64,000 nucleotides of DNA from Sinosporangium siamense (lineage in GTDB: Bacteria > Actinomycetota > Actinomycetes > Streptosporangiales > Streptosporangiaceae): NCBI RefSeq assembly GCF_016863435.1, contig NZ_BOOW01000043.1, positions 62,001 through 126,000 on the forward strand, read 5' to 3'. The position numbers were made by a program, and so were the translations under genes. Of the stretch, positions 1-64,000 are shown piece by piece. A model generated the notes under the pieces. It saw only the letters and a program-made list of their open reading frames with translations. It ran no database searches and was not told where the DNA came from. Every line of letters starts with the position of its first letter. The stretch's first letter is position 1.

Positions 1-242
1 ATCAGCACCGGCGCGCCGGGCACGAGGCCTCTGGCCTCGACCGCCCCGCGCAGCCCTTCGTCGGTGAAGGAGGGCGGCATGCGGACATCCACCACTGAGA
101 CGTCGGGGCGGTGCTTGACGACCGCCTGGACCAGGCTCTCCCGGTCGCCCACCGCCGCCACGACCTCGTGACCGAACTCTTCCAGCAGGCTGATCAGGCC
201 GGCCCTGATGAGCACTGCGTCATCGGCCACGACTATCCGCAC
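1..242 (-). CDS. Response regulator, N-terminal part (runs off left edge)
   Basis: This is the receiver domain of a two-component response regulator, probably NarL/FixJ type. About 80 residues are visible, starting at a GTG (VRIVVADD). The acidic pocket VVADD, the phospho-acceptor Asp in HRPDVSVVDVRMPP and the following MPP are typical of receivers, and the aspartate in VVDVRMP should be phosphorylated by the kinase just upstream. The start overlaps the 3' end of the histidine kinase gene by 10 bases, so the two are translationally coupled. The DNA-binding half is outside the window, so the NarL assignment rests on the kinase type and not on a visible helix-turn-helix. Confidence 0.85.
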   Translation of the reverse strand, partial: MRIVVADDAVLIRAGLISLLEEFGHEVVAAVGDRESLVQAVVKHRPDVSVVDVRMPPSFTDEGLRGAVEARGLVPGAPVL

Positions 243-1480
243 GGCACCTCCGCGACGATCATGGTTGGCCCTCCCGCGGGCGAGCGCACGGCGAACTCGC
301 CGTCGATCGCACGCAGCCGGTCGGCCAGACCGGACAGGCCGTGTCCCTTGGCGACGTGAGCGCCGCCCACACCATCATCGCCGATCGTCAGAAGCAGTCT
401 GTCCCCGGTGCGCACCATGCTCACCATCGCGAGCTCGGCGCGGCTGTGCTTGGCGATGTTGGTGAGCGACTCGGCCACGACGAAGTAGACGGCGTTCTCC
501 ACCACGGCTGGGAACCGCTCGACCGTCTGGATGTCGAGGTCGACGGGCACCGTACACCTGCCGGCCAGGGCCGCCAGGGCGGCGCTGAGCCCCCGGTCGG
601 CCAGGATGGGCGGGGCGATGCCGCGGGAGAGGGCGCGCAGCTCGTCCAGCGTCTCGCGGGTGGCGGCGATGGCGTCGCTGAGGGTGTGCTCGGCCGCCGA
701 GGGGTCCTTCTTGAGCTGGCGCTGCACCTTCGACAACTCCATCGCGAGGTGCACCAGGCGCTGCTGGGGACCGTCGTGGATGTCGCGCTCCAGCTTGCGC
801 AGCGCGTTGGCCTCGGCGGAGACCGCGGCGCGGCGGCTCTCGGCCAGGTCGTCGATGCGCTGGTGGAGCTCGGCGTTGCCGGACAGCATGACGCGGCTCA
901 GACCGGCCTGCGTGAGCGCCACTCCGCGAATCACGAAGGGCAGGGTCAAGAGGATCGGCACCAGGATCGCGGTGTGCACGGCCACCGCCAGGGGCACGCT
1001 GTCACCCCAGCCGAGCAGCTCCGGAATGCCCTGGTTGCCGGGTATCCCGGCGAGGAACCACCCCAGGAACGGATAAAGGATCGCCGCCACCGACACCGCC
1101 CACCAGACGACAGTCAGGACGAAGGCGACGATCGCCAGCGGGAAGTTGAGGAGCACCCACAGCGCGTCCATCCACGACTGGCTGCGCGTCAGCGGGTTGA
1201 TCATCTGCCGGAACCACCCCGCTCCCCTGGGCGCGGGACGGTATACGGGGCGCGCCACCGGCCGGTCCAGCACCTCAGGCAACCATCTGCGCTCCACGTT
1301 GGCGAAGGCGCGGGCGGTCAGCAGCGCGCCCGCCAAGATGGGGAAACCGAGAAACACGACCAATGTCCCCAACCCAGCGGAGACCCCCGCCACAATCAAG
1401 ACGAAAGCCACGATAGCCAGGGGAAAACGCAGGATCACATAGCGGCTGAGGATCGCGGTGCGGAGGAGGTACGGCTTCAT
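233..1480 (-). CDS. Sensor histidine kinase (HisKA_3 type)
   Basis: A membrane sensor kinase of about 415 residues that should phosphorylate the overlapping response regulator. The N-terminal half has two pairs of hydrophobic segments with a tryptophan-rich stretch between them, resembling the putative sensor domain of actinobacterial NarL-type kinases. The dimerisation box reads LERDIHDGPQQRLVHLAM, with the phospho-accepting His in DIHDGPQQR, and the ATPase has the N box (ESLTNIAKHS) and G boxes (GDDGVGG; GHGLSGLADR). I placed the start at the ATG of MKPYLLRTAIL; an in-frame GTG nine codons upstream (at 1507) is possible and neither has a strong ribosome site. The sensed signal cannot be read from the sequence. 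Confidence 0.9.
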   Translation of the reverse strand: MKPYLLRTAILSRYVILRFPLAIVAFVLIVAGVSAGLGTLVVFLGFPILAGALLTARAFANVERRWLPEVLDRPVARPVYRPAPRGAGWFRQMINPLTRSQSWMDALWVLLNFPLAIVAFVLTVVWWAVSVAAILYPFLGWFLAGIPGNQGIPELLGWGDSVPLAVAVHTAILVPILLTLPFVIRGVALTQAGLSRVMLSGNAELHQRIDDLAESRRAAVSAEANALRKLERDIHDGPQQRLVHLAMELSKVQRQLKKDPSAAEHTLSDAIAATRETLDELRALSRGIAPPILADRGLSAALAALAGRCTVPVDLDIQTVERFPAVVENAVYFVVAESLTNIAKHSRAELAMVSMVRTGDRLLLTIGDDGVGGAHVAKGHGLSGLADRLRAIDGEFAVRSPAGGPTMIVAEVPCG

Positions 1481-1635
1481 GGTTACAAGGTAGGTAACTC
1501 TCACCACCTGCTCGACCCTGCCGGCAGGCGTGCAGGGGTAGGGCTGGCGCTACCCCTACGGGTGGTGCCATCTCACCTCAAAGAGGCGGGCACGCGTCAC
1601 TGTGTCAACCCGTGATCCACTGACAGCCTCAATGT

Positions 1636-2967
1636 ATGCCTTCCCCCCTTCTCGAAGCCCCGGCGCGGCCCGGCCTCCCCAGCGGCACCCCGCTGCGGCC
1701 TGCCGAGAAGGCCGGCGCCCGCAGGTCCGCGGCGATCCGCGACCCGTTCATCGACATCCTGCGTGTCTTCGGCATGGCGCTCGTGGTCCTCCAACACTGG
1801 ACCATGCCCATGCTCGCCTTCGACGGCGAGCGCATCACCACCGGCAACGCGCTCTCCTCCCCCGGCATGTTCGTCGTCACCTGGATCAGCCAGGTCATGC
1901 CGCTGGTCTTCTTCGCCGGCGGCGCCGCCAACGGCATCGCCTGGCGGCGCGCCACCATCAAGGGCGAGGCCGCCCCGTCCTGGCTCGCCGTGCGCCTGCG
2001 CCGCCTCAGCTGGCCCCTGCTTCCTCTCGCCGCCGTCTGGCTGCCCCTCCCGCACCTGCTCCACGCCCTCGGCGTGCCCGGTCACCCCGTCGACACCGCG
2101 GCCCGCCTCGCCGGGCAACTCCTGTGGTTCCTCGCGGTCTACCTCATCGCCGTCACGGTGACCCCGCTCATGCTCAAAGCCGACATGCTGTACGGCTGGC
2201 GCGTCATCGTGGCCCTCGTCGCGGGAGCCGTGGCCGGCGACCTCCTCCGCTTCGGCACCGGCATCGACGCTCTCGGTTACGCCAACGTCATCTTCGTCTG
2301 GCTCGCCGTGCACCAGCTCGGCCTGCGCTACTCCGAGGGGCGCCTCCCCCGCACCGGCCCCTGGCCGTGGATCATGACCCTCGCCGGCTTCGGCACCGCC
2401 GCCGCCCTCGTGGCCTTGGGCCCCTATCCCGGCAGCATGATCGGCATGCCCGGCGCCGCCGTCTCCAACATGGCTCCGCCCACCCTCGCCCTCCTCGCCG
2501 TCTGCTTCGGCCAGATCGGCCTCGCCCTGCTGCTGCGCACCCGGATCAACCGCCTGGCCGCCCGCCCCCGGGTCGCCGCCGTCGCCGCCTGGGCCGCGCC
2601 GCGCATGATGACCGTCTACCTCTGGCACATGACCGCCCTGGCCGTCGTGACCGGCGTCGTGATCGTCGGCGTCGGCTTCTCCACCCCCACCCCGTGGACC
2701 TTCCCGTGGTTCGCCGGCTGGCCGCTGTGGCTCGCGCTGCTCGCGGGAGCTCTCTGGCCGCTGCTGCGCTGCTTCGCGAAGTTCGAGAAGCCGGCGGCTC
2801 TGCCGTACGGCACGCCCGGGGTGCTGGGCATCGGCGTGGCGCTCGGGCTGACGGGCGCGGGCATCCTCACCCTGATGATCAGCGGCTTCGTGCCCGGCCC
2901 GGCTCCGCTGCTCGGCACCCTGGCACTCGTCGCCGGGATCGTCCTCACACTCCCCCGGGCTCGTTGA
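1636..2967 (+). CDS. Acyltransferase family 3 membrane protein
   Basis: An integral membrane O-acyltransferase of about 443 residues in the acyltransferase-3 (PF01757) family. The family motif is at the start of the membrane domain: IRDPFIDILRVFGMALVVLQHW, where the Asp/Arg/His region matches the conserved entry segment. Roughly ten hydrophobic segments follow. Members transfer acyl groups to extracytoplasmic sugars or lipids; the acceptor is unknown here. The first 35 residues are Pro/Ala rich and cytoplasmic. Two ATGs lie at the start (1632 and 1636); the second is in frame. The gene stands alone between the divergent kinase operon and the MarR gene that converges on it. The 29-base repeats directly follow its stop. 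Confidence 0.82.
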   Translation: MPSPLLEAPARPGLPSGTPLRPAEKAGARRSAAIRDPFIDILRVFGMALVVLQHWTMPMLAFDGERITTGNALSSPGMFVVTWISQVMPLVFFAGGAANGIAWRRATIKGEAAPSWLAVRLRRLSWPLLPLAAVWLPLPHLLHALGVPGHPVDTAARLAGQLLWFLAVYLIAVTVTPLMLKADMLYGWRVIVALVAGAVAGDLLRFGTGIDALGYANVIFVWLAVHQLGLRYSEGRLPRTGPWPWIMTLAGFGTAAALVALGPYPGSMIGMPGAAVSNMAPPTLALLAVCFGQIGLALLLRTRINRLAARPRVAAVAAWAAPRMMTVYLWHMTALAVVTGVVIVGVGFSTPTPWTFPWFAGWPLWLALLAGALWPLLRCFAKFEKPAALPYGTPGVLGIGVALGLTGAGILTLMISGFVPGPAPLLGTLALVAGIVLTLPRAR

Positions 2968-3077
2968 CCCGGCCGCCGGACTTAGGGGCTCGTCGACCCG
3001 GCCGCCGGACTTAGGGGCTCGTCGACCCGGCCGCCGGGCTTAGGGGCTCGTTGATCCGGCCGCCGGGCTTAGGGGGA
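2962..3077. repeat. Four tandem 29-bp repeats between convergent genes
   Basis: Four head-to-tail copies begin at 2962, 2991, 3020 and 3049, each with the core CCGGCCGCCGG(A/G)CTTAGGGG. They differ at only a few positions. The fourth copy carries the TAA stop codon of the MarR gene on the minus strand, so the array looks like slippage duplication of that gene's 3' end. It lies between two convergent genes. Confidence 0.85.
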
Positions 3078-3542
3078 GTCCGGCGGTGTGCCGCGTAGCA
3101 GGTCGTATTCCTCGTTCAGGGCGTCGAGGAAGGCGGCGACGGTGCGGAGTTCCTCGGGGCTGAAGCGTTGCAGCACGTTGTTTGTGCTTTGCCCAAGAGG
3201 GCGGAAGAAGGCCGCGGCGACGCTTTTCGCCGCGTCGAGGTAATGCAGGTGGACCACACGCCGGTCGTGCGCGTCGCGCACCCGGCGGATGTGCCCGGCA
3301 CGCTCCAGCCTGTCGAGGCACGCCGTCACCGCACCCGAGGTGAGGTTCAGCTCCTCGCGCAGCCGGCCCGGAGTGATCGGCGAGGGAGCGTCAAAGATCG
3401 CCACGAGGGCCTGGAGGTCGGTGCTGTTAAGCCCCTGCTCACCGGCGAACACGTGAGCGATGCGATTGCTCTCCGCGGTCAACCGGCGTAGCCGCACCGC
3501 GAACGACCTCAGGTCGATGCCCTCTTCAGCCGCGCCGTCCAC
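3069..3542 (-). CDS. MarR family transcriptional regulator
   Basis: A winged helix-turn-helix repressor of about 157 residues. The recognition region reads LREELNLTSGAVTACLDRLERAGHIRRVRDAHDRRVVHLHY, the standard MarR core with the DxR wing (DAHDRR). I chose the GTG at 3542 because the longer frame would read through the operator palindrome and into the neighbouring transporter gene. The gene is divergent from the MMPL exporter and shares a 68-base intergenic region with it, so it most likely represses both itself and the exporter until a ligand binds. The ligand is unknown. No clear ribosome site is visible, so translation may be leaderless. Confidence 0.85.
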   Translation of the reverse strand: MDGAAEEGIDLRSFAVRLRRLTAESNRIAHVFAGEQGLNSTDLQALVAIFDAPSPITPGRLREELNLTSGAVTACLDRLERAGHIRRVRDAHDRRVVHLHYLDAAKSVAAAFFRPLGQSTNNVLQRFSPEELRTVAAFLDALNEEYDLLRGTPPDSP

Positions 3543-3558
3543 ATCGCCATTGTAGATT

Positions 3559-3591
3559 AACTCAAAAATCAAGTATCTTGATCCTTGAGTT
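3559..3591. promoter_or_regulatory. MarR operator: nested palindrome
   Basis: Two nested perfect inverted repeats share one centre at 3575: the inner ATCAAG-TAT-CTTGAT (3568-3582) and the outer AACTCAA (3559-3565) with TTGAGTT (3585-3591). It lies between the divergent MarR and MMPL genes and is A/T rich against the GC-rich surroundings. TCAAG/CTTGA half sites are common for MarR proteins, so this is the probable binding site. Confidence 0.75.
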
Positions 3592-3609
3592 ATTCGAGGA
3601 GGCGATCTC

Positions 3610-5712
3610 GTGACGTGGCGACCCATCCGCATGCTCGTTCCGCTGCTGCTTGTAGTGGTCTGGCTGGCCGTCGGCGGAGGGTTCGGGTCATACGCCGGCA
3701 AGCTCACCGAGGTGTCCACCAACGACCAGGCCGCCTTCCTGCCGGAGAGCGCGGAGTCCACCCGCGTGCTTGACGTGCAGGAGAAGTTCCGCCAAGGTGC
3801 GACGCAGCCGCTCATCGTGGTGTGGACCGCGGACGGCGGGACAATCACCCCCGAGCAGACCGCCGCGGCGACTCAGATGCTCAACTCGCTGCGTGGCACC
3901 GCGGGCGTCGTCGGCTCCCCCACACCCGCCTTCGGCTCGGACGACGGCCTGGCCCTGCGAGGTGTGATCCAGCTCGACCCGGACATCCCGCCCAGGGAGC
4001 TCCTCGACCGCATCCGCCCGGCGGTGGCGGTCGACGGACTGAGAGCAGAGCTCGCGGGACCTGCGGCCACCCGGGCCGACCTGTCCGCCGCCTTCGCCGG
4101 GATCGACGGCCTGCTGCTCGGCGTGGCGCTGATCACCGTGTTGATCATTCTGCTCGCGGTGTATCGCAGTGTGCTGCTGCCGCTCATCATCATCGTCGGC
4201 TCCGTCTTCGCGCTGACCCTGGCCTCCGCGGTGGTCTACTTCCTAGCCGACCGCGGCGTCGTCAAGGTCGACGGGCAGGTGCAGGGAATCCTGTTCATCC
4301 TGGTCATCGGCGCGGCCACCGACTACGCGCTGCTGCTGACCGCCCGCTTCCGTGAGGAGCTGGCCGCGACCGGCGACCGCTTCGCGGCCGGCCGCATCGC
4401 GGTGCGGCGCTCGTTCGAGCCGATCGTCGCCAGCGCCGCCACCGTGGCCCTGGGGCTGCTCGCGCTGCTGCTCAGCAACCTGACCAACAACCGCGCACTC
4501 GGTCCCGTGGGCGCCATCGGCATCGTGTGCGCCGCGCTCAGCGCACTCACCTTCCTGCCCGCCGTCCTCGTCCTGCTCGGCCGCACGGCCCTGTGGCCGG
4601 CGAAGCCGCGCCCGGCCGACGCCGCCACCCGCGGTATCTGGAGCCGCGTGGCCGCCGCGGTCGACCGCCGCCCGCGCCGGCTCTGGATCCTGACCACCCT
4701 GCCCCTCATCGCCCTCGCCCTCTTCACTCCGCAGCTCAACGCCAGGGGTGTGCCGCTGGACGAGACCTTCGTGAACGACGCTCCCTCGGTGGCGGCGCAG
4801 GCCACGCTGAGCAAGCATTTCCCCGGAGGTTCTGGACAACCCGCCGTCGTCGTGGCCCCCGCCGAGCGCGCCGACGCCGTCGTGGCGGCAGCCCGCGGCG
4901 TCAAGGGTGTGCCCGACGCCGCCGTGGTAACGCAAACCGGGCGCCCCGCCGACAGCCCCAAGGTCGTCGACGGACTGGTGCTGGTGGAGGCCACCTTGAG
5001 CGACGCGCCGGACAGCGACGCCGCCCAGGACACCGTCCAGCGCCTCCGCGCCGCGCTTGCCTTCGATAGGGGGGTTCTGGTCGGCGGGTATACCGCTCAG
5101 AGATATGACACCACGGAGACTGCGGAGAACGACACGTTGCTGATCGTTCCGGTGGTTCTGGCGATCATTCTGCTTATTCTGATCGTCCTGCTGCGCTCGC
5201 TGATGGCCCCCGTGCTCCTGGTGGTCACCGTGGCACTGAACTTCCTGGCCACCCTTGGCCTTTCCACCCTGGTCTTCACGCACATATTCGGTTTCACCGG
5301 CGTGGACGCCTCCGTGCCGTTGTATGGGTTCGTCTTTCTTGTGGCGTTGGGGGTGGATTACAACATCTTCCTCATGTCCAGGGTGCGGGAGGAGACCGTC
5401 CGGCATGGGGTGCGGGAGGGGATATTGCGCGGGCTTGTCACGACCGGTGGTGTGATCACTTCGGCGGGTGTTGTGCTGGCAGCGACCTTCGCCGCGTTGG
5501 TGGTCATCCCGCTGGCCTTTCTTGTGCAGACGGCTTTCATCGTGGCGCTGGGTGTTCTGCTCGACACGTTGGTGGTGCGGTCCTTGCTGGTCCCGGCCCT
5601 GGTGCGTGACCTCGGCCCACGTGCTTGGTGGCCGAGCCGCCTGGGTAGGGGCACACCTCCGTCACAACCACGGGAGGATACGGCTCACGCCTCCATCACC
5701 GGCGACCGTTGA
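3610..5712 (+). CDS. MMPL family RND-type exporter
   Basis: A 700-residue inner-membrane transporter of the MMPL family, which exports lipids, siderophores or drugs using the proton gradient. It has the family layout twice over: one N-terminal helix, an extracytoplasmic domain (residues about 30-170), five to six helices, then a second domain (about 385-500) and six more helices. The conserved GAATDYALLL segment in helix 4 and its second-half counterpart ALGVDYNIFLMSRVREE are both present; these carry the proton-relay Asp-Tyr pairs. Start is the GTG at 3610 behind GAGGAGG at 3595. It is divergent from a MarR gene across a palindromic operator, so induction by a MarR ligand is likely. The substrate is not identifiable. 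Confidence 0.92.
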   Translation: MTWRPIRMLVPLLLVVVWLAVGGGFGSYAGKLTEVSTNDQAAFLPESAESTRVLDVQEKFRQGATQPLIVVWTADGGTITPEQTAAATQMLNSLRGTAGVVGSPTPAFGSDDGLALRGVIQLDPDIPPRELLDRIRPAVAVDGLRAELAGPAATRADLSAAFAGIDGLLLGVALITVLIILLAVYRSVLLPLIIIVGSVFALTLASAVVYFLADRGVVKVDGQVQGILFILVIGAATDYALLLTARFREELAATGDRFAAGRIAVRRSFEPIVASAATVALGLLALLLSNLTNNRALGPVGAIGIVCAALSALTFLPAVLVLLGRTALWPAKPRPADAATRGIWSRVAAAVDRRPRRLWILTTLPLIALALFTPQLNARGVPLDETFVNDAPSVAAQATLSKHFPGGSGQPAVVVAPAERADAVVAAARGVKGVPDAAVVTQTGRPADSPKVVDGLVLVEATLSDAPDSDAAQDTVQRLRAALAFDRGVLVGGYTAQRYDTTETAENDTLLIVPVVLAIILLILIVLLRSLMAPVLLVVTVALNFLATLGLSTLVFTHIFGFTGVDASVPLYGFVFLVALGVDYNIFLMSRVREETVRHGVREGILRGLVTTGGVITSAGVVLAATFAALVVIPLAFLVQTAFIVALGVLLDTLVVRSLLVPALVRDLGPRAWWPSRLGRGTPPSQPREDTAHASITGDR

Positions 5713-5838
5713 GCCGGCCACGGTTTGCATGGGCATGGTTTGCATGGGCACGTGACCGTGGCGACACCGGCCATGATCGCGTGGTGGCGGTTTCGCCGGC
5801 TTATGCCGTACGGCACAGCCATGCGGTGAAGTCGTCTG

Positions 5839-6687
5839 CTAGCCGTGGACGGCGCGCAAGGCTCCTGGGCGGCGGTTGTTGAGGCGGTCCAGGGCGGCGG
5901 AGGTGTCGTCGTCGGCGGGGAGGTAGATGATCAGGCGCTGTCCCTCGGTGTAGAGGGTCTCGTAGGTCAGCCGTAGCTCGCCCACCTCGGGATGGGTGAA
6001 GCGCTCGACACCCACGGCGGGCGGGGTGGACGGCGCGGCGTTCATCCGCTCCGAGAAGGAGGCACCGCCGACGACGGTCAACTCCTCGACAAGGTGGATC
6101 AGCTCGGGGTCCTCGCGGGAGGATTCGGCCCTGAGCGCGGCCACCCTCTCGTCGGCGACGCGGTCCCAGTCGGGGTAGGTGGTCCGGGCGCGTTCGTCGG
6201 TGAACATATAGGCCACACGGTTCGGCGGCTCGCCGTCGAGCAGGCCGGCGGGTCTGGCGAGGCGGTCATATCCCGACGTGTGGGCGACCGTCTCGTCGAT
6301 CCGGTTGAGCAGTACGGCAGGGGCGGGTTCCAGCTGGTCCAGCAGCGCCCGCATGGTGGCACGCACCTCCCGATCGGGCGGCAACATGCCCGCGCACAGG
6401 GTGTCGCCCCCGGAGGCCGCCTTCGCCAGGTTGCGCAGCCGGATCCGCTCCCCCGTCGACAACCCCAGCGCGTCGGCGATCGCGGCGAGGACCTGCGACG
6501 ACGGATTCCGGTCGCGCCCCTGCTCCAGACGGGTGAGGTATTCGACGCTTACCCCGGAGACGGCGGCGAGCTCGGCCCGCCGCAGGCCCGGCGTGCGGCG
6601 GCGACTGCCTGCGGGGAGCCCCACCTGAGCGGGCGTGACGGCTTCGCGGCAGGTGCGGAGGAACGTCCCCAACTCGATGTCGCTCAC
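5839..6687 (-). CDS. XRE family regulator with MmyB-type ligand domain
   Basis: A DNA-binding regulator of about 282 residues. Residues 1-65 form an XRE helix-turn-helix (RRAELAAVSGVSVEYLTRLEQGRDRNPSSQVLAAIADAL), and the remainder matches the MmyB-like C-terminal domain found in many actinomycete regulators, thought to bind a small hydrophobic ligand. The start is the GTG of VSDIELGTFLR; the open frame extends another 34 codons upstream, but that part is unlike the family. It is divergent from the aldo-keto reductase at 6909 (221 bases apart), which is the pattern expected when such a regulator controls its neighbouring oxidoreductase. Confidence 0.88.
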   Translation of the reverse strand: MSDIELGTFLRTCREAVTPAQVGLPAGSRRRTPGLRRAELAAVSGVSVEYLTRLEQGRDRNPSSQVLAAIADALGLSTGERIRLRNLAKAASGGDTLCAGMLPPDREVRATMRALLDQLEPAPAVLLNRIDETVAHTSGYDRLARPAGLLDGEPPNRVAYMFTDERARTTYPDWDRVADERVAALRAESSREDPELIHLVEELTVVGGASFSERMNAAPSTPPAVGVERFTHPEVGELRLTYETLYTEGQRLIIYLPADDDTSAALDRLNNRRPGALRAVHG

Positions 6688-6908
6688 AGGCCGAGTGTAC
6701 GGCCCGTTATGTGGGGGATCGTGGCCCTGACAGGGCCAGCCTTGTCCCGGTCTCCCTCGGACCTCGCGGATTCCCGAGAGTGGATCCATGACCTTTTGCC
6801 GGACTGGGGAACCTTCGGTCGGTTCGACGGCCGACTCTTCCGCCTCTTCCGCCCGCCGGTAGCGGCCAGCGCCGGCGTCCCCGTCCTATCCACTTGAAAG
6901 GTGGCGTA

Positions 6909-7907
6909 ATGCGATACCGCTTGCTGGGCCCGACCGGGCTGCGCGTCTCGGAGATGTTCCTTGGCGCGATGACTTTCCGCGGGCCGGAGGAGGCCCGCAA
7001 GATGATCGACCTCTACGCCGACGCGGGAGGCAATGTCATCGACACCGCCTCCGCATACGGCGACAGCGAGGAGATGCTCGGCGACCTGCTGCAGCACCGT
7101 CGCGACCGGTTTGTGCTGGCCACCAAATATGCGCTGTCGAGAGACCCAAAGGATCCGAACGCGGGCGGCACCCACCGCAAGAACCTCACCCTGTCGCTCG
7201 AAGCGAGCCTGCGAAAGCTGCGCACCGATTATGTCGACCTGTTCTGGGTGCACACGTGGGACCAGTACACGCCCGTCGAGGAGACCATGCGGGCGCTGGA
7301 CGACGCGGTGCGCGCCGGGAAGATCCTCTATGTGGGAGCCTCCAACCTGCCCGCGTGGCTGGTGTCCCGGGCGAACACCCTCGCCGAGTTGCGCGGCTGG
7401 ACTTCGTTCGCCGGGGTGCAGGTACGGTACAGCCTGCTCAAACGCGACATCGAACGGGAACTGGTGCCCATGGCAGAAGCCGATGGCATGACCGTGGCCA
7501 CCTTCGGGGCACTCGCCGGTGGTCTGCTGTCGGGGAAGTACAGCGGCCCCGGGGCCGCCCCTTCCGGCACCCGGTTGAATCCCGCCTCGCTCAGCGAGCG
7601 AGACCATAAGGTGGCCCGTGCCGTACGCGAGGTGGCGGACGAGCTTGGCGTGACGGCGTCCCAGGTCGCGATCGCCTGGACCCGGACTCGCTCGCGGCTG
7701 GTGCATCCGATCATCGGGGCGACCGACGCCGAGCAACTCGCGGACAACCTCGGAGCTGTCGACATCACCCTCCCGGCCGAGGCGGTGAACCGCTTGGAGG
7801 CGGCTGTGCCGTTCGAGGTGGGATATCCGATCGACACCACTGGAGTGTCTCGTCCGCGGTTGTCCCGTCTCGGGGAGGACGACCGGGTGGAAGGTCGCAC
7901 TCGATAG
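6909..7907 (+). CDS. Aldo/keto reductase
   Basis: An NADPH-dependent aldo/keto reductase of 332 residues, of the AKR11/14-like group (LGPTGLRVSEMFLGAMTF at the start). The catalytic residues are recognisable: Asp in DTASAYGDSEEMLG, the tetrad Tyr in the same segment, Lys in FVLATKY and His in DLFWVHTWD. The nucleotide-binding end is GATDAEQLADNLGAVDI. The ATG at 6909 follows GAAAGGTGG at 6896. It lies opposite an XRE/MmyB regulator that probably controls it. Physiological substrate unknown; aldehyde or methylglyoxal detoxification is a common role. Confidence 0.9.
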   Translation: MRYRLLGPTGLRVSEMFLGAMTFRGPEEARKMIDLYADAGGNVIDTASAYGDSEEMLGDLLQHRRDRFVLATKYALSRDPKDPNAGGTHRKNLTLSLEASLRKLRTDYVDLFWVHTWDQYTPVEETMRALDDAVRAGKILYVGASNLPAWLVSRANTLAELRGWTSFAGVQVRYSLLKRDIERELVPMAEADGMTVATFGALAGGLLSGKYSGPGAAPSGTRLNPASLSERDHKVARAVREVADELGVTASQVAIAWTRTRSRLVHPIIGATDAEQLADNLGAVDITLPAEAVNRLEAAVPFEVGYPIDTTGVSRPRLSRLGEDDRVEGRTR

Positions 7908-8090
7908 GTGGTTCTCACAGTTCCCGGTCCGGCGCCTCAGCACCGGACCGGTCGCGTGTGCTCGGCGTTGTGCTCGGACCTGCTCGAAGGCGGCCGACCG
8001 CGTGCGATCCCCACTGGCTAAACCGTGAATGAAAGACGCAGTGACCTAACGGCCTAAAGGGAAGAACCGTAGTCGCTCAGATAAACACTT

Positions 8091-8122
8091 ACGCCCCGTC
8101 CGTAATCACACGGACGGGGCGT
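8091..8122. terminator. Strong hairpin between aldo-keto reductase and tRNA cluster
   Basis: A perfect 13-bp stem (ACGCCCCGTCCGT at 8091-8103, complement at 8110-8122) with a 6-base loop AATCAC. It lies where the plus-strand reductase gene meets the 3' end of the minus-strand tRNA cluster, so it can stop transcription from both sides. Confidence 0.8.
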
Positions 8123-8138
8123 CTTAGCAGCTCATTAA

Positions 8139-8215
8139 TGGTGGTCAGGGGCGGGGTCGAACCGCCGACCTTCCGCTTTTCAGGCGGACGCTCGTACCGA
8201 CTGAGCTACCTGACC
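8139..8215 (-). tRNA. tRNA-Phe (GAA)
   Basis: Read on the minus strand it folds as a tRNA: acceptor GGTCAGG pairs with CCTGACC, the anticodon loop is CTGAAAA (anticodon GAA), and the T loop is GGTTCGACCCC. The CCA end is encoded (TGG at 8139-8141 on the plus strand). It is the last gene of a Glu-Asp-Phe cluster common in actinomycetes. Confidence 0.95.
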
Positions 8216-8243
8216 TCGATATGTCCGGCTTTCGCCGGTTAAG

Positions 8244-8318
8244 CGGTCCTGACGGGACTTGAACCCGCGACCTCCACCTTGACAGGGTGGCGAGCACTCC
8301 AAACTGCTCTACAGGACC
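8244..8318 (-). tRNA. tRNA-Asp (GTC)
   Basis: Acceptor GGTCCTG pairs with CAGGACC followed by discriminator G. The anticodon loop CTGTCAA gives GTC (Asp), and the T arm is GCGGGTTCAAGTCCCGT. No CCA is encoded. It is the middle gene of the Glu-Asp-Phe cluster. Confidence 0.95.
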
Positions 8319-8421
8319 TTGCTTTTCGAGCCTTTCGGCTCCGGCCTTGCGGCCGTTTCGACTTTCTTAGCTTACCAGTCTTCCGGAGGTCCTTTTGACC
8401 TTCCTTCGTGCTGGTGAGCTT

Positions 8422-10125
8422 TTACTCACCGTGTGCCCCCAACGGGATTCGAACCCGTGCCGCCGCCTTGAAAGGGCGGTGTCCTAGGCCGCTAGACGAT
8501 GGGGGCTCAGGATGTGTTCCCTGGTCCGTGACGCCTTCCGTCGGGGACCTCTGAAGCATAGGGGACGTTTGCCCTTGATGCCAAAGCGGTTTGCCCGTCC
8601 GGGGCGTCGCGGCGCCAGATGCCCTTCCCGCTGGAGACGGGGTGGTCTCTGGCTCCGGGGAAATTGTACGCGCAGGTTGGCTCTCCACGTGCCGTTGAAT
8701 CTGCACCCACTGTTCGCCGAGCCCGCCGAGGGTGATGTCGTCCCAGGCCTGAAGCCTGCGCGTCTGCTGGTTGAAGTAGAGAACGGACGCCTGGACAGGG
8801 GTGGGATCCTCGTGTTCCAGCGCGCGCAGGCCCGCTCCGCCGGTGGAACCCTGGACGAGAAGGCGGGTGCCGGAGGGCAGAACCTCGGTGCTGCGCCGGT
8901 GTGAGTGGCCGGCGAGGACCATGGGAACGGCGCCGGAGAAGCCCTTGGCGATCGTAGGGTCGTGCACGGCGACGAGATCGGCCTTCTCGGCGGCGGGTTT
9001 GGCGGAGCTGCGCCGGCCGAGCTCCTTGAGCCAGTCGAGGCCGGTGTCGACGGGGACGGACTTGTCGGGCGTGAACCTCGGATCGCCGAGCCCGTAGATG
9101 CGCAGGCCGGCCACGACGGCGCTCTTGTCGTCCAGCACGACGGCGTTCTTCTGCTTGGCGACGGCCTTCTCGGTGGCCTTGGAGTCGTGGTTGCCGCGCA
9201 CGAAGACATATGGCACGCCGAGCTTGCCGATCTCCTCGACGAACTTGTCCTCCGCGCGGGTGCCGTGGTCGGTGAGGTCTCCCGTGTCGACGATCACGTC
9301 GATCTTGAACTGGGAGGTGATCGACCGGATCAGGTTCCAGGCGATCGGATTGATGTGGATGTCGGAGACGTGCAGGACCCGGATGGAGGCGGGATCGGCG
9401 TCGTAGACGGGGAGAACGGAGACGGTGTCGTAGAGCTTGGAGACGTTGGTCACGAGCTTGGCGAGTTGCAGGCGGTATGACTCGAAGCGAGTGACGATGG
9501 ACTCGGCGCTGCCGACCAGGGAGGGCGCACCGGCGATCAGGCCGGTGTATTTCGGCTCCACCACCGCTTCCGGCCGGAACGTGACAAACGACGCCGTGGC
9601 GATCGCCGCAATGGCCACAAAGGTCGTCACCAACCCCACCAGGGCTGCCCAGACGCGCCTAAACGCCACGAGAGCGGCCACAACCGCTCCCAGCACCGCC
9701 CAGAGCCCCGCCTGCACGGCAAGCGCCCACAGGCCCGTTCCGAGGTTCTCCTCGATGAGGTCCGGCAGCCGGTCCGCCAGTCGCGGCTCCTCGATCATGG
9801 CCTTGGCCTGATCCTGATCGATGTTCTCCAGCGTGATGCGCAGCCGCAGCGGCGCGTCGTGCGTGTCGAACAGCAGCGTGCCGAGCGGATGCACGTCGAC
9901 GACGGTCTCGCCGGTCCAGGCCGGCTGGAGCGACATGCCGATCTCGGCCGGCCCCACCGGGGTGCGCACGTCGGCGCCCACCGCCAGCGCCAGCCACGCC
10001 CCCATCAGGGAGACGGAGGCGATCATCACCACTTTGGCGACGGTTGTCGCGATCACCCATCGCACACCGCCAACCAGCCCGGTGGCCCCGGAACGGGCCA
10101 AGGATCTCAATCTCTCGAAGTCCAT
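8422..10125 (-). CDS. Membrane-anchored metallophosphoesterase, frame runs through tRNA-Glu
   Basis: A calcineurin-type phosphoesterase behind three N-terminal membrane helices (about residues 20-45, 120-145 and 150-175). The metal-binding motifs are in order: LHVSDIHIN (DxH), VDTGDLTDHG (GD), FVRGNHDS (GNHD) and LAGHSHRRS (GHxH). The ATG at 10125 (MDFERLRSLARS) follows CCGAGGGAC; a longer frame upstream reads only repeats. The recognisable domain ends near 8690. After it come about 60 low-complexity residues, and the frame then crosses the whole tRNA-Glu gene, giving the tail SGLGHRPFKAAARVRIPLGA, before stopping at 8422. Either the message and tRNA overlap, or a stop has been lost or mis-sequenced. 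Substrate unknown. Confidence 0.85.
   Translation of the reverse strand: MDFERLRSLARSGATGLVGGVRWVIATTVAKVVMIASVSLMGAWLALAVGADVRTPVGPAEIGMSLQPAWTGETVVDVHPLGTLLFDTHDAPLRLRITLENIDQDQAKAMIEEPRLADRLPDLIEENLGTGLWALAVQAGLWAVLGAVVAALVAFRRVWAALVGLVTTFVAIAAIATASFVTFRPEAVVEPKYTGLIAGAPSLVGSAESIVTRFESYRLQLAKLVTNVSKLYDTVSVLPVYDADPASIRVLHVSDIHINPIAWNLIRSITSQFKIDVIVDTGDLTDHGTRAEDKFVEEIGKLGVPYVFVRGNHDSKATEKAVAKQKNAVVLDDKSAVVAGLRIYGLGDPRFTPDKSVPVDTGLDWLKELGRRSSAKPAAEKADLVAVHDPTIAKGFSGAVPMVLAGHSHRRSTEVLPSGTRLLVQGSTGGAGLRALEHEDPTPVQASVLYFNQQTRRLQAWDDITLGGLGEQWVQIQRHVESQPARTISPEPETTPSPAGRASGAATPRTGKPLWHQGQTSPMLQRSPTEGVTDQGTHPEPPSSSGLGHRPFKAAARVRIPLGAHGE
8434..8506 (-). tRNA. tRNA-Glu (TTC)
   Basis: Acceptor GCCCCCA pairs with TGGGGGC plus discriminator A. 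The anticodon loop CTTTCAA gives TTC (Glu), and the T arm is ACGGGTTCGAATCCCGT. No CCA is encoded. It lies wholly inside the 3' end of the open frame of the upstream metallophosphoesterase, on the same strand. Confidence 0.95.
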
Positions 10126-10782
10126 GAGTGTCCCTCGGGTGAGAATTTTCCATCCAGGTCGCCGTCTCGAAGGGCGATCCGCCCCCAGGCGGCGCGCGCG
10201 TCCGACGCGCGGACCAAGCCCTCCCGGGCTCCCGCCGTACCTACCACGCGGCCCCGGCCGCCACGTGCGCCCGCCGAGCGCACCCGGCCGCTTGTGCCCG
10301 CGGTGAGCCCCCTGCTGCCTGTGCCCGCTTTGTGCCCCCCGCCGCTTGTGCCTGCCGTACGCACCCCGCCGCTTGTGCCTGCCGTACGCACCCCGCCGCC
10401 TGCGCCTGCCGTACGCACTCCGCGTGGCACGCATCCCGCACATGCCCGGCCGCCGGACGCGCCCGCAACGACACCGGGACCGGCCCGGTGAGCGGCACCC
10501 CGACAAGCAGCGCACCACCAAGGGGCCGCGTGAGCGCCGCCCAGGCGCCTGGGGCCCGCTCCCCCTTCCTGCGTTGTCCGAGTGGCCAGGATGCCCCCCA
10601 CGTTGATCGTGCGCCGTCGCTTGGCCGACTCCCTACCCACTTGTGGGCAACACACAAGGGCGGGGCGTACGAAGATTTCGCGACGCTGGAGGGGATTGCT
10701 CCCTGTCTCAGCAGGTCAACAAGCCCGGACGAAGCTAGTCAAACCCCTTCGATCTGCGGCGACGAGGAACGGTCCACGCTCC
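10126..10782. other. Gap of about 650 bases, mostly low-complexity repeats
   Basis: No gene is convincing here. The left part (10180-10440) is dominated by repeats of GCCG-CTTGTGCC-TGCCGTACGC type, which give long but shadow-like open frames on both strands. From 10570 to 10780 there is ordinary unique sequence without a coding signal; it separates the phosphoesterase from the zincin gene. Confidence 0.6.
10341..10421. repeat. Three tandem 27-bp repeats
   Basis: Copies at 10341-10367, 10368-10394 and 10395-10421, with the core CTTGTGCCTGCCGTACGCAC. The first two are identical and the third differs at three positions. Degenerate copies extend to the left as far as about 10300. The period is a multiple of three, so the array keeps frames open on either strand. 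Confidence 0.85.
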
Positions 10783-11124
10783 TCAGCCCCACCCCAGCTC
10801 ATGCAGACGATCATCAGAAATGCCGAAATGGTGACCGATCTCATGGACCACGGTGATCGCGACCTCTTCCACGACCTCCTCGCGGGTGTGGCACATGCGA
10901 AGCGTCGGCCCCATGTAGATCGTGATGCGATCGGGGAGCATCCCGGCATAGGTGTCACCGCGCTCGGTGAGGGCGACGCCTTCGTACAGCCCGAGGAGAT
11001 CGGGATCCGACGACGGCGGCTCGTCCTCCACGAACACCGCGACGTTGTCCATATTGCGGGCGAGTTCCTGGGGGATCAGGTCAAGCGCTTCACTCACCAG
11101 GAGTTCGAAATCCGAACGCGTCAT
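10783..11124 (-). CDS. Zincin-like metallopeptidase family protein
   Basis: A small predicted metalloprotease of 113 residues of the PF06262 (zincin-like) family common in actinobacteria. The active-site signature near the C-terminus is VVHEIGHHFGISDDRLHELG: two His and the general-base Glu of HExxH, followed by a third ligand candidate. The frame opens with a GTG at 11130, but ATG at 11124 (MTRSDFELL) is better spaced behind GGGGGTG. The length is normal for the family. Biological role is unknown, and no partner gene is linked. Confidence 0.88.
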   Translation of the reverse strand: MTRSDFELLVSEALDLIPQELARNMDNVAVFVEDEPPSSDPDLLGLYEGVALTERGDTYAGMLPDRITIYMGPTLRMCHTREEVVEEVAITVVHEIGHHFGISDDRLHELGWG

Positions 11125-11426
11125 CTCCACACCCCCATTCTGCGCACCGGCCCGACCGGTGAGCCCCTCCCGCCCAGACCGCCGCGAATCAGTGGCGCTA
11201 AGCCGGGTTTGGGATGAGCCGTACCGGCCATCTGAGCCTTATGGGAGGTGAGGCAGGTTCCGAGAGGCCATGGCACGGGTGTCCATCCAGGGGCGGGGAG
11301 TGATGAAAAAGGCTCAGTTTGCATGTGCTTGGCGACATCGGGTTGCGCGCGGAGCGCCGGACGGGCACTGTAGGTTACATAACCAACACTCTTAGTCAGG
11401 TTCGCCTGCAAGCTCAGCGGAGTCCT

Positions 11427-12725
11427 ATGGCGGCCACGAAGCCCGGCCGGCTTCCCGGGAGGCACCGCCGTCTGCCCGAGAGTCAAGCCACTTACGGCGA
11501 AGTCATCGCGATCGGTGAGTTCCGAGCCCTATGGTTCGGCCAGGGCATGTCCCTGCTCGGAGACCAGCTCGCCCAGGTCGCCCTGGCGATCCTCGTCTAC
11601 AACCGCACCCAGTCCGCGCTGGCGACGGCGGCGGTCTACGCGCTGACCTACCTCCCCCCCATCCTCGGCGGCCCGCTCCTGGCGGGGCTCGCCGACCGCT
11701 ATCCGCGGCGGCGGGTCATGCTGGTCTGCGACCTGGTCCGTGCCCTTCTCGTGGCGCTCATGGCCGTCCCCGGCATGCATTTCGGGGTGCTCTGCGCCCT
11801 GGTCTTCTGTGTCGTACTGCTGAGCGCCCCGTTCTCGGCCGCCCGAGCGGCACTGCTCCCGGAGATCTTGACCGGCGACAGATATGTAGCGGGTTCCGCC
11901 CTGCAGAACATGACCAACCAGGCGGTCCAAATGCTGGGGTTCGCGGCAGGTGGCGCGGTCATCGCCGGACTTGGCCCCTATCGGGCGTTAGCGCTGGACT
12001 CGGCCACCTTCCTGGCCTCCGCATTGATCATCGTCGCGGGTGTGCGCCGCCGTCCCACACCCGCTCCCCCGGGCGACAGTCTGTCCATGTGGACCACCAT
12101 GCGCCTGGGGGCGAAACTCGTCTTCGGCGACAAACGGCTACGTACCTTGGTGATGTTCGCCTGGCTCTGCGGCTTCTATGTGCTCCCTGAGGGCATCGCC
12201 GCCCCTTATGCCGCCACCTTGGCCACCGACGCGATTCCCACCCCTGTGATCACCGGTCTCCTGATGGCCGCCATGCCCACGGGCACCGTGATCGGGGCCT
12301 TCGCCTTCAGCAGATTCGTCTCACCTTCGCGACGTTTACACGTCATGGGGTGGATGGCCATGCTCACGTGCGCCCCCTTGATCGCCTGTGCGCTGCAGCC
12401 GCCCCTCGCGGTGGTCCTGGTCCTCTGGGTCCTTTCCGGCATCGGCGGCGCCTACCAGCTCGCCGCCAATGCCGCTTTCGTGCAATGCGTCCCCCCGGAA
12501 CGCAGAGGACAGGCTTTCGGTCTCGTACACTCCGGCCTGCTCGCCGTCCAAGGCCTCGGCATCCTCATCGGAGGTGCCGCCGCCCAGACGCTCGGCCCCG
12601 AGCTCGTGGTCGCCCTGGCCGGCGTGGGCGGCCTGCTCACGGCCCTTCTTCTCGCGCTCCTGTGGACCGGATCCCGGGCGGGGATCATCGCCAAGGTGCG
12701 CGCCGAGGCCGCCGCCTCGTCGTGA
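11427..12725 (+). CDS. MFS transporter (DHA3 / EntS-like)
   Basis: A major facilitator of 432 residues with twelve predicted helices. The motif-A region between helices 2 and 3 reads GLADRYPRRRVMLVCD, typical of drug and siderophore exporters in the DHA3 (EntS-like) group, and the N-terminal LWFGQGMSLLGDQLAQVAL is also characteristic. The start is the ATG of MAATKPGR, 5 bases after GCGGAG. The open frame extends 36 codons further upstream, but that part covers a short palindrome (GGTTA-CA-TAACC at 11373-11384) which more likely belongs to the promoter. Exported compound unknown. It converges with the PspC gene, with 13 bases between the stops. Confidence 0.88.
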   Translation: MAATKPGRLPGRHRRLPESQATYGEVIAIGEFRALWFGQGMSLLGDQLAQVALAILVYNRTQSALATAAVYALTYLPPILGGPLLAGLADRYPRRRVMLVCDLVRALLVALMAVPGMHFGVLCALVFCVVLLSAPFSAARAALLPEILTGDRYVAGSALQNMTNQAVQMLGFAAGGAVIAGLGPYRALALDSATFLASALIIVAGVRRRPTPAPPGDSLSMWTTMRLGAKLVFGDKRLRTLVMFAWLCGFYVLPEGIAAPYAATLATDAIPTPVITGLLMAAMPTGTVIGAFAFSRFVSPSRRLHVMGWMAMLTCAPLIACALQPPLAVVLVLWVLSGIGGAYQLAANAAFVQCVPPERRGQAFGLVHSGLLAVQGLGILIGGAAAQTLGPELVVALAGVGGLLTALLLALLWTGSRAGIIAKVRAEAAASS

Positions 12726-12738
12726 TCCTCGGCGTCGT

Positions 12739-13179
12739 TCACGCCGCCCCGGAACGCCCGTGGTCGTCCGTCCGCAGCGTCGCGGCGGGTCCGGCGTAGT
12801 GGTTCGGATTCGCAGCGCCGTTCGGCTGGGCTGTGCCGTACGCGCCCGTGGAGTGGAACTGCTCGGGCGTGTCGTAGCGCGGCGGGTCGCTCGGCGCGGT
12901 CGCCTGCTGCCAGGGGGCGGTGCCGTTCTGGTGCTTTTCCACCATGTCCTGGAAGATCGACCCACCCCGTGCCTCGTCCGGCAGGAGCAGCCATCCGACT
13001 GCGTAGATCCCGACGCCGAGGCCGCCGAAGAAGACCGTCGCCGCCAGTGCGATCCGCACGATGTTGGGGTCGACGTTGACATACCGCCCGATGCCTGAGC
13101 AGACACCAGCGATGATGCGCCCGTCCTGGCTCCGGCTCAGCTTCTTCACTCGCTTGTCGTGAAAGTTGATGTCGCTCAT
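12739..13179 (-). CDS. PspC domain membrane protein
   Basis: A protein of 146 residues with one PspC domain (about residues 10-65: SRSQDGRIIAGVCSGIGRYV, then a hydrophobic helix pair ending VGWLLLPDEARGG), followed by a low-complexity Pro/Gln/Asn/Ala-rich tail. PspC proteins sit in the inner membrane and take part in envelope stress responses or bind sensor kinases. The start is the ATG of MSDINFHDKR; the open frame goes much further upstream but there overlaps the divergent dehydrogenase gene. No kinase is adjacent, so the specific role is open. Confidence 0.87.
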   Translation of the reverse strand: MSDINFHDKRVKKLSRSQDGRIIAGVCSGIGRYVNVDPNIVRIALAATVFFGGLGVGIYAVGWLLLPDEARGGSIFQDMVEKHQNGTAPWQQATAPSDPPRYDTPEQFHSTGAYGTAQPNGAANPNHYAGPAATLRTDDHGRSGAA

Positions 13180-13309
13180 GAACCCAGGTTGCCTGCGTAG
13201 CGGCTCATAGCACATCGGGATTCCCCCTGGCGCAACCCTGGTCGCCCCTCGCCGAGTGACCGGGATTACCCTGACAAAGCCAAGGGTGGCGTGAACGAGA
13301 GGAACCCCC

Positions 13310-14467
13310 ATGGATGATCTGCTGAAGATCGACGACCGTTTGTCCGACGAACAGAGACTGATCCGCGACACGGTCAAGGGGTTTGTCGGCGACAACATCC
13401 TGCCGCATGTCGGGGACTGGTTCGAAGAGGCCGAATTCCCCGTCAAGGAACTGGCCCCCGCCCTGGGCGAGCTCGGCGTACTCGGCATGCACCTCGAAGG
13501 ATACGGCTGCGCCGGCCTCGACGCGATCTCGTACGGCGTGGCCTGCCGTGAACTCGAAGCCGGCGACTCGGGCCTGCGTTCGTTCGTCTCCGTGCAGGGT
13601 TCCCTCGCGATGTTCCCCATTTGGAAGTACGGCACAGCCGAGCAAAAAGAGGAGTGGCTCCCCCGCATGGCCGCGGGCGAGGCCATCGGTTGCTTCGGCC
13701 TCACCGAGCCCGACCACGGCTCCGACCCGAGCGGCATGCGCACCCACGCCAAGCGCGACCCCTCGGGCGACTGGATCCTCAACGGCGCCAAGATGTGGAT
13801 CACCAACGGCTCCATCGCCGATGTGGCGGTGGTCTGGGCACAGACCGACGACGGCGTCCAGGGTTTCGTCGTCCCGACCGACACTCCCGGTTTCAGCGCC
13901 CCGGAAATCCACCGCAAGATGTCGCTGCGGGCCTCCGTCACCTCCTCGCTCTATTTCGACGACGTCAGGTTGCCGGCTTCCGCCGTACTCCCCGGAGTGA
14001 AGGGCCTGAAGGGCCCGCTGTCCTGCCTTTCCGAGGCGCGGTTCGGCATTCTGTGGGGGGTTGTCGGGGCGGCCAGGGCGTGTCTGGAGTCGGCGGTCGA
14101 CTATTCGAAGTCACGCGTTCAGTTCGGCAAGCCCATCGCCGGGTTCCAGCTCACCCAGGAGAAACTGGCCTGGATGGCGGTCGCCCTTGGACAGTCGCAC
14201 CTGACCGCCCTCCACCTGGGGCAGCTCAAGGAGGCCGGCACTCTCACGCCGCGCCAGATCAGTTTCGGCAAGCTCGCCAACGTGCGCGCGGCGCTCGACA
14301 TCGCCCGCCAGGCCCGCAGCATTCTTGGGGGCAACGGCATCACGCTTGAATACCCGGTGATCCGGCACATGAACAACCTGGAGTCGGTGCTCACCTACGA
14401 GGGCACGCAGGAGATCCACACCCTCGTTCTGGGCGAGGCCCTTACCGGCATTCCCGCCTATCGCTGA
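13310..14467 (+). CDS. Acyl-CoA dehydrogenase, glutaryl-CoA dehydrogenase-like
   Basis: A flavin-dependent acyl-CoA dehydrogenase of 385 residues, closest in pattern to glutaryl-CoA dehydrogenases. Family signatures: GCFGLTEPDHGSDPSGM (FAD/substrate site), KMWITNGSIADVAVVWA, and the C-terminal QARSILGGNGITLEY. The catalytic base Glu lies in LTYEGTQEIHTLVLG, the position used by glutaryl-CoA and short-chain enzymes. The ATG at 13310 follows GAGAGGAA. It would oxidise glutaryl-CoA or a related thioester in lysine/tryptophan or fatty acid breakdown. It is monocistronic in this window. Confidence 0.9.
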   Translation: MDDLLKIDDRLSDEQRLIRDTVKGFVGDNILPHVGDWFEEAEFPVKELAPALGELGVLGMHLEGYGCAGLDAISYGVACRELEAGDSGLRSFVSVQGSLAMFPIWKYGTAEQKEEWLPRMAAGEAIGCFGLTEPDHGSDPSGMRTHAKRDPSGDWILNGAKMWITNGSIADVAVVWAQTDDGVQGFVVPTDTPGFSAPEIHRKMSLRASVTSSLYFDDVRLPASAVLPGVKGLKGPLSCLSEARFGILWGVVGAARACLESAVDYSKSRVQFGKPIAGFQLTQEKLAWMAVALGQSHLTALHLGQLKEAGTLTPRQISFGKLANVRAALDIARQARSILGGNGITLEYPVIRHMNNLESVLTYEGTQEIHTLVLGEALTGIPAYR

Positions 14468-14485
14468 TCGGGCGCCGGCCCATAG

Positions 14486-14740
14486 GCATTCCCACCTGTG
14501 CGCTGACCGGGCGTCACTCGGGCGGGGTCCATCACTGGAATTCCCGCGCGCACCGACCGGGCATTACCCTGGCCGGGAACCGTCACCGGAATTCCCGCCC
14601 GCACACCGACCAGGCGTCACCCCGGCCGGGGTCCATCACCGGAATTCCCGTCCGCGCACCGACCAGGCGTCACCCCGGCCGGGAACCGTCACCGGAATTC
14701 CCGCCTGTGCGCTGACCGGGGCCACCCTTGTGCGGGCGTG
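14486..14740. repeat. Four to five tandem repeats of 51-53 bp
   Basis: The core GGAATTCCCGCC(C/T)G recurs at 14537, 14588, 14641 and 14694, with a more diverged copy near 14486. Each is followed by CACCGACC-GGCGTCACCC-GGCCGGG. The array starts directly after the dehydrogenase gene. No reading frame is conserved through it, so it looks like non-coding expansion. Confidence 0.85.
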
Positions 14741-14756
14741 CCCGCATGGGGTGGGC

Positions 14757-14995
14757 GCCGCGCTGTGGAATGCGGCCGCCTCACGCGGTGGCAGCACTCA
14801 GGAATGCGGCCCACCTCAACGGGTGACAGCACTCGGGATACGGCCCTCCTCACGCGGGGTGGCCACCGGGTGGCCGCCGCGCTGTGGAATGCGGCCGCCT
14901 CACGCGGTGGCAGCTCTCAGGAATGCGGCCCACCTCAAGGGGTGACACTCTCGGGGAACACGCCCCGCCTCAACCGGTGACAACACCGAGGATGC
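14757..14995. repeat. Duplicated block of about 119 bp with internal repeats
   Basis: The segment starting GCCGCGCTGTGGAATGCGG at 14757 recurs at 14876 with very few differences. Inside each copy the phrase GAATGCGGCC(C/G)ACCTCA is itself repeated about every 40-50 bases. Together with the 51-53 bp array just before it, this fills the gap between the dehydrogenase and the next gene; no coding signal is seen. Confidence 0.75.
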
Positions 14996-15023
14996 GGCCC
15001 GCCTCACGCAGGGTGGCCATCGA

Positions 15024-16391
15024 GTGGCCGGCTCCGCCGTACGCCTCGCATTGAAGAACCTCGGTAGTCTTCGCGAGATGCGCGCACGACAACAGGAGGC
15101 GCGCGGGGAGGACCGGCGGTCCGCTGCGGCGGAACGGGGGGCGACCGAGCGTGAGCTGAATCGCGCGACCGTCCGTTACGCCGTTTACCTGCGCTCGGCG
15201 GTGGTCATTCCGAGCGCCGTCTTCGGTGTGCTCTCCGCGCCCGACGGATATGTGACGGCGACGGTCGCGATGGCGGCCCTCGCCATCGGATGGTGCGCCT
15301 TTCACCTCGTGTGGCTGAGAAACCGGGCGCACCGCCCGGCGTGGATCGTCATCGTGGTCGACACGACAGTTCTCATCGCCACCGGCGCCGGCCATATGGC
15401 GGTCGCCGACTGCGATTGCGGCTCCGGCAGCTGGGTGATGGCGCTTTTCTCCATCACCGCCATCACCTTTCCGTACGAATGGCCGACGAGGCCGCTCGTG
15501 GGCGTCGGCGTGGCCTTGGCGGGAATCGCGGCCTACCTCGCGGGGGGTGCCCTCGCCCGATCGGGGGACTGGGCGGCGGTGACAGGACCGGGGGTGCGCG
15601 TCCTGATGGAGCTGACTTTGTCGCGATTGTCCTTCCTGCTCGTCCGCGCGCAGGCTCGGGCAGCGGACCGGAGAGTCGAGAGGCTGGCCGCACGGCGGCG
15701 CGAGGCTGCCGTCGCCGCCGCACGGCGTGCGAGTGAACGCGAATATCTGGCGACATTGCATGACACGGCGAGTACGACCCTGCTCATGGTGGCCCTGGGG
15801 ACCGGGCCGGTGGCCCACCGTGCCCGTGACGACCTGGATACCCTCACGCGAGTCCCCGGCTCCGACAAAAGCCGGGTGGACCTCGCGAGCCTGCTGGTCA
15901 CCGCGGCCCACCACGACTTGGTGCGCGTCGAACCGCGCATCGGCACCTTGCCACCGATGCCCGCGGGACCGGCGCTCGCGATCTTCCACGGAGTACGGGA
16001 GGCCCTGACCAACATCGACCGGCACGCGGGAGTGGCCGAGGCGACCCTGCGCGCGGAACCCGGCGAACACGGCGGGATCGTGGTCGAACTGCGGGATCGG
16101 GGCCGCGGCTTCGACCCGCGACGCGTCGGCCCCTATCGGCGGGGCGTGTCCCACTCCATCGTGGAGCGCATGAGCAGCGCGGGCGGCCGGGTGCTGGTCG
16201 ACTCGGCACCGGGCCGCGGAACCACACTGCGATGGACATGGCCGGACGACAACCGACTTGGGGTGTCTGACGTGCCTGACCGCGTATTTGGGACGCCCGC
16301 CCCGCCTAACCGCCTAACCGGGATGTCCGACCTGCCAGACCGCCTGTTCGGCACCTCCGACCTGCATATCCGAGATGCCATACATGAGTGA
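15024..16391 (+). CDS. Histidine-kinase-like ATPase, membrane protein
   Basis: A membrane sensor-like protein of about 455 residues. Four to six hydrophobic segments (about residues 55-200) precede a coiled, Arg/Ala-rich linker and a degenerate dimerisation box LATLHDTASTTLLMVAL, whose His is retained. The ATPase part has the N box (VREALTNIDRHAG) and G boxes (LRDRGRGFDP; GVSHSIVERMSSAGG). The last 50 residues contain a repeated DLPDRLFGTSDL-like phrase. GTG at 15024 has a reasonable ribosome site (AGGGTGG); an ATG at 15078 is an alternative. The stop overlaps the start of the next gene, so the two sensors are made together and probably act as a pair. Confidence 0.78.
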   Translation: MAGSAVRLALKNLGSLREMRARQQEARGEDRRSAAAERGATERELNRATVRYAVYLRSAVVIPSAVFGVLSAPDGYVTATVAMAALAIGWCAFHLVWLRNRAHRPAWIVIVVDTTVLIATGAGHMAVADCDCGSGSWVMALFSITAITFPYEWPTRPLVGVGVALAGIAAYLAGGALARSGDWAAVTGPGVRVLMELTLSRLSFLLVRAQARAADRRVERLAARRREAAVAAARRASEREYLATLHDTASTTLLMVALGTGPVAHRARDDLDTLTRVPGSDKSRVDLASLLVTAAHHDLVRVEPRIGTLPPMPAGPALAIFHGVREALTNIDRHAGVAEATLRAEPGEHGGIVVELRDRGRGFDPRRVGPYRRGVSHSIVERMSSAGGRVLVDSAPGRGTTLRWTWPDDNRLGVSDVPDRVFGTPAPPNRLTGMSDLPDRLFGTSDLHIRDAIHE

Positions 16392-18315
16392 CAGACCCGT
16401 TCCTGGCTCCGCCGCACAGGGCGAGAACAGTGCCGCCCTGGGCGAGAGCGGTGTCGCACAGAGCGAGAGCGGTGTCGCACAGAGCGAGAAACCTGTCGCC
16501 CTATGCGCGAGCGATGTCGCCCAGGGCGAGTCCCGCGTGCCTGGCGACCGTCCACTGCCCGAGCAATCCTCCGCCGGGATCAAAACCCAGCTATCCCGAG
16601 GAATCCACCTCGCGATCCTCGCCGTCACGGTGACCATCCAGTTCACCCTGTGCCTATCGGGTCTCATCGAGCACAGCGCACGGTATCAACCGCTCTGGCT
16701 GGAGATCACGGGGTTCCTGCTACTGGCCGGGGTGGCGGCGGTCACCGCCGCCTACCTGCTCACCAAACGCTACATTCCACCCGCAGCCCGATGGACCGGC
16801 ATCGTATTGGTCTTGCTCGCCGCCGGAGCAGCCGCCGTCGCCTCACCGGCGGGCACCCACCTCGACCCCGCACACTGGTATTTCGGCCTGGTCGGGTGGT
16901 ACGGCGTGCTGCTGCTTTTCGACCTACCCCTGGTTCATCTGACCGTCTTTCTCATCGCGAACCTGACGCTGGCCGCCGTCAAAGCAGCCGTGTCCCACGT
17001 GCCGGACCTCGAAACGTGGGCGTCCATGGCGGTGTCGGCGCTCTCCATTTACGGCTTTCAATTGGCCCTCGGTCTCGTGGTACACGGTGTCCACCGCGTC
17101 GCCGTACGCGCCGGGGAGGCCGCGGCAGAAGAAGAACACATCCGCACCGAGGAAGCAGTCGCCGAACACCTGCACCGCGACCACCAGCGGCGTTATGTGT
17201 CCCTGCTCGGCTCGACCATTCCGATGCTCGCCGGGCTCGGATACGGCACACTCGACCCGGCGGATCCCGAAGTACGGCGGCGCAGCGCCCACGAGGCCGC
17301 GCGAATGCGACGCCTGTTCGCCGAGAACGACAATGTGTCCGACCGCCTGGTACACGAACTCCGCGCCGTCATCGAGGTCGCCGAACGCGGCGGCATCACC
17401 GTGGACTTCGCGGCCCGCGGCCGGCCACGGGACCTTCCGCAAGAAGTACGGCGTGAACTGATCGACCCCGTGTCCGCCGTGCTGGCCGCCGCCGGTCGGA
17501 CCGATTCGACCATGCGGGTCACCGTGGTGCGCACCCCGGATCGAGTCCGTGTCAGCGCGGTGGGCGAAATACCTGAACCGCCGCACATGGAAATTCACAT
17601 CCGGACTGGTCGAAGTGAACGACGTGGTGGCAGGAGACCGACTGTGGGTGGAGGCGGTGTGGCACGACAGACAGCCGTCACAGTGACGGCCATCGACGAC
17701 CATCCGGTGGTGCTGGCGGGAATGAAACATTGGTACGCGACGGCCGACCCGCCGATCACCGTCGTAGCCGCCGGCCCCACCCCGAAATCCGCATGGACTC
17801 CCCCGGGCGACGCGGCCACCGTCGTCGTCCTCGATCTGCAGTTGCAGGCCGGGCCGCCGGCATACGGCGAACTGCGGCGCCTGGTCGACGCGGGCCGCCA
17901 GGTCATCGTCTTCACCATGCGCGACGACGAACGCACCGCATTGACCTGCCTGGACATCGGGGCGTTCACATATCTCACCAAGGCCGAGGGCGAAGAACAC
18001 CTGGTCGCCGCCACACACGCCGCCGCCGACAACCGGCCTTACACCCCGCCCGCCCTGGCCGGCGCCTTCGGCACGAACACCGCCGCCGACCGCCCCCGGC
18101 TTTCCTTGCGTGAGGAGGAGGTGCTGATCGAGTGGTTCCAGAGCGAGTCGAAGGAACTCGTGGCCGCGAAACTCGGCATCACCCCGCGCACAGTCAACTC
18201 TTACCTGGACCGCATTCGCATCAAGTACGCGAACGTCGGACGCGAGGCCAAAACGAAGGCCAACCTGGTCGCACGAGCCATCCAAGACGGACTGGTGGGC
18301 GTGGACGACCTGTGA
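16384..18315 (+). CDS. Sensor kinase-like protein joined in frame to a NarL-type response regulator
   Basis: One open frame of about 643 residues. Residues 1-60 hold short Gly-Glu-Ser repeats. Residues 70-230 are membrane segments, and 240-410 resemble a kinase-like ATPase without a clear phospho-His. From about 425 there is a receiver (VTVTAIDDHPVVLAG, phospho-Asp in VVVLDLQLQ) and a C-terminal LuxR-type helix-turn-helix (LSLREEEVL...ELVAAKLGITPRTVNSYLDRIR). The join looks accidental. After 17605 a second frame reads VEVNDVVAGDRLWVEAVWHD then stops at 17686, which looks like a normal kinase C-terminus, and a GTG at 17659 behind GGTGGAGG would be a normal regulator start. A one-base shift near 17605-17640, real or a sequencing error, probably fused two overlapping genes. 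Confidence 0.75.
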   Translation: MSDRPVPGSAAQGENSAALGESGVAQSESGVAQSEKPVALCASDVAQGESRVPGDRPLPEQSSAGIKTQLSRGIHLAILAVTVTIQFTLCLSGLIEHSARYQPLWLEITGFLLLAGVAAVTAAYLLTKRYIPPAARWTGIVLVLLAAGAAAVASPAGTHLDPAHWYFGLVGWYGVLLLFDLPLVHLTVFLIANLTLAAVKAAVSHVPDLETWASMAVSALSIYGFQLALGLVVHGVHRVAVRAGEAAAEEEHIRTEEAVAEHLHRDHQRRYVSLLGSTIPMLAGLGYGTLDPADPEVRRRSAHEAARMRRLFAENDNVSDRLVHELRAVIEVAERGGITVDFAARGRPRDLPQEVRRELIDPVSAVLAAAGRTDSTMRVTVVRTPDRVRVSAVGEIPEPPHMEIHIRTGRSERRGGRRPTVGGGGVARQTAVTVTAIDDHPVVLAGMKHWYATADPPITVVAAGPTPKSAWTPPGDAATVVVLDLQLQAGPPAYGELRRLVDAGRQVIVFTMRDDERTALTCLDIGAFTYLTKAEGEEHLVAATHAAADNRPYTPPALAGAFGTNTAADRPRLSLREEEVLIEWFQSESKELVAAKLGITPRTVNSYLDRIRIKYANVGREAKTKANLVARAIQDGLVGVDDL

Positions 18316-18752
18316 TCCCCCGGCCGCACCGCGTTTTCCGGGTCGGCGCCAAGGGCATGTGACCACCAAGCGAGCCCGCATCGGAGGCCTGTGTCCATCG
18401 GCGGAGCCGATGCCACACCGGCGCAGACAGCCTCCTTAGCGAATCGCTGCTTCTTGGCGGATCCGCAGCGCCATCGACGACGACCTGTGATCTCCCAGCC
18501 ACATCGCGTTTTGTGGGTCGAACGACCGTCACCCCCAAGGAGCACGCTTCCCTAACGTGGTGGCCCACGGCACCGACGCGGCCTCGTGTGCGCTCATTTT
18601 TCGCGACCGACCAGCGCGTGTCCACACTCGGTCGTCGCGACGGGGCGAGGCGCACGACACGCGACCGTGGGGGGAATCTCGCGCCGCTGCCGAGCCGCGT
18701 CGGTGCCGACGGGGCGAAACAAGCAAGCTCAAAATAGATTCGGAGTTCTTCG
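18316..18752. other. Gap of about 440 bases with a duplicated gene end
   Basis: The end of the response regulator gene is partly duplicated: GACGACCTGTGATCCCCC at 18304 and following bases recur with about 80 percent identity at 18479-18520 (GTGATCTCCCAGCCAC). The remainder has no supported gene. Its last 40 bases are A/T richer (AGCTCAAAATAGATTCGG) and should hold the promoter and ribosome site of the lectin gene. Confidence 0.55.
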
Positions 18753-19547
18753 TTGACGCGGCTTTCCAAGCGTTCACTCAAGCGGACCACCATGCGCGGC
18801 CTGGCGGCGAGTGCGCTTCTCACGGCGGCGATGGCCCTGCCAATGTCGTTCGCCACGACGGCTCAGGCCGGTGCGGTCGACAAGACGGACGACAAGCTGA
18901 CCTCGGGGGAAATCCTCAAGCCGAGCGAGTCGGTCAAGTCTGACAACGGGCAATACAAGCTGATCCAGCAGAACGAGGGCAACCTCGTCCTCTACGGCCC
19001 CGGGAACAAGGCACTCTGGGCGACCCCCACCTCGGGCGAGCCCACCTACGCGACCATGCAGCGCGAAGGCAACCTGGTCATCTACAGCGCCGCCAACCGG
19101 CCCCTGTGGAGCACCAACACCGCCGGCAACCCGGGCGCCTACCTCACCGTGCACAATGACGGAAATCTCGTCATTTACTCCGCCAGCAACCGGGTGCTGT
19201 GGTCACGCCACGCCTACATCGGCTCGTTGCCGTCGGGCCACACCCTGAACCCCGGCCAGACGATCCAGTCACCGAACGGCCAGTACAAGCTGATCATGCA
19301 GCGCGAGGGCAACCTCGTCCTGTACAGCAGCGACAACCGCCCCAAGTGGACCACCCCCACGGCAGGCAACCCCGGCGCCCGCGCCGTGATGCAGCGCGAA
19401 GGCAACCTGGTCATCTACACCAGCGACAACCGCGCCAAGTGGGCCACCAACACCGCCCGCAACCCCGGCGCCTACCTGGCCGTACAGAACGCGGGCAACA
19501 TCGTCCTCTACTCCAAGGACAACAAGCCCCTCTGGACGTCCCGCTAA
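18753..19547 (+). CDS. Secreted bulb-type (B) lectin domain protein
   Basis: A secreted lectin of about 264 residues. An N-terminal signal peptide (positively charged MTRLSKRSLKRTTMRG, hydrophobic core, cleavage near AQAGA) is followed by two bulb-lectin domains (about 50-155 and 160-264). Each has three copies of the mannose-site pattern QxDxNxVxY in variant forms: QQNEGNLVLY, QREGNLVIY, HNDGNLVIY, QREGNLVLY, QREGNLVIY and QNAGNIVLY. The canonical Asp is mostly replaced by Glu, so sugar affinity may be altered. TTG at 18753 lies behind CGGAG and gives the complete signal peptide; ATG at 18792 is the alternative. A terminator hairpin follows. Likely extracellular carbohydrate binding or antagonism. 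Confidence 0.88.
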   Translation: MTRLSKRSLKRTTMRGLAASALLTAAMALPMSFATTAQAGAVDKTDDKLTSGEILKPSESVKSDNGQYKLIQQNEGNLVLYGPGNKALWATPTSGEPTYATMQREGNLVIYSAANRPLWSTNTAGNPGAYLTVHNDGNLVIYSASNRVLWSRHAYIGSLPSGHTLNPGQTIQSPNGQYKLIMQREGNLVLYSSDNRPKWTTPTAGNPGARAVMQREGNLVIYTSDNRAKWATNTARNPGAYLAVQNAGNIVLYSKDNKPLWTSR

Positions 19548-19572
19548 CCCCAACCCCCACCCCACCTAAACA

Positions 19573-19613
19573 CCGCGCACCAGCCCGGCCCCACCCGCCG
19601 GACTGGTGCGCGG
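19573..19613 (+). terminator. Terminator after the lectin gene
   Basis: An 11-bp perfect stem (CCGCGCACCAG at 19573-19583, complement at 19603-19613) around a GC-rich loop, followed by CTTTCGTC. It starts 25 bases after the lectin stop codon. Confidence 0.75.
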
Positions 19614-19868
19614 CTTTCGTCATGCCCGATAGGAAGCCGACGACTACCAACCCAGCGCAAGCCCCATCCCAGAACCGACAATCCCACAGCCTCCGAAGCC
19701 CCAGACACGAAAGATCCATTCATTGGATGGCAGCCCCCAGCACCGCACACATTCTTAAGTCGTAGGACTTCAGCACCGAGCCGAACCCGCCCATGCTCAT
19801 CCCGAAGGAAACACGAATCGCCACCAGTGCCGATTCGCCAAGTGATCTTCCTCCATAACGTCGAGTAC

Positions 19869-21065
19869 ATGCTCCCCTCCCCAACCGAAGCTCCCAAAAT
19901 CCCCCGCATCCTCGCCTTGGACGTCCTCCGAGGGTTCGCCTTAGGCGGCATCCTCATGGTGAACATCCTCGGCATGGCCTACCTCTTCAAAGCCGACTCC
20001 CCCAGCGCCTCCGGCTTCGTCAACCTCTTCTTCCAGGGCAAGTTCTACGTCCTGTTCTCCTTCCTCTTCGGCTACTCCTTCACCATGCAAATGCGCTCCG
20101 CCGACCGCGACGGCGCAAGCCGTACGGGCCGCATGGTGCGCCGCTGCGTAGCCTTGATCGTCCTAGGCGCCCTACACCTGGTGTTCCTGTGGCTAGGCGA
20201 CATCCTCCTCGTGTACGGCATAGCCGGCCTGGCCCTCCTGGTCCTCTCCCGCCTCAGCCCGAAAGCCGCCCTAATAGTGGGCGGCGTCATATTGACCGCC
20301 ATCAGCGCCCTGACCGTCTTCGCAGGCGGCGACGGCTCCGAAAACGGCCCAATGTTCACCCCTGCCGAGAAGGCCACCCTCCTGGCCGACTACAGAGGCG
20401 ACTTCCTCAGCGCCGCAGAAGCCCGCCTCGAAGTCTTCGGCGCACTAGGCTTCGGCTCCCCCGTGGCCACCGCGCTAGCCGTACTCCCCCTCTTCCTCTT
20501 CGGCCTGGCCGCCGGCAAAGTCAGACTGCTGGAAGACCCCGCCAAGTACACAAGGCTGCTCCCCAGAGCCCAGTGGATCGGTCTGGGCATAGGCGGTTCA
20601 CTAACCCTCGCCCTAAACATCTCCCAGTGGACCGACACGGCCCCCGAAAACGTAGCCGTAGGCATAAGCATCCTGGCCTCCCCCCTACTGGCCATGGGCT
20701 ACGCCGCCACCGTCCTCCGCATCGCCCACCACCTGAAGTGGTTCGCCGCAGCCGGCAAAATCGCCGCCACCAACTACATAGCCCAGTCCGTGATCACCGC
20801 GATCCTGTTCACCGGCGCCGGGTTCGCCCTAGCCGACCGCCTCCCAGCCTGGATCGCCCTGGCCATCGCAGCGACCATCTTCCTGGCCCAACTCGCCTTC
20901 AGCGCGTGGTGGACCAGAAACCACCGCTACGGCCCCATCGAATGGCTCCTCCGCAAGGCCACCTACGCCTTCAGCCCCTCCCACCCGCCCCACAGCCCCC
21001 AGAATCCAAAAAATTCACACGCCCCCCAAACCCCCACCCCACCACCTCCCACCAACCCCCTCTGA
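19869..21065 (+). CDS. DUF418 domain membrane protein
   Basis: An integral membrane protein of about 398 residues in the YeiB/DUF418 family, found widely in bacteria with unknown function. It has about ten hydrophobic segments. The conserved opening is RILALDVLRGFALGGILMVNI, and the DUF418 region (about residues 225-365) contains GRIAATNYIAQSV-like sequence (here AGKIAATNYIAQSV) and ends GPIEWLLRKATY. A Pro/His-rich tail follows. ATG at 19869 (MLPSPTEAP) matches the family start; a GTG at 19827 would add 14 residues. Codon choice here is unusually rich in CTA and ATA for this strain. A strong hairpin downstream terminates it. Confidence 0.85.
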   Translation: MLPSPTEAPKIPRILALDVLRGFALGGILMVNILGMAYLFKADSPSASGFVNLFFQGKFYVLFSFLFGYSFTMQMRSADRDGASRTGRMVRRCVALIVLGALHLVFLWLGDILLVYGIAGLALLVLSRLSPKAALIVGGVILTAISALTVFAGGDGSENGPMFTPAEKATLLADYRGDFLSAAEARLEVFGALGFGSPVATALAVLPLFLFGLAAGKVRLLEDPAKYTRLLPRAQWIGLGIGGSLTLALNISQWTDTAPENVAVGISILASPLLAMGYAATVLRIAHHLKWFAAAGKIAATNYIAQSVITAILFTGAGFALADRLPAWIALAIAATIFLAQLAFSAWWTRNHRYGPIEWLLRKATYAFSPSHPPHSPQNPKNSHAPQTPTPPPPTNPL

Positions 21066-21121
21066 CCAGCCAAAACCCACCCCACCCAGGCTCCCGCCAC
21101 CACCCCCGAACCCCTGTACAC

Positions 21122-21156
21122 CCGCCTGATCACGGCACGCTATCGTGATCAGGCGG
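21122..21156 (+). terminator. Terminator between DUF418 gene and tRNA-Lys
   Basis: A perfect 13-bp stem, CCGCCTGATCACG (21122-21134) against CGTGATCAGGCGG (21144-21156), with a 9-base loop. It ends transcription from the DUF418 gene before the tRNA-Lys promoter region. Confidence 0.75.
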
Positions 21157-21204
21157 AACTCCGGTGCGTAGCACGCGGTAACCTCTGTACCCTGCGTATA
21201 GCAA

Positions 21205-21280
21205 GGGCCGTTAGCTCAATTGGCAGAGCTGTGGACTTTTAATCCATAGGTTCCGGGTTCGAGTCCCGGGCGGCCTACCA
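21205..21280 (+). tRNA. tRNA-Lys (TTT), integration target
   Basis: Acceptor GGGCCGT pairs with GCGGCCT plus discriminator A. The anticodon loop CTTTTAA gives TTT (Lys), the T arm is CCGGGTTCGAGTCCCGG, and CCA is encoded. From position 21228 the 3' part is repeated exactly at 46993-47048, so the gene was used and restored by the integrated element. Confidence 0.97.
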
Positions 21281-21283
21281 CCT
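21228..21283 (+). repeat. attL (56-bp direct repeat, part of tRNA-Lys)
   Basis: Identical over 56 bases to 46993-47048. It starts in the anticodon stem (GCTGTGGACTTTTAATCC) and runs through the T arm, the CCA end and three more bases. This is the left attachment site and keeps tRNA-Lys functional. Confidence 0.95.
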
Positions 21284-21597
21284 CTTACCCCGCCTGACCT
21301 GGGCTTTCTCCATTCTCATGGGCCTTCGGCGAGCTGTTGGGCTCAAGTGGTTGCTCGGTGGTCGCTCCCTGCGCGGGTCGTGGTCGTCGCCCCACCGAGA
21401 TCGGGCCTCCTCGTCAGGTCAGACCCTGTGGAAGTGCGGCAGAACACCAACATGAAAGCCCTGAGGGTGCGCCGTGCCCGAAGCGCACAGCGGCCGGACC
21501 AAATGTTGATCAAGCCAGGCTCCGGGTAAGCCAGGCTCGCCCATGTCCTCGTGTCGTGGTGTCCACAGTGGGTCCGTTCTGAATCTCCTCCAGCAGA
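21284..21597. other. Gap inside attL end; possible integrase arm sites
   Basis: No gene is convincing in these 314 bases. GGTTGCTCG at 21349-21357 followed by GTGGTCGCTC resembles the pair GGTTGCTCG/GGTTGCTC at 46862-46880 inside the other end of the element. Such repeats near both ends could be arm-type binding sites for the integrase, but this is only a pattern match. Confidence 0.45.
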
Positions 21598-21966
21598 ATG
21601 GATCTCCCCGTGATCACCCATCTCCTGCTCCCCGGCATCGTCCTGCTCGGCCTGATCATCGCCCGCCCCACCACGGCTTCGGACACCAGCGGGTGGCAGT
21701 ACAGGACCGCCTACGGCAGCGTGTACGTGTCAGCGGACCGGAAGCACATCACCGTCTGCGACCACAGAGCGGACAACCTCTACGCCGAAGCCGAATACGC
21801 CACCTCAGCCCTCGGCATCCACACCCTGGCCGACACCAACGGCGCCGAACCCGGCTGCGGAGGAGAACGCACATTCTTCAGCAAAATCGACGTGTTCAAA
21901 CTGTGCTCTGGCACCCGAAGAGTCACCCGAAGCTGTTACGAGTCTGTATGGATCAAAGATCAGTAG
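21598..21966 (+). CDS. Small secreted protein, unknown function
   Basis: A product of 122 residues that I do not recognise. It has a clear signal peptide (hydrophobic residues about 5-22: VITHLLLPGIVLLGLIIA, cleavage near TTAS) and a short mature domain with four cysteines that could form two disulfides (VCDHRAD, GCGGE, LCSGT, SCYES). The mature part is rich in Tyr, Asp and Arg. It is the first gene inside attL, faces the integrase, and ends in front of a shared hairpin terminator. A secreted cargo protein is the simplest reading. Confidence 0.6.
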   Translation: MDLPVITHLLLPGIVLLGLIIARPTTASDTSGWQYRTAYGSVYVSADRKHITVCDHRADNLYAEAEYATSALGIHTLADTNGAEPGCGGERTFFSKIDVFKLCSGTRRVTRSCYESVWIKDQ

Positions 21967-22001
21967 CGCCAATCACCATTGTGAGCTTCGGCCCTCACTG
22001 T

Positions 22002-22041
22002 GAGAACGCCCGCCAGGGCCTAGGCCCCGGCGGGCGTTCTC
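22002..22041. terminator. Bidirectional terminator
   Basis: A perfect 13-bp stem, GAGAACGCCCGCC (22002-22014) and GGCGGGCGTTCTC (22029-22041). It lies between the convergent small secreted gene and the integrase gene and can serve both. Confidence 0.85.
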
Positions 22042-22061
22042 ATGCGAAGGCGGGGGTCACA

Positions 22062-23678
22062 TCACCGCTGGTCCCGTCTCGGCACAATCGACCGTGCCGC
22101 CCAGGAACCCAAACGCCTCACGCGCCTATGACCGCCTTCACGCGCAATGGGGGCCGGAACGGTGATGAGCGCTGCGGTGGCTTCGGCCGCAGCCGCTGCG
22201 ACCTGCGGATAGACGCTGGTGTAGGTGTCGCGGGTGAAGGCCGAGGACAGGTGCCCCAGAGTCTCCTGCACCACCTTCAGCTCCACGCCCGCCGCCAGCA
22301 TCAGCGAGGCCGCGCCATGCCGAAGATCATGCAACCTCACCGGTGGCAGACCCGCCTCGTAGGCCAGCCAGTAGAACTGGTCGGTCACATGCTGCGGGTG
22401 CAGCGGGCGGCCAAGTTCGTCGGTGAACACGAATCCGCTGTCGAACCAGTCCTCTCCTGCCGCGAGGCGTTCCTTGTTCTGGCGTGTTCGGTGCTCCTTG
22501 ATGGTGGCCATGGTCTCGGCGTCGACCGCGATGATCCGGTCGCTGGCGTCGGTCTTGGGCTTGCCCTGGACCGGTTGCCAGCCGAGCTGGGTGATCTGCC
22601 AGTGCACCCCGATCGTCTGCGCCGACATGTGCACGTCCGGCCATCTCACCCCGACCGCCTCTCCTCTGCGCAGGCCGCGCAGGGCGATCAGCCGGTACAG
22701 GGCGTACAGGCGGTGAAGACGCGCATGGGCCAGGAAGGTCGAAGTCTGGGCCGGTGTCCACACCATCGCTGGGGAAGGGCGTGATGTCCCGACAAAGACG
22801 CCGATCACATCGACTCTCTTGCCCTCCCTGCGCCGCCTCTCGTCGGCGAGACGTTCAGCGTGGTCGTTCCTCCATTGGGCGAAGCGTTCATCGGTCCACA
22901 CCATCGGCCGCGAATGCACCGGCGGGGGCATCTCCACCGCTGCCGCGGGATTGAAGTCCAGCAGCCGATCCTGCTTGATCGCGATGTTCAACGCGTGCCG
23001 GAGCGTGGCGCGAATGCGGTACATGGTCGTCACCCCGACCGGGCGCCTGTACCTCACCTTCGCCCGCTCCTCAGGATCGCCGCTGGCACGAGCCTGGACG
23101 ATGACCTCGTTGAACTCCTCGATCGCATCGAACATGCCCGCGATGTCCGACACCCGCAGCCGGTCCAGCCGGATCTCGCCCAGGTAGGGGTTGAGGTAGA
23201 GGCGGATGTGGGATTCGTAGACGCGCCTGGTCGTGTCGTCAATGCGGCGTTTGCGCCCGAGGAACTCCTGTAGCCATTCCGCCACCGTGACCTGCCGGTT
23301 GAGGTCCTGGCGGGTGCGGACCTTGCGCCGTACCTCCTCGGTGTCGGGGAGCCTTCTCGTCTCCTTGAAGGTCGCGAGGATCAGCGCGACGATCTGCCGC
23401 TTGATCCGGGGATCGTCGTCGAGCGCGAGCAGCCCGCGGGCGTGGTCGAGCTCGGCCTCGGCCTCCTCCAAGGAGGCCAGCCCGCCATGGCGCAGCGGGG
23501 TACGGCGTGTGCCGTCGGCGTGCGGGGGAAGTTCGAGCTGGTAGGCCCACTTCCCGTGAGTACTGCTCCACCGGGGGCCTTTGCCGCCCGAGCGGCGAAG
23601 CTTCGGGCATGCTTGGCCGATTCTCTTCCCGGTTTTCTCGTCGCGACAGGTGCAGGTCTTGTAGATGGTTCCCGCCAC
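22062..23678 (-). CDS. int: Tyrosine recombinase (integrase)
   Basis: A phage-type integrase of 538 residues that should catalyse integration into tRNA-Lys and, with the excisionase, excision. The N-terminal part has an AP2-like/arm-binding region with several Cys (TCTCRDEKTGKRIGQAC) and the core-binding SAM-like domain (about 130-260). The catalytic domain has all the pieces: the first Arg in IALRGLRRGEAVGVRW, His-x-x-Arg in VRLHDLRHGAASL, the second His in QETLGHLSSAFT and the nucleophile Tyr in DTYTSVYPQV. GTG at 23678 lies behind GGAGAGG. It is 6 bases downstream of the excisionase and co-transcribed with it. The gene looks intact. Confidence 0.96.
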   Translation of the reverse strand: MAGTIYKTCTCRDEKTGKRIGQACPKLRRSGGKGPRWSSTHGKWAYQLELPPHADGTRRTPLRHGGLASLEEAEAELDHARGLLALDDDPRIKRQIVALILATFKETRRLPDTEEVRRKVRTRQDLNRQVTVAEWLQEFLGRKRRIDDTTRRVYESHIRLYLNPYLGEIRLDRLRVSDIAGMFDAIEEFNEVIVQARASGDPEERAKVRYRRPVGVTTMYRIRATLRHALNIAIKQDRLLDFNPAAAVEMPPPVHSRPMVWTDERFAQWRNDHAERLADERRRREGKRVDVIGVFVGTSRPSPAMVWTPAQTSTFLAHARLHRLYALYRLIALRGLRRGEAVGVRWPDVHMSAQTIGVHWQITQLGWQPVQGKPKTDASDRIIAVDAETMATIKEHRTRQNKERLAAGEDWFDSGFVFTDELGRPLHPQHVTDQFYWLAYEAGLPPVRLHDLRHGAASLMLAAGVELKVVQETLGHLSSAFTRDTYTSVYPQVAAAAAEATAALITVPAPIAREGGHRRVRRLGSWAARSIVPRRDQR

Positions 23679-23684
23679 CAGGGT

Positions 23685-23960
23685 TCACCTCTCCTGGTCG
23701 TCGCGATGTTCGTCATCGCGGTGTCCCAGCAGCACCTGCAGCCCGCGCACCGGCACCTGGTAGCGGCTCCCGATCCGGATCACCTTGCAGGGGAACAGTC
23801 CGGCCTTGGCCAGCTGGTAGGCCTTGGTACGACCCATGCCCAGCAGCCGCCCGGCGGTGACCACATCGATCACGGCGGGCCCGGCCTCCGTCAGCGCCAC
23901 CGCAGTCTTCACCTTTCCGGAGACCCGACGTTCCTGGAATCGCTGAGCTTCGTTGGTCAT
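23685..23960 (-). CDS. xis: Excisionase-type helix-turn-helix protein
   Basis: A protein of 91 residues with an excisionase/HTH_17 domain (about residues 30-75: VIDVVTAGRLLGMGRTKAYQLAKAGLFPCKVIRIGSRYQVP). Such proteins bind the attachment arm and direct the integrase toward excision. It lies immediately upstream of int in the same transcript, the standard arrangement for actinomycete integrative elements. About 220 bases without a gene separate it from the next gene. Confidence 0.92.
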   Translation of the reverse strand: MTNEAQRFQERRVSGKVKTAVALTEAGPAVIDVVTAGRLLGMGRTKAYQLAKAGLFPCKVIRIGSRYQVPVRGLQVLLGHRDDEHRDDQER

Positions 23961-24182
23961 TTCCGCTCACCTCCCGTTTGATGGATCACGCGTTCGGCCC
24001 GGCGAAGATCGCGCACGACGCGATCGTCCGGGTACAGAAGTGCTGCGCCCCCGGCCGGACCCGCCCGTTGATCCATGGGTCGGCCGCATGCTCACGCCGA
24101 AAGGCGAGCGCTGACAGCCGACCGCAGGCCGGGGCGGGGTGGCCGGTGGCGCGGGTATCGACACCCACCTGGTTCGAAGGCG

Positions 24183-25136
24183 TCAAGCGCGAATCCGTTT
24201 GTCATCCGCCGTCCCCGACGACGTCACACGCGGGGTAGCGCCTTCGACGAGAGGGCCGTCCGCCGGCTTGCGGAAGATCAGCAGATCCTCGTGCGCGATC
24301 GCGTGAATCGGCAGCCCTCGCGCCCAGCCCCTGCGCGCCTCGTGCAGCTGGAAGAACGACGACCGGTTCAACAACCGCCGCTCGCCCACCCCGCACAACA
24401 GGCAGGCGATCCGATCGGCGAACTCCAACCCGCTCGCCTGCCCGACTTCCAGAACGCAGCCCGGCAGATCCACGAGCTCACCGTGCAGTCGGTAGGGCCG
24501 CACCGTGACCGCCACGGCCCCACCCGGCCGCAGCAACTCACCGCACCCCTCCAGGATCCGTCCGAACCCCTCCAGCAGATCCGGCAGGCTCCGATGAGCG
24601 AGATTCGCCCGATCGCGGGAGTAGCGGTGGTTCCACTTGCGTATCCCCGCCTTCCCGCTGTCCCTGGTGGAGCGAACGTGACCATGAGTCATCGCCCCAT
24701 ACGGCGGCGAGGTCAATACCAGCGCCACCCGCCTTGCCAGTTCCGCAAGCAATCGGCCGATTGCCCGCGCGTCCCCCGAGATCACCCTTCCGGGACCCGT
24801 CGCGCCCTGCCGTTCGGCAAGGGCGAGCCCGGCCACGGCGACCTTGGCCCACCGCTCTTCGAACTCCACCCCCACCGCACGACGGCCGAGGTGAACGGCC
24901 TCGACCAACGTGGTGCCGATCCCGCACATGGGATCGACCACCAGCTCCCCTGGCCGGGAGTAGGTGCCGATGACCATGGCCGCGATGGCCGGGAGCATCT
25001 TGGCCGGATGCCTCATCGCCTCAGGAACGTATCGGCCGTTCCGCTGAGCCCGGGACTGCTTCTGCCCCGTCGCCCACACAGACGTGATCTCATGCGTCGA
25101 CTTCAGCCCCTCCCATTCCCAAGGACTCGGATTCAC
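24183..25136 (-). CDS. DNA methyltransferase, TRM11/N4-N6 type
   Basis: A probable orphan DNA methyltransferase of about 317 residues. The AdoMet loop is VVDPMCGIGTTLVEAVHLGR, an RNA/DNA methylase type motif I shared with TRM11-like enzymes, and the catalytic motif is LTSPPYGAMTHGH (S/T-PPY, typical of N4-cytosine or N6-adenine methylases). I chose GTG at 25136 (VNPSPWEWEG); the open frame extends into the upstream methylase-like gene, which overlaps it by 47 bases. No restriction partner is adjacent, so the pair may modify element DNA to evade host restriction. The target base is uncertain. Confidence 0.8.
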   Translation of the reverse strand: MNPSPWEWEGLKSTHEITSVWATGQKQSRAQRNGRYVPEAMRHPAKMLPAIAAMVIGTYSRPGELVVDPMCGIGTTLVEAVHLGRRAVGVEFEERWAKVAVAGLALAERQGATGPGRVISGDARAIGRLLAELARRVALVLTSPPYGAMTHGHVRSTRDSGKAGIRKWNHRYSRDRANLAHRSLPDLLEGFGRILEGCGELLRPGGAVAVTVRPYRLHGELVDLPGCVLEVGQASGLEFADRIACLLCGVGERRLLNRSSFFQLHEARRGWARGLPIHAIAHEDLLIFRKPADGPLVEGATPRVTSSGTADDKRIRA

Positions 25137-25981
25137 CCTTCGCAGTCGCTGAGCCACCTTCGCCGGCGACAGGCCCTCCGGTACCGTGCGCAGGCGCGGA
25201 TGAGGCGACCGGCTTGGTGAAGAGCAGCACGTCGAAGTGGACACGCAGGCTCACTGGAAGCTGCGCGCACTCTGGCAAGGAGTCCGACGAGCCGGGAGCG
25301 AACGTCACCTCCGTGTGCTCCCCGAGAGCCGGTAGCCGCACGGCGATGATGTGCTGCAGATAGACCAGGCCCGCCCGGCGCGCACGAGCGATGACGCCCG
25401 GCGCGGGGGTCGACCATTTGTGCCCCTGCCCGATGAAGCCCGGTGACGACCGCCAGATGCCCTCCCGGCTTCAGCAACTCCGCCGCCCGCTCCACATCAA
25501 CAGTGATCGGAGCACGCTCAGAAGGACTGCTGTGGCCGTGGGTACAGGCCTGACGGGTCACCACCAGGGCGGCCGAACCGGCGAGAGCGGACAACGCCAG
25601 ATGCATCCCCTCCGGACGAGCACACCGCAATTCAGCGACGTTCAGGTCGTGAGCCGGATGCACCATGTTCAACCTGTCGTACGCGGCCAAGAGCAGGTTC
25701 GCGTCCACGAAGACCGCATATGCCCGGCACCCCATCGACAGCGCGCTGGAGACCACCGCGGGCCCGGAAGCATTGATATCGACCACCAGGTCCCCGAGCC
25801 GAGTACAGGCAACCACGATGTGCCGAGCCAGCGCCTCGTTCACCGAGACACAGCAGCCGTCCCGGCAGTCGGTAGATGGCTCGCCCCCGGGAGTGAGCCA
25901 GACGCTCAACGGCAGATGCCCAGCCGCCTCCGCCCCAGGACGATTGGATGATGAGGTACTACCGGTAGAAGGTGATGTCAC
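25090..25981 (-). pseudogene. Second methyltransferase-like gene, frameshifted
   Basis: A paralogue-like gene in front of the previous one. Its first half (LARHIVVACTRLGDLVVDINASG...MGCRAYAVFVDANLLLAAYDRL, SALAGSAALVVTRQA, AELLKPGGHLAVVTG) follows the methyltransferase fold, but motif I is degenerate and there is no PPY. After VVTG, near 25430, the frame changes: the original frame becomes Arg/Ala-rich, while the next frame reads FIGQGHKWSTPAPGVIARAR and continues sensibly to a stop at 25090. One extra G in GGGCTTC would explain it. It may be a pseudogene or a sequencing error. Without motif residues it could be a specificity or regulatory partner of the intact methylase. Confidence 0.65.
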
Positions 25982-26600
25982 GATGATGCGGCCCGATCAT
26001 CGGCCGCCTGGTCCCCGTCACCCATTCAAATACTCGCCGGGAGACCCTCGCTGGGACATCACGACACCGGATCTCCGCCATGACTTGCTCGCCTAGGCGC
26101 TGCCTCTCCAACGCAGACTCAGGCATCCATGCAGGTCAAAGCACTTTCGGACGCAACCTGGACCGTCTACGGACAGCTCATGCACTCCATCCGTGGGCAG
26201 CCAGGTTGCTCGCTCTTGCTGATCGTGTCCACCGGGAGACGGCCGACCACGAACAGCGGAAGCGCCTTCTGCAGGTCTGCACCGCCAAAGCACACGCAGG
26301 TCGGTCTCCACTAATCACGAACTGACCTCTGGACCTGGGCAACCTTTGACCGACCATTCCTGAGCGAGCATGTTTCTGCTGGTCAGCTGGATTCCGATCA
26401 ACACTTCAGCGCCCCCTCAAGCCCTCAACGCGCCAGCCCAGCAGACCGATACCGCAGGCCACAGCACGTTCCGGAAGACCACTCACTCTTGATCCGCTCC
26501 TTAGCCGAATCGGCGTCTGTCCGAGTGGTGTCCCATTCCTGTACGGGTGCTCTGGCGGCATGAGCAACGTCCGAATCGACCAGCCTCAAGGAGCGTTGCC
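25982..26600. other. Gap of about 620 bases without a supported gene
   Basis: Only short open frames without family features occur on either strand. Base composition is less GC-rich than in the flanking genes (26090-26480). The last 20 bases carry the ribosome site AAGGAG of the next gene. This region divides the leftward int/methylase transcript from the rightward transfer operon. Confidence 0.5.
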
Positions 26601-27491
26601 ATGTCCTTCAATGCCCCCTCGCACGCCTCCAGCTCGATCCGCGCCAAGAGCACGAACGCCAACCTTCCGACCAGCTCCGAGCCCGGCCCCACGGCGAACA
26701 GGTCGTTCACCCCGACGATGAGCTCGGCCTTCCCCGCCTTCTCCGTCTACCCCACCACCGGCATCGAAACAGGAAGCTCACCCCTCGATGTCGCAGAACG
26801 TTCGTTCGCCCTCCTGATGCACGGCCCTCGGCCCCTATCGGTCGACGGCGCCGAACTGGGCCACGGGCTCCCCGCCCGAACCATCCCACTGAACGAACTC
26901 CGCGCCATCCTGCTCCACCCCGCCTGCGACCGCACCACCCGCGACGAAGTCTGGCGCCACCTCGTCACCCAGGCACGCACCCACCGAGGCGCGTGGATGC
27001 TCGCAGCAGTCGCCCTCGCTCTCCCCATGCTGCGCCGCCTGGTCAAAGCACTCGGCGAAAAGGTCACCGCCGAGCGTGAGGACCTCGAAGCCGAAGTTCT
27101 CGCCTGCTACATGGAAGCCCTCGACCGCGTGAAGCTGGCCTGGCCCCACCCCGTCCTCCGTCTGTCACGCCTCACCCAGTTCGCCGTGATCCGCAACTAC
27201 TCGGCCGAACGCCCAGAGCTGCTCTCAGACCCCGACCAGGACGTTGACCGCCAGACCCTCACCTACCCGACCGGACACGCAGACCTCCTGCTGACTCAAG
27301 CCGTACGGCAGAGCATCATCACCCCGGAAATGGCCGAGGTCATCGGACTCACGCGCCTGGAGAACATCCCCCTCAGTGTCTACTGCCGCCGCCGCAACCT
27401 GCTCTACTGCGCCGTCCTCAAGCGCCGCCAACGCGCCGAAGCCGCTCTCTACCGAGCGCTCATGAACGGCGACCTGTCCAACAGCTGCTGA
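26601..27491 (+). CDS. Sigma-factor-like helical protein of the element
   Basis: A protein of about 296 residues, found as a type in actinomycete integrative elements but without a firm function. Residues about 90-220 form a helical region resembling sigma-70 region 2 (DRTTRDEVWRHLVTQA, MEALDRVKLAWPHPVLRLSR), and the end (LLLTQAVRQSIITPEMAEVIGLTRLENIPLSVYCRRR...LKRRQRAEAAL) resembles a region-4 helix-turn-helix. The first 60 residues are Ser/Pro rich and disordered. ATG at 26601 lies behind AAGGAG. It comes just before the secretion operon and may act as its activator; this is inference from position. Confidence 0.6.
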   Translation: MSFNAPSHASSSIRAKSTNANLPTSSEPGPTANRSFTPTMSSAFPAFSVYPTTGIETGSSPLDVAERSFALLMHGPRPLSVDGAELGHGLPARTIPLNELRAILLHPACDRTTRDEVWRHLVTQARTHRGAWMLAAVALALPMLRRLVKALGEKVTAEREDLEAEVLACYMEALDRVKLAWPHPVLRLSRLTQFAVIRNYSAERPELLSDPDQDVDRQTLTYPTGHADLLLTQAVRQSIITPEMAEVIGLTRLENIPLSVYCRRRNLLYCAVLKRRQRAEAALYRALMNGDLSNSC

Positions 27492-27760
27492 GAAGCCGGC
27501 CAGTCATGGAACGGCAAAGCCCGCATACGCCGATGTCCGATAGCGGCACCGCGGTCAAGTCTTTCCCCGATTAGAGGCAGCGCGGACGGCTCAGCTCGGC
27601 TGGCCGCATCGGCCACCGGTCCCCGTCACCACCGGTCCGCCACCCCACTCACATGAAGGAGGACGCCCTCCCGGCCCAGCCGGGCTGGGCCCCGCGCCGC
27701 CTCACCATTCCCACATCCGGATCGGTAATTCCACCGATGGCATCACCTCGGGAGCTGCTT

Positions 27761-28132
27761 GTGACACCTCGTGCACGCACCGGACGACGGGTACTGCTCA
27801 CCGTGGTCTTCGCCCTCTTCATCGGCACGATCATCGGCCTCTACCTGTCCGACATGGCCGACGCCTCCGCCGTAAAGAAAGCAGGAGTGCTGGCCGCGCC
27901 CTCCTCGCTGCACCAGGTCATCAACAACCTGCGCAACCTCATCGTCGGCCTGCTCGTCGTGCTCGCAACCTTGTTCCTGACCGTGGGCGGCGTCCGCTAT
28001 ATCCTCGCCGGCGGGGACCCCGGCGAGGTCGAAGCCGCCAAGAAGACCCTCCGCTACGCCGCCCTCGGATATGGCATCGCCGCCTTGGCCCCGCTCTTGG
28101 TCAGCATCCTCAAGGGCATCGTGGGCACCTGA
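27761..28132 (+). CDS. Type IV secretion pilin-like membrane protein (VirB2/TrbC type)
   Basis: A small protein of about 123 residues with an N-terminal signal or helix (RRVLLTVVFALFIGTIIGLYL), a short loop, and two further hydrophobic helices separated by GGVRYILAGGDPGEVEAAKKT, the signature of the pilin-like T4SS component in Gram-positive conjugation systems. GTG at 27761 follows GGGAG; ATG at 27737 or 27653 would give longer forms. The stop is 2 bases before the next gene, so this opens the transfer operon. It would form part of the membrane channel. Confidence 0.75.
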   Translation: MTPRARTGRRVLLTVVFALFIGTIIGLYLSDMADASAVKKAGVLAAPSSLHQVINNLRNLIVGLLVVLATLFLTVGGVRYILAGGDPGEVEAAKKTLRYAALGYGIAALAPLLVSILKGIVGT

Positions 28133-28134
28133 CC

Positions 28135-29751
28135 GTGTTCCCACCTAGAGCGTCAGTGCGGGCAAGACGGCTACAGGACCTCGCACTGGTCACTGTCCTG
28201 TTGTTCGCAGCCCTGCTAGGTCTGACGAGCACCGCAAGCGCAGCCACGCCAACCCCATCTCCACCGTCACCCTCACCCTCGACGACGTGGGCGCCCCCGC
28301 CACCGGCGAGCCCCGACGGATGCGGCTGGCTTGACGTCGGCTGCAAGATCAACCGTGCGGTGAACGGCTGGTTCACCAACCTCGTCACCGAGGCGATCAA
28401 CCCGGTGTTCGTCATGGTCGGCAGAACCTTGCTGTCAGCCCCACCCCCATCAGCCCTGTCTCGAGTACGAGAACTGTCCGGCCACGTGCGCCTGGTAGCC
28501 AACGCCCTCCTGGTCTTGATGGTCCTGGCGGGCGGCGTCATCGTCATGGCCTACGGCAGCGTGCAGACGTCCACCACGGCCAGGGAGGTCACCCCACGCC
28601 TGGTCGTCGCCACCATTACCCTCAACACGTCACTGCCCCTCTGCCAGTACGCCATCGACCTCGCCAACGCGCTAGTCGAGGCCCTCCTGGGAGCCGGAGT
28701 CAATGGTGAGCGGGCAGGAAACCTGCTGGCAGGCAGAGTCGCCACGCTCATCGGCGACCCCAAAAACATCCTGCTGTTCCTCGTCGTGCTCGTGGGCGCA
28801 GCCGTCCTGATGGCGGTCCTCCTGGCCTTCATCGCGGTGCTCCGAATAGCCCTCCTGCTCTTCCTGATCATTGCCGCGCCCATGGCCCTGCTCTGCCACG
28901 CACTTCCGCAGACCGAAGGTGTTGCCCGTCTGTGGTGGCGTGCCTTCGCCGGCCTGCTAATCATGCAAGTGCTACAGGCCCTGGTGCTGATCCTCGCGTT
29001 CAAGGTCTTCCTCACGGATTCCTTCGACGCCTTCGGTTCCACCCGAACGGGCAACCCCTCGCTGGCAGCAGTCCAGCCGACAGCCAGCCGCGCTGTGGAC
29101 GCCCTGATTCTCATCGGTCTCTTCTACGTCCTGATCAAGATCCCAGGCTGGGTGACCCGCACCGTCTGGCAGCAGGCCCAACCCCAACTCCTGAAACGCC
29201 TGATCAAGGCTGTGATCGTCTACAAGACGCTCGGCGCCGCTAGTGGCGCATTCGGCAAAGCCCTAGGCCGACGCCGGTACGGCACAGCCGTACGAAGAAC
29301 AAGCGCCCACCGCTCCAGGCCTCCCCGTCCAGGAGGTGGACCAGCAGGGCATGCGCCAGGAAATAGACCGCCTGCCCCGAGAGGACCTAAGCCGGTGACA
29401 CCGACTGCTTCGGCAACGCAGAAGCCACCTGCATCCAGTCGCCCCCAGGCACCACGACAACTTGCGCTTCCCTTCCCAGTCACACCCGCAGCTCCTCCGC
29501 CCCCGTCACAATCGGCGACTGCGCGTCAGGGCCGTCAGCTGGCGTTGCCGTTCCCAGTGACCAGAGTTCCCCGGCCACCGACACCCGCCCCGCCTCCACC
29601 GGCCGACCGCCCGTGGATCAGGCCACGACCGCCGTACGTCCAAGACCGGCTTCCCGGCATGCCCACCCGCGCACCCCGCCCCGGGCAACTTCGACTACGC
29701 CTGGACCCACCGCCACGCCGTACCCCGCGCAGAAGACAGGAAGGCCGTTGA
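28135..29751 (+). CDS. Conjugal transfer membrane protein, TrbL/VirB6-like
   Basis: A polytopic protein of 538 residues. A signal peptide (cleavage near STASAATP) and a Pro/Ser linker lead to a domain with DGCGWLDVGCKINRAVNGWF, then about seven membrane helices (residues 125-350), and a long Pro/Arg-rich cytoplasmic tail in which RQLALPFPVT occurs twice. This is the layout of the TrbL/VirB6-like channel proteins of actinobacterial conjugative elements. GTG at 28135. Its stop overlaps the TTG start of the following PrgI-like gene (TTGA). The tail repeats suggest a flexible docking region. Confidence 0.8.
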   Translation: MFPPRASVRARRLQDLALVTVLLFAALLGLTSTASAATPTPSPPSPSPSTTWAPPPPASPDGCGWLDVGCKINRAVNGWFTNLVTEAINPVFVMVGRTLLSAPPPSALSRVRELSGHVRLVANALLVLMVLAGGVIVMAYGSVQTSTTAREVTPRLVVATITLNTSLPLCQYAIDLANALVEALLGAGVNGERAGNLLAGRVATLIGDPKNILLFLVVLVGAAVLMAVLLAFIAVLRIALLLFLIIAAPMALLCHALPQTEGVARLWWRAFAGLLIMQVLQALVLILAFKVFLTDSFDAFGSTRTGNPSLAAVQPTASRAVDALILIGLFYVLIKIPGWVTRTVWQQAQPQLLKRLIKAVIVYKTLGAASGAFGKALGRRRYGTAVRRTSAHRSRPPRPGGGPAGHAPGNRPPAPRGPKPVTPTASATQKPPASSRPQAPRQLALPFPVTPAAPPPPSQSATARQGRQLALPFPVTRVPRPPTPAPPPPADRPWIRPRPPYVQDRLPGMPTRAPRPGQLRLRLDPPPRRTPRRRQEGR

Positions 29752-30695
29752 ACGACGCCGAACCGCTGGTCGCGCGCATCCCCGCCGACATCGCGCGCCC
29801 CGACAAGATCGCCTACGGCCTCACCGCTCGCCAGCTCACAGTGATCGCCATCACAGGGGCTATCGCGGCAGGTGTCTATTACCTGTTTCACGATCTGCTT
29901 CCGGTCGTCGTCACAGCCGCCGTCCTGCTGCCCTTGATGGCGACTGGCTTGGTGGTCGCGCTCGGCCGCAGAGACGGGCTCACCTTCGACCGCTTCGTTT
30001 GGGCGGCTCTGCTGTTCGCCCGCGCGCCGAAGAGGTTGGTCACCGCACCGAACGGGGTACCCGAACCACCTCGTTGGTGCCGCCTGCGAGGAAAACTGCC
30101 TTCCCCGCTTCGACTCCCAGTTCGAGCCATTCGCACCGACGGCGCTCTGGAACTGGCCGAGGGTGGCGTTGCCGTACTGGTGGAGACATCAACCGTCTCC
30201 TTCCACCTGCGTACGGCTGCCGAGCAGGCCGCCCTGGTCAGCGCGTTCGGACGATGGCTCAACTCGCTTGAAGCACCAGTTCAGATCCTCACCCGGACGC
30301 GGCCCATCGACCTCAGCAATCTCAGTGGCGCGCTTCACCAGCGAGCCAGGCGCCTACCACATCCGGCTCTCACCGACGCGGCCGATGAACATGCCACCTT
30401 CCTGGCGCAACTGGCCGCATCTCAGGAGCTGCTCGCACGCCAAGTGCTCATCGTGCTGCGCGATCATCAAGCAAGGGGCCGAAGGCCCGTACGGCGAGAC
30501 GCCTCGGCAGCGATCGTGCTGCGCCGAGCCGGCGAAGCAGCGAGGACGTTGGCCGGGCTCGGCGTCATCGCCAATGTTCTCGACGCCCAGGCCGCTCACC
30601 AGGTCCTTACCGAATGCCTGGACCCAGGTGGATGGCATCCCACCGGAACCGCACTTCCCAGCGCACTGATCACTACTGCTGAGGGGCGCCCATGA
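29748..30695 (+). CDS. PrgI family / SCO6880-like transfer protein
   Basis: A protein of about 315 residues. The N-terminal PrgI region (ARIPADIARPDKIAYGLTARQLTVIAITGAIAAG, then a second membrane helix) is typical of the gene upstream of VirB4 in Gram-positive type IV secretion. The remaining cytoplasmic part (residues about 110-315) matches the SCO6880-like extension with FHLRTAAEQAALVSAFGRWLNSL. The TTG at 29748 overlaps the preceding stop and has GGAAGG 4 bases upstream; the longer frame lies within the TrbL-like gene. Its stop overlaps the next start. Membrane partner of the VirB4 ATPase. Confidence 0.78.
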   Translation: MNDAEPLVARIPADIARPDKIAYGLTARQLTVIAITGAIAAGVYYLFHDLLPVVVTAAVLLPLMATGLVVALGRRDGLTFDRFVWAALLFARAPKRLVTAPNGVPEPPRWCRLRGKLPSPLRLPVRAIRTDGALELAEGGVAVLVETSTVSFHLRTAAEQAALVSAFGRWLNSLEAPVQILTRTRPIDLSNLSGALHQRARRLPHPALTDAADEHATFLAQLAASQELLARQVLIVLRDHQARGRRPVRRDASAAIVLRRAGEAARTLAGLGVIANVLDAQAAHQVLTECLDPGGWHPTGTALPSALITTAEGRP

Positions 30696-31333
30696 GACGT
30701 CATCGTCGTTCCACTTCAGAGCAGTGCGCCACCGCGGAACCCAGCGCACTTGAGGTCGGTGCGCGAACGGTCACCTTCCCCAGCGGAGTCAGCACGACCT
30801 TCGCTGTGGTCGGCTATCCCCGTGACGTGGGTGCAGGCTGGCTCGAACCCCTGCTCACCTACCCAGGCCGCTTGGACGTCTCGCTGCACATAGAACCGGT
30901 CCCGCAAGCGGTCGCGGCGATGCGGCTGCGCCGCCAGCTCGCCCGGCTGGAGTCGGCGAGCCGTACCGATGCCGAGCAAGGCCGCCTCCAGGACTTCGCC
31001 ACCGAAGCAGCAGCCGACGACGCGACGGACCTCGCGGCGAGCCTCGCCCGAGGCCACGGACGGTTGTTCAAAGTCGGCCTCTATCTCACCATCCACGCCC
31101 ACGGCCAGAATGGACTCGCCGCCGAGATCGAGCGCGTCCAGACGCTGGCCGCCTCCCTGCTGCTCGATCCGCAACCGACCACCTTCCGCGCCCTGCAAGG
31201 GTTGGGTCACGAGCCTCCTTCGCTCACCACCTGGCGGCAGCAGCCGCTCTCCTGGACCCGGCCGGCAGCCGGTTGGCGGTGGGCTTTGGCCAGGCACAAC
31301 GACACACGGCACCTCGATTTCCGCAACGGGTAG
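30692..31333 (+). pseudogene. Truncated VirB4-like transfer ATPase (N-terminal domain only)
   Basis: Only the N-terminal domain of the VirB4/TraC-type ATPase is present: VTFPSGVSTTFAVVGYPRDVGAGWLEPLLTYPGRLDVSLHIEP through LAASLLLDPQPTTFRALQG. Full proteins have over 500 more residues with Walker A and B; here none exist. Just after FRALQG the frame shifts: the next frame reads WVTSL, the expected continuation, and both frames then lose similarity before the stop. The gene starts with a 4-base overlap with the PrgI-like gene. Loss of VirB4 disables secretion, so the element cannot conjugate by itself. Confidence 0.8.
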
Positions 31334-31451
31334 TGGATGTGATGCCAATGCGCTTCCAATCCACGGCCGACACGCACTCGGCCGTGGACATGAGAGGGTG
31401 GGCTTGTTCTCCATCGCTCGGAACTACGGCCCCACAAGCAGCAGGCCTTGG

Positions 31452-31643
31452 CTAGCGCCCGGGCGGGTACCAAGGAACAAGCCGCAACAGCAGGTCGAGT
31501 GTACGGATGGCCGCGCGGCGCCTATGTTCATGCGTCGCGAACGCGGAGCCTATGGCGAGCGCTGCCATCACAACGAGCGCTACGACGAGGCAGGCTGATG
31601 CCATCAGCAACACGATCTTGTTACTGGGTAGAGCCACGATCAC
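31452..31643 (-). CDS. Possible small membrane protein or remnant
   Basis: A minus-strand frame of about 63 residues starting at GTG 31643. A hydrophobic helix (IVLLMASACLVVALVVMAALAIGSA) is followed by a charged end, THEHRRRAAIRTLDLLLRLVPWYPPGR, which looks like a genuine protein C-terminus. The frame extends further upstream, but there it overlaps the alanyl-tRNA synthetase fragment in antisense. It may be a small membrane protein of the element or the remains of a longer one. Confidence 0.35.
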   Translation of the reverse strand: MIVALPSNKIVLLMASACLVVALVVMAALAIGSAFATHEHRRRAAIRTLDLLLRLVPWYPPGR

Positions 31644-31682
31644 GCCGCAGGCTAGAAGCCCAGCCCAAGGCCGCGGTTCCGC

Positions 31683-32428
31683 GCCGACGCCGAAGCGGCT
31701 GGAGCCACAGCCTTGTTCAGGGAGAAGTGCGGCGAACAGGTCCGCATCGTTGACATCGGCGACTTCTCCCGCGAGCTCTGTGGCGGCACCCACGTCGGCC
31801 ACGGCTCCAACGCGGGCCCAATCCGCGTACTCGGCGAGTCGTCCATCGGCCCCACCTGCGCCGCATCGAAGCCCTGACCGGCCGCGACGCCCTACGCCAC
31901 TACGACAGCGAACGCCGTCTCCTCGAAGAGATCTCCAGCCTCCTCGGCACTCGCCCCAAAGACGCGCCCGAGGCGCTGCGCAAGCGGCTAGCCCACCTGG
32001 CGACCGCCCAGCAGGAACTCGATCGGCTCCGAGCCAACGAACTGCGCGACCGTGCAGAGCAGCTACTTGATCGCGCTTACCCGAGCGGCCACGGCAAGAT
32101 CATCACCGAACTCGTCACCGAGATCAGCGCCGCGGAACTACACCAGCTCGCTCTTGAGGTCATCGATAAGACTCATTCGGTGCCGACGGTCGTGATCCTC
32201 GGCCTGGAGCACGATGGCAAGGCCATGCTCGTGGCCACCATCTCACCCGATCTTCTTGCTAGCGGCGTCCAGGCCGCGCAAATCATCACTCGTGCCGCCA
32301 AGGCCGTGGGCGGTGGAGGTGGCGGCACTGGTGGAGTCGCCAGCGCTGGAGGGCGTCACCCCCAGGCACTGGCCCATGCCCTCCAACTGGCGGCTGACGA
32401 CGCGAGTAGCGCCCTGACCGGCAGATAA
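31683..32428 (+). pseudogene. Alanyl-tRNA synthetase C-terminal fragment, frameshifted
   Basis: The plus strand encodes the editing-domain tail and C-Ala (DHHA1) region of an alanyl-tRNA synthetase. The first frame reads [20 protein letters not shown] and [20 protein letters not shown], the zinc-binding CGGTH motif of the editing domain. Near 31845 the frame shifts, and the rest ([19 protein letters not shown]...GGGGGGTGGVASAGGRHPQALAHAL) continues to a normal C-terminus at 32428. The aminoacylation and tRNA-binding domains are missing. This is a stray fragment of a synthetase gene captured or left behind in the element, not a working enzyme. Confidence 0.85.
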
Positions 32429-32431
32429 AGA

Positions 32432-32827
32432 GCCGCTGTGGGCTTGTCCATAACACGAGCCCGCAACAGTGCTCTACCGTGCGCCGGCCGCATGACCAAC
32501 AGGAGGCCGTGAACGCCACCAACCGCGTCATCGAGACCGTCTACCAGCCCGAAGCACGTCAGCGCGGCGAGCACCCTTCCGACTACGCCCGCCTATACCG
32601 CTTAAAAACTTCTGGTCCGGTGTTTCTTTAGGTTGGCCAGGTAGGTGAAGGCGCGCGCGACTCAGACGGAAGTTATCCGAACTTGCGTGCTATATGTCCT
32701 AGCTGTAGGGCATCATGGATCTGAAACCACTACATCTAGTGGTTCGAGCAGTCCCAGCGGTGACGCCCTGCGACCCTCTAGCGGTTCAGGGCCGAACCCG
32801 GGCTGGTGTTCGGAAGGAGTTCCACAC
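32432..32827. other. Junction region of about 400 bases
   Basis: Apart from the 40-codon frame at 32509 there is no supported gene. Between 32600 and 32740 the sequence is clearly more A/T-rich than its surroundings, consistent with a recombination junction between the decayed transfer region and the defence island. AAGGAG at 32812 belongs to the next gene. Confidence 0.45.
32509..32631 (+). CDS. Very short frame with strong ribosome site, probable truncated gene
   Basis: A frame of 40 codons starting at GTG 32509, 3 bases after AGGAGG. The product (NATNRVIETVYQPEARQRGE then HPSDYARLYRLKTSGPVFL) has no family I recognise. The last ten residues come from more A/T-rich sequence (CTTAAAAACTTCTGG), which suggests a junction that cut off a longer gene. 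Confidence 0.3.
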   Translation: MNATNRVIETVYQPEARQRGEHPSDYARLYRLKTSGPVFL

Positions 32828-33949
32828 TTGACCCAACTCCGCTCGACTTCCGCAGCAGCGCACGACCGCCGCTTGGTGCAGACAGCCGTCAAAGGTCCGA
32901 CTCCCGACTCACAGGATGCCGTCTTCCTCCCCTTGGAACACGATGCCGCCTTGGAGTTCCGCCAGGAGCACTCCGACGTGAATTTCTGGTGCGGGACGGT
33001 CAACGGGTGCGGGCGCCAACTCTTCACCCGCATCGGCGACGAGAAGATCCCGCACTTCTTTCACCGCGGCGAAGGTGAGCAGGCGCAGTGCCGCCGGGCA
33101 CAGAAGAATCGGGGCCGGCTCGACATCGAAGCCCCAATCATCTGGGCCGAGCTGAAGCACTGGCGCCAAAGCCGCGGCTTTCCCGAGGGGCAGGTCGAGT
33201 TCTTCGATCCTCTCGATCGCCACGATGCCCGCTACATGCACATCAGCGGCCCTGTCGGCACCAGAAATACTTGCATCGTGCTCGGCGACGTCACGATCGT
33301 GCAGGTCCAGCAGGACGCCGCGTCTGCGCAGGGGCGCGAGTGGGACTGGTTCGTGCACGAGCGCAACACCGAGATAAGGGCGATCCTGGATAGCCAAGGC
33401 ATTACCTACGCACAAATCAGGTTCGTCCCGACCGCGACCTCGGCAACCCTTCAGGTCTTCCTGTCTACCCCGGACAACGTGGGGGACTGGGGCCGCATCA
33501 GCCGATACGTGCCCGCGCCCAACCGGGCTCCCCGTCCGCCCAAGCCCGTACAGCAACGGCCCCGCGCCTCTGGCGCTGCCCGCGAAAAGGTCGTTCCTGA
33601 TGCGCTGATGGGTGTTGAGACCCAGTCCCCCCGGCTGCGGGAATTGGACGACGGGCCCGCGCGTGAACATGCCTTTGCACGCAAGGCTCCCCGCCCCCGT
33701 CCGCCAGCGCCACCTCGGTGGTATGCGCCCGCAGCGAAGGCGCCAGTGCCCCGCTCTGAACAGCAGATCGCCAACGAGTTCAAAGATGCCATCGCGCACC
33801 TGGAAAAGGCGCTGGTCCTGGAAGACCGCAAGGACGTGGCCCGCGGCGCACGGCGCCTCCGCGCACTGCGCAAGGCACATCGCGGGAGCCTTTCCAACGA
33901 TGACAACCGAGCGATCAAAGCCCTGCTCAGGCGGGCCAGCACCAGTTGA
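32828..33949 (+). CDS. CoiA-like protein, possible nuclease
   Basis: A protein of about 373 residues annotated here by pattern as competence protein CoiA-like. The N-terminal region has a probable zinc knuckle, FWCGTVNGCGRQLFTRIGD followed by HFFHR and a further Cys (QAQCRRAQ), the order seen in CoiA-type proteins, and then a domain with RLDIEAPIIWAELKHW and FVPTATSATLQVFL. The second half is Pro/Arg-rich, ending in a helical region (FKDAIAHLEKALVLEDRKDVARGARRLRAL). TTG at 32828 follows AAGGAG; the frame is open further upstream. CoiA proteins belong to the PD-(D/E)xK-like nucleases, but I cannot point to the catalytic residues. It flanks the restriction operon. Confidence 0.5.
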   Translation: MTQLRSTSAAAHDRRLVQTAVKGPTPDSQDAVFLPLEHDAALEFRQEHSDVNFWCGTVNGCGRQLFTRIGDEKIPHFFHRGEGEQAQCRRAQKNRGRLDIEAPIIWAELKHWRQSRGFPEGQVEFFDPLDRHDARYMHISGPVGTRNTCIVLGDVTIVQVQQDAASAQGREWDWFVHERNTEIRAILDSQGITYAQIRFVPTATSATLQVFLSTPDNVGDWGRISRYVPAPNRAPRPPKPVQQRPRASGAAREKVVPDALMGVETQSPRLRELDDGPAREHAFARKAPRPRPPAPPRWYAPAAKAPVPRSEQQIANEFKDAIAHLEKALVLEDRKDVARGARRLRALRKAHRGSLSNDDNRAIKALLRRASTS

Positions 33950-34608
33950 CCGCCTTTCGCCCTGGTCCGGCTGATGCGGACTGATCGCCCACCAGACACT
34001 GGTCGACACCACGTGCACGCGGTCTTAATAGCCTTCCCGCCGCCTACCGTGTACGGCTCGTCGGTGCATGCTGATGGAGACCACTGCATCGATGGTTTTG
34101 TTCGCCAGTTCCGACCGCAGTTGTTCGTGAGCGGCGACCGCACCCCCGCCCCGGCGGGGTTGATGTTCGCCAGTTCTGACCGCACCCACCCACCACGCAG
34201 GCAGACGCCGCTGACCTCGGCCAACGACCTGCCTCTCGTCGATGCCAACGCCCTTGAGCCATGGCTGCGGTCAGTTCTCGCGAACACCGGCATACTCCCC
34301 GTCCACCTTGGTGCGGGCGAAAGCAGTGAACATTCGCGGTCACTTCTCACGAACGAAATTACATCGACGTGGTCGGTGTCTACTGTCCCGAGCGGGGACG
34401 TTGACCACATGGCCGATCGAGGACTATTCCGCACCGTTCGGCGCCTGACGGCGCGACCCATGGGAGCTCCGCACCGTGTTCGCTCAGGAGCTGCGATGCA
34501 AAGGATGCCGGACCGACGATGCCGGACCGCCTTCAAGAGTGATGAGGCGAGTGCACGGTTCCCGACTCCCAAGCGAGCGACACGTGATCGCTTGGCCCTT
34601 CAAGAGCA
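33950..34608. other. Gap of about 660 bases carrying iterated motifs
   Basis: No gene is supported; the long plus-strand frame across it has no protein-like features. Its middle holds five copies of a 21-base motif, listed separately. It lies between the convergent CoiA-like gene and the 3' end of the kinase gene, so it is not a promoter for either of them. Confidence 0.6.
34100..34354. repeat. Five iteron-like 21-bp motifs, three direct and two inverted
   Basis: Consensus GTTCG(C/T)(C/G)AG-N5-GACCGC. Direct copies at 34100-34120, 34123-34143 and 34165-34185; inverted copies at 34265-34285 and 34334-34354. Spacing varies (23, 42, 100, 69 bases), so this is not a simple tandem duplication but a set of binding sites. 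Possible roles are an origin of replication or transfer, or a regulatory site. Confidence 0.8.
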
Positions 34609-36234
34609 TCACTCGAGGAAGAGCTGTCCTCCTTGGACAGATCTCAGTCGCTCAATCTGTTTGTCGAGATTCCGTATCTGGGTCGAGCTCGCGCCGTACG
34701 CCTCCACCAGAAGTGGGCGGACGGATTCGAACTCCACCAGCGCCTCGTCTGGATACCCGGACGCTGCAAGCATCTGCGCGATGACGAAGCGTGTTTCTCG
34801 GATCCGCTCTGCGGTGTCGTCGTCGCTCACAGAGGCGGCACTGCCAGCGTTGCCGACGTAGAAGCGCAGGTGCGGGAGAGCCTTGTCCGGCTTGCCTACC
34901 TCGGCATAGGCGTGACCCGCGTGATAGGAGCAGTCGAGGACGTAGAAGTCGTTCTGGGAAAGCCGTTTGCGGTAGTCGCGTCCTACGACGTCGAACAGCG
35001 ACGCTGCCCGGGTGTACTCCCCAGCATAGAAATGAGCGGCGGCTAGGAAGTGCCGCAGCCGCAATTCCAGGAACGAGTTCTCGGCGCGGGCAACGCCGTC
35101 TTCCAGGAGACGGATTGCCTCGGACGGATGGTCGTTCTCCAAGAGGACCTGGACGTTGGCTCGCAACTTCTCGAATTCGTCTTCGGTGAGCTTGTCCCGC
35201 GCAGCGCCCTGCTCCTGGCGCTTGACGGGGGCCAGGAGTGGCCGCCGGAATGGGCGGGTCGGGTCGCGGTTCTCATCAAGGTTGCCTGCTCTATCGGTCG
35301 ATCCACCCGGATCTGTGGCGAACGGGAGGAGTTCCTCGTACACCGCCTCCGCTGTGGGCCGAGCCGCTGGCTGCTTCGCCATCATCGACGACAGCAGAGC
35401 ATCAAGCTCCGCTGGGACGTCCGGGCGGCGCGCCCGCACCGACGGTGCCGACGTCCGAAGGTGGTGGAAGCGCATGGGCCTATCAGTGGTCCCGTGGAAC
35501 GGCACATCACCGGTGAACAACTCGAACAGCAGGCAGCCGAGCGAGTAGACGTCGGAAGCGGAGGCGACCGCCTGGCCGATGCACTGCTCTGGCGACATGT
35601 ACGGCGGGGTGCCGACGGTCCGGTCGACCTGGGTGAGCCTCGGCAGCGCCCCCGCCCCGCGCAGGATCGCGATGCCGAAGTCCAGTACCTTCACCAGGCC
35701 GCCGTCTACCAGCATCACGTTGGCGGGCTTAATGTCCCGGTGGACGATGTCGACCCGGTGCACGTCTACCAGGACCGCCGCGATCTGCGCTGCGATCGAC
35801 GCCGCCCAAGACACGCTCGGTGGCGCATTGACGTAGTCCGCTCTGTCCAGCAGCGACTCCAGAGTCGAACCACGCAGCAGCTGCATGACAAGCCATAGCT
35901 GAGTGCTGCCGGCAGGGCTCGTCCCGACGCCCGTGTCGTAGACCGCCGGAATACCGGGGTGCTCCAGCTGGGCAGTGGTGCGGATCTCCCGTAAGAACCT
36001 CCTACGGTCTCGATCCAAGGCGTCGAGAATCTCCGCCGCCTCAGGACTGTCTGGCCCAGCTGGGTTTTCTCCCAACGACGAGGTCCGGAGCATCTTGATC
36101 GCGACCCGCCGGTCCAGCCGCTCGTCGTAGCCGTGGAAGACCTCGCTCATGCCGCCTTTGCCGAGCGACCCGTCTACGCGGTAGCGACCCGCCAGCAGCC
36201 GTCTCTCGACCGGTTGTCCGGCCCCGTCCTCCAC
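34609..36234 (-). CDS. Serine/threonine protein kinase with C-terminal TPR-like region
   Basis: A Hanks-type kinase of 541 residues. The kinase domain (about 15-280) has the glycine loop LGKGGMSEVF, the ATP-binding Lys in VAIKML, the catalytic loop IVHRDIKPANVML, DFG in VLDFGIA, and the activation segment end GTPPYMSPEQ. The region after about 310 has no membrane helix and is made of helical TPR-like repeats (ENDHPSEAIRLLEDGVARA, HFYAGEYTRAASLFDV, HAYAEVGKPDKALPHL), so the protein is cytosolic. It lies 32 bases downstream of hsdR on the same strand and is probably the last gene of that operon. A phosphorylation step linked to restriction-modification is suggested, but unproven. All catalytic residues are present. 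Confidence 0.88.
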   Translation of the reverse strand: MEDGAGQPVERRLLAGRYRVDGSLGKGGMSEVFHGYDERLDRRVAIKMLRTSSLGENPAGPDSPEAAEILDALDRDRRRFLREIRTTAQLEHPGIPAVYDTGVGTSPAGSTQLWLVMQLLRGSTLESLLDRADYVNAPPSVSWAASIAAQIAAVLVDVHRVDIVHRDIKPANVMLVDGGLVKVLDFGIAILRGAGALPRLTQVDRTVGTPPYMSPEQCIGQAVASASDVYSLGCLLFELFTGDVPFHGTTDRPMRFHHLRTSAPSVRARRPDVPAELDALLSSMMAKQPAARPTAEAVYEELLPFATDPGGSTDRAGNLDENRDPTRPFRRPLLAPVKRQEQGAARDKLTEDEFEKLRANVQVLLENDHPSEAIRLLEDGVARAENSFLELRLRHFLAAAHFYAGEYTRAASLFDVVGRDYRKRLSQNDFYVLDCSYHAGHAYAEVGKPDKALPHLRFYVGNAGSAASVSDDDTAERIRETRFVIAQMLAASGYPDEALVEFESVRPLLVEAYGASSTQIRNLDKQIERLRSVQGGQLFLE

Positions 36235-36266
36235 GTCCCATCACCCCTATCTCGAGATCTGAACTC

Positions 36267-39200
36267 CTACCCGGCCAGGCCGCCAGTTTCCCGTTGCATT
36301 TCTGCGCGGAGCTTGGCCAGCGCCTCATCCCGTGCGGGTTCGGTAATGATCCGGTAAGCGCGCTTGCGGGCTGCCTCTTTTATCGCCTTCTGGAACTCGT
36401 TGTTATCGAAATACAGCTTCATGAAGGCGGTGTTACGTTCGGCGTTCTCCGCGACGATGTCGTCAAGCCGGTCATCGGCAACCTGTCCAAACCGGGCTTC
36501 GTCGTTCATCAGCGCGATCTGCTGCATCCCGGTGTCCTCGACCAGTCCGACGACCTGCTGGTAGATCAGGACCTGGTCGGCGGTGCCCAGGCCAAGGCCG
36601 AACCGGTCGTTCAGCTCCTCGATCACCTCCGACAGCGGCTTGACTTCCGGCTCTCGGTAGCCGCCGCCGTCAGCGGCGTGGCCACGAACGGCCCGGTCTC
36701 CGACCGCTGAAAGCGACACGTTGTGCCGCCCGGTGTGCTCCAGCCGGAAATGACTCAGGTCCGCATCCCCGATGTCGATGGAGGTCGAGGGCCGTCCGGG
36801 CAGCCGGATCAGCAGGATCCGGCCGTACTGGTAGAGGCGTTCGAGGTCCCGGTCGCCCCAGTCGACGATCTGCGCGATGAGGCTGTAGGCGCGCACGTAG
36901 TCCTGCAGCGCGACCCGGAAACCTTCCCGCTCGTCGTCGGTGTCCAGCGCGACGAAGCGATCCAATGCGGGCTTGAGGTATTCGTGCAGCTCGGCGTGAA
37001 GCTTCCGCTCGGCCGCCTCGGGCAACCGGCCCGGTCCGGCCGCCGCTAGGACTCGGATGAACGCCTCCATTTCCGAGGCGACCAGCAGTTCGTACTCCAT
37101 CACCTCGCGCTGCTTGGTATAGAGCAGGTTCGGATCGCTGGGCTCGGTGATCGTCGTCTCGAACCAGTCCCAGAACGCTGCCTGGATGTCGGCGGCCTGG
37201 TTGACGAAGTCCAGGATGTGCACGTCGTCCTGCGACTTCAGCGGGTGGATCCGGTTCAGCCGGGAGAGCGTCTGCACCGCGGTGACCCCGGTCAGCGGCT
37301 TGTCGACATACATCCCGCACAGCAGCGGCTGATCGAACCCGGTCTGGTACTTGTCCGCGACGACCAGAAGGCGGTATTCATCCTGGTTACGCGCGGCGGC
37401 CTGCGGATCATCGGCCTTGGTGTAGGCGAACCGGTCCGGCAGCTGCCCCTCGGGGAATCCGTTGAGCTGTGACTCGGTGAATTCCAGGCCGGCGTCGTCT
37501 TTCAGCTGTCCGGAGAACGCGACAAGGGTGCCGCAGTCGGTGTATCCGCGCAGGGAGACGTAGTTACGGATCGCCTGGTACAGATCGAGCGCGTGCTGCC
37601 GCCCGCTGGTGACCACCATGGCCCTGGCTCGCCCGCCGAGGCGCCCGGCGAGGTTTTCTCGGAAGTCGTCGACGATCAGCCGGGCCTTCTGCTCCAGCGA
37701 CTTGGGGTGCAGTTCCGCGAGACGGACCAGCTGCGCCTTCGCCTTGCCGGCGTCGACCTCCGGGTTGGCGATCTGGGACTCGTTTTGGTCGACGGCCGCG
37801 TTCCGCAGTCGCCACTTCGTGTCGTAGGTGATGTAGTTGGCTAGCACATCCAGGATGTACCCCTCGTCGATGGCCTGCCGCATCGAGTAGATGTGGAAGG
37901 GGACGTACATCCCGACTTCGCCGGTGCGAGGGTTCGCCCGCTCGGGGTCGAAGGTTCCGAACAGCTTTAGCGTCGGCGACTTCGGCGTGGCAGTGAACGC
38001 GAAGTACGACAAATTCGGCTGCCTGCCGCGCACCCGCGTCATGTACGTCGCGTCGTCCTCGTCCTCCTCCCGCGGCGTCGCGTTCACCCCGAGCGCCTGC
38101 TTGAGCTGGATCGCTGACTCCCCACCCTGCGAGGAGTGCGCCTCGTCGATGATGACGGCGTACCGCTTGCCCGCCAGCCCCATATCGACGATCTTCTTCA
38201 GCAGGAAGGGATACATCTGCAGGGTACTGATGACGATCTTGGAGGTGGCGTCGCCGAGAGCGGTCGCGAGCTGCGTCGAGTCCACGTCGATCTTCTTGAC
38301 GACGCCGGGCGTGTGGTCGAACTGGAAGATGGTCTTCTGCAACTGGCGGTCGAGCACGACCCGGTCGGTGATCACAATGATCTTGTCGAATACGAGCTGG
38401 TTGCTCGCGTCGAAGAGATTCGAGAGCCGGTGTGACAGCCAAGCGATCGTGTTCGACTTCCCAGAGCCCGCCGAATGTTGGATCAGGTAATGATGCCCGG
38501 CCCCGTGCTCCCGCGCGTGGTCGACCATCTTCTGCACAGCGTGCCACTGGTGGTAGCGCGGGAACACCTTTGGCAAGGTGTGCGGGTTCTCCTTCACGCC
38601 CCTACGGTCGGGCACCTGGATATGCACGAACCTGTGCAGGATCTCCAGCCAGTTGTCGCGCTGCCAGATCTCCCCCCACAGGTAGTCCACGCTGTATGAC
38701 CCCGGCTTGGCCACCGGGTTCCCCGCCCCGCCGGACACGCCGGGGCCGTTGGATCCGATGTTGAATGGCAGGAACTGCGTGTCGGCCCCGCGCAGCCGCG
38801 TGGTGATGAAGGCCCGATCTGGATCTACCGCAAAGTGGACTAGTGCCCGCTTGGAGAGGAACACGTCGTTCGGGTCCCGGTCCCGCCGGTACTGCGCGAT
38901 GGCGTGGTCGGCGTTCTGCATTGTGTTCGGGTTCTTTAGCTCGACTGTTGCCGTCGGGAGCCCATTGACGAAAAGCGCCATATCAATCGAGCGCTTCGGG
39001 TGCCGCACGCTGTAATGCAGCTGCCTGGCAACAGTCAGCACATTCGCGTCGTACTCCGCGAGGGCGTCGGCGGCAAGGGTGTGACCGGGCCGGAAGTACG
39101 CCAGGTCGATCTGCACTCCTCGGTCCCGCACCCCTTGCCGCAGCACGTCCAACACGCCGCGCGCGTCGACTTCTGCAGCCACCCGCTGCGCGAACTGTCG

Positions 39201-39407
39201 CTGCGCCGCGGTCTGGTCACCCCCGTAGAACCCAACAAGGCGATCCCACTTCTTCGTCTGCGTCGCTCCGATGAAGCGGAACATCTCCCCGGTGTCGAGC
39301 CCCAAATCTACGTTGAACGTTCCCTGCGCCCGCGACCAGCCACGGTCGAGCAGTTCCTGCTCGACCCGATCCTCAAACATCCGCTCGCCATACGCTCCAG
39401 CCATCAT
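36267..39407 (-). CDS. hsdR: Type I restriction endonuclease subunit R
   Basis: The translocase/nuclease subunit of a type I restriction system, 1046 residues, close to the usual size. The N-terminal nuclease domain has the PD-(D/E)xK pattern in RSIDMALFVNGLPTATVELKNP (Asp, then Glu-x-Lys). The helicase motor has Walker A IQHSAGSGKSNTI, motif Ia-like DRVVLDRQL, the DEAH box VIIDEAHSSQGG, SAT-like FAFTATPKSPT and the second RecA domain with GFDQPLL and QTLSRLNRIHP. It translocates and cuts unmethylated DNA in complex with HsdM and HsdS. ATG at 39407 overlaps the stop of hsdS (ATGATG). The gene is intact. Confidence 0.96.
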   Translation of the reverse strand: MMAGAYGERMFEDRVEQELLDRGWSRAQGTFNVDLGLDTGEMFRFIGATQTKKWDRLVGFYGGDQTAAQRQFAQRVAAEVDARGVLDVLRQGVRDRGVQIDLAYFRPGHTLAADALAEYDANVLTVARQLHYSVRHPKRSIDMALFVNGLPTATVELKNPNTMQNADHAIAQYRRDRDPNDVFLSKRALVHFAVDPDRAFITTRLRGADTQFLPFNIGSNGPGVSGGAGNPVAKPGSYSVDYLWGEIWQRDNWLEILHRFVHIQVPDRRGVKENPHTLPKVFPRYHQWHAVQKMVDHAREHGAGHHYLIQHSAGSGKSNTIAWLSHRLSNLFDASNQLVFDKIIVITDRVVLDRQLQKTIFQFDHTPGVVKKIDVDSTQLATALGDATSKIVISTLQMYPFLLKKIVDMGLAGKRYAVIIDEAHSSQGGESAIQLKQALGVNATPREEDEDDATYMTRVRGRQPNLSYFAFTATPKSPTLKLFGTFDPERANPRTGEVGMYVPFHIYSMRQAIDEGYILDVLANYITYDTKWRLRNAAVDQNESQIANPEVDAGKAKAQLVRLAELHPKSLEQKARLIVDDFRENLAGRLGGRARAMVVTSGRQHALDLYQAIRNYVSLRGYTDCGTLVAFSGQLKDDAGLEFTESQLNGFPEGQLPDRFAYTKADDPQAAARNQDEYRLLVVADKYQTGFDQPLLCGMYVDKPLTGVTAVQTLSRLNRIHPLKSQDDVHILDFVNQAADIQAAFWDWFETTITEPSDPNLLYTKQREVMEYELLVASEMEAFIRVLAAAGPGRLPEAAERKLHAELHEYLKPALDRFVALDTDDEREGFRVALQDYVRAYSLIAQIVDWGDRDLERLYQYGRILLIRLPGRPSTSIDIGDADLSHFRLEHTGRHNVSLSAVGDRAVRGHAADGGGYREPEVKPLSEVIEELNDRFGLGLGTADQVLIYQQVVGLVEDTGMQQIALMNDEARFGQVADDRLDDIVAENAERNTAFMKLYFDNNEFQKAIKEAARKRAYRIITEPARDEALAKLRAEMQRETGGLAG

Positions 39408-40738
39408 GCCGAGACAATCGGGGAGAGACCGGATGTGTCGACTCCGCGCACGGTCGTGACATCAATCTGTCCGGTGACGGCAGCGGTGATGAAGGCCTCA
39501 CGGCGCTCGGAGAGGAGGGCGAGCTGCCGGGCAAGTGCATCGGAGGCGCCACTCGTGGAGCGCCGCGCTTGCTGACAACGCCTTACAGCTGAGTGCTGCT
39601 CCTCAAGCGACATTATCGGAACGGGAAAATCCAGCACTTTGGAACTACTGGTCGTAGCGATGCCGACCTGCGTCGAGGTGAGCCGGAAATATCCCCGACC
39701 GTGGGCTGATGCCAGTAGCGCCGATATGTACTCGGGAACAACTTTATTCCTATCTGCCCGAATGGCGAATATATGGTTCTGGTGTACCATTTCTGGGATC
39801 TCACCACTCCATACGGCTCCGCGTCCCAGATTGTCTGGGTTTCCGTTCGCCTCGGTCATGACTACGTCGCCGGGACGGAGCATCGACTTCAGGGCCATGG
39901 AAGCAGGAATTGTTATTTTCTTGACCTCTGACAGATCAACCCTTTCCCCTTGAACGTTCGCTACGCGAAGGTAAGGATACTCCGCGTCTTCCGAAGTCCT
40001 CTCTCTTGCGCTATGCACGGTTACGCCTGACCGAACTCGGGCTATATAGCCAAGCCTGACCGTGCGAATCGATATGGGCAGCCACGGCCACAAAGGATTC
40101 GGATTATTGGAAGCCCCTCCAGGGACGAGAATTTCCGAGATGGCTGCGGCGTACTTCTCTTCAAGAAGGAGCAGTTGTTGGTGACGCTGCCGCATCAGCT
40201 GATCGATTCGGGCTGTCTCGGCGTCGAGGAGGTTGGCAATACGCCTCTGCTCATCGAAGGGAGGAACCAGAATCGGCATCGCATGGAAGTCAATCTTCGA
40301 AACGCGTCGATCGAAAGTTGTGTCTGCTCGCGTGTAGAGCTTGTATTGGTCTCGATAAGGCTGACTCCGCAGCAGGTGATGAATATATCTGGGATAGAGA
40401 TCCGGCCCAAGAGAATAGACCCGATAGTCAGGACTTACTGCGCCTGCCGTCTCCGAGACCCCGATTCCACCGCCTACGAGCCACATAGGATTAACGACCA
40501 GGTCGCCCGGCTCGACCAACCAGTAGCGTTCGACTGTGTCATTAGATGGAGCCTGACGTCCAAGCCCGTCGAACTCTTCGCGCGGAGCAAGAACACCCTT
40601 CGATGACAGCGAAAGAAGGGTTGCATTTCCCCCTTTATTTGCCGAATCGACTAGTATGGCCAGACGCCTGAACGGCAGTGCCCCCCAGCTCGGGGGAGTC
40701 CGGTTAACAAGGGCCTCGATCGCGATATCGTCGCTCAT
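39404..40738 (-). CDS. hsdS: Type I restriction specificity subunit S
   Basis: A DNA specificity subunit of 444 residues. Two target recognition domains (about 10-200 and 225-420) are each followed by a conserved helix: PFDEQRRIANLLDAETARIDQLMRQRHQQLLLLEEK and MSLEEQHSAVRRCQQARR...LARQLALLSERREAFI. These are the spacer helices that bind HsdM. The target sequence cannot be read from the protein but should be bipartite. Codon use is more A/T-rich in the two recognition domains than in hsdM and hsdR, as is common for swapped specificity domains. It overlaps both neighbours by 4 bases. Confidence 0.94.
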   Translation of the reverse strand: MSDDIAIEALVNRTPPSWGALPFRRLAILVDSANKGGNATLLSLSSKGVLAPREEFDGLGRQAPSNDTVERYWLVEPGDLVVNPMWLVGGGIGVSETAGAVSPDYRVYSLGPDLYPRYIHHLLRSQPYRDQYKLYTRADTTFDRRVSKIDFHAMPILVPPFDEQRRIANLLDAETARIDQLMRQRHQQLLLLEEKYAAAISEILVPGGASNNPNPLWPWLPISIRTVRLGYIARVRSGVTVHSARERTSEDAEYPYLRVANVQGERVDLSEVKKITIPASMALKSMLRPGDVVMTEANGNPDNLGRGAVWSGEIPEMVHQNHIFAIRADRNKVVPEYISALLASAHGRGYFRLTSTQVGIATTSSSKVLDFPVPIMSLEEQHSAVRRCQQARRSTSGASDALARQLALLSERREAFITAAVTGQIDVTTVRGVDTSGLSPIVSA

Positions 40739-42708
40739 CCCGTCACCTCCCCCAGCAGCTTCTGGATCTGCATCTCGAGTTCGCGCAGCTCAGCGTCGAT
40801 CTCGTCCAGCGGCCGGGGCGGGATGTAGACGTAGAAGTGCCGGGTGAAGGGGATCTCGTAGCCGACCTTCGTCTTCTCATGGTCGATCCAGGCGTCGGGG
40901 ACATGCGGAATGACCTCGCGGGCGAAGTATTCCTCGATGTCTTCGTCGAGCGGGATGTTCTCGTAGTCGCGCAGGTCCGGGTCGGGCAGGACGGTGCCGT
41001 CCTTGTCCATCTGAACCTCGCCTTCGGGGTCGGAGACCGCGACGGCCCCCCAGACCGCCTTCAAAAGAGTGGTGGTGCTGGGCCACCGGGCTCCGAGGTC
41101 GACGGCGGCCTGGTGCAGGGCGTTCGTCGCTTCCTTCTTCGTCCACCAGATCGAGCCGATCACGCCGCGCAGTGCCTCGACCAGCGCGTCGCGCCCGTCC
41201 CACTTAGCCAGGGCTTTCGCGCTGCCGAGCGCGGTCAGGGTGTCCTCGGTGATCTCGAAGCGAAGTTTGAGTGGACGCTCCACGGTGATGCGGTGGTACC
41301 CGAAGTCACGGGTGCCGAAGACCTTCACCTTGGCGTGGCCCGGATGGCCGGCGTCCGCCGCGACCTTCACCGCATCAACGTACAGCTCGGTGATGTGTTT
41401 GATCTGCATATCGGTGATCTGCTTGCGCTTGTCCCCGAGGGACTTGCGCATCTTCTCCCACTGGTCGCGGGCGTCGAGCAGGATAACCTTGCCGCGCAGT
41501 TCGTCGGGCTTCCGGTTGGAAAGGATCCAGAAGTAGGTGGAAATGCCAGTGTTGTAGAAGAGCTGGTCCGGCAGGGCGACGATGCCCTCCAACCAGTCGT
41601 TCTCCAAGATCCACTGACGAATCTTCGACTCGCCGGACTCGGCGGCACCGGTGAAGAGCGGGGAGCCATTGAAGACGATCGCCAGGCGCGAGCCCTTGCC
41701 TTCGACCGGGTCCATCTTGTCGAGCATGTGCTGCAGGAAGAGGAACGAGCCGTCGTTGATGCGCGGCAGCCCGGCGCCGAAGCGGCCAGCGTGACCAAGC
41801 TCAGCCTCAGCCTCGACCGCAGCCTTGACCTTCTTCCATTCCACGCCGAAGGGCGGGTTGGCCAGCATGTAGTCGAACGCCCGGCCCCGGTGACCGTCGT
41901 CGCTGAAGGAGTTGCCGAAATGGATGGTGCCGCGTTGCTCGCGCATGAGCATGTCCGCCTGGCAGATCGCCCACGACTCCGCGTTGAGTTCCTGACCGAA
42001 GAGGTAGACCGTTGCGTTCGGATTGAGCGACTTGATGTGCTCCTCGGCAGCGGTCAGCATTCCGCCGGTGCCGCAGGCCGGGTCAAGGACGTTGATGACC
42101 TGGCCGTCCGCAGCGAGAGCGTCCTTGTCCGGGGCGATCAGCAAGTTGACCATCAACTTGATGACCTCGCGCGGAGTGAAGTGCTCACCGGCGGTTTCGT
42201 TGGAGTCTTCGGCGAACTTCCGGATCAGGTGCTCGAAGACGTAGCCCATGTCGTGGTTGCTGAGCCGGTCAAGGTCGCGCATTGTGGCGAACTCCCCGAC
42301 TACCGCGTAGAGGATCTTCGCGCCCGCCAGGCGGGTGATCTCGTTGTCCAGGTCGAACCGGCTCAGGATCGTCCGGACGTTCGGGGAGAATCCGTTGATG
42401 TAGTCTCGCAGGTTCTTCGCGACGTTCTGCGGGTCGCTCGCGATGGTCGAGAAGTCCTGTAGGGAGGTGTTGTAGAACGGCAGCTTCGCCGCAAGCTCCA
42501 GCACCTTCTGCTTGTTCTGAACGGTGAGCGCAGCGTCGCGGTCGCGTACGGCTTGCCGAGTCGGGGCCATCACCGCGTCGAGGCGGCGCAGCAGAGTGAA
42601 CGGCAGAATTACCCCGCCGTACTCGTGGCGCTTGTAGTCGCCGCGCAGTAGATCGGCTACCGACCAGATGTCGGCCGCCATCTTGGTATGACTGGGTCCC
42701 GAGGTCAC
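40735..42708 (-). CDS. hsdM: Type I modification methylase subunit M
   Basis: An N6-adenine DNA methyltransferase of 657 residues. It has the HsdM N-terminal helical domain (WSVADLLRGDYKRHEYGGVILPFTLLRRLD), motif I VLDPACGTGGMLTAA and motif IV MLANPPFGVEWKK, followed by GSFLFLQHML and ALPDQLFYNTGISTYFWIL. It is longer than classical HsdM (about 520) by a C-terminal extension (residues 470-657) ending DAELRELEMQIQKLLGEV, a coiled segment. It methylates the target chosen by HsdS. The start overlaps the preceding methylase-like gene by 4 bases and its stop overlaps hsdS. Confidence 0.95.
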   Translation of the reverse strand: MTSGPSHTKMAADIWSVADLLRGDYKRHEYGGVILPFTLLRRLDAVMAPTRQAVRDRDAALTVQNKQKVLELAAKLPFYNTSLQDFSTIASDPQNVAKNLRDYINGFSPNVRTILSRFDLDNEITRLAGAKILYAVVGEFATMRDLDRLSNHDMGYVFEHLIRKFAEDSNETAGEHFTPREVIKLMVNLLIAPDKDALAADGQVINVLDPACGTGGMLTAAEEHIKSLNPNATVYLFGQELNAESWAICQADMLMREQRGTIHFGNSFSDDGHRGRAFDYMLANPPFGVEWKKVKAAVEAEAELGHAGRFGAGLPRINDGSFLFLQHMLDKMDPVEGKGSRLAIVFNGSPLFTGAAESGESKIRQWILENDWLEGIVALPDQLFYNTGISTYFWILSNRKPDELRGKVILLDARDQWEKMRKSLGDKRKQITDMQIKHITELYVDAVKVAADAGHPGHAKVKVFGTRDFGYHRITVERPLKLRFEITEDTLTALGSAKALAKWDGRDALVEALRGVIGSIWWTKKEATNALHQAAVDLGARWPSTTTLLKAVWGAVAVSDPEGEVQMDKDGTVLPDPDLRDYENIPLDEDIEEYFAREVIPHVPDAWIDHEKTKVGYEIPFTRHFYVYIPPRPLDEIDAELRELEMQIQKLLGEVTG

Positions 42709-44483
42709 AGTTTTCTCTTCTCCTCGTCAGCGGCAGGCGTGTCATCAGTGTTCTTCATCAGTGTGTACTCGGGTGCCAGAACGCCGGCGATCAGTCCGTA
42801 CACGGTTTGTTCAATCACATGTGTGCTCACTCTCTCCAGGGCCGCGAGCACCTCCTGGAGCTCCTGCAGGTGGCGGAACGCGTAGCCGTACCGTTGCTGC
42901 TCGGCAAGCGGTAGCCGTGGGACGCGGCAACGACGCAGGTCATCGCGGTTAAGCGCGCCGAGGGTGTTGGCCGCGGGGAGTGCTCCTGCGTCGGCCCGTA
43001 GGAAGCTCGCCAGGAAGTATGCGTCCAGGCGGGCGGGGTCTATCTCGACGATCTGTGCGATACCAGTGTCGTCCGCGGCCGTGCCGGTCGCGACGATCGG
43101 CGGGCGGCCGAGAGTCCGCAGCAATACGTCCCCGGCACGCGGGGTGTCGTCACGGGCTCTGACGGTCAGCACCCCGGCGCGTTCCAGCTCGCCGAGGGTG
43201 ACGTGCGAGTGATGGGTCGGCGCGGTCGGCGCGGCGAAGCGCGGCAAACCTTGGACCGCCTGTAGGTAGAGGGTGTGCAGCCGATCGGTGACGTGGGCGA
43301 AGTCGTCGGTACTTGCCTCGGCCCATGGAGTGACATAGCGGGACGGCAGCAGGTTCGTCTCGCCGTCGAGGAGCTCCAGGCGCGGGACTGCGCGCGAGAC
43401 CGTCGGGTCGGCCTCGCCGAACAGTCGCTCCCAGGCGGCGAACTCGTACGGGACATCGGCGGCGTCGCCCAACCTCGACAGGTCGACCATCCGAACTTCT
43501 CGATGGTCAGGAGGCCCGTATGGCCGCTGCAGGACCCAGAGGTAGACGTCGGTATCGGGGGCGGAGCCCATCCCCTTCGGCAGCGCGATCACGTCACGCA
43601 ACACGCCGGAGCGCACCAGCGCCGCACGGATCTGCTGCCCTGACGGTTGCAGGCAGGTGCGCGGCGTCACCGCGACGACGGCCACCCCGCGGGGGCGCAG
43701 GTGCGCGTAACAGTGCTGGACCCAGGCCAGTTCCCCATCTCGGGGGGCCGGGGTGCCGAAATCCCAGCGCGGGTCGGTCGCCAGCTCGGCCGAGGGCCAC
43801 TGTGGTTGGTCGAAGGGTGGCTCGCAGACGACGGCCGCTACCGCCCCCAGATACCCGGAAAACTGGTTTTCCAGCAGGGAGTCGCCCGTGTGGATTTCGT
43901 ACAACGTGCCGAGAGGGTTTTCGCTCAGCCTCTGCACGGCCGTCTCGGTAGCAGTCAACTGAATCTCCTGCCCGGCCAGCCGGACCTCGGTGCCGAAGCG
44001 GTCGGCGACGGCCAGCAGCAGAGTCGCCTCCGAGCAAGCCGGATCCAGCACGACGGGAACATCCGCTTCCCAGCCGCTGGACGGCCCGGCCGAAGCCGTC
44101 GAATGCGGCAGCAGTGACGCCATGACCCTGGCTAGCAACTCACCCGAGGTCAAGTCAGCAACGCCCCGTTCGGGCTCCTGCAGGCGATCGAGGCTGCATC
44201 TCTCCCAGGCGTAGGGCAAATCGCTCGGGAACTGGTCAGGGTTGTCGACGCGTTGCGTCCCGGTCTCGGTCTGCCCAGCCGTCGCCAGCTGATCACCCTT
44301 GCCTGTCGCCTTCAGCCACTCCTCGACCTCTGCCAGAGAAAACGTGGGGCTGTGCCCACTACCGCCGACCGGTTTAGGGAACTCCGGGTAGCGCTTGCGC
44401 CAGTTCGCCACGGCGGCACGGCTAACGCCGGCCAGCCGCGCGATCGCCGCCGCCGTCACCTCATCGTGCTCGCCAAGGCCCAT
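42705..44483 (-). CDS. HTH plus degenerate N6 DNA methylase, first gene of the RM operon
   Basis: A protein of 592 residues with three parts. Residues about 8-60 are a DNA-binding helix-turn-helix (AAAIARLAGVSRAAVANWRKRY...FSLAEVEEWLKATGKG). Residues 100-380 follow the N6 methylase fold, but with altered motifs: VLDPACSEATLLLAV where DPACGTGxxL is expected, and VVCEPPFDQPQW where NPPF/Y is expected, so Asn is replaced by Glu. Residues 400-590 resemble a specificity-like half domain (LTVRARDDTPRAGDVLLRT, PLAEQQRYGYAFRHLQELQEVL). ATG at 44483. Four-base overlap with hsdM. Catalysis is doubtful; a regulatory or target-sensing role in the complex is more likely. Confidence 0.78.
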   Translation of the reverse strand: MGLGEHDEVTAAAIARLAGVSRAAVANWRKRYPEFPKPVGGSGHSPTFSLAEVEEWLKATGKGDQLATAGQTETGTQRVDNPDQFPSDLPYAWERCSLDRLQEPERGVADLTSGELLARVMASLLPHSTASAGPSSGWEADVPVVLDPACSEATLLLAVADRFGTEVRLAGQEIQLTATETAVQRLSENPLGTLYEIHTGDSLLENQFSGYLGAVAAVVCEPPFDQPQWPSAELATDPRWDFGTPAPRDGELAWVQHCYAHLRPRGVAVVAVTPRTCLQPSGQQIRAALVRSGVLRDVIALPKGMGSAPDTDVYLWVLQRPYGPPDHREVRMVDLSRLGDAADVPYEFAAWERLFGEADPTVSRAVPRLELLDGETNLLPSRYVTPWAEASTDDFAHVTDRLHTLYLQAVQGLPRFAAPTAPTHHSHVTLGELERAGVLTVRARDDTPRAGDVLLRTLGRPPIVATGTAADDTGIAQIVEIDPARLDAYFLASFLRADAGALPAANTLGALNRDDLRRCRVPRLPLAEQQRYGYAFRHLQELQEVLAALERVSTHVIEQTVYGLIAGVLAPEYTLMKNTDDTPAADEEKRKL

Positions 44484-44918
44484 GCGGCAACCATACAGGG
44501 CAACACTGGCCGAAACAATGAGACTGTGAGCACTCGTGAGCATTTGCATCGATGCTCACAAGATGTGCTAGGTTGCTACCTGCAAGAGTGATGATCGTCA
44601 TGTCAATCGCCGCGAGCCACGGATGATGAGCGCGATGCTGTCCGCCCTGTCCGGCCGCCAGAGTCGTCCTCAGCCAGCCGATCCGTGACTGTGAAACGTG
44701 TGTCCCCCCTCGCGGGGGACCATCTGCTAGAAGCGCCGAATCGTATCGAGAGGACATGGCCCTGACTGGGGCCCAGTCCGTCCGTGCAGGGGCCTTGGCC
44801 GCACCGACAACGCACCCAAGAACCGGTGCACGTGTCACATCGTGCCCACGCCGCCAGGCGCCCCCTGCTCCCCATCTGTCCGGACCTTCAGGTCCCTGCA
44901 CCTCACACGAGGACTGGC
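44484..44918. other. Divergent promoter region of the RM operon and DUF6119 gene
   Basis: 435 bases between two divergent starts. The part next to the methylase-like gene holds a palindrome (listed separately) and A/T-richer sequence suited to promoters. From 44600 to 44900 no coding signal is supported, although the plus-strand frame of the DUF6119 gene stays open back to 44784. Confidence 0.55.
44536..44559. promoter_or_regulatory. Palindromic operator candidate at the RM operon promoter
   Basis: GTGAGCAT (44536-44543) and ATGCTCAC (44552-44559) form a perfect 8-bp inverted repeat with an 8-base spacer, and the inner GCATCGATGC (44546-44555) is itself palindromic. A further half site GTGAGCA is at 44526. 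It sits 53-76 bases upstream of the helix-turn-helix methylase gene, whose N-terminus could bind it for autoregulation. Confidence 0.55.
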
Positions 44919-46655
44919 ATGAGCGCTGAGAACCACAACACCCCGGCCGCCGCCGCGAAGGCCGCAGCCCCGCCAACCACCCGCAAGACCTCCCTCTACC
45001 GCCTGCGTAGTGCGGACCCGAGCACACACACGAACCTCCGCACGTTCGTTCTCTCCCGCTACCTGGACCGCGAAGGCTTCCAGGCCTGCGAGGTCGATCA
45101 CGAGAGCATCTCCGGCCTCCTCATCACCGGCACGATCGCCCCCGGTCCCGCCGATTGGTGCGACCCGCTCAGCGCCTTGAGCGGGCACCCCATCGCCGAG
45201 GAGAACCAGACGACCCTCGCCCTCCTCCTGGTCCGCACCGAGCAGGCGATCTACGGTCTCACCTACGGCATGGGCCACCTGATGATCGACCCGGCCTGGA
45301 TCGACCCGGGTTTCGGGATCGAGCTCGCCATCCGCTGCCTGGACGCCGACCGCATCACCAAGGTCCGGCGTCAGGTCATGGACGCGCGCGGCCGAACCGA
45401 CGAGAACTCCGCCACCGGCGGGGAACACATCCGGGGCTTCGGCATCGAGCAGTTCGGAGAGATCGTCAGCCAGATCTCTGGCCAGATCGTCAACGTTCCG
45501 CTCACCTTCACCAAGGACCGCACCCGGCCTGCGCACATCACGGGCAACGACCGTTCGGTGAAACTGCCGCTTGGCAGCACCCCTGCCTCTCTGCTGCACG
45601 ACCTCCAGCGGATCGAGGAGGTCTGCGCCCAGCCCAGCCCACTGCCGGAGTTCGAGTTCATCGCCCAGGTCCGGCCGCTTCCCCCGAAGTCCGAGCAGGC
45701 TCAGCGCCTCGACGAGCGCCTCGACGCCATGCTCGGCGGAGACGAGCACGCACTCCTCGCACTCGCCGTGCCCAGCCTCTGCCGGGACCGCTACGACTTC
45801 GCAGAGTCCTTCAAGGTGACCCTCAGGGGCCGCTCCCAGTTCCACACCGAGCTCGAGGTCCGCCAGTTCATCGAAGCTGTCCGGCCCTGTGAGTCGGGTA
45901 GCCGCCTGCGGGTCCTGCGCGAGGGACGCATCCAGATGTTCGCCGACACCGAGGGCCACGAGCTGATCAGCAGCAAGGTTCCCGCCGACCACTGGCTCAC
46001 CGCCGAAGTGTCGGAGGGAAGTTGCCACTACTTCTACTGGCAGCGGCGGTGGTATGAGATCGGCGCGGAGTACCTCGCGGTCATCGAGCAGCGAATCACC
46101 GAACTCCTCGCCCACTCCACCAAGGTCACGATGCCGCCCTGGATCAAGGGCAAGAACGAAGACTGGTACAACAAGCAGGTCGCCACCCAGGCTGGGTACG
46201 TCCTGCTCGACAAGAACACTGTGCGTACGGCACGCCTGCGCGGCGGCGGGCTCGAGATCTGCGACACCCTCGGGCCCGACGGTCAGTTCATCTGCGTGAA
46301 GAAGGCCAAAGCGACCGCCGAACTGAACCACCTCTTCGCGCAGGGCCGGGTCGCCATGGAAACCCTGCGTTTCGACACCGATGCCCAGGGGAAGTTCCTG
46401 GCCAAGGTCGACGAGCTCGCCCCAGGCCACCCCCTGGACAGGACCTTCAGGTCACTGACCCTGGTCTACGGCATCCTCCTCAAGGGCGGGGTACCGCTGA
46501 CCCCGAACTCCCTGTTCGCCTTCGCGAAGGTCTCGCTGCTGCACACGGTGACCGCCCTGGAGGGGATGGGCGTGCGCGTGGAGATCGTCTCCATCTCCCG
46601 AACCTCGACCACCGGAACGGTCACGCCGGGGGGAGAAGCCGACTCGTCTTCCTGA
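44919..46655 (+). CDS. DUF6119 / TIGR04141-like sporadically distributed protein
   Basis: A protein of 578 residues that fits the DUF6119 (TIGR04141, 'sporadically distributed') family: it opens with KTSLYRLRSADPSTHTNLRT, has the middle phrase ALLLVRTEQAIYGLTYGMGHLMIDP, and later contains WYEIGAEYLAVIEQRI and EDWYNKQVATQAGYVLLDK, followed by LEICDTLGPDGQFICVKKAK. Members are scattered on mobile elements and next to restriction systems; no biochemical function is established to my knowledge. The LLDKNTV...ICDTL region has a nuclease-like look (Asp, Glu, Lys spacing), but this is only a guess. ATG at 44919 follows CGAGGA. It is divergent from the restriction operon and shares its promoter region. 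Confidence 0.65.
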   Translation: MSAENHNTPAAAAKAAAPPTTRKTSLYRLRSADPSTHTNLRTFVLSRYLDREGFQACEVDHESISGLLITGTIAPGPADWCDPLSALSGHPIAEENQTTLALLLVRTEQAIYGLTYGMGHLMIDPAWIDPGFGIELAIRCLDADRITKVRRQVMDARGRTDENSATGGEHIRGFGIEQFGEIVSQISGQIVNVPLTFTKDRTRPAHITGNDRSVKLPLGSTPASLLHDLQRIEEVCAQPSPLPEFEFIAQVRPLPPKSEQAQRLDERLDAMLGGDEHALLALAVPSLCRDRYDFAESFKVTLRGRSQFHTELEVRQFIEAVRPCESGSRLRVLREGRIQMFADTEGHELISSKVPADHWLTAEVSEGSCHYFYWQRRWYEIGAEYLAVIEQRITELLAHSTKVTMPPWIKGKNEDWYNKQVATQAGYVLLDKNTVRTARLRGGGLEICDTLGPDGQFICVKKAKATAELNHLFAQGRVAMETLRFDTDAQGKFLAKVDELAPGHPLDRTFRSLTLVYGILLKGGVPLTPNSLFAFAKVSLLHTVTALEGMGVRVEIVSISRTSTTGTVTPGGEADSSS

Positions 46656-46992
46656 CAGTCGCGGGCCTGTCACGCTGCCACCACGGCTTCAGAATCTATC
46701 GCGGTGCGGACCGAGGCGGCTTGACTCAGGGAAGACTCAATTCCAGGCATGGCCCATCACAAAATCCGCCGCCGAGATTCTTCTCCGAATAGGCGTCGGC
46801 TCCGCGAGCCGGCGCCTTAAACCGTCGAAACCGGATGGTCAATTTCGCGCAAGCGCCGTACGGTTGCTCGTTGGTTGCTCTTCGGCATCCGATACGGCAC
46901 GGCACCGGACGCCATTCTTAGACATTTCGATGGGCGCCATTCGCACTAAGGGCGGTATATTGACGTATAGATTGGCAAGATCCGGCATTAAT
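46656..46992. other. Right inner end of the element; hairpin and possible arm sites
   Basis: No gene is supported. It holds a terminator hairpin (46791-46817) for the DUF6119 gene and the sequence GGTTGCTCG-TT-GGTTGCTC (46862-46880), which resembles GGTTGCTCG near attL. The last 80 bases before attR are A/T-rich (GGCGGTATATTGACGTATAG), typical of attachment-site flanks. Confidence 0.5.
46791..46817 (+). terminator. Hairpin downstream of the DUF6119 gene
   Basis: AGGCGTCGGCTC (46791-46802) pairs with GAGCCGGCGCCT (46806-46817) with one mismatch and a 3-base loop; TTAAACC follows. It lies 135 bases after the stop codon, just inside attR. Confidence 0.6.
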
Positions 46993-47048
46993 GCTGTGGA
47001 CTTTTAATCCATAGGTTCCGGGTTCGAGTCCCGGGCGGCCTACCACCT
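46993..47048 (+). repeat. attR (56-bp copy of the tRNA-Lys 3' part)
   Basis: Exact copy of 21228-21283. Its upstream sequence (CCGGCATTAAT) differs from the tRNA 5' half, so this is not a second tRNA gene but the right attachment site of the element. Confidence 0.95.
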
Positions 47049-47249
47049 GCCACCCACCTGAACTGCGAAAACTCGGCCTAAACGGCTTCGCTGTACCGAG
47101 ATCACCCCACGTGGTTGCTCGCCGGATGCCCGCGAGCACACACCGCGCACACCGGTAGTTCGTTCAAGCACCGCTGGCCACAACAGACCAACAGGACGGG
47201 CAAGAGAAGGCCGAGCCCGATACCTCTGGGTGCCAGAAGCTCGGCCGCC

Positions 47250-48330
<1,081 letters not shown>

Positions 48331-48400
48331 TTTCCGAGCTATACACCGATCAAAACGAGATCACGTAGTGCAGGAAAACCTGGAGGGCGAGGAATGATTT

Positions 48401-48787
48401 TTACATGAGGCATAGCTCCACATTCTTCTGTATGCATACATGCATTACCGCGATGACCTTGCGAGCATCTCTAATGTGTTCTTTCAGTTCAAAGTCCGAT
48501 GATTCACTTGACACCCACTCCAACAGTATATTTTCAAGTCGGGCCACGATTGCTTCACACTCCAACGGCGATAGCGATCGGCTGTGATCATCTGGATGAT
48601 TGAGGAGTGGCTCAAGGGCAGTGCGAACATCCTTCCACGGCCTAACGCCACCAAATCCTTGCATCTCTTCGAGGTGAAAATCTTCTGCCAGGGCGAGCCG
48701 CCTGCGAAATAGAGCGAATTCACCATACGAGAAGCACGCATCCGGTCCATCCGATTCCCCATCGCCAGGGAAGAGACACAGTCCCAT
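48401..48787 (-). CDS. Hypothetical protein, A/T-rich gene
   Basis: A protein of 128 residues that I do not recognise. It is mostly helical and acidic (DFELKEHIRDARKVIAVMHV; CEAIVARLENILLEWVSSESSDF), without signal peptide or membrane helix. A strong ribosome site AAGGAGG lies 7 bases before ATG 48787, so it is probably expressed. Its composition is much more A/T-rich than its neighbours, pointing to recent acquisition. It lies 75 bases downstream of the C-terminal part of the ABC ATPase gene cut by the IS630 element and may once have been co-transcribed with it. A small immunity or accessory role is possible but unsupported. Confidence 0.6.
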   Translation of the reverse strand: MGLCLFPGDGESDGPDACFSYGEFALFRRRLALAEDFHLEEMQGFGGVRPWKDVRTALEPLLNHPDDHSRSLSPLECEAIVARLENILLEWVSSESSDFELKEHIRDARKVIAVMHVCIQKNVELCLM

Positions 48788-48862
48788 GAGAGGCCTCCTT
48801 CATAGTGGCCGATGCGCCCCTCCCTTATGCATCGCCAGCATCCAAGAAAGGGGCGCAGGATT

Positions 48863-49011
48863 TTATTGATCTGGAACCACTAAGTCACAGCTATGATCTC
48901 GGAATAACCTGCCACACGATATCTTTTTGGCAAACCAAGATGTGAATGGCGGCGGAATCGGATTCTCGGAAATAATCCGATAGTCGACTCCCTGCGCCCG
49001 CGCTAACGCTA
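48863..49011 (-). pseudogene. C-terminal part of the IS-interrupted ABC ATPase gene
   Basis: The frame LALARAQGVDYRIISENP through LFRDHSCDLVVPDQ ends at 48863. If the IS630 element and one TA are removed, this frame joins directly to the upstream ATPase piece at 50202 (GVEGEKL + ALARAQGV). The tail has no recognised domain. The composition changes to A/T-rich toward its end, like the gene that follows. Confidence 0.65.
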
Positions 49012-50201
49012 GTGCCGCGTCATGCAACGTTGGTCTTGTAACCGGTCCAGCTCCGAATGACCGACCCGGGGGCGAAGTCCCGCTTGGGTACGGCACGTGC
49101 GTTGCGCCGGCGGACATAGCCGGCTATCGCCTCACCCTGCTCGGTGTGACTGCGGTGGTCGGTCCCGTTGAGGGCGAAGTAGCGCAGCGCGGCGAACTCG
49201 GACTCTATCCAGTTCAACCAGGACGAGTACGTCGGGGTGAACACCAGTTCCACACCGCTGCCGGCCGCCCAGGACCGCACCTCGGCATGCCGATGGGGAG
49301 AGAAGTTGTCCATGATCAGGTACAGCCTCCCCGTCGGCCACCGGCTACGCAGCACCTTCAGGAAGGACAGGAACTCGCGCCACCGTTTGCGCGCGCGGAT
49401 GCGGTACACCAGCTTTCCGCTGCTCAGATCAAGTGCGGCGAGCATATGACGTACCCTCGCCGGGCGGTTGTACGTCGCGCGCAGCCGGATCGGGCGGCCG
49501 GTGGGCCGCCAGGTCCGTCCGGGCCGCGGCTGCAGGTTCAGCGGCCCGAACTCGTCCACGCACACCACCCGGCCGTCGGCCGGCGGGGTGTCGTACAGCT
49601 TCAGCACCCGGCGCATGCGCCCGATGAACTCCGGATCGGTGGACGCCTTCCAGGTCTTGGAGGCCTGCCGGGTGATGTGCGCCTCGCGCAGGACCCGGCG
49701 CACGCTCTCACGGCTGATCGAGGCCACCACGCCGGTGGCGGTCAGGTATTCGGCGAGCTTGGCCAGACTCCAGACCGAGAAGGGAAGGCCCAGGTCGCGG
49801 GGGTGGCACAGGGCGGTCAGTCGGATGTGGCGGCGGACCGCCTCACCGATCGTCCTGGGCCTGCCCCCGCTCCATTTTGGGTTGAGGGCCGCGAAACCCA
49901 GGTCGTTTAAGTCGTGGATCACCCCCCTTACGTATTCCTGTGAGCAGGCGAGCAGGTGGGCGATGTCGGGTGCGCCGCGGCCCTGGGCCGACATCAGCAC
50001 CACGATGGCCCGCCGCAGCTTGACGGGGTCCTTGGCGGTGCGGCCGATCTGCTGCAGCCGCCGTCCTTCGGCCATCGTGACCGGTCTGACGAATACTTCG
50101 GGTAATCGGCCCATCGCCACCTCCGAGACAGCACTCGAAAGAAACGTGGCTCGTATCCGGCTCAACATCAATTACACGAACAACGATCCTGGACGGGGCA
50201 C
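49012..50201 (-). mobile_element. IS630-type insertion sequence, complete
   Basis: A 1190-bp element flanked by a TA duplication (49010-49011 and 50202-50203). The terminal inverted repeats are imperfect over about 31 bases: both ends start GTGCC(G/C)CGTC and share CGTTG and TGTAA further in. One intact transposase gene fills it. The target was GCTAGC inside an ABC transporter ATPase gene. Confidence 0.85.
49020..50114 (-). CDS. IS630 family transposase
   Basis: An intact transposase of 364 residues. The N-terminal half has two helix-turn-helix segments (RRAIVVLMSAQGRGAPDIAHLLACSQEYVRGVIHDL and PFSVWSLAKLAEYLTATGVVASISRESVRRVLREA). The catalytic DDE domain has Asp in VVCVDEFGPL, Asp in YLIMDNFSPHRH and Glu in SSWLNWIESEFAALRYF, the IS630/Tc1-mariner pattern. 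The ATG at 50114 follows GGAGGTGG; the open frame reaches back into the terminal repeat. The stop codon lies within the left terminal repeat. Because gene and ends are intact, the element may still be mobile. Confidence 0.94.
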   Translation of the reverse strand: MGRLPEVFVRPVTMAEGRRLQQIGRTAKDPVKLRRAIVVLMSAQGRGAPDIAHLLACSQEYVRGVIHDLNDLGFAALNPKWSGGRPRTIGEAVRRHIRLTALCHPRDLGLPFSVWSLAKLAEYLTATGVVASISRESVRRVLREAHITRQASKTWKASTDPEFIGRMRRVLKLYDTPPADGRVVCVDEFGPLNLQPRPGRTWRPTGRPIRLRATYNRPARVRHMLAALDLSSGKLVYRIRARKRWREFLSFLKVLRSRWPTGRLYLIMDNFSPHRHAEVRSWAAGSGVELVFTPTYSSWLNWIESEFAALRYFALNGTDHRSHTEQGEAIAGYVRRRNARAVPKRDFAPGSVIRSWTGYKTNVA

Positions 50202-50726
50202 TAGCTTCTCTCCCTCTACGCCCTTGAACTTCTCGATGTAGTCGTCGTGGGAGACCTCCGAGGTCGGCCTCTCGAAGACAACGGAGCCGTCCCGGATCAC
50301 GGCCGCCTTGTCGCATGTCGCCATCAGCTCCGCGAGCCGGTGGATGATGAACAGGATGCCGGCACCACCCGCCGCGAGCCAGCGCATCATCTCGATCAGA
50401 CGGGCGCTCTCGGCCTCGGGCAGCAGCGCCGTCGGCTCGTCGAAGAGAATGAGCGGCCGGCCGTCACCGCCACCGTGCTCGAGCCCCCGGAGCGCCCGGA
50501 TCACCGCGACGAAGACCCGCACGGCGGGACTCAACTCGCCGACGAGCCGCCACGGGTCGAGGTCGATGCCGAGGCGCTCGCCGAGTCGGCGAAAGTGGAG
50601 CATTTCGCCGAGCCGGTCTCGCCAGTGGATGGTCAAGCTCGCGAATCGCTTGGGATCAGTGCTTGGACCGGGACGGTACTCAGCGGGATGATCGTGCGAT
50701 CCACCGATGGCGGGAGTGTTGATCAC
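50202..50726 (-). pseudogene. N-terminal part of an interrupted ABC transporter ATPase gene
   Basis: A fragment of a sugar-type ABC ATPase. Visible are a degenerate signature region (VGELSPAVRVFVAVIRALRG), Walker B PLILFDEPTALLPEAESARL, the switch His in GAGILFIIHRLAELMATCD and the end DGSVVFERPTSEV. The Walker A part is missing: the frame starts abruptly, close to the end of the ferredoxin gene, so the 5' half was lost before or with the rearrangement. The 3' side is cut by the IS630 element at GEKL, and its continuation is at 48863-49011. Confidence 0.75.
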
Positions 50727-50746
50727 CGTCCGGTTCGGGGTCTGCG

Positions 50747-50941
50747 CTACTCGGTGAGGCTGAGCGCCCCGGAAGGGCAGGACTGGATCGCGCGGCGCAC
50801 GGCCGTGCGGTGCTCGGCGGCCGGTTCCGGCTCCAGCACCACGACCAGGCCCTCCTCGTCATCCTGGTCGAAGAGGGCGGAGAGGGTCAGCGCGCACATG
50901 CCGGCGCCGATGCATACCTCACGGTCGGCTTTGATCTTCAT
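50747..50941 (-). CDS. Ferredoxin, 3Fe-4S type
   Basis: A ferredoxin of 64 residues of the kind that serves bacterial cytochromes P450. The cluster ligands are CIGAGMC (first two Cys) and CPSGAL (third Cys); the residue pattern C-x5-C...CP indicates a 3Fe-4S cluster. The opening MKIKADREVCIGAGMCALT is typical of P450-linked ferredoxins. It follows the P450 remnant directly; the second frame of that remnant even reads into the ferredoxin start without a stop. With its P450 broken, it could only serve other P450 enzymes, for example in the peptide cluster to the right. Confidence 0.9.
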   Translation of the reverse strand: MKIKADREVCIGAGMCALTLSALFDQDDEEGLVVVLEPEPAAEHRTAVRRAIQSCPSGALSLTE

Positions 50942-51242
50942 CGGTTCTCCCAGGTCGGCACGTAGCGCGGCCGGCTGTTCCGGATTCCGCAGCAGCGCGA
51001 AGGTGTCCGTGGTGGTGTCGGGCCCGAGTACGCCGGCAGGGGTGGGCGCGCTCGGCGGCCACCACGGCGAGGTAGGCCGGTACCTCGCTGTAGGCCGTGA
51101 TCTGCCCAGCGTCGCGGAACTCGCTGTTCATGAACTTGCCGACGTTCCCCTGGAAGCGGTCTTGGTACGGCACGCCGAGGGCCTGCCGGGCCAGGTCGTA
51201 TCCGGTGACCAACCAGCCGGGCTCACGTGTGCAGGGATTCAC
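50942..51242 (-). pseudogene. Cytochrome P450 remnant
   Basis: Two separated pieces of a P450 in two frames. The first (from 51242) reads EPGWLVTGYDLARQAL, the N-terminal region, and DAGQITAYSEVPAYLAVVAAERAHP, a mid-protein helix. The second frame (51020-50942) reads GVLGPDTTTDTFALLRNPEQ, the region around the oxygen-binding I helix, with TTT. The ExxR motif and the heme Cys loop are absent, so no active enzyme can be made. The missing middle and end show internal deletions and a frameshift. Probably an oxygenase formerly linked to the neighbouring ferredoxin. Confidence 0.75.
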
Positions 51243-51717
51243 TTACAGCTGCTTCCAATCTCGCGACAGTACGTGTTTGCCTTGGAGGCTAAGAGCCCAC
51301 GCGGATGGTGTGAACACGGGAGCAGGGAGTATCACAGGCACGGAGCCTCAAGTCGTCAATGAGGATCTTTCATGCCTGTTCGCCATCATGGCTGGCCGAA
51401 CCGCTGTGGGTCCAGTTCGAGGCGCTGCCGTCCCGGCGTCCGGTTTATGACCCTGTCCGTCCCCCTGGGCTGATATCGGCGCCGAGTCGCAGATATTGCC
51501 CTGGACGCTTACGACCGAATGGTGACGCTCACAAATCCGGCCGAACTGCCGGTAACAGACGATGTGACCTTCCCGTGACCGGTGTGCAGATGTACTGGCA
51601 CGTAGTGCGGATCTCGGTGCTGATGTAGTCCGGAGTGGGCGGCCGTGAGCGACCGGCCAGACTGATCGGCATCCCCGCGGCGTTCGTTGTCCGACAACGA
51701 CAGGGGCGGAGAGATTG
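51243..51717. other. Gap of about 475 bases upstream of the LuxR remnant
   Basis: No gene is supported on either strand; the frames found here have random-looking composition. It separates the minus-strand P450 remnant from the plus-strand LuxR remnant and should contain promoters for both. GGAGAG at 51706 is the ribosome site of the LuxR frame. Confidence 0.5.
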
Positions 51718-52728
51718 ATGGTGCTTGGGGGACCAGAGCGCGAGCTGGGAGAACTCGCCGAAGTGTTCGAGTCCGCGTTGCCGGGCCAGGGCGGCGGCGC
51801 GGTGATCAGCGGTCCCGTGGGGAGCGGCCGGACCGTGCTCCTCCATGAGTTCGGCCACCGCGCGCAGACACATCGACTTGCCGCGCGACTCCTCCAGATC
51901 GCGGGTCGCCCGGTCACCGACGTGGCTGCCTGCCTGCTGACGGCAGGCTGGCCGGCGGAGTGCCGGGCCGTCAGGCAGGGTTGTAGCAGCACGCTGCACC
52001 CGGTCTCCGTGAAGAAGCCGGCGACCGCCCGGGGCTGTGCGGAACGGATCACGCGGTCGACGGGCGCGAAACATGCCGATGGTGTGACGATGGAACGACG
52101 CACTGACGCGGTGAACGATCAGACTGTGCCTGCCAAGGAAAGGTCCAGCGAGGACGCGCAGGAGAGCGATCTTAGAAGGCCGGCCGAACTGCTGAGCGAG
52201 GCCGAGCGTCGCGTGGCCATACGCGCCGGCGAGCTCTACATCACTCGGAGCACGGTCGAGCAGCATCTCATCCGGATCTATCGCGAACTACAGGTGCGGA
52301 CGCGGGAGCATCTTGGCCGGCTCGCTGCCGCGATTTTTGCAAAGAGGACGACATCGTGCCCTGTTGAGGGGCGAGGTCGCGCCGCTGTACGGCCCGGCTC
52401 GGCGAATTCGGGGTTGCGGTGGCGTGCCGGCGACAACCCGGCTCGGGACCAGTCGGCGCCTACGGTGATCACGCGGTGTGGACCTCTCCACCATCACGGT
52501 CCTCCCCGAGGCTTCCGGCCTGTGCGGGGAGAGCCGATCTTGGCTCACGGTGCTCACGTTGCCGCCGGGCACGACCCACGCCGATCTCGCTGGCAGCGGC
52601 TACGTGTCCACGTGTCCAGGTTTCTTTCGTCGCGGCCGCCCGCTCCGCGGCAAGTCCCGTCAGTCTTCCCTCCAGCCGATCGGCGAATTCCGTCCATATC
52701 GCAGCATGTGCTCGTGCCAAATCGGTAA
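51718..52728 (+). pseudogene. Collapsed LAL-type LuxR regulator
   Basis: The two ends of a large ATP-binding LuxR regulator without its middle. Residues 1-65 (MVLGGPERELGELAEVFESA; Walker A in SGPVGSGRTVLLHEF) are the normal N-terminus. After about 300 bases of unrelated frame, the C-terminal helix-turn-helix follows: PAELLSEAERRVA, then ELYITRSTVEQHLIRIYREL and QVRTREHLGRL, with about ten residues deleted inside it too. Intact members (such as those in glycopeptide clusters) have about 900 residues. The conserved part ends near 52345; the frame continues in antisense to strR to 52728. Pathway activation by this protein is probably lost. Confidence 0.75.
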
Positions 52729-53614
52729 CACTGGAACCCCAATGCGGGGGGACGTTCATCAGGATGCGGTCCCAGTCCTGACCGGGGATCGCATGCAGGG
52801 TGAGCAGTCGCAGCAGGTTCCGCCCGGTCTCTGTGAGCCGGAGCGCGGGATCGGCCTTCAGCCGGTTCAAGGTGGTCAGGCGGTCCTGATCCGCGGCGGG
52901 CAGGAACCTCTGCCCGGCATCGCCTCCGCCCTGGATGGGTGGCCGGCCCGGCGGCATATGGGATCTCCTGCGGCCCGCCGGAATAGGGCTCTCCCCACGT
53001 TCAAGCCGACCTCTGACGTCCCGGACCGTCTCCGGGGAGAGTCCTACCTTTCTGGCGATCTGCCGAAGCGACAGGGTGGGATCGCTGCGGATGAGTTCAG
53101 CCGCCTGCCTGCGCTCCTCAGTGCCGTCCAGGGGCCGGACCCGGCCGTCCTGCCCAATACGCACCTCGCCTTCCACCCGGCTCCCGCGCAGATCCGCGAC
53201 GGTCCCGGCGGACACCCCCGCGACCGAGGCGACCATCCGATCGGACCACTCCGGATGGCTCCCGATGATGCGCCGGGCGGCGCGTCTTCGATCGGCGATC
53301 GTGAGAGGCAGGCCGTGTTCGATGTTCATGCGAACTGCCATGACGAACGCGTCCGCCTCACTGCCCCTGAAGAACCGCGCGGCGATTGTGCGCTGACCCC
53401 GCAGGCGGGCCGCGCTCAGCCGGTGCAGCCCGTCGATGACCCGCATCGATGGGAGGTGCACCAAGATGGGTGGCATCTGCCCCTGGGCGGACAGCATCGC
53501 CTCCAGGTGCTCCGAATCCTCGCCGGCGATCCGCGGCGAGAGCGCACCCGACAAATGCTCTAGGTCAACCTCGACGATGGGCAAGTTACTGATGTTCATG
53601 TTCGTCGGATCCAC
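52469..53614 (-). CDS. StrR-type pathway activator
   Basis: A transcriptional activator of 381 residues of the StrR family, the pathway-specific regulators of streptomycin and of glycopeptide clusters. The ParB-like N-terminal domain is clear: LPIVEVDLEHLSGALSPRIA, PPILVHLPSMRVIDGLHRLSAARLRG and FVMAVRMNIEHGLPLTIADR. A helix-turn-helix follows (WSDRMVASVAGVSAGTVADLR), and a second HTH-like segment SLRQIARKVGLSPETVRDVR. GTG at 53614 gives VDPTNMNISNLPIVEV; ATG at 53599 is the alternative. The tail after about residue 330 is longer than usual. It should activate hmaS, dpgA and related operons. Confidence 0.85.
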   Translation of the reverse strand: MDPTNMNISNLPIVEVDLEHLSGALSPRIAGEDSEHLEAMLSAQGQMPPILVHLPSMRVIDGLHRLSAARLRGQRTIAARFFRGSEADAFVMAVRMNIEHGLPLTIADRRRAARRIIGSHPEWSDRMVASVAGVSAGTVADLRGSRVEGEVRIGQDGRVRPLDGTEERRQAAELIRSDPTLSLRQIARKVGLSPETVRDVRGRLERGESPIPAGRRRSHMPPGRPPIQGGGDAGQRFLPAADQDRLTTLNRLKADPALRLTETGRNLLRLLTLHAIPGQDWDRILMNVPPHWGSSVTDLARAHAAIWTEFADRLEGRLTGLAAERAAATKETWTRGHVAAASEIGVGRARRQREHREPRSALPAQAGSLGEDRDGGEVHTA

Positions 53615-54119
53615 GGTTGCGCCCCGCTCATATCGTGGCCGGTCAAGTGTTGTTCTGTCCGCACCCCGTTGCGACCTCCAGTAATTTCGGTCGCGTCCCC
53701 GTCGAATTGTGCATGTGTCCTGTCTGCGGCTGCCCGCATGCCACCTCCTGGTATCGGCGCCCCACGCACATTCACCACAATAAACGTAAATGCCCCCTCT
53801 GCGCCGAACCACCCCTAATCCAAAAGCATAAACGCCCCGTCCGTGGCCGAATCACCCCCAATCCGAAAAACGTAAATGCCCCCCTGTGGCCGAATCACCC
53901 CTAATCCGAACTTTTGTGATCTTAGATGAGTCGCAACGCTCCGATCTGCCGAAATAGCGGTATCGGCCATGTCATTCCGCTCAGACGTCAAGACACGGAC
54001 CTGCGATCGCCGAATACATTCCTGCCGGTCAGTGAAGCGCAGACAGCACAGAATCAGGCAGCGACTCCGTAGTTCCTGATCAAGGCCCACTTTCGCCGCC
54101 TTTGACGGCGAAAGTCGAC
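53615..54119. other. Gap of about 500 bases with 43-bp repeats
   Basis: This is the space between strR and hmo. It contains three tandem 43-bp repeats (listed separately) and one more core copy near the end of hmo. The frame of strR is open back to 53812, but its translation there is unlike the family. Otherwise no gene is supported. Confidence 0.55.
53784..53911. repeat. Three tandem 43-bp repeats plus a distant core copy
   Basis: Copies start near 53784, 53826 and 53870 and share TAAA(T/C)GCCCC and the core GCCGAA(T/C)CACCCC(T/C)AATCC. The core spacing is exactly 43 bases. A fourth core, TGGCCGAATCGCCCCTAATC, is at 54131, inside the 3' end of hmo. On the minus strand the core reads GGATTAGGGGTGATTCGGC. 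Possible regulatory sites or simple expansion. Confidence 0.75.
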
Positions 54120-56510
<2,391 letters not shown>

Positions 56511-57800
56511 TCAGGTTTCACTAACCTTCGCGGGCGACGCGAGCCGGCCCTGTGCCGCGTGACGGGCCTGTTCCTCGGCCGTCTGCTCGACCCGTGCCAT
56601 CGCCAGGCGGAGGACGGGTGCCGCCAGCACCGAGGTGATCATGGCGACGAGGATGATGATCGTGTACATCTCCACGGTGAGCACGCCCAGCCGCAGCCCG
56701 ACCGTCGCCACGATCACCTGGATGACGCCCCGGGCGTTCATGCCCGCTCCCAGAGCCAGCCCCTCCCACCGGTTCATCCGGCTGGTCCAGGAGCCGAGGA
56801 AAGCACCGAGGAATTTTCCCGCGCACGCGACGGCCACCATGACCACCGCGACCCAGAGCACCTCCGGCCGGGCCAGCGCGCCCAGGTCCATGCGCAGTCC
56901 GACGGTGGCGAAGTAGAGCGGGGCCAAGAGTCCCAGCACCACGGTCCGCAGCGGCGCGAGCCTCGCCGGGTCAGGCGCCGCGGCGCTGATCAGCAGGCCG
57001 GCGACGAATGCGCCGAGGACCGGCTCCATCCCGAGGGCGTGCGTCCCGGCAGCGGACAGCAGCACGATCACCGCGGTTCCGATGATCGTGGGCGAGTTGT
57101 CCTTGTACCTACCGGTCAGCCGGAATGTGGCGCGCACCAGGGGCCGGCCGACCACGACGGCGACCAGCAGCACCCCGGCCAGGGCCGCCACGGAACCTGC
57201 CACGGTCCCTGCGCGCACTCCGAAGGTGGCCATCCCCGACACCACCGACAGCATCAGCCAGCCGAACGCGTCATCGATCATTCCGGCCGCGAGGGTCAGC
57301 TGCCCGACGTTGCGGTGCAAAAGGTTCATGTCGTGGAGCGTTTTGGCGATCACGGGGATCGCGCTGACGCACATGGCCACCCCGAGGAAGAGCGCGAACA
57401 CGGCCGGGTCGGCGGGCCCTCGCATCGAGACCGGCAGCATCAGCCCGGCCGCGACACCCATCGCCAGCGGTACGGCCAGCCCGAAGGCGCTCAGCCGCGC
57501 GATCGTCGCGCCCTGCCGACGGATCAGCCGCAGATCCAGGTGTGCGCCGGTCAGGCCCACCAGCAGCAGCACCCCGACCTGCGCGACGGCGTCAACCAGG
57601 TGGAACTGCGCGGGGTCCGGCGGGAACAGCCATACCAGCGGGCCGAGAACCAGGCCGGCGGCGAGCTCGCCCACCACCGGCGGCATCCGCAGCGCCGCCG
57701 CCGCGCGGCCCAGCAGCAGCGCCACCAGCAGCAGAGCGCCGACCTGGAGGAGAAAGAGCAAGAGGGGGCCGGCCCCGATCAAGGGAGCGGGCTGGTTCAT
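56511..57800 (-). CDS. Cation:proton antiporter (CPA2 type)
   Basis: A membrane antiporter of 429 residues with about twelve helices, in the CPA2 monovalent cation:proton family. The ion-binding Asp lies in LTLAAGMIDDAFGWLML (DD-type motif), and the N-terminal MPPVVGELAAGLVLGPL is characteristic. Antiporters of this type occur in many glycopeptide clusters, where a role in export or ion balance has been proposed but not settled. GTG/ATG start at 57800 overlaps the halogenase stop by 4 bases, so it is co-translated. The C-terminal 25 residues are charged and cytoplasmic. Confidence 0.9.
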   Translation of the reverse strand: MNQPAPLIGAGPLLLFLLQVGALLLVALLLGRAAAALRMPPVVGELAAGLVLGPLVWLFPPDPAQFHLVDAVAQVGVLLLVGLTGAHLDLRLIRRQGATIARLSAFGLAVPLAMGVAAGLMLPVSMRGPADPAVFALFLGVAMCVSAIPVIAKTLHDMNLLHRNVGQLTLAAGMIDDAFGWLMLSVVSGMATFGVRAGTVAGSVAALAGVLLVAVVVGRPLVRATFRLTGRYKDNSPTIIGTAVIVLLSAAGTHALGMEPVLGAFVAGLLISAAAPDPARLAPLRTVVLGLLAPLYFATVGLRMDLGALARPEVLWVAVVMVAVACAGKFLGAFLGSWTSRMNRWEGLALGAGMNARGVIQVIVATVGLRLGVLTVEMYTIIILVAMITSVLAAPVLRLAMARVEQTAEEQARHAAQGRLASPAKVSET

Positions 57801-59281
57801 GCGGGCCGGTACGGCAGCCAGGACAGCCCGTCCGGCGACGCCACCAGGCCCCCTGGGAAGAGCGGCACCTCCGGCTCCGCGTCCTCGCCGAGCATCGCCC
57901 TCATCTGGACCTGCCCTCCTTCGGCCATCACCTGCTTGACCACCGTGGACTTGAACATCGGCACCATGTTGCCGTCGTCACTCACGGCGACCTCCTCCAC
58001 GGCGGCCGCGAACTCCGCCGACCGCGACCGCAGCCGACCGGTGGTCGAGCTCGTCAGGACCTGCTCGCCGGATGACACGCCGCCCACCAGGTCGACGAAC
58101 GATTCGATCTCGGTGTGGTTGTTGCGGGTGACCTTCTTCGCCTGCCAGAAGTACGAATCCTCGTCCCGGTGCATCTCATAGAAGGAGACCAGGAACTCGT
58201 AGAAGACCCCGTACTCACGCCGGTACCGCGCCTCGTACTCCGTCAGGGCGACCTTCTCGTCCAGATCGCCGGAGAGGACGCTGTTGATGGAGCGGGCGGC
58301 GAGCAGCCCGCTGTACGTGGCCAGGTGTACGCCGGAGGAGAACACCGGGTCGACGAAGCAGGCGGCGTCCCCGATCAAGATCATTCCGGGTCGCCAGAAG
58401 GAGGTCTGGTGGTAGGAGTAGTCCTTGCGGATACGCAGTTCGCCGTACTGACCGGAGGTCACCCGGGTCGCGTCGGCCAGATACTCCGAGATCAGGGGGC
58501 ACTCGGCGATGAGAGCGGCCAGGGCCTTCTCCCGATCGCCCTGGATCTTCTCCGCCATCTCCCGCCGGACCACGGCGCCGACACTGGTCAGCGTGGGGCT
58601 GAGCGGGATGTACCAGAACCAGCCGGAGTCGAAGGCGACGCTGAGGATGTTGCCGGAGTTCGGGGCGGGCAGCCGCTTTCCGCCCTCGAAGTAGCCGAAC
58701 AGCGCCAGGCTGCGGAAGAAGTCGGAGTACTTCCGCTCCCCGCCGACCTTGGAGTAGAGGCGGCTCCTGTTCCCCGAGGCATCGACCACGAACTGCGCCC
58801 GCACCTCGTGCTCAGCGCCGTCGGCGTCGGTGTACCTGACCCCAGCCGCCCGCCCCTCCTCCCCCTCGATCAACGCGGTCACCGCGCACCCCTCACGGAC
58901 CTCGGCTCCCTTGCGCCGGGCGTTCTTCAGCATGAGCTCATCGAACCGGGAACGCTCGACCTGGTAGGCGAAGGACGTCGGCCCGGAGATGTGCGGAGAG
59001 ACGGAGAAGGAGAACGTCCAAGGCTCGGGCCTCGCTCCCCACCGGAAGGTGCCGCCGCGCTTCACCGGAAACCCGGCCTCCGCGAGTTCCTCGGTGAGCC
59101 CGAGGAGCCGGCAGATCCCGTGCACGGTACTGGGCAGCAGGGACTCGCCGATCTGGTACCGAGGGAAATGCTCCTTCTCCAGCACCAGCACGTTGTGTCC
59201 GCGCATGGCTGTGAGAGCCGCCAGCGTCGAGCCGGCCGGCCCGCCGCCCACTACCACCACGTCGAACTCTTCGAAAGTCAT
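57797..59281 (-). CDS. FAD-dependent halogenase
   Basis: A flavin-dependent tyrosyl/Hpg-type halogenase of 494 residues, of the kind used for chlorination in glycopeptide-type clusters. It has the FAD-binding GGGPAGSTLAAL, the conserved PRYQIGESLLPSTVHGI, the flavin-halogenase motif WFWYIP (WxWxIP), and GDAACFVDPVFSSGVHLA. Such enzymes act on carrier-protein-bound substrate together with a flavin reductase. ATG at 59281 follows GAGGAG; the frame upstream is open for 29 codons without similarity. The gene looks intact. 91 bases separate it from the dpgD remnant. Confidence 0.95.
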   Translation of the reverse strand: MTFEEFDVVVVGGGPAGSTLAALTAMRGHNVLVLEKEHFPRYQIGESLLPSTVHGICRLLGLTEELAEAGFPVKRGGTFRWGARPEPWTFSFSVSPHISGPTSFAYQVERSRFDELMLKNARRKGAEVREGCAVTALIEGEEGRAAGVRYTDADGAEHEVRAQFVVDASGNRSRLYSKVGGERKYSDFFRSLALFGYFEGGKRLPAPNSGNILSVAFDSGWFWYIPLSPTLTSVGAVVRREMAEKIQGDREKALAALIAECPLISEYLADATRVTSGQYGELRIRKDYSYHQTSFWRPGMILIGDAACFVDPVFSSGVHLATYSGLLAARSINSVLSGDLDEKVALTEYEARYRREYGVFYEFLVSFYEMHRDEDSYFWQAKKVTRNNHTEIESFVDLVGGVSSGEQVLTSSTTGRLRSRSAEFAAAVEEVAVSDDGNMVPMFKSTVVKQVMAEGGQVQMRAMLGEDAEPEVPLFPGGLVASPDGLSWLPYRPA

Positions 59282-59372
59282 TCCGTCACTCCTCGCTGCT
59301 CCTCGGTGATCTACTGCACCAACCCTGCATCGCCGCGTCCTCAGGCAACAGCGGGGCGGCGTGGACACTCCC

Positions 59373-61454
<2,082 letters not shown>

Positions 61455-61461
<7 letters not shown>

Positions 61462-62579
61462 TGGATCAACGCCGTTTCGATCGTGGAGCCAGGCCCCATG
61501 GTCATCATGACCCCGTAGTCCCCTGGGCGAGTCACGCCTTCCTCGGCGAGCCGCTCGTAAGAGAACAGGAAGGAGCCGCTGGACAGGTTGCCGTAGTCCC
61601 GCAGCACTCCGGTGGTGTGCCGTACGTCGTGTCTGGCCAGGCCGAGATTGATGACGATCGCATCGATGACCTTCTTGCCACCGGAGTGCACCAGCCAATG
61701 GGCGATGTCTCCGCGGCGCAGGCCCGTGCCGTACAGCAGGCGGTCGACGATCAGCTCGGCGTGCGCACCCACCACGTAGGGGATCTGCGGGTCGAGGAAG
61801 AAGCTGAACCGGCTCCCGGCGGAATCCCAGTCATAGCGCATCGCATCGACCGCGTCGGTGATGATGAGGCTTTCGAACTTCAGAACGCGGGGCCCCTTCA
61901 CGGGAGCGTCGCCGGCGACCATCGCGAGGGCTGCGGCCCCGTCGCCGAACAGGCTGTTCACCACGGCGGTTCGCATCGTGCCGTCGAGGGCGTAGGCGGC
62001 GGAGCATGCCTCGCTGCACAGCACCACGCCGAGCTCGCCGGGATGGGCGGCGGACCAGCCCGAGGCCATCCCGAGCGCGTTCAGGCCGGCGTTACAGCCC
62101 ATGCCGACAATGTCGGCGCGGCTGCAGTGGGGGTCTATGCCGAGTTCGCGGATGATCAGGGCGGACAGTCCGGGGGTGAGGAATCCCGTCGAGGTGACGC
62201 AGCACAGGTGGCGCAGGTCGGCGAGGGTCGCCCCCGCCGATTTCAGGCAGGCTTCCAAGGCCTGGCAGCCCATTTCGACGGCGACCCGCTTGTGCTTTTT
62301 TAGAAGGTCACCCTGCGGTTCCGGCCGGCGACCTCCTGCGGCGTCCGGCGGCGGGAGCGTGAGATGCCGTCGCTCGATGGCGCTGTTCAGGAAGAGAGAC
62401 CGCACCTTGGGGTCTTCGATGGCGAGGAGCTCCAGGAGCTCGGTCTGGGTGTAGGAGATGCCGGTGGTGGCGGTGCCCACTCCCGCGATCGTGGTGATCC
62501 CGGTCGGCACGGCGGGTGCGGTGACCTCGGCGGACGCGAAGCACTGGGCTGCGGGCGTCATCGGTACATCCACCCCCAT
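61455..62579 (-). CDS. dpgA: DpgA, type III polyketide synthase
   Basis: A chalcone-synthase-type enzyme of 374 residues that condenses four malonyl-CoA units into 3,5-dihydroxyphenylacetyl-CoA, the entry step of Dpg synthesis. The catalytic triad is visible: Cys in DIVGMGCNAGLNALGMA, His in IAHWLVHSGGKKVIDAI and Asn in RDYGNLSSGSFLFSYER. The end, GVMMTMGPGSTIETALIQW, contains the GPG loop. ATG at 62579 (MGVDVPMTPAA) gives the usual DpgA length; the frame is open to an ATG at 62666, which would add 29 residues. It is the first gene of the minus-strand Dpg operon and divergent from hpgT. Confidence 0.94.
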
Positions 62580-62704
62580 GTCCTGAGCTTGCTTCTGAGC
62601 ACTTGCCTGACCTGTGACGCGGCCATGGATCTCGCCCTTCGCATCAGTAGCGGATGTGATTTCCATTTATGGAATTCCGCCCGGCCATCGTCAATAGGAG
62701 GGGC

Positions 62705-62733
62705 TTGACAGCTGGACGCCCAGAGTTGATTCT
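62705..62733 (+). promoter_or_regulatory. Promoter candidate for hpgT, possibly leaderless
   Basis: TTGACA (62705-62710), a 17-base spacer and GATTCT (62728-62733) form a good sigma-70-like promoter. The expected start of transcription is at 62740-62742, which coincides with the GTG start of hpgT; no ribosome site is visible in front of it. Confidence 0.45.
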
Positions 62734-62741
62734 CATACCCC

Positions 62742-64000
62742 GTGACCGCAGAATCATTTTCCACGAAATTGGACAGGGAAACGCTGCACAATTCACTCAC
62801 CGACCCCGCGATCGCCTCGATGAACTTGCTGAACGAGATCGCCGACAAGTATCCCCGAGCCATTTCGATGGCCGCGGGGCGACCGTACGAGGAATTCTTC
62901 GACGTCAAACTGATCCACGAATACCTCGACGCCTTCTGCGACCATTTGCGCCGGGATCGGGGGATGGACGAAGCCGGAGTCACCCGCACCCTCTTCCAGT
63001 ACGGCACGACCAAGGGTGTGATCGGCGAGCTCGTCGCCCGCCACCTCGCCGAGGACGAGGACATCCACATCGACCCGGCGTCCGTGGTGGTCACTGTGGG
63101 TTTCCAGGAGGGGATCTTCCTGGTGCTTCGAGCGCTGCGGGCGAGCGACCGTGACGTGCTGCTGGCATCCGCCCCCACTTACGTCGGCCTCATGGGCGCG
63201 GCGCTGCTCACCGAGATGCCGGTGTGGCCCGTGCGGTCGACGGAGCACGGCATAGACACCGGCCACCTGCTCGAACAGGTGAAGGTCGCCCGGGAGCGGG
63301 GGCTGCGGGTCCGGGGCTGTTATCTGACGCCGAACTTCGCCAACCCCACCGGTGTCAGCCTGGATCTGGCCACCCGGCACCGGCTGCTGGAGATCGCCGA
63401 GGCGACCGGCCTGCTGTTGCTGGAGGACAACGCCTACGGACTGTTCGGCGAGGAACGGCTCCCGGCACTCAAGGCGCTGGATCAGACCAAATGCGTCGTA
63501 TACCTCGGTTCCTTCGCCAAGTCCGGCATGCCCGGTGCCCGCGTCGGATACGTCGTCGCGGACCAGCCGCTGACTCCGAGCAGTCCTGGTGGAGACGATC
63601 CCGGCGGATTCGCCGACGAACTGTCGAAACTCAAGGGCATGCTCACCGTGAACACCTCCCCCATCGCCCAGGCGGTGATCGGAGGGAAGCTGCTGATGCA
63701 CGACAACAGCCTCGCCCGGGCCAACGCCAGGGAGGCCGCCGTCTACCGGCGCAACCTCGGCCACACGCTCGACGCGCTCACCCGCCGGCTCGGCGCCTGC
63801 CCCGGGGTCACCTGGAACTCCCCCACCGGGGGGTTCTTCATCACCGTCACGGTGCCTTTCGCCGTCGACGACGCTCTGCTCGAACACGCAGCCAGGGACT
63901 TCGGCGTCCTGTTCACGCCGATGCACCACTTCTACGGCGGCTTCGACTCGGGTGCCTGCGGAATCAATCAGCTGCGGCTGTCGATCAGCCTGCTCACCCC
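62742..64000 (+). CDS. hpgT: HpgT aminotransferase (runs off right edge)
   Basis: A PLP-dependent aminotransferase, 419 codons visible without a stop. It transaminates 4-hydroxybenzoylformate and 3,5-dihydroxyphenylglyoxylate to Hpg and Dpg, usually with tyrosine as amino donor. Typical parts: ETLHNSLTDPAIASMNLLNE, AISMAAGRPYEEFFDV, LFQYGTTKGVIGELVARHL, CYLTPNFANPTGVSLDLATR, LLLEDNAYGLFGEERLP and the PLP Lys in VVYLGSFAKSGMPGARVGYV. GTG at 62742 gives VTAESFSTKLDRETLH; no ribosome site precedes it. It is divergent from dpgA with about 160 bases between starts, so one region controls both amino acid pathways. Confidence 0.93.
   Translation, partial: MTAESFSTKLDRETLHNSLTDPAIASMNLLNEIADKYPRAISMAAGRPYEEFFDVKLIHEYLDAFCDHLRRDRGMDEAGVTRTLFQYGTTKGVIGELVARHLAEDEDIHIDPASVVVTVGFQEGIFLVLRALRASDRDVLLASAPTYVGLMGAALLTEMPVWPVRSTEHGIDTGHLLEQVKVARERGLRVRGCYLTPNFANPTGVSLDLATRHRLLEIAEATGLLLLEDNAYGLFGEERLPALKALDQTKCVVYLGSFAKSGMPGARVGYVVADQPLTPSSPGGDDPGGFADELSKLKGMLTVNTSPIAQAVIGGKLLMHDNSLARANAREAAVYRRNLGHTLDALTRRLGACPGVTWNSPTGGFFITVTVPFAVDDALLEHAARDFGVLFTPMHHFYGGFDSGACGINQLRLSISLLT

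Follow-up and report, generated by a model that had tools for sequence, protein, structure and literature searches.

A putative phospho-regulated type I restriction-modification system with a possible DNA-sensing (pseudo)methylase on an integrative element of Sinosporangium siamense

Introduction

How a type I restriction enzyme tells an invader from newly acquired or unmodified DNA of its own host was called unresolved in a 2013 review (PMC3874165). A locus of Sinosporangium siamense has a protein kinase and a methylase-like protein in an otherwise classical type I operon. The window analysed here is the whole stretch of 64,000 nucleotides that contains the locus. A preliminary description had listed five tight minus-strand genes with a divergent DUF6119 gene, and on recheck all six coordinates were borne out, as were the overlaps, three of exactly 4 bases each, and the gap of exactly 32 bases between hsdR and the kinase gene.

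Results

The centre of the operon is formed by hsdM (40735-42708), hsdS (39404-40738) and hsdR (36267-39407), all on the minus strand, for the modification, specificity and restriction/translocase subunits. HsdM matches the Pfam models N6_Mtase (198.5 bits) and HsdM_N (74.1 bits), both above the cut-off, and its catalytic motifs, DPACGTGGML and NPPF, are kept in 29/29 loci. In HsdR, HSDR_N, SWI2_SNF2 and T1R_D3-like are above the Pfam cut-off, and ResIII was also found; the NCBIfam model TIGR00348 gave 180.8 bits, below its cut-off of 284.55. The ELK nuclease motif, Walker A and DEAH of HsdR are likewise present in 29/29 loci. HsdS matches the PADLOC model Specificity_I with 243.6 bits (residues 133-435) and has a second PADLOC match of 207.6 bits (residues 11-429), while its Pfam match is weak (20.2 bits, cut-off 22). 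As read from sequence, HsdM, HsdS and HsdR make up a complete predicted type I enzyme whose motifs are intact.

The first gene of the operon, htM (42705-44549, minus strand), encodes an HTH-(pseudo)methylase whose likely start, from homologue alignments, is at about 44483 and not at 44549. The protein matches N6_Mtase (Pfam, E 2e-20), its N-terminal HTH matches excisionase and regulator HTH domains in PHROGs, and its C-terminus is a TRD-like half-HsdS (one-to-one hhalign comparison with HsdS, probability 96.9, E 1.9e-10). Both motifs are broken here, motif I reading DPACSEATL and motif IV EPPF (CEPPF in context). The gene had been described as a motif-defective methylase, which is correct for this locus and its clade (broken in 9/9 rows) but not as a defining trait. 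Of the 28 full operons, 20 have a broken catalytic motif and eight an intact one, [ND]PP[FYW] is retained in 18 of 49 rows, and the intact/broken label has changed at least four times along the tree while the gene itself was retained. A system-wide defect is ruled out by this split and these changes, and since 8/28 full operons are intact, the broken motif is a property of the clade and not of the system. Judged by its motifs, htM of this clade should not methylate, and in the eight operons with an intact motif it may be an active methylase.

The last gene (34609-36234, minus strand) encodes a Hanks Ser/Thr kinase with a Pkinase domain (Pfam, E 1e-40) and the catalytic K, HRD and DFG; K, HRD and D[FY]G are found in 29/29 loci. 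Its description as cytosolic agrees with the hydropathy profile, in which no transmembrane stretch appears and the sole 19-residue window of hydropathy >=1.6 lies inside the kinase core. The tail, described beforehand as TPR-like, has TPR matches under the Pfam cut-off. The closest PADLOC models are PD-T4-6 (268 bits) and mad6 (223 bits). PD-T4-6 is a stand-alone single-gene phage-defence kinase and shares the Hanks kinase domain with our protein, whereas the kinase here has a TPR-like tail and recurrent partners.

On the divergent side, the DUF6119/TIGR04141 gene occupies 44784-46655 of the plus strand, as called in the preliminary description; its likely start is the ATG at 44919, behind a GAGGAC box, which is retained in most of seven aligned relatives. 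The protein matches PF19614 (Pfam, E 1e-115, 387.7 bits, cut-off 27) and TIGR04141 (NCBIfam, 329.1 bits, cut-off 35). Its C-terminal domain has invariant columns E, D, E..D, K, H and Q (25 rows) and an alpha-beta-beta-beta-alpha-beta order of secondary structure, and its AF2 model reached a pLDDT of 79.9 and a pTM of 0.76. We regard this domain as a PD-(D/E)xK-like candidate. Foldseek matches of the domain were weak (E > 0.02), with CdiA-CT 4g6u_A at a probability of 0.77 and a TM of 0.38-0.40; SduA, SfsA and PfoI were among the same weak list, alongside many unrelated folds. We take CdiA-CT 4g6u_A, SduA, SfsA and PfoI to be nuclease-type folds. The whole protein gave no significant match against PDB structures, and the literature searched contained a single paper on DUF6119, which deals with wheat genes.

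The co-occurrence of these genes, which had been set as a test beforehand, is conserved: the kinase, htM, hsdM and hsdR, often with DUF6119, recur across many genera with their order preserved. In 250 genomes of the same family 63 HsdM matches were listed, and 46 of the best 47 were examined, 16 lying below the 47 taken; G232 has no hsdM in the examined stretch. At these 46 best places, htM lies upstream of hsdM in 41, hsdS is present at 45 and hsdR at 40, and the kinase lies downstream in 36, with 7/10 of the kinase misses meeting a contig end or the end of the examined stretch. Two matches below the 47 were also inspected: L134, a fragment with 61% identity, has the full gene set, and L247 (57% identity) has hsdS and hsdR, htM and the kinase not being found. 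Moreover, the six-gene set was present in 10/14 named loci found via DUF6119, in Streptomyces, Nocardia, Nonomuraea, Actinomadura and others. Judging by its retention in many genomes, the gene order is beyond chance.

Pairwise distance correlations between htM, hsdM, hsdR and the kinase are 0.91-0.97 over 28 full operons, host phylogeny included in the values; L134, whose htM is split into two ORFs, was excluded from tree and correlations, and L103, without htM in the examined stretch, is absent too. These four genes evolve as one unit, for part of which host phylogeny may account. In contrast to this unit, DUF6119 is less tightly coupled (0.70-0.72), and hsdS is freely swapped among these operons, with correlations to the other operon genes of 0.04-0.13 (28 loci). 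The membership of DUF6119 in the set holds in that it recurs often, but it is optional and separable. It is absent from the examined stretch in 6/28 full operons, and elsewhere it adjoins type I operons that lack the kinase, or Wadjet, or has none of the system genes in its vicinity (neighbourhood count covering all but 3 of 45 places, two further rows being one split gene).

A neighbourhood count of the kinase tail covered 39/45 places. In the family, htM and the kinase are neighbours without hsdMSR in 4/39 kinase loci, and outside it in 4/10; htM-kinase pairs also occur next to Druantia/DISARM-like genes. Because neither hsdR nor htM lies upstream in 10/39 kinase-tail loci (one more is a fragment) and the kinase is alone in 3/10 loci outside the family, the kinase subfamily has other lives.

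Upstream of htM we found a palindrome, CTCGTGAGCAT-N8-ATGCTCACAAG (44533-44562, one inter-arm mismatch), a candidate operator that lies 50 bp ahead of the start proposed for htM. A TGTGAACAT-N8-ATGTTCACA-like site is the best of its stretch in 7/9 loci of the close clade, from which the consensus itself was derived, and in 0/8 sister-clade loci, where the palindrome was not found. The best or tied-best site lies upstream of htM in 9/9 close-clade loci; the best site of L036 and the tied-best of L162 fall in the same intergenic stretch, yet are not the N8 palindrome. The palindrome is present also in the two close-clade loci without DUF6119. In a consensus-free inverted-repeat scan, 0/40 shuffles were as good in L038 and L042, 2/40 in the S. 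siamense window, L041 and L164 (in L164 for another palindrome), and 7-16/40 in L036, L040, L162 and L165. Beyond the close clade most loci were no better than shuffles; L167 beat them with a different palindrome at a similar distance. A search of the S. siamense genome for the exact pattern gave 0 matches, the local copy having a one-arm mismatch.

All six genes lie inside one 25.8-kb integrative element at tRNA-Lys. Its left attachment repeat (21228-21283, plus strand) is the 3' part of the intact tRNA-Lys (21205-21280) and forms a 56-bp exact direct repeat with the right one (46993-47048, plus strand), at which ARAGORN called a tRNA-Lys (46969-47045) with a 5' part unlike the intact gene. 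The element encodes a tyrosine (phage-type) integrase (22062-23678, minus strand; Phage_integrase E 2e-19) and an excisionase/AlpA-like HTH protein (23685-23960, minus strand; HTH_17 21.6 bits, below the cut-off of 27). Among the phage records searched there were four weak matches only.

Discussion

The gene set matches no named system, as had been proposed: PADLOC and NCBIfam scans name none, and the literature searched contained no description. With type I HsdRMS systems the locus shares a complete hsdM, hsdS and hsdR with intact motifs, but it adds the HTH-(pseudo)methylase in first place, the TPR-tailed kinase in last place and an optional divergent DUF6119 gene, and these additions are recurrent. 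BREX type 2/Pgl likewise joins a kinase (PglW) to a DNA methylase (PglX) within a single defence operon of actinobacteria, whereas our locus has HsdR. The other Pgl/BREX genes had been reported as absent and we concur: in the scanned genes PglX, PglY and PglZ had no NCBIfam match, and the PglW model gave 35.2 bits against a cut-off of 990, so that membership was rejected. MADS shows a weak likeness in the kinase mad6, the methylase mad2, the S subunit mad5 and the small HTH protein mad1, but hsdR is present here. Membership in MADS was also rejected, with NCBIfam scores of 131.8/460 bits for mad6, 53.9/720 for mad2 and 25.5/400 for mad5 and other mad models without match (mad3, mad4, mad7 and mad8 among 8 scanned genes).

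We favour, with moderate confidence, the reading that phosphorylation regulates this type I restriction-modification system, which an integrative element carries, and that its (pseudo)methylase serves to sense DNA. The htM protein would be a second M-S-like chain, most likely a sensor that binds DNA and regulates the operon, the palindrome being its putative operator. The kinase most likely takes its signal via the TPR-like tail and would then phosphorylate htM and/or HsdR. Since the htM-kinase pair occurs without any hsdMSR, the kinase may act first via htM rather than on HsdR. Phosphorylation would in this way gate restriction, as the preliminary description had suggested, by switching the system between two states: a guarded one, while it becomes established in a new host or when the host shows unmodified sites, and one of full restriction once infection occurs. 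The divergent DUF6119 gene would be an optional accessory and might encode a back-up effector with a nuclease fold. A precedent is the threonine phosphorylation of EcoKI HsdR (PMC3874165); the same review says that the R subunits representing types IB and IC lacked phosphorylation. Phage resistance by Pgl requires the kinase activity of PglW (PMC4365076).

Another reading follows EcoprrI, a type I operon that, like our locus, contains the gene of an accessory protein, in its case PrrC (PMC3874165). In such a guard model the kinase, and perhaps DUF6119, would be a toxin that the type I complex keeps latent; a phage that blocks restriction would free the kinase, which then phosphorylates host proteins and aborts infection. 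The PrrC precedent (PMC3874165 and PMC12707154) speaks for it, as do the likeness of the kinase domain to PD-T4-6 and mad6 and the other defence genes, GmrSD and AIPR/AbiU-like, among the operon inserts of relatives. In our locus a kinase replaces the anticodon nuclease and there is an additional methylase-like chain. Because the kinase adjoins htM even without hsdMSR and co-evolves as tightly with htM as with HsdR, a signalling partner fits it better than a toxin, and we consider the guard model possible though rather unlikely.

We think it improbable that htM is a real methylase, so that HsdM/HsdS and htM provide two modification activities with different targets, the kinase controls expression only and the broken motif here is decay. 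The rows with [ND]PP[FYW], eight full operons among them, would fit, but the motif label changes repeatedly in a gene that persists, and every row from the clade of our locus is broken. That the kinase and DUF6119 are unrelated cargo riding on a mobile element is very improbable: the locus does sit in an integrative element, and in several relatives such operons have taken up extra cargo between hsdS and hsdR, but the conserved order, the position of the kinase within 200 bases of hsdR in 19/39 kinase loci of the family and an hsdR-kinase distance correlation of 0.97 at an HsdR mean identity of 56% over the loci used disfavour the kinase as a passenger, while for DUF6119 this is possible.

More tentatively, the phospho-regulated reading may extend to a portable phospho-signalling module that combines a TPR-tailed kinase with a (pseudo)methylase bearing HTH and recognition domains and is plugged into varied restriction engines. 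The engine would be type I HsdRMS in our locus and, in other actinobacteria, a helicase-methylase set resembling Druantia/DISARM; elsewhere the module would stand on its own. The pseudo-methylase would read the DNA state, the kinase would license or trigger restriction, and DUF6119 would serve as a nuclease-fold back-up effector.

Overall, the locus connects Pgl/BREX type 2 and MADS, both of them kinase-bearing systems, with classical restriction, and it supplies genomic context for DUF6119. With a type I operon that has its own kinase and a putative DNA-reading (pseudo)methylase, the control of restriction by phosphorylation becomes open to direct tests, and the recurrent gene set suggests that this bacterial immunity may be under phosphorylation control.

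Results

Using Pfam and PADLOC, we found that the minus-strand operon encodes a TPR-tailed kinase (34609-36234), HsdR, HsdS, HsdM and htM (42705-44549), an N6_Mtase protein whose N-terminus carries an HTH, and that the DUF6119 gene (44784-46655) lies on the opposite strand to these five. The positions of all six genes in the preliminary description are exact in the window, while alignments of homologues place the start of htM at about 44483 and that of the DUF6119 gene at 44919. Judged by its domain content, the system belongs to type I restriction. A 56-bp exact repeat of the tRNA-Lys 3' end (copies at 21228-21283 and 46993-47048), together with an integrase, defines a 25.8-kb tRNA-Lys integrative element (21228-47048) that encloses the six genes. 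The integrase and an excisionase-like gene adjoin its left end. In the interval from these two genes to the operon, PrgI and T4SS-pilin genes score above the cut-off, and TrbL-like and TraC-like matches are weak and below it. With a TraC-like gene of only 213 aa, the transfer part looks decayed. The same element holds a minus-strand N6_N4 DNA methylase-like gene (24183-25244), and a DDE_3 transposase (49020-50171), also on the minus strand, lies just beyond its right end.

Conservation was followed from three anchors, htM, the kinase tail and HsdM, in 250 genomes of the same family. At an identity of at least 55%, htM occurs in 8 of the 250 genomes, and the order htM-hsdM-hsdS-hsdR-kinase is identical in all six htM-anchored loci that are not truncated by a contig end. 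The kinase tail (E 1e-10 or better) was found in 44 of the 250; at 39 of its 45 places, which were examined, a same-strand hsdR stands upstream in 24 (within 200 bases in 19), htM without hsdR in four and neither in ten, and one is a fragment. HsdM is an anchor independent of kinase presence. Of its 63 listed matches, the best 47 (E 5e-220 or better, 56-100% identity) were taken. At the 46 places examined among these, htM stands upstream in 41, hsdS is next in 45, and hsdR and the kinase are present in 40 and 36, which bears out the co-occurrence of kinase, htM and hsdMSR. Among the five places scored without htM, L230 and L244 do hold the gene, overlooked by the distance rule, L248 has none within 4.7 kb, L246 is a different kind of operon, and the stretch fetched for L103 was too short. 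Seven of the ten kinase misses (L039, L043, L136, L234, L235, L239, L241) reach a contig or fetch end; L138 shows no hsdR within 11.7 kb and L242 none within 13.1 kb, and L246 has neither hsdR nor kinase. In a wider sample of 396 genomes of the phylum, 16 match a broader kinase-tail profile. The ten strongest matches, the window's genome excluded, comprise three type I operons (hsdM, hsdR, kinase) with genes inserted between, four htM-kinase neighbours without hsdMSR and three kinases alone.

DUF6119 is present in 42 of the 250 genomes. Its co-occurrence with the operon, also proposed earlier, holds in part: the full htM..hsdR..kinase set is divergent from it in 16 of 41 loci examined, but eight were scored with none of the set, one of which (L120) by hand has an adjacent same-strand type I operon. 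A further eight have htM and hsdR with the kinase not scored (in L133 it was found by hand at the end of the locus), one has htM and kinase without hsdR, four htM alone in the stretch, three a kinase-like match only, and one was left unscored. An alignment scan of named genomes gave 14 DUF6119 loci, ten with the full six-gene set, the kinase being cut by the locus end: Sphaerisporangium TRM90804, Nonomuraea basaltis, N. cavernae, Acrocarpospora corrugata, Actinomadura KC216, A. syzygii (Actinomadura), Streptomyces MnatMP-M17, Streptomyces SID486, Nocardia tenerifensis and Thermomonospora echinospora; four of these (L161, L163, L166, L169) are genomes already in the family sample. L094 (G004:C26), from the same genus as the window, has a truncated kinase beside a DUF6119 fragment, apparently the remains of such a system.

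Pairwise distances between the proteins, with host phylogeny still included, were compared across the 28 operons in which all five genes are present; they correlate at 0.95 for htM-kinase, 0.97 for hsdR-kinase, 0.91 for hsdM-kinase and 0.95 for htM-hsdR. DUF6119 reaches 0.70-0.72 against htM, hsdM, hsdR and kinase (22 loci), and hsdS only 0.04-0.13 against every other gene. Therefore, the kinase and htM are members of the machine, DUF6119 is a looser partner, and hsdS is swapped, as is the specificity subunit of ordinary type I systems.

The genes were also found in other contexts. In L123 (genome G138) and L158, DUF6119 is divergent from htM, followed by a kinase, a DrmD-like helicase, an IIG/DrmMI-like methylase, a DruE-like protein, a UvrD/GajB-like protein and a second kinase; L172 has DUF6119, three small ORFs, htM, kinase and a DrmD-like helicase. 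These are Druantia/DISARM-like gene sets headed by htM and kinase with a divergent DUF6119. In L170 (Actinomadura harenae), the divergent neighbours of DUF6119 are Wadjet JetA/JetC-like genes. A kinase-less relative (L154 and L155, on Streptomyces plasmids; L114, L116, L117, L126, L127, L129) has DUF6119 divergent from a degenerate htM-like protein of about 680-760 aa, then hsdM, hsdS and hsdR. Neighbouring htM and kinase without hsdMSR occur in L089, L090, L091, L151, L193, L194, L195, L199 and L050, and motif IV is intact in all five pairs checked (L050, L089, L090, L091, L151). Extra genes amounting to about 4-9 kb separate hsdS from hsdR in several relatives: L132 (5776-8088; GmrSD with RAMA), L136 (12137-14761; AIPR/AbiU-like), L133, L134, L234, L238-L240, L244 and L245. 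The operon thus serves as a cargo slot for further genes. In the rearranged operon of L086, a CBS-domain protein of the PADLOC candidate family PDC-S02 (2742-4445) lies between hsdR and htM.

Discussion

The methylase had been described as motif-defective. This is true of the window's clade, where motif IV is broken in 9/9 rows (EPPF/EPPW) and motif I lacks its first glycine in 8/9, but not of the system at large: counting [ND]PP[FYW] as intact, eight of the 28 full operons are intact and 20 broken. The intact form is retained in 18 of 49 rows; in a second clade, T, S, L or V comes after DPP/EPP/NPP, and in the five rows from kinase-less operons the motif is not recognisable. The HsdM motifs are kept in 29/29 loci of the same operons. 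On the 49-row htM tree the label needs five changes, four of them forced by strongly supported branches; repeated loss is the natural reading, on a tree that is blind to gain versus loss. An hhalign comparison matches the last third of htM to HsdS (probability 96.9, E 1.9e-10), and the N-terminus of htM is similar to excisionase/regulator HTHs. Because htM combines two domains that read DNA with a methylase domain repeatedly broken yet retained, it is best taken as a sensor/regulator.

Upstream of htM, a TGTGAACAT-N8-ATGTTCACA-like palindrome (44533-44562) is retained in the window's clade. Among such sites of the stretch it ranks first in seven of nine loci, the other two having a top or tied site in the same intergenic stretch, and in none of eight sister-clade loci; the window copy carries an identical change in both arms. 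It goes with htM, because both window-clade loci without DUF6119 retain it. As a conserved site it is suggestive only, since the consensus was derived from the clade in which it was counted and a consensus-free scan was significant only in part.

In the C-terminal domain of DUF6119, E414, D431, E446, D449, K461, H471 and Q475 (numbered from 44919) are kept in 25 diverse members. The order of elements in a model of this domain (pLDDT 79.9, pTM 0.76) fits a PD-(D/E)xK core. Foldseek gave weak matches including CdiA-CT, SduA, SfsA and PfoI, none significant and with unrelated folds equally high; a possible nuclease fold is a lead.

In 29/29 loci the kinase has its catalytic lysine, HRD and D[FY]G, and within this system the TPR-like tail is conserved as well. 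Most likely, the kinase would phospho-control restriction through htM and/or HsdR, a mechanism that we infer. There are precedents for such targets: PMC3874165 describes EcoKI HsdR as threonine-phosphorylated and R subunits representing types IB and IC as not phosphorylated, and according to PMC4365076 Pgl requires the kinase activity of PglW.

Membership in Pgl/BREX or MADS was ruled out by curated cut-offs, in agreement with the earlier statement that the other Pgl/BREX genes, besides a kinase, are absent here. The combination of methylation-based self-marking and a kinase nevertheless seems to run along similar lines. The set had been said to lack a named system, and the literature searched (titles and abstract openings, few subscription journals) on kinases or phosphorylation in type I restriction and on MADS listed no paper describing it; a search for DUF6119/TIGR04141, covering few subscription journals, listed one wheat paper and no description of the set. 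A text search of the YprA-helicase preprint naming ARMADA (PMC12458937) gave no words beginning with kinase.

Overall, the defence operon is real, widespread and co-evolving. It is a variant of type I restriction with a kinase of its own and a methylase that is frequently broken.
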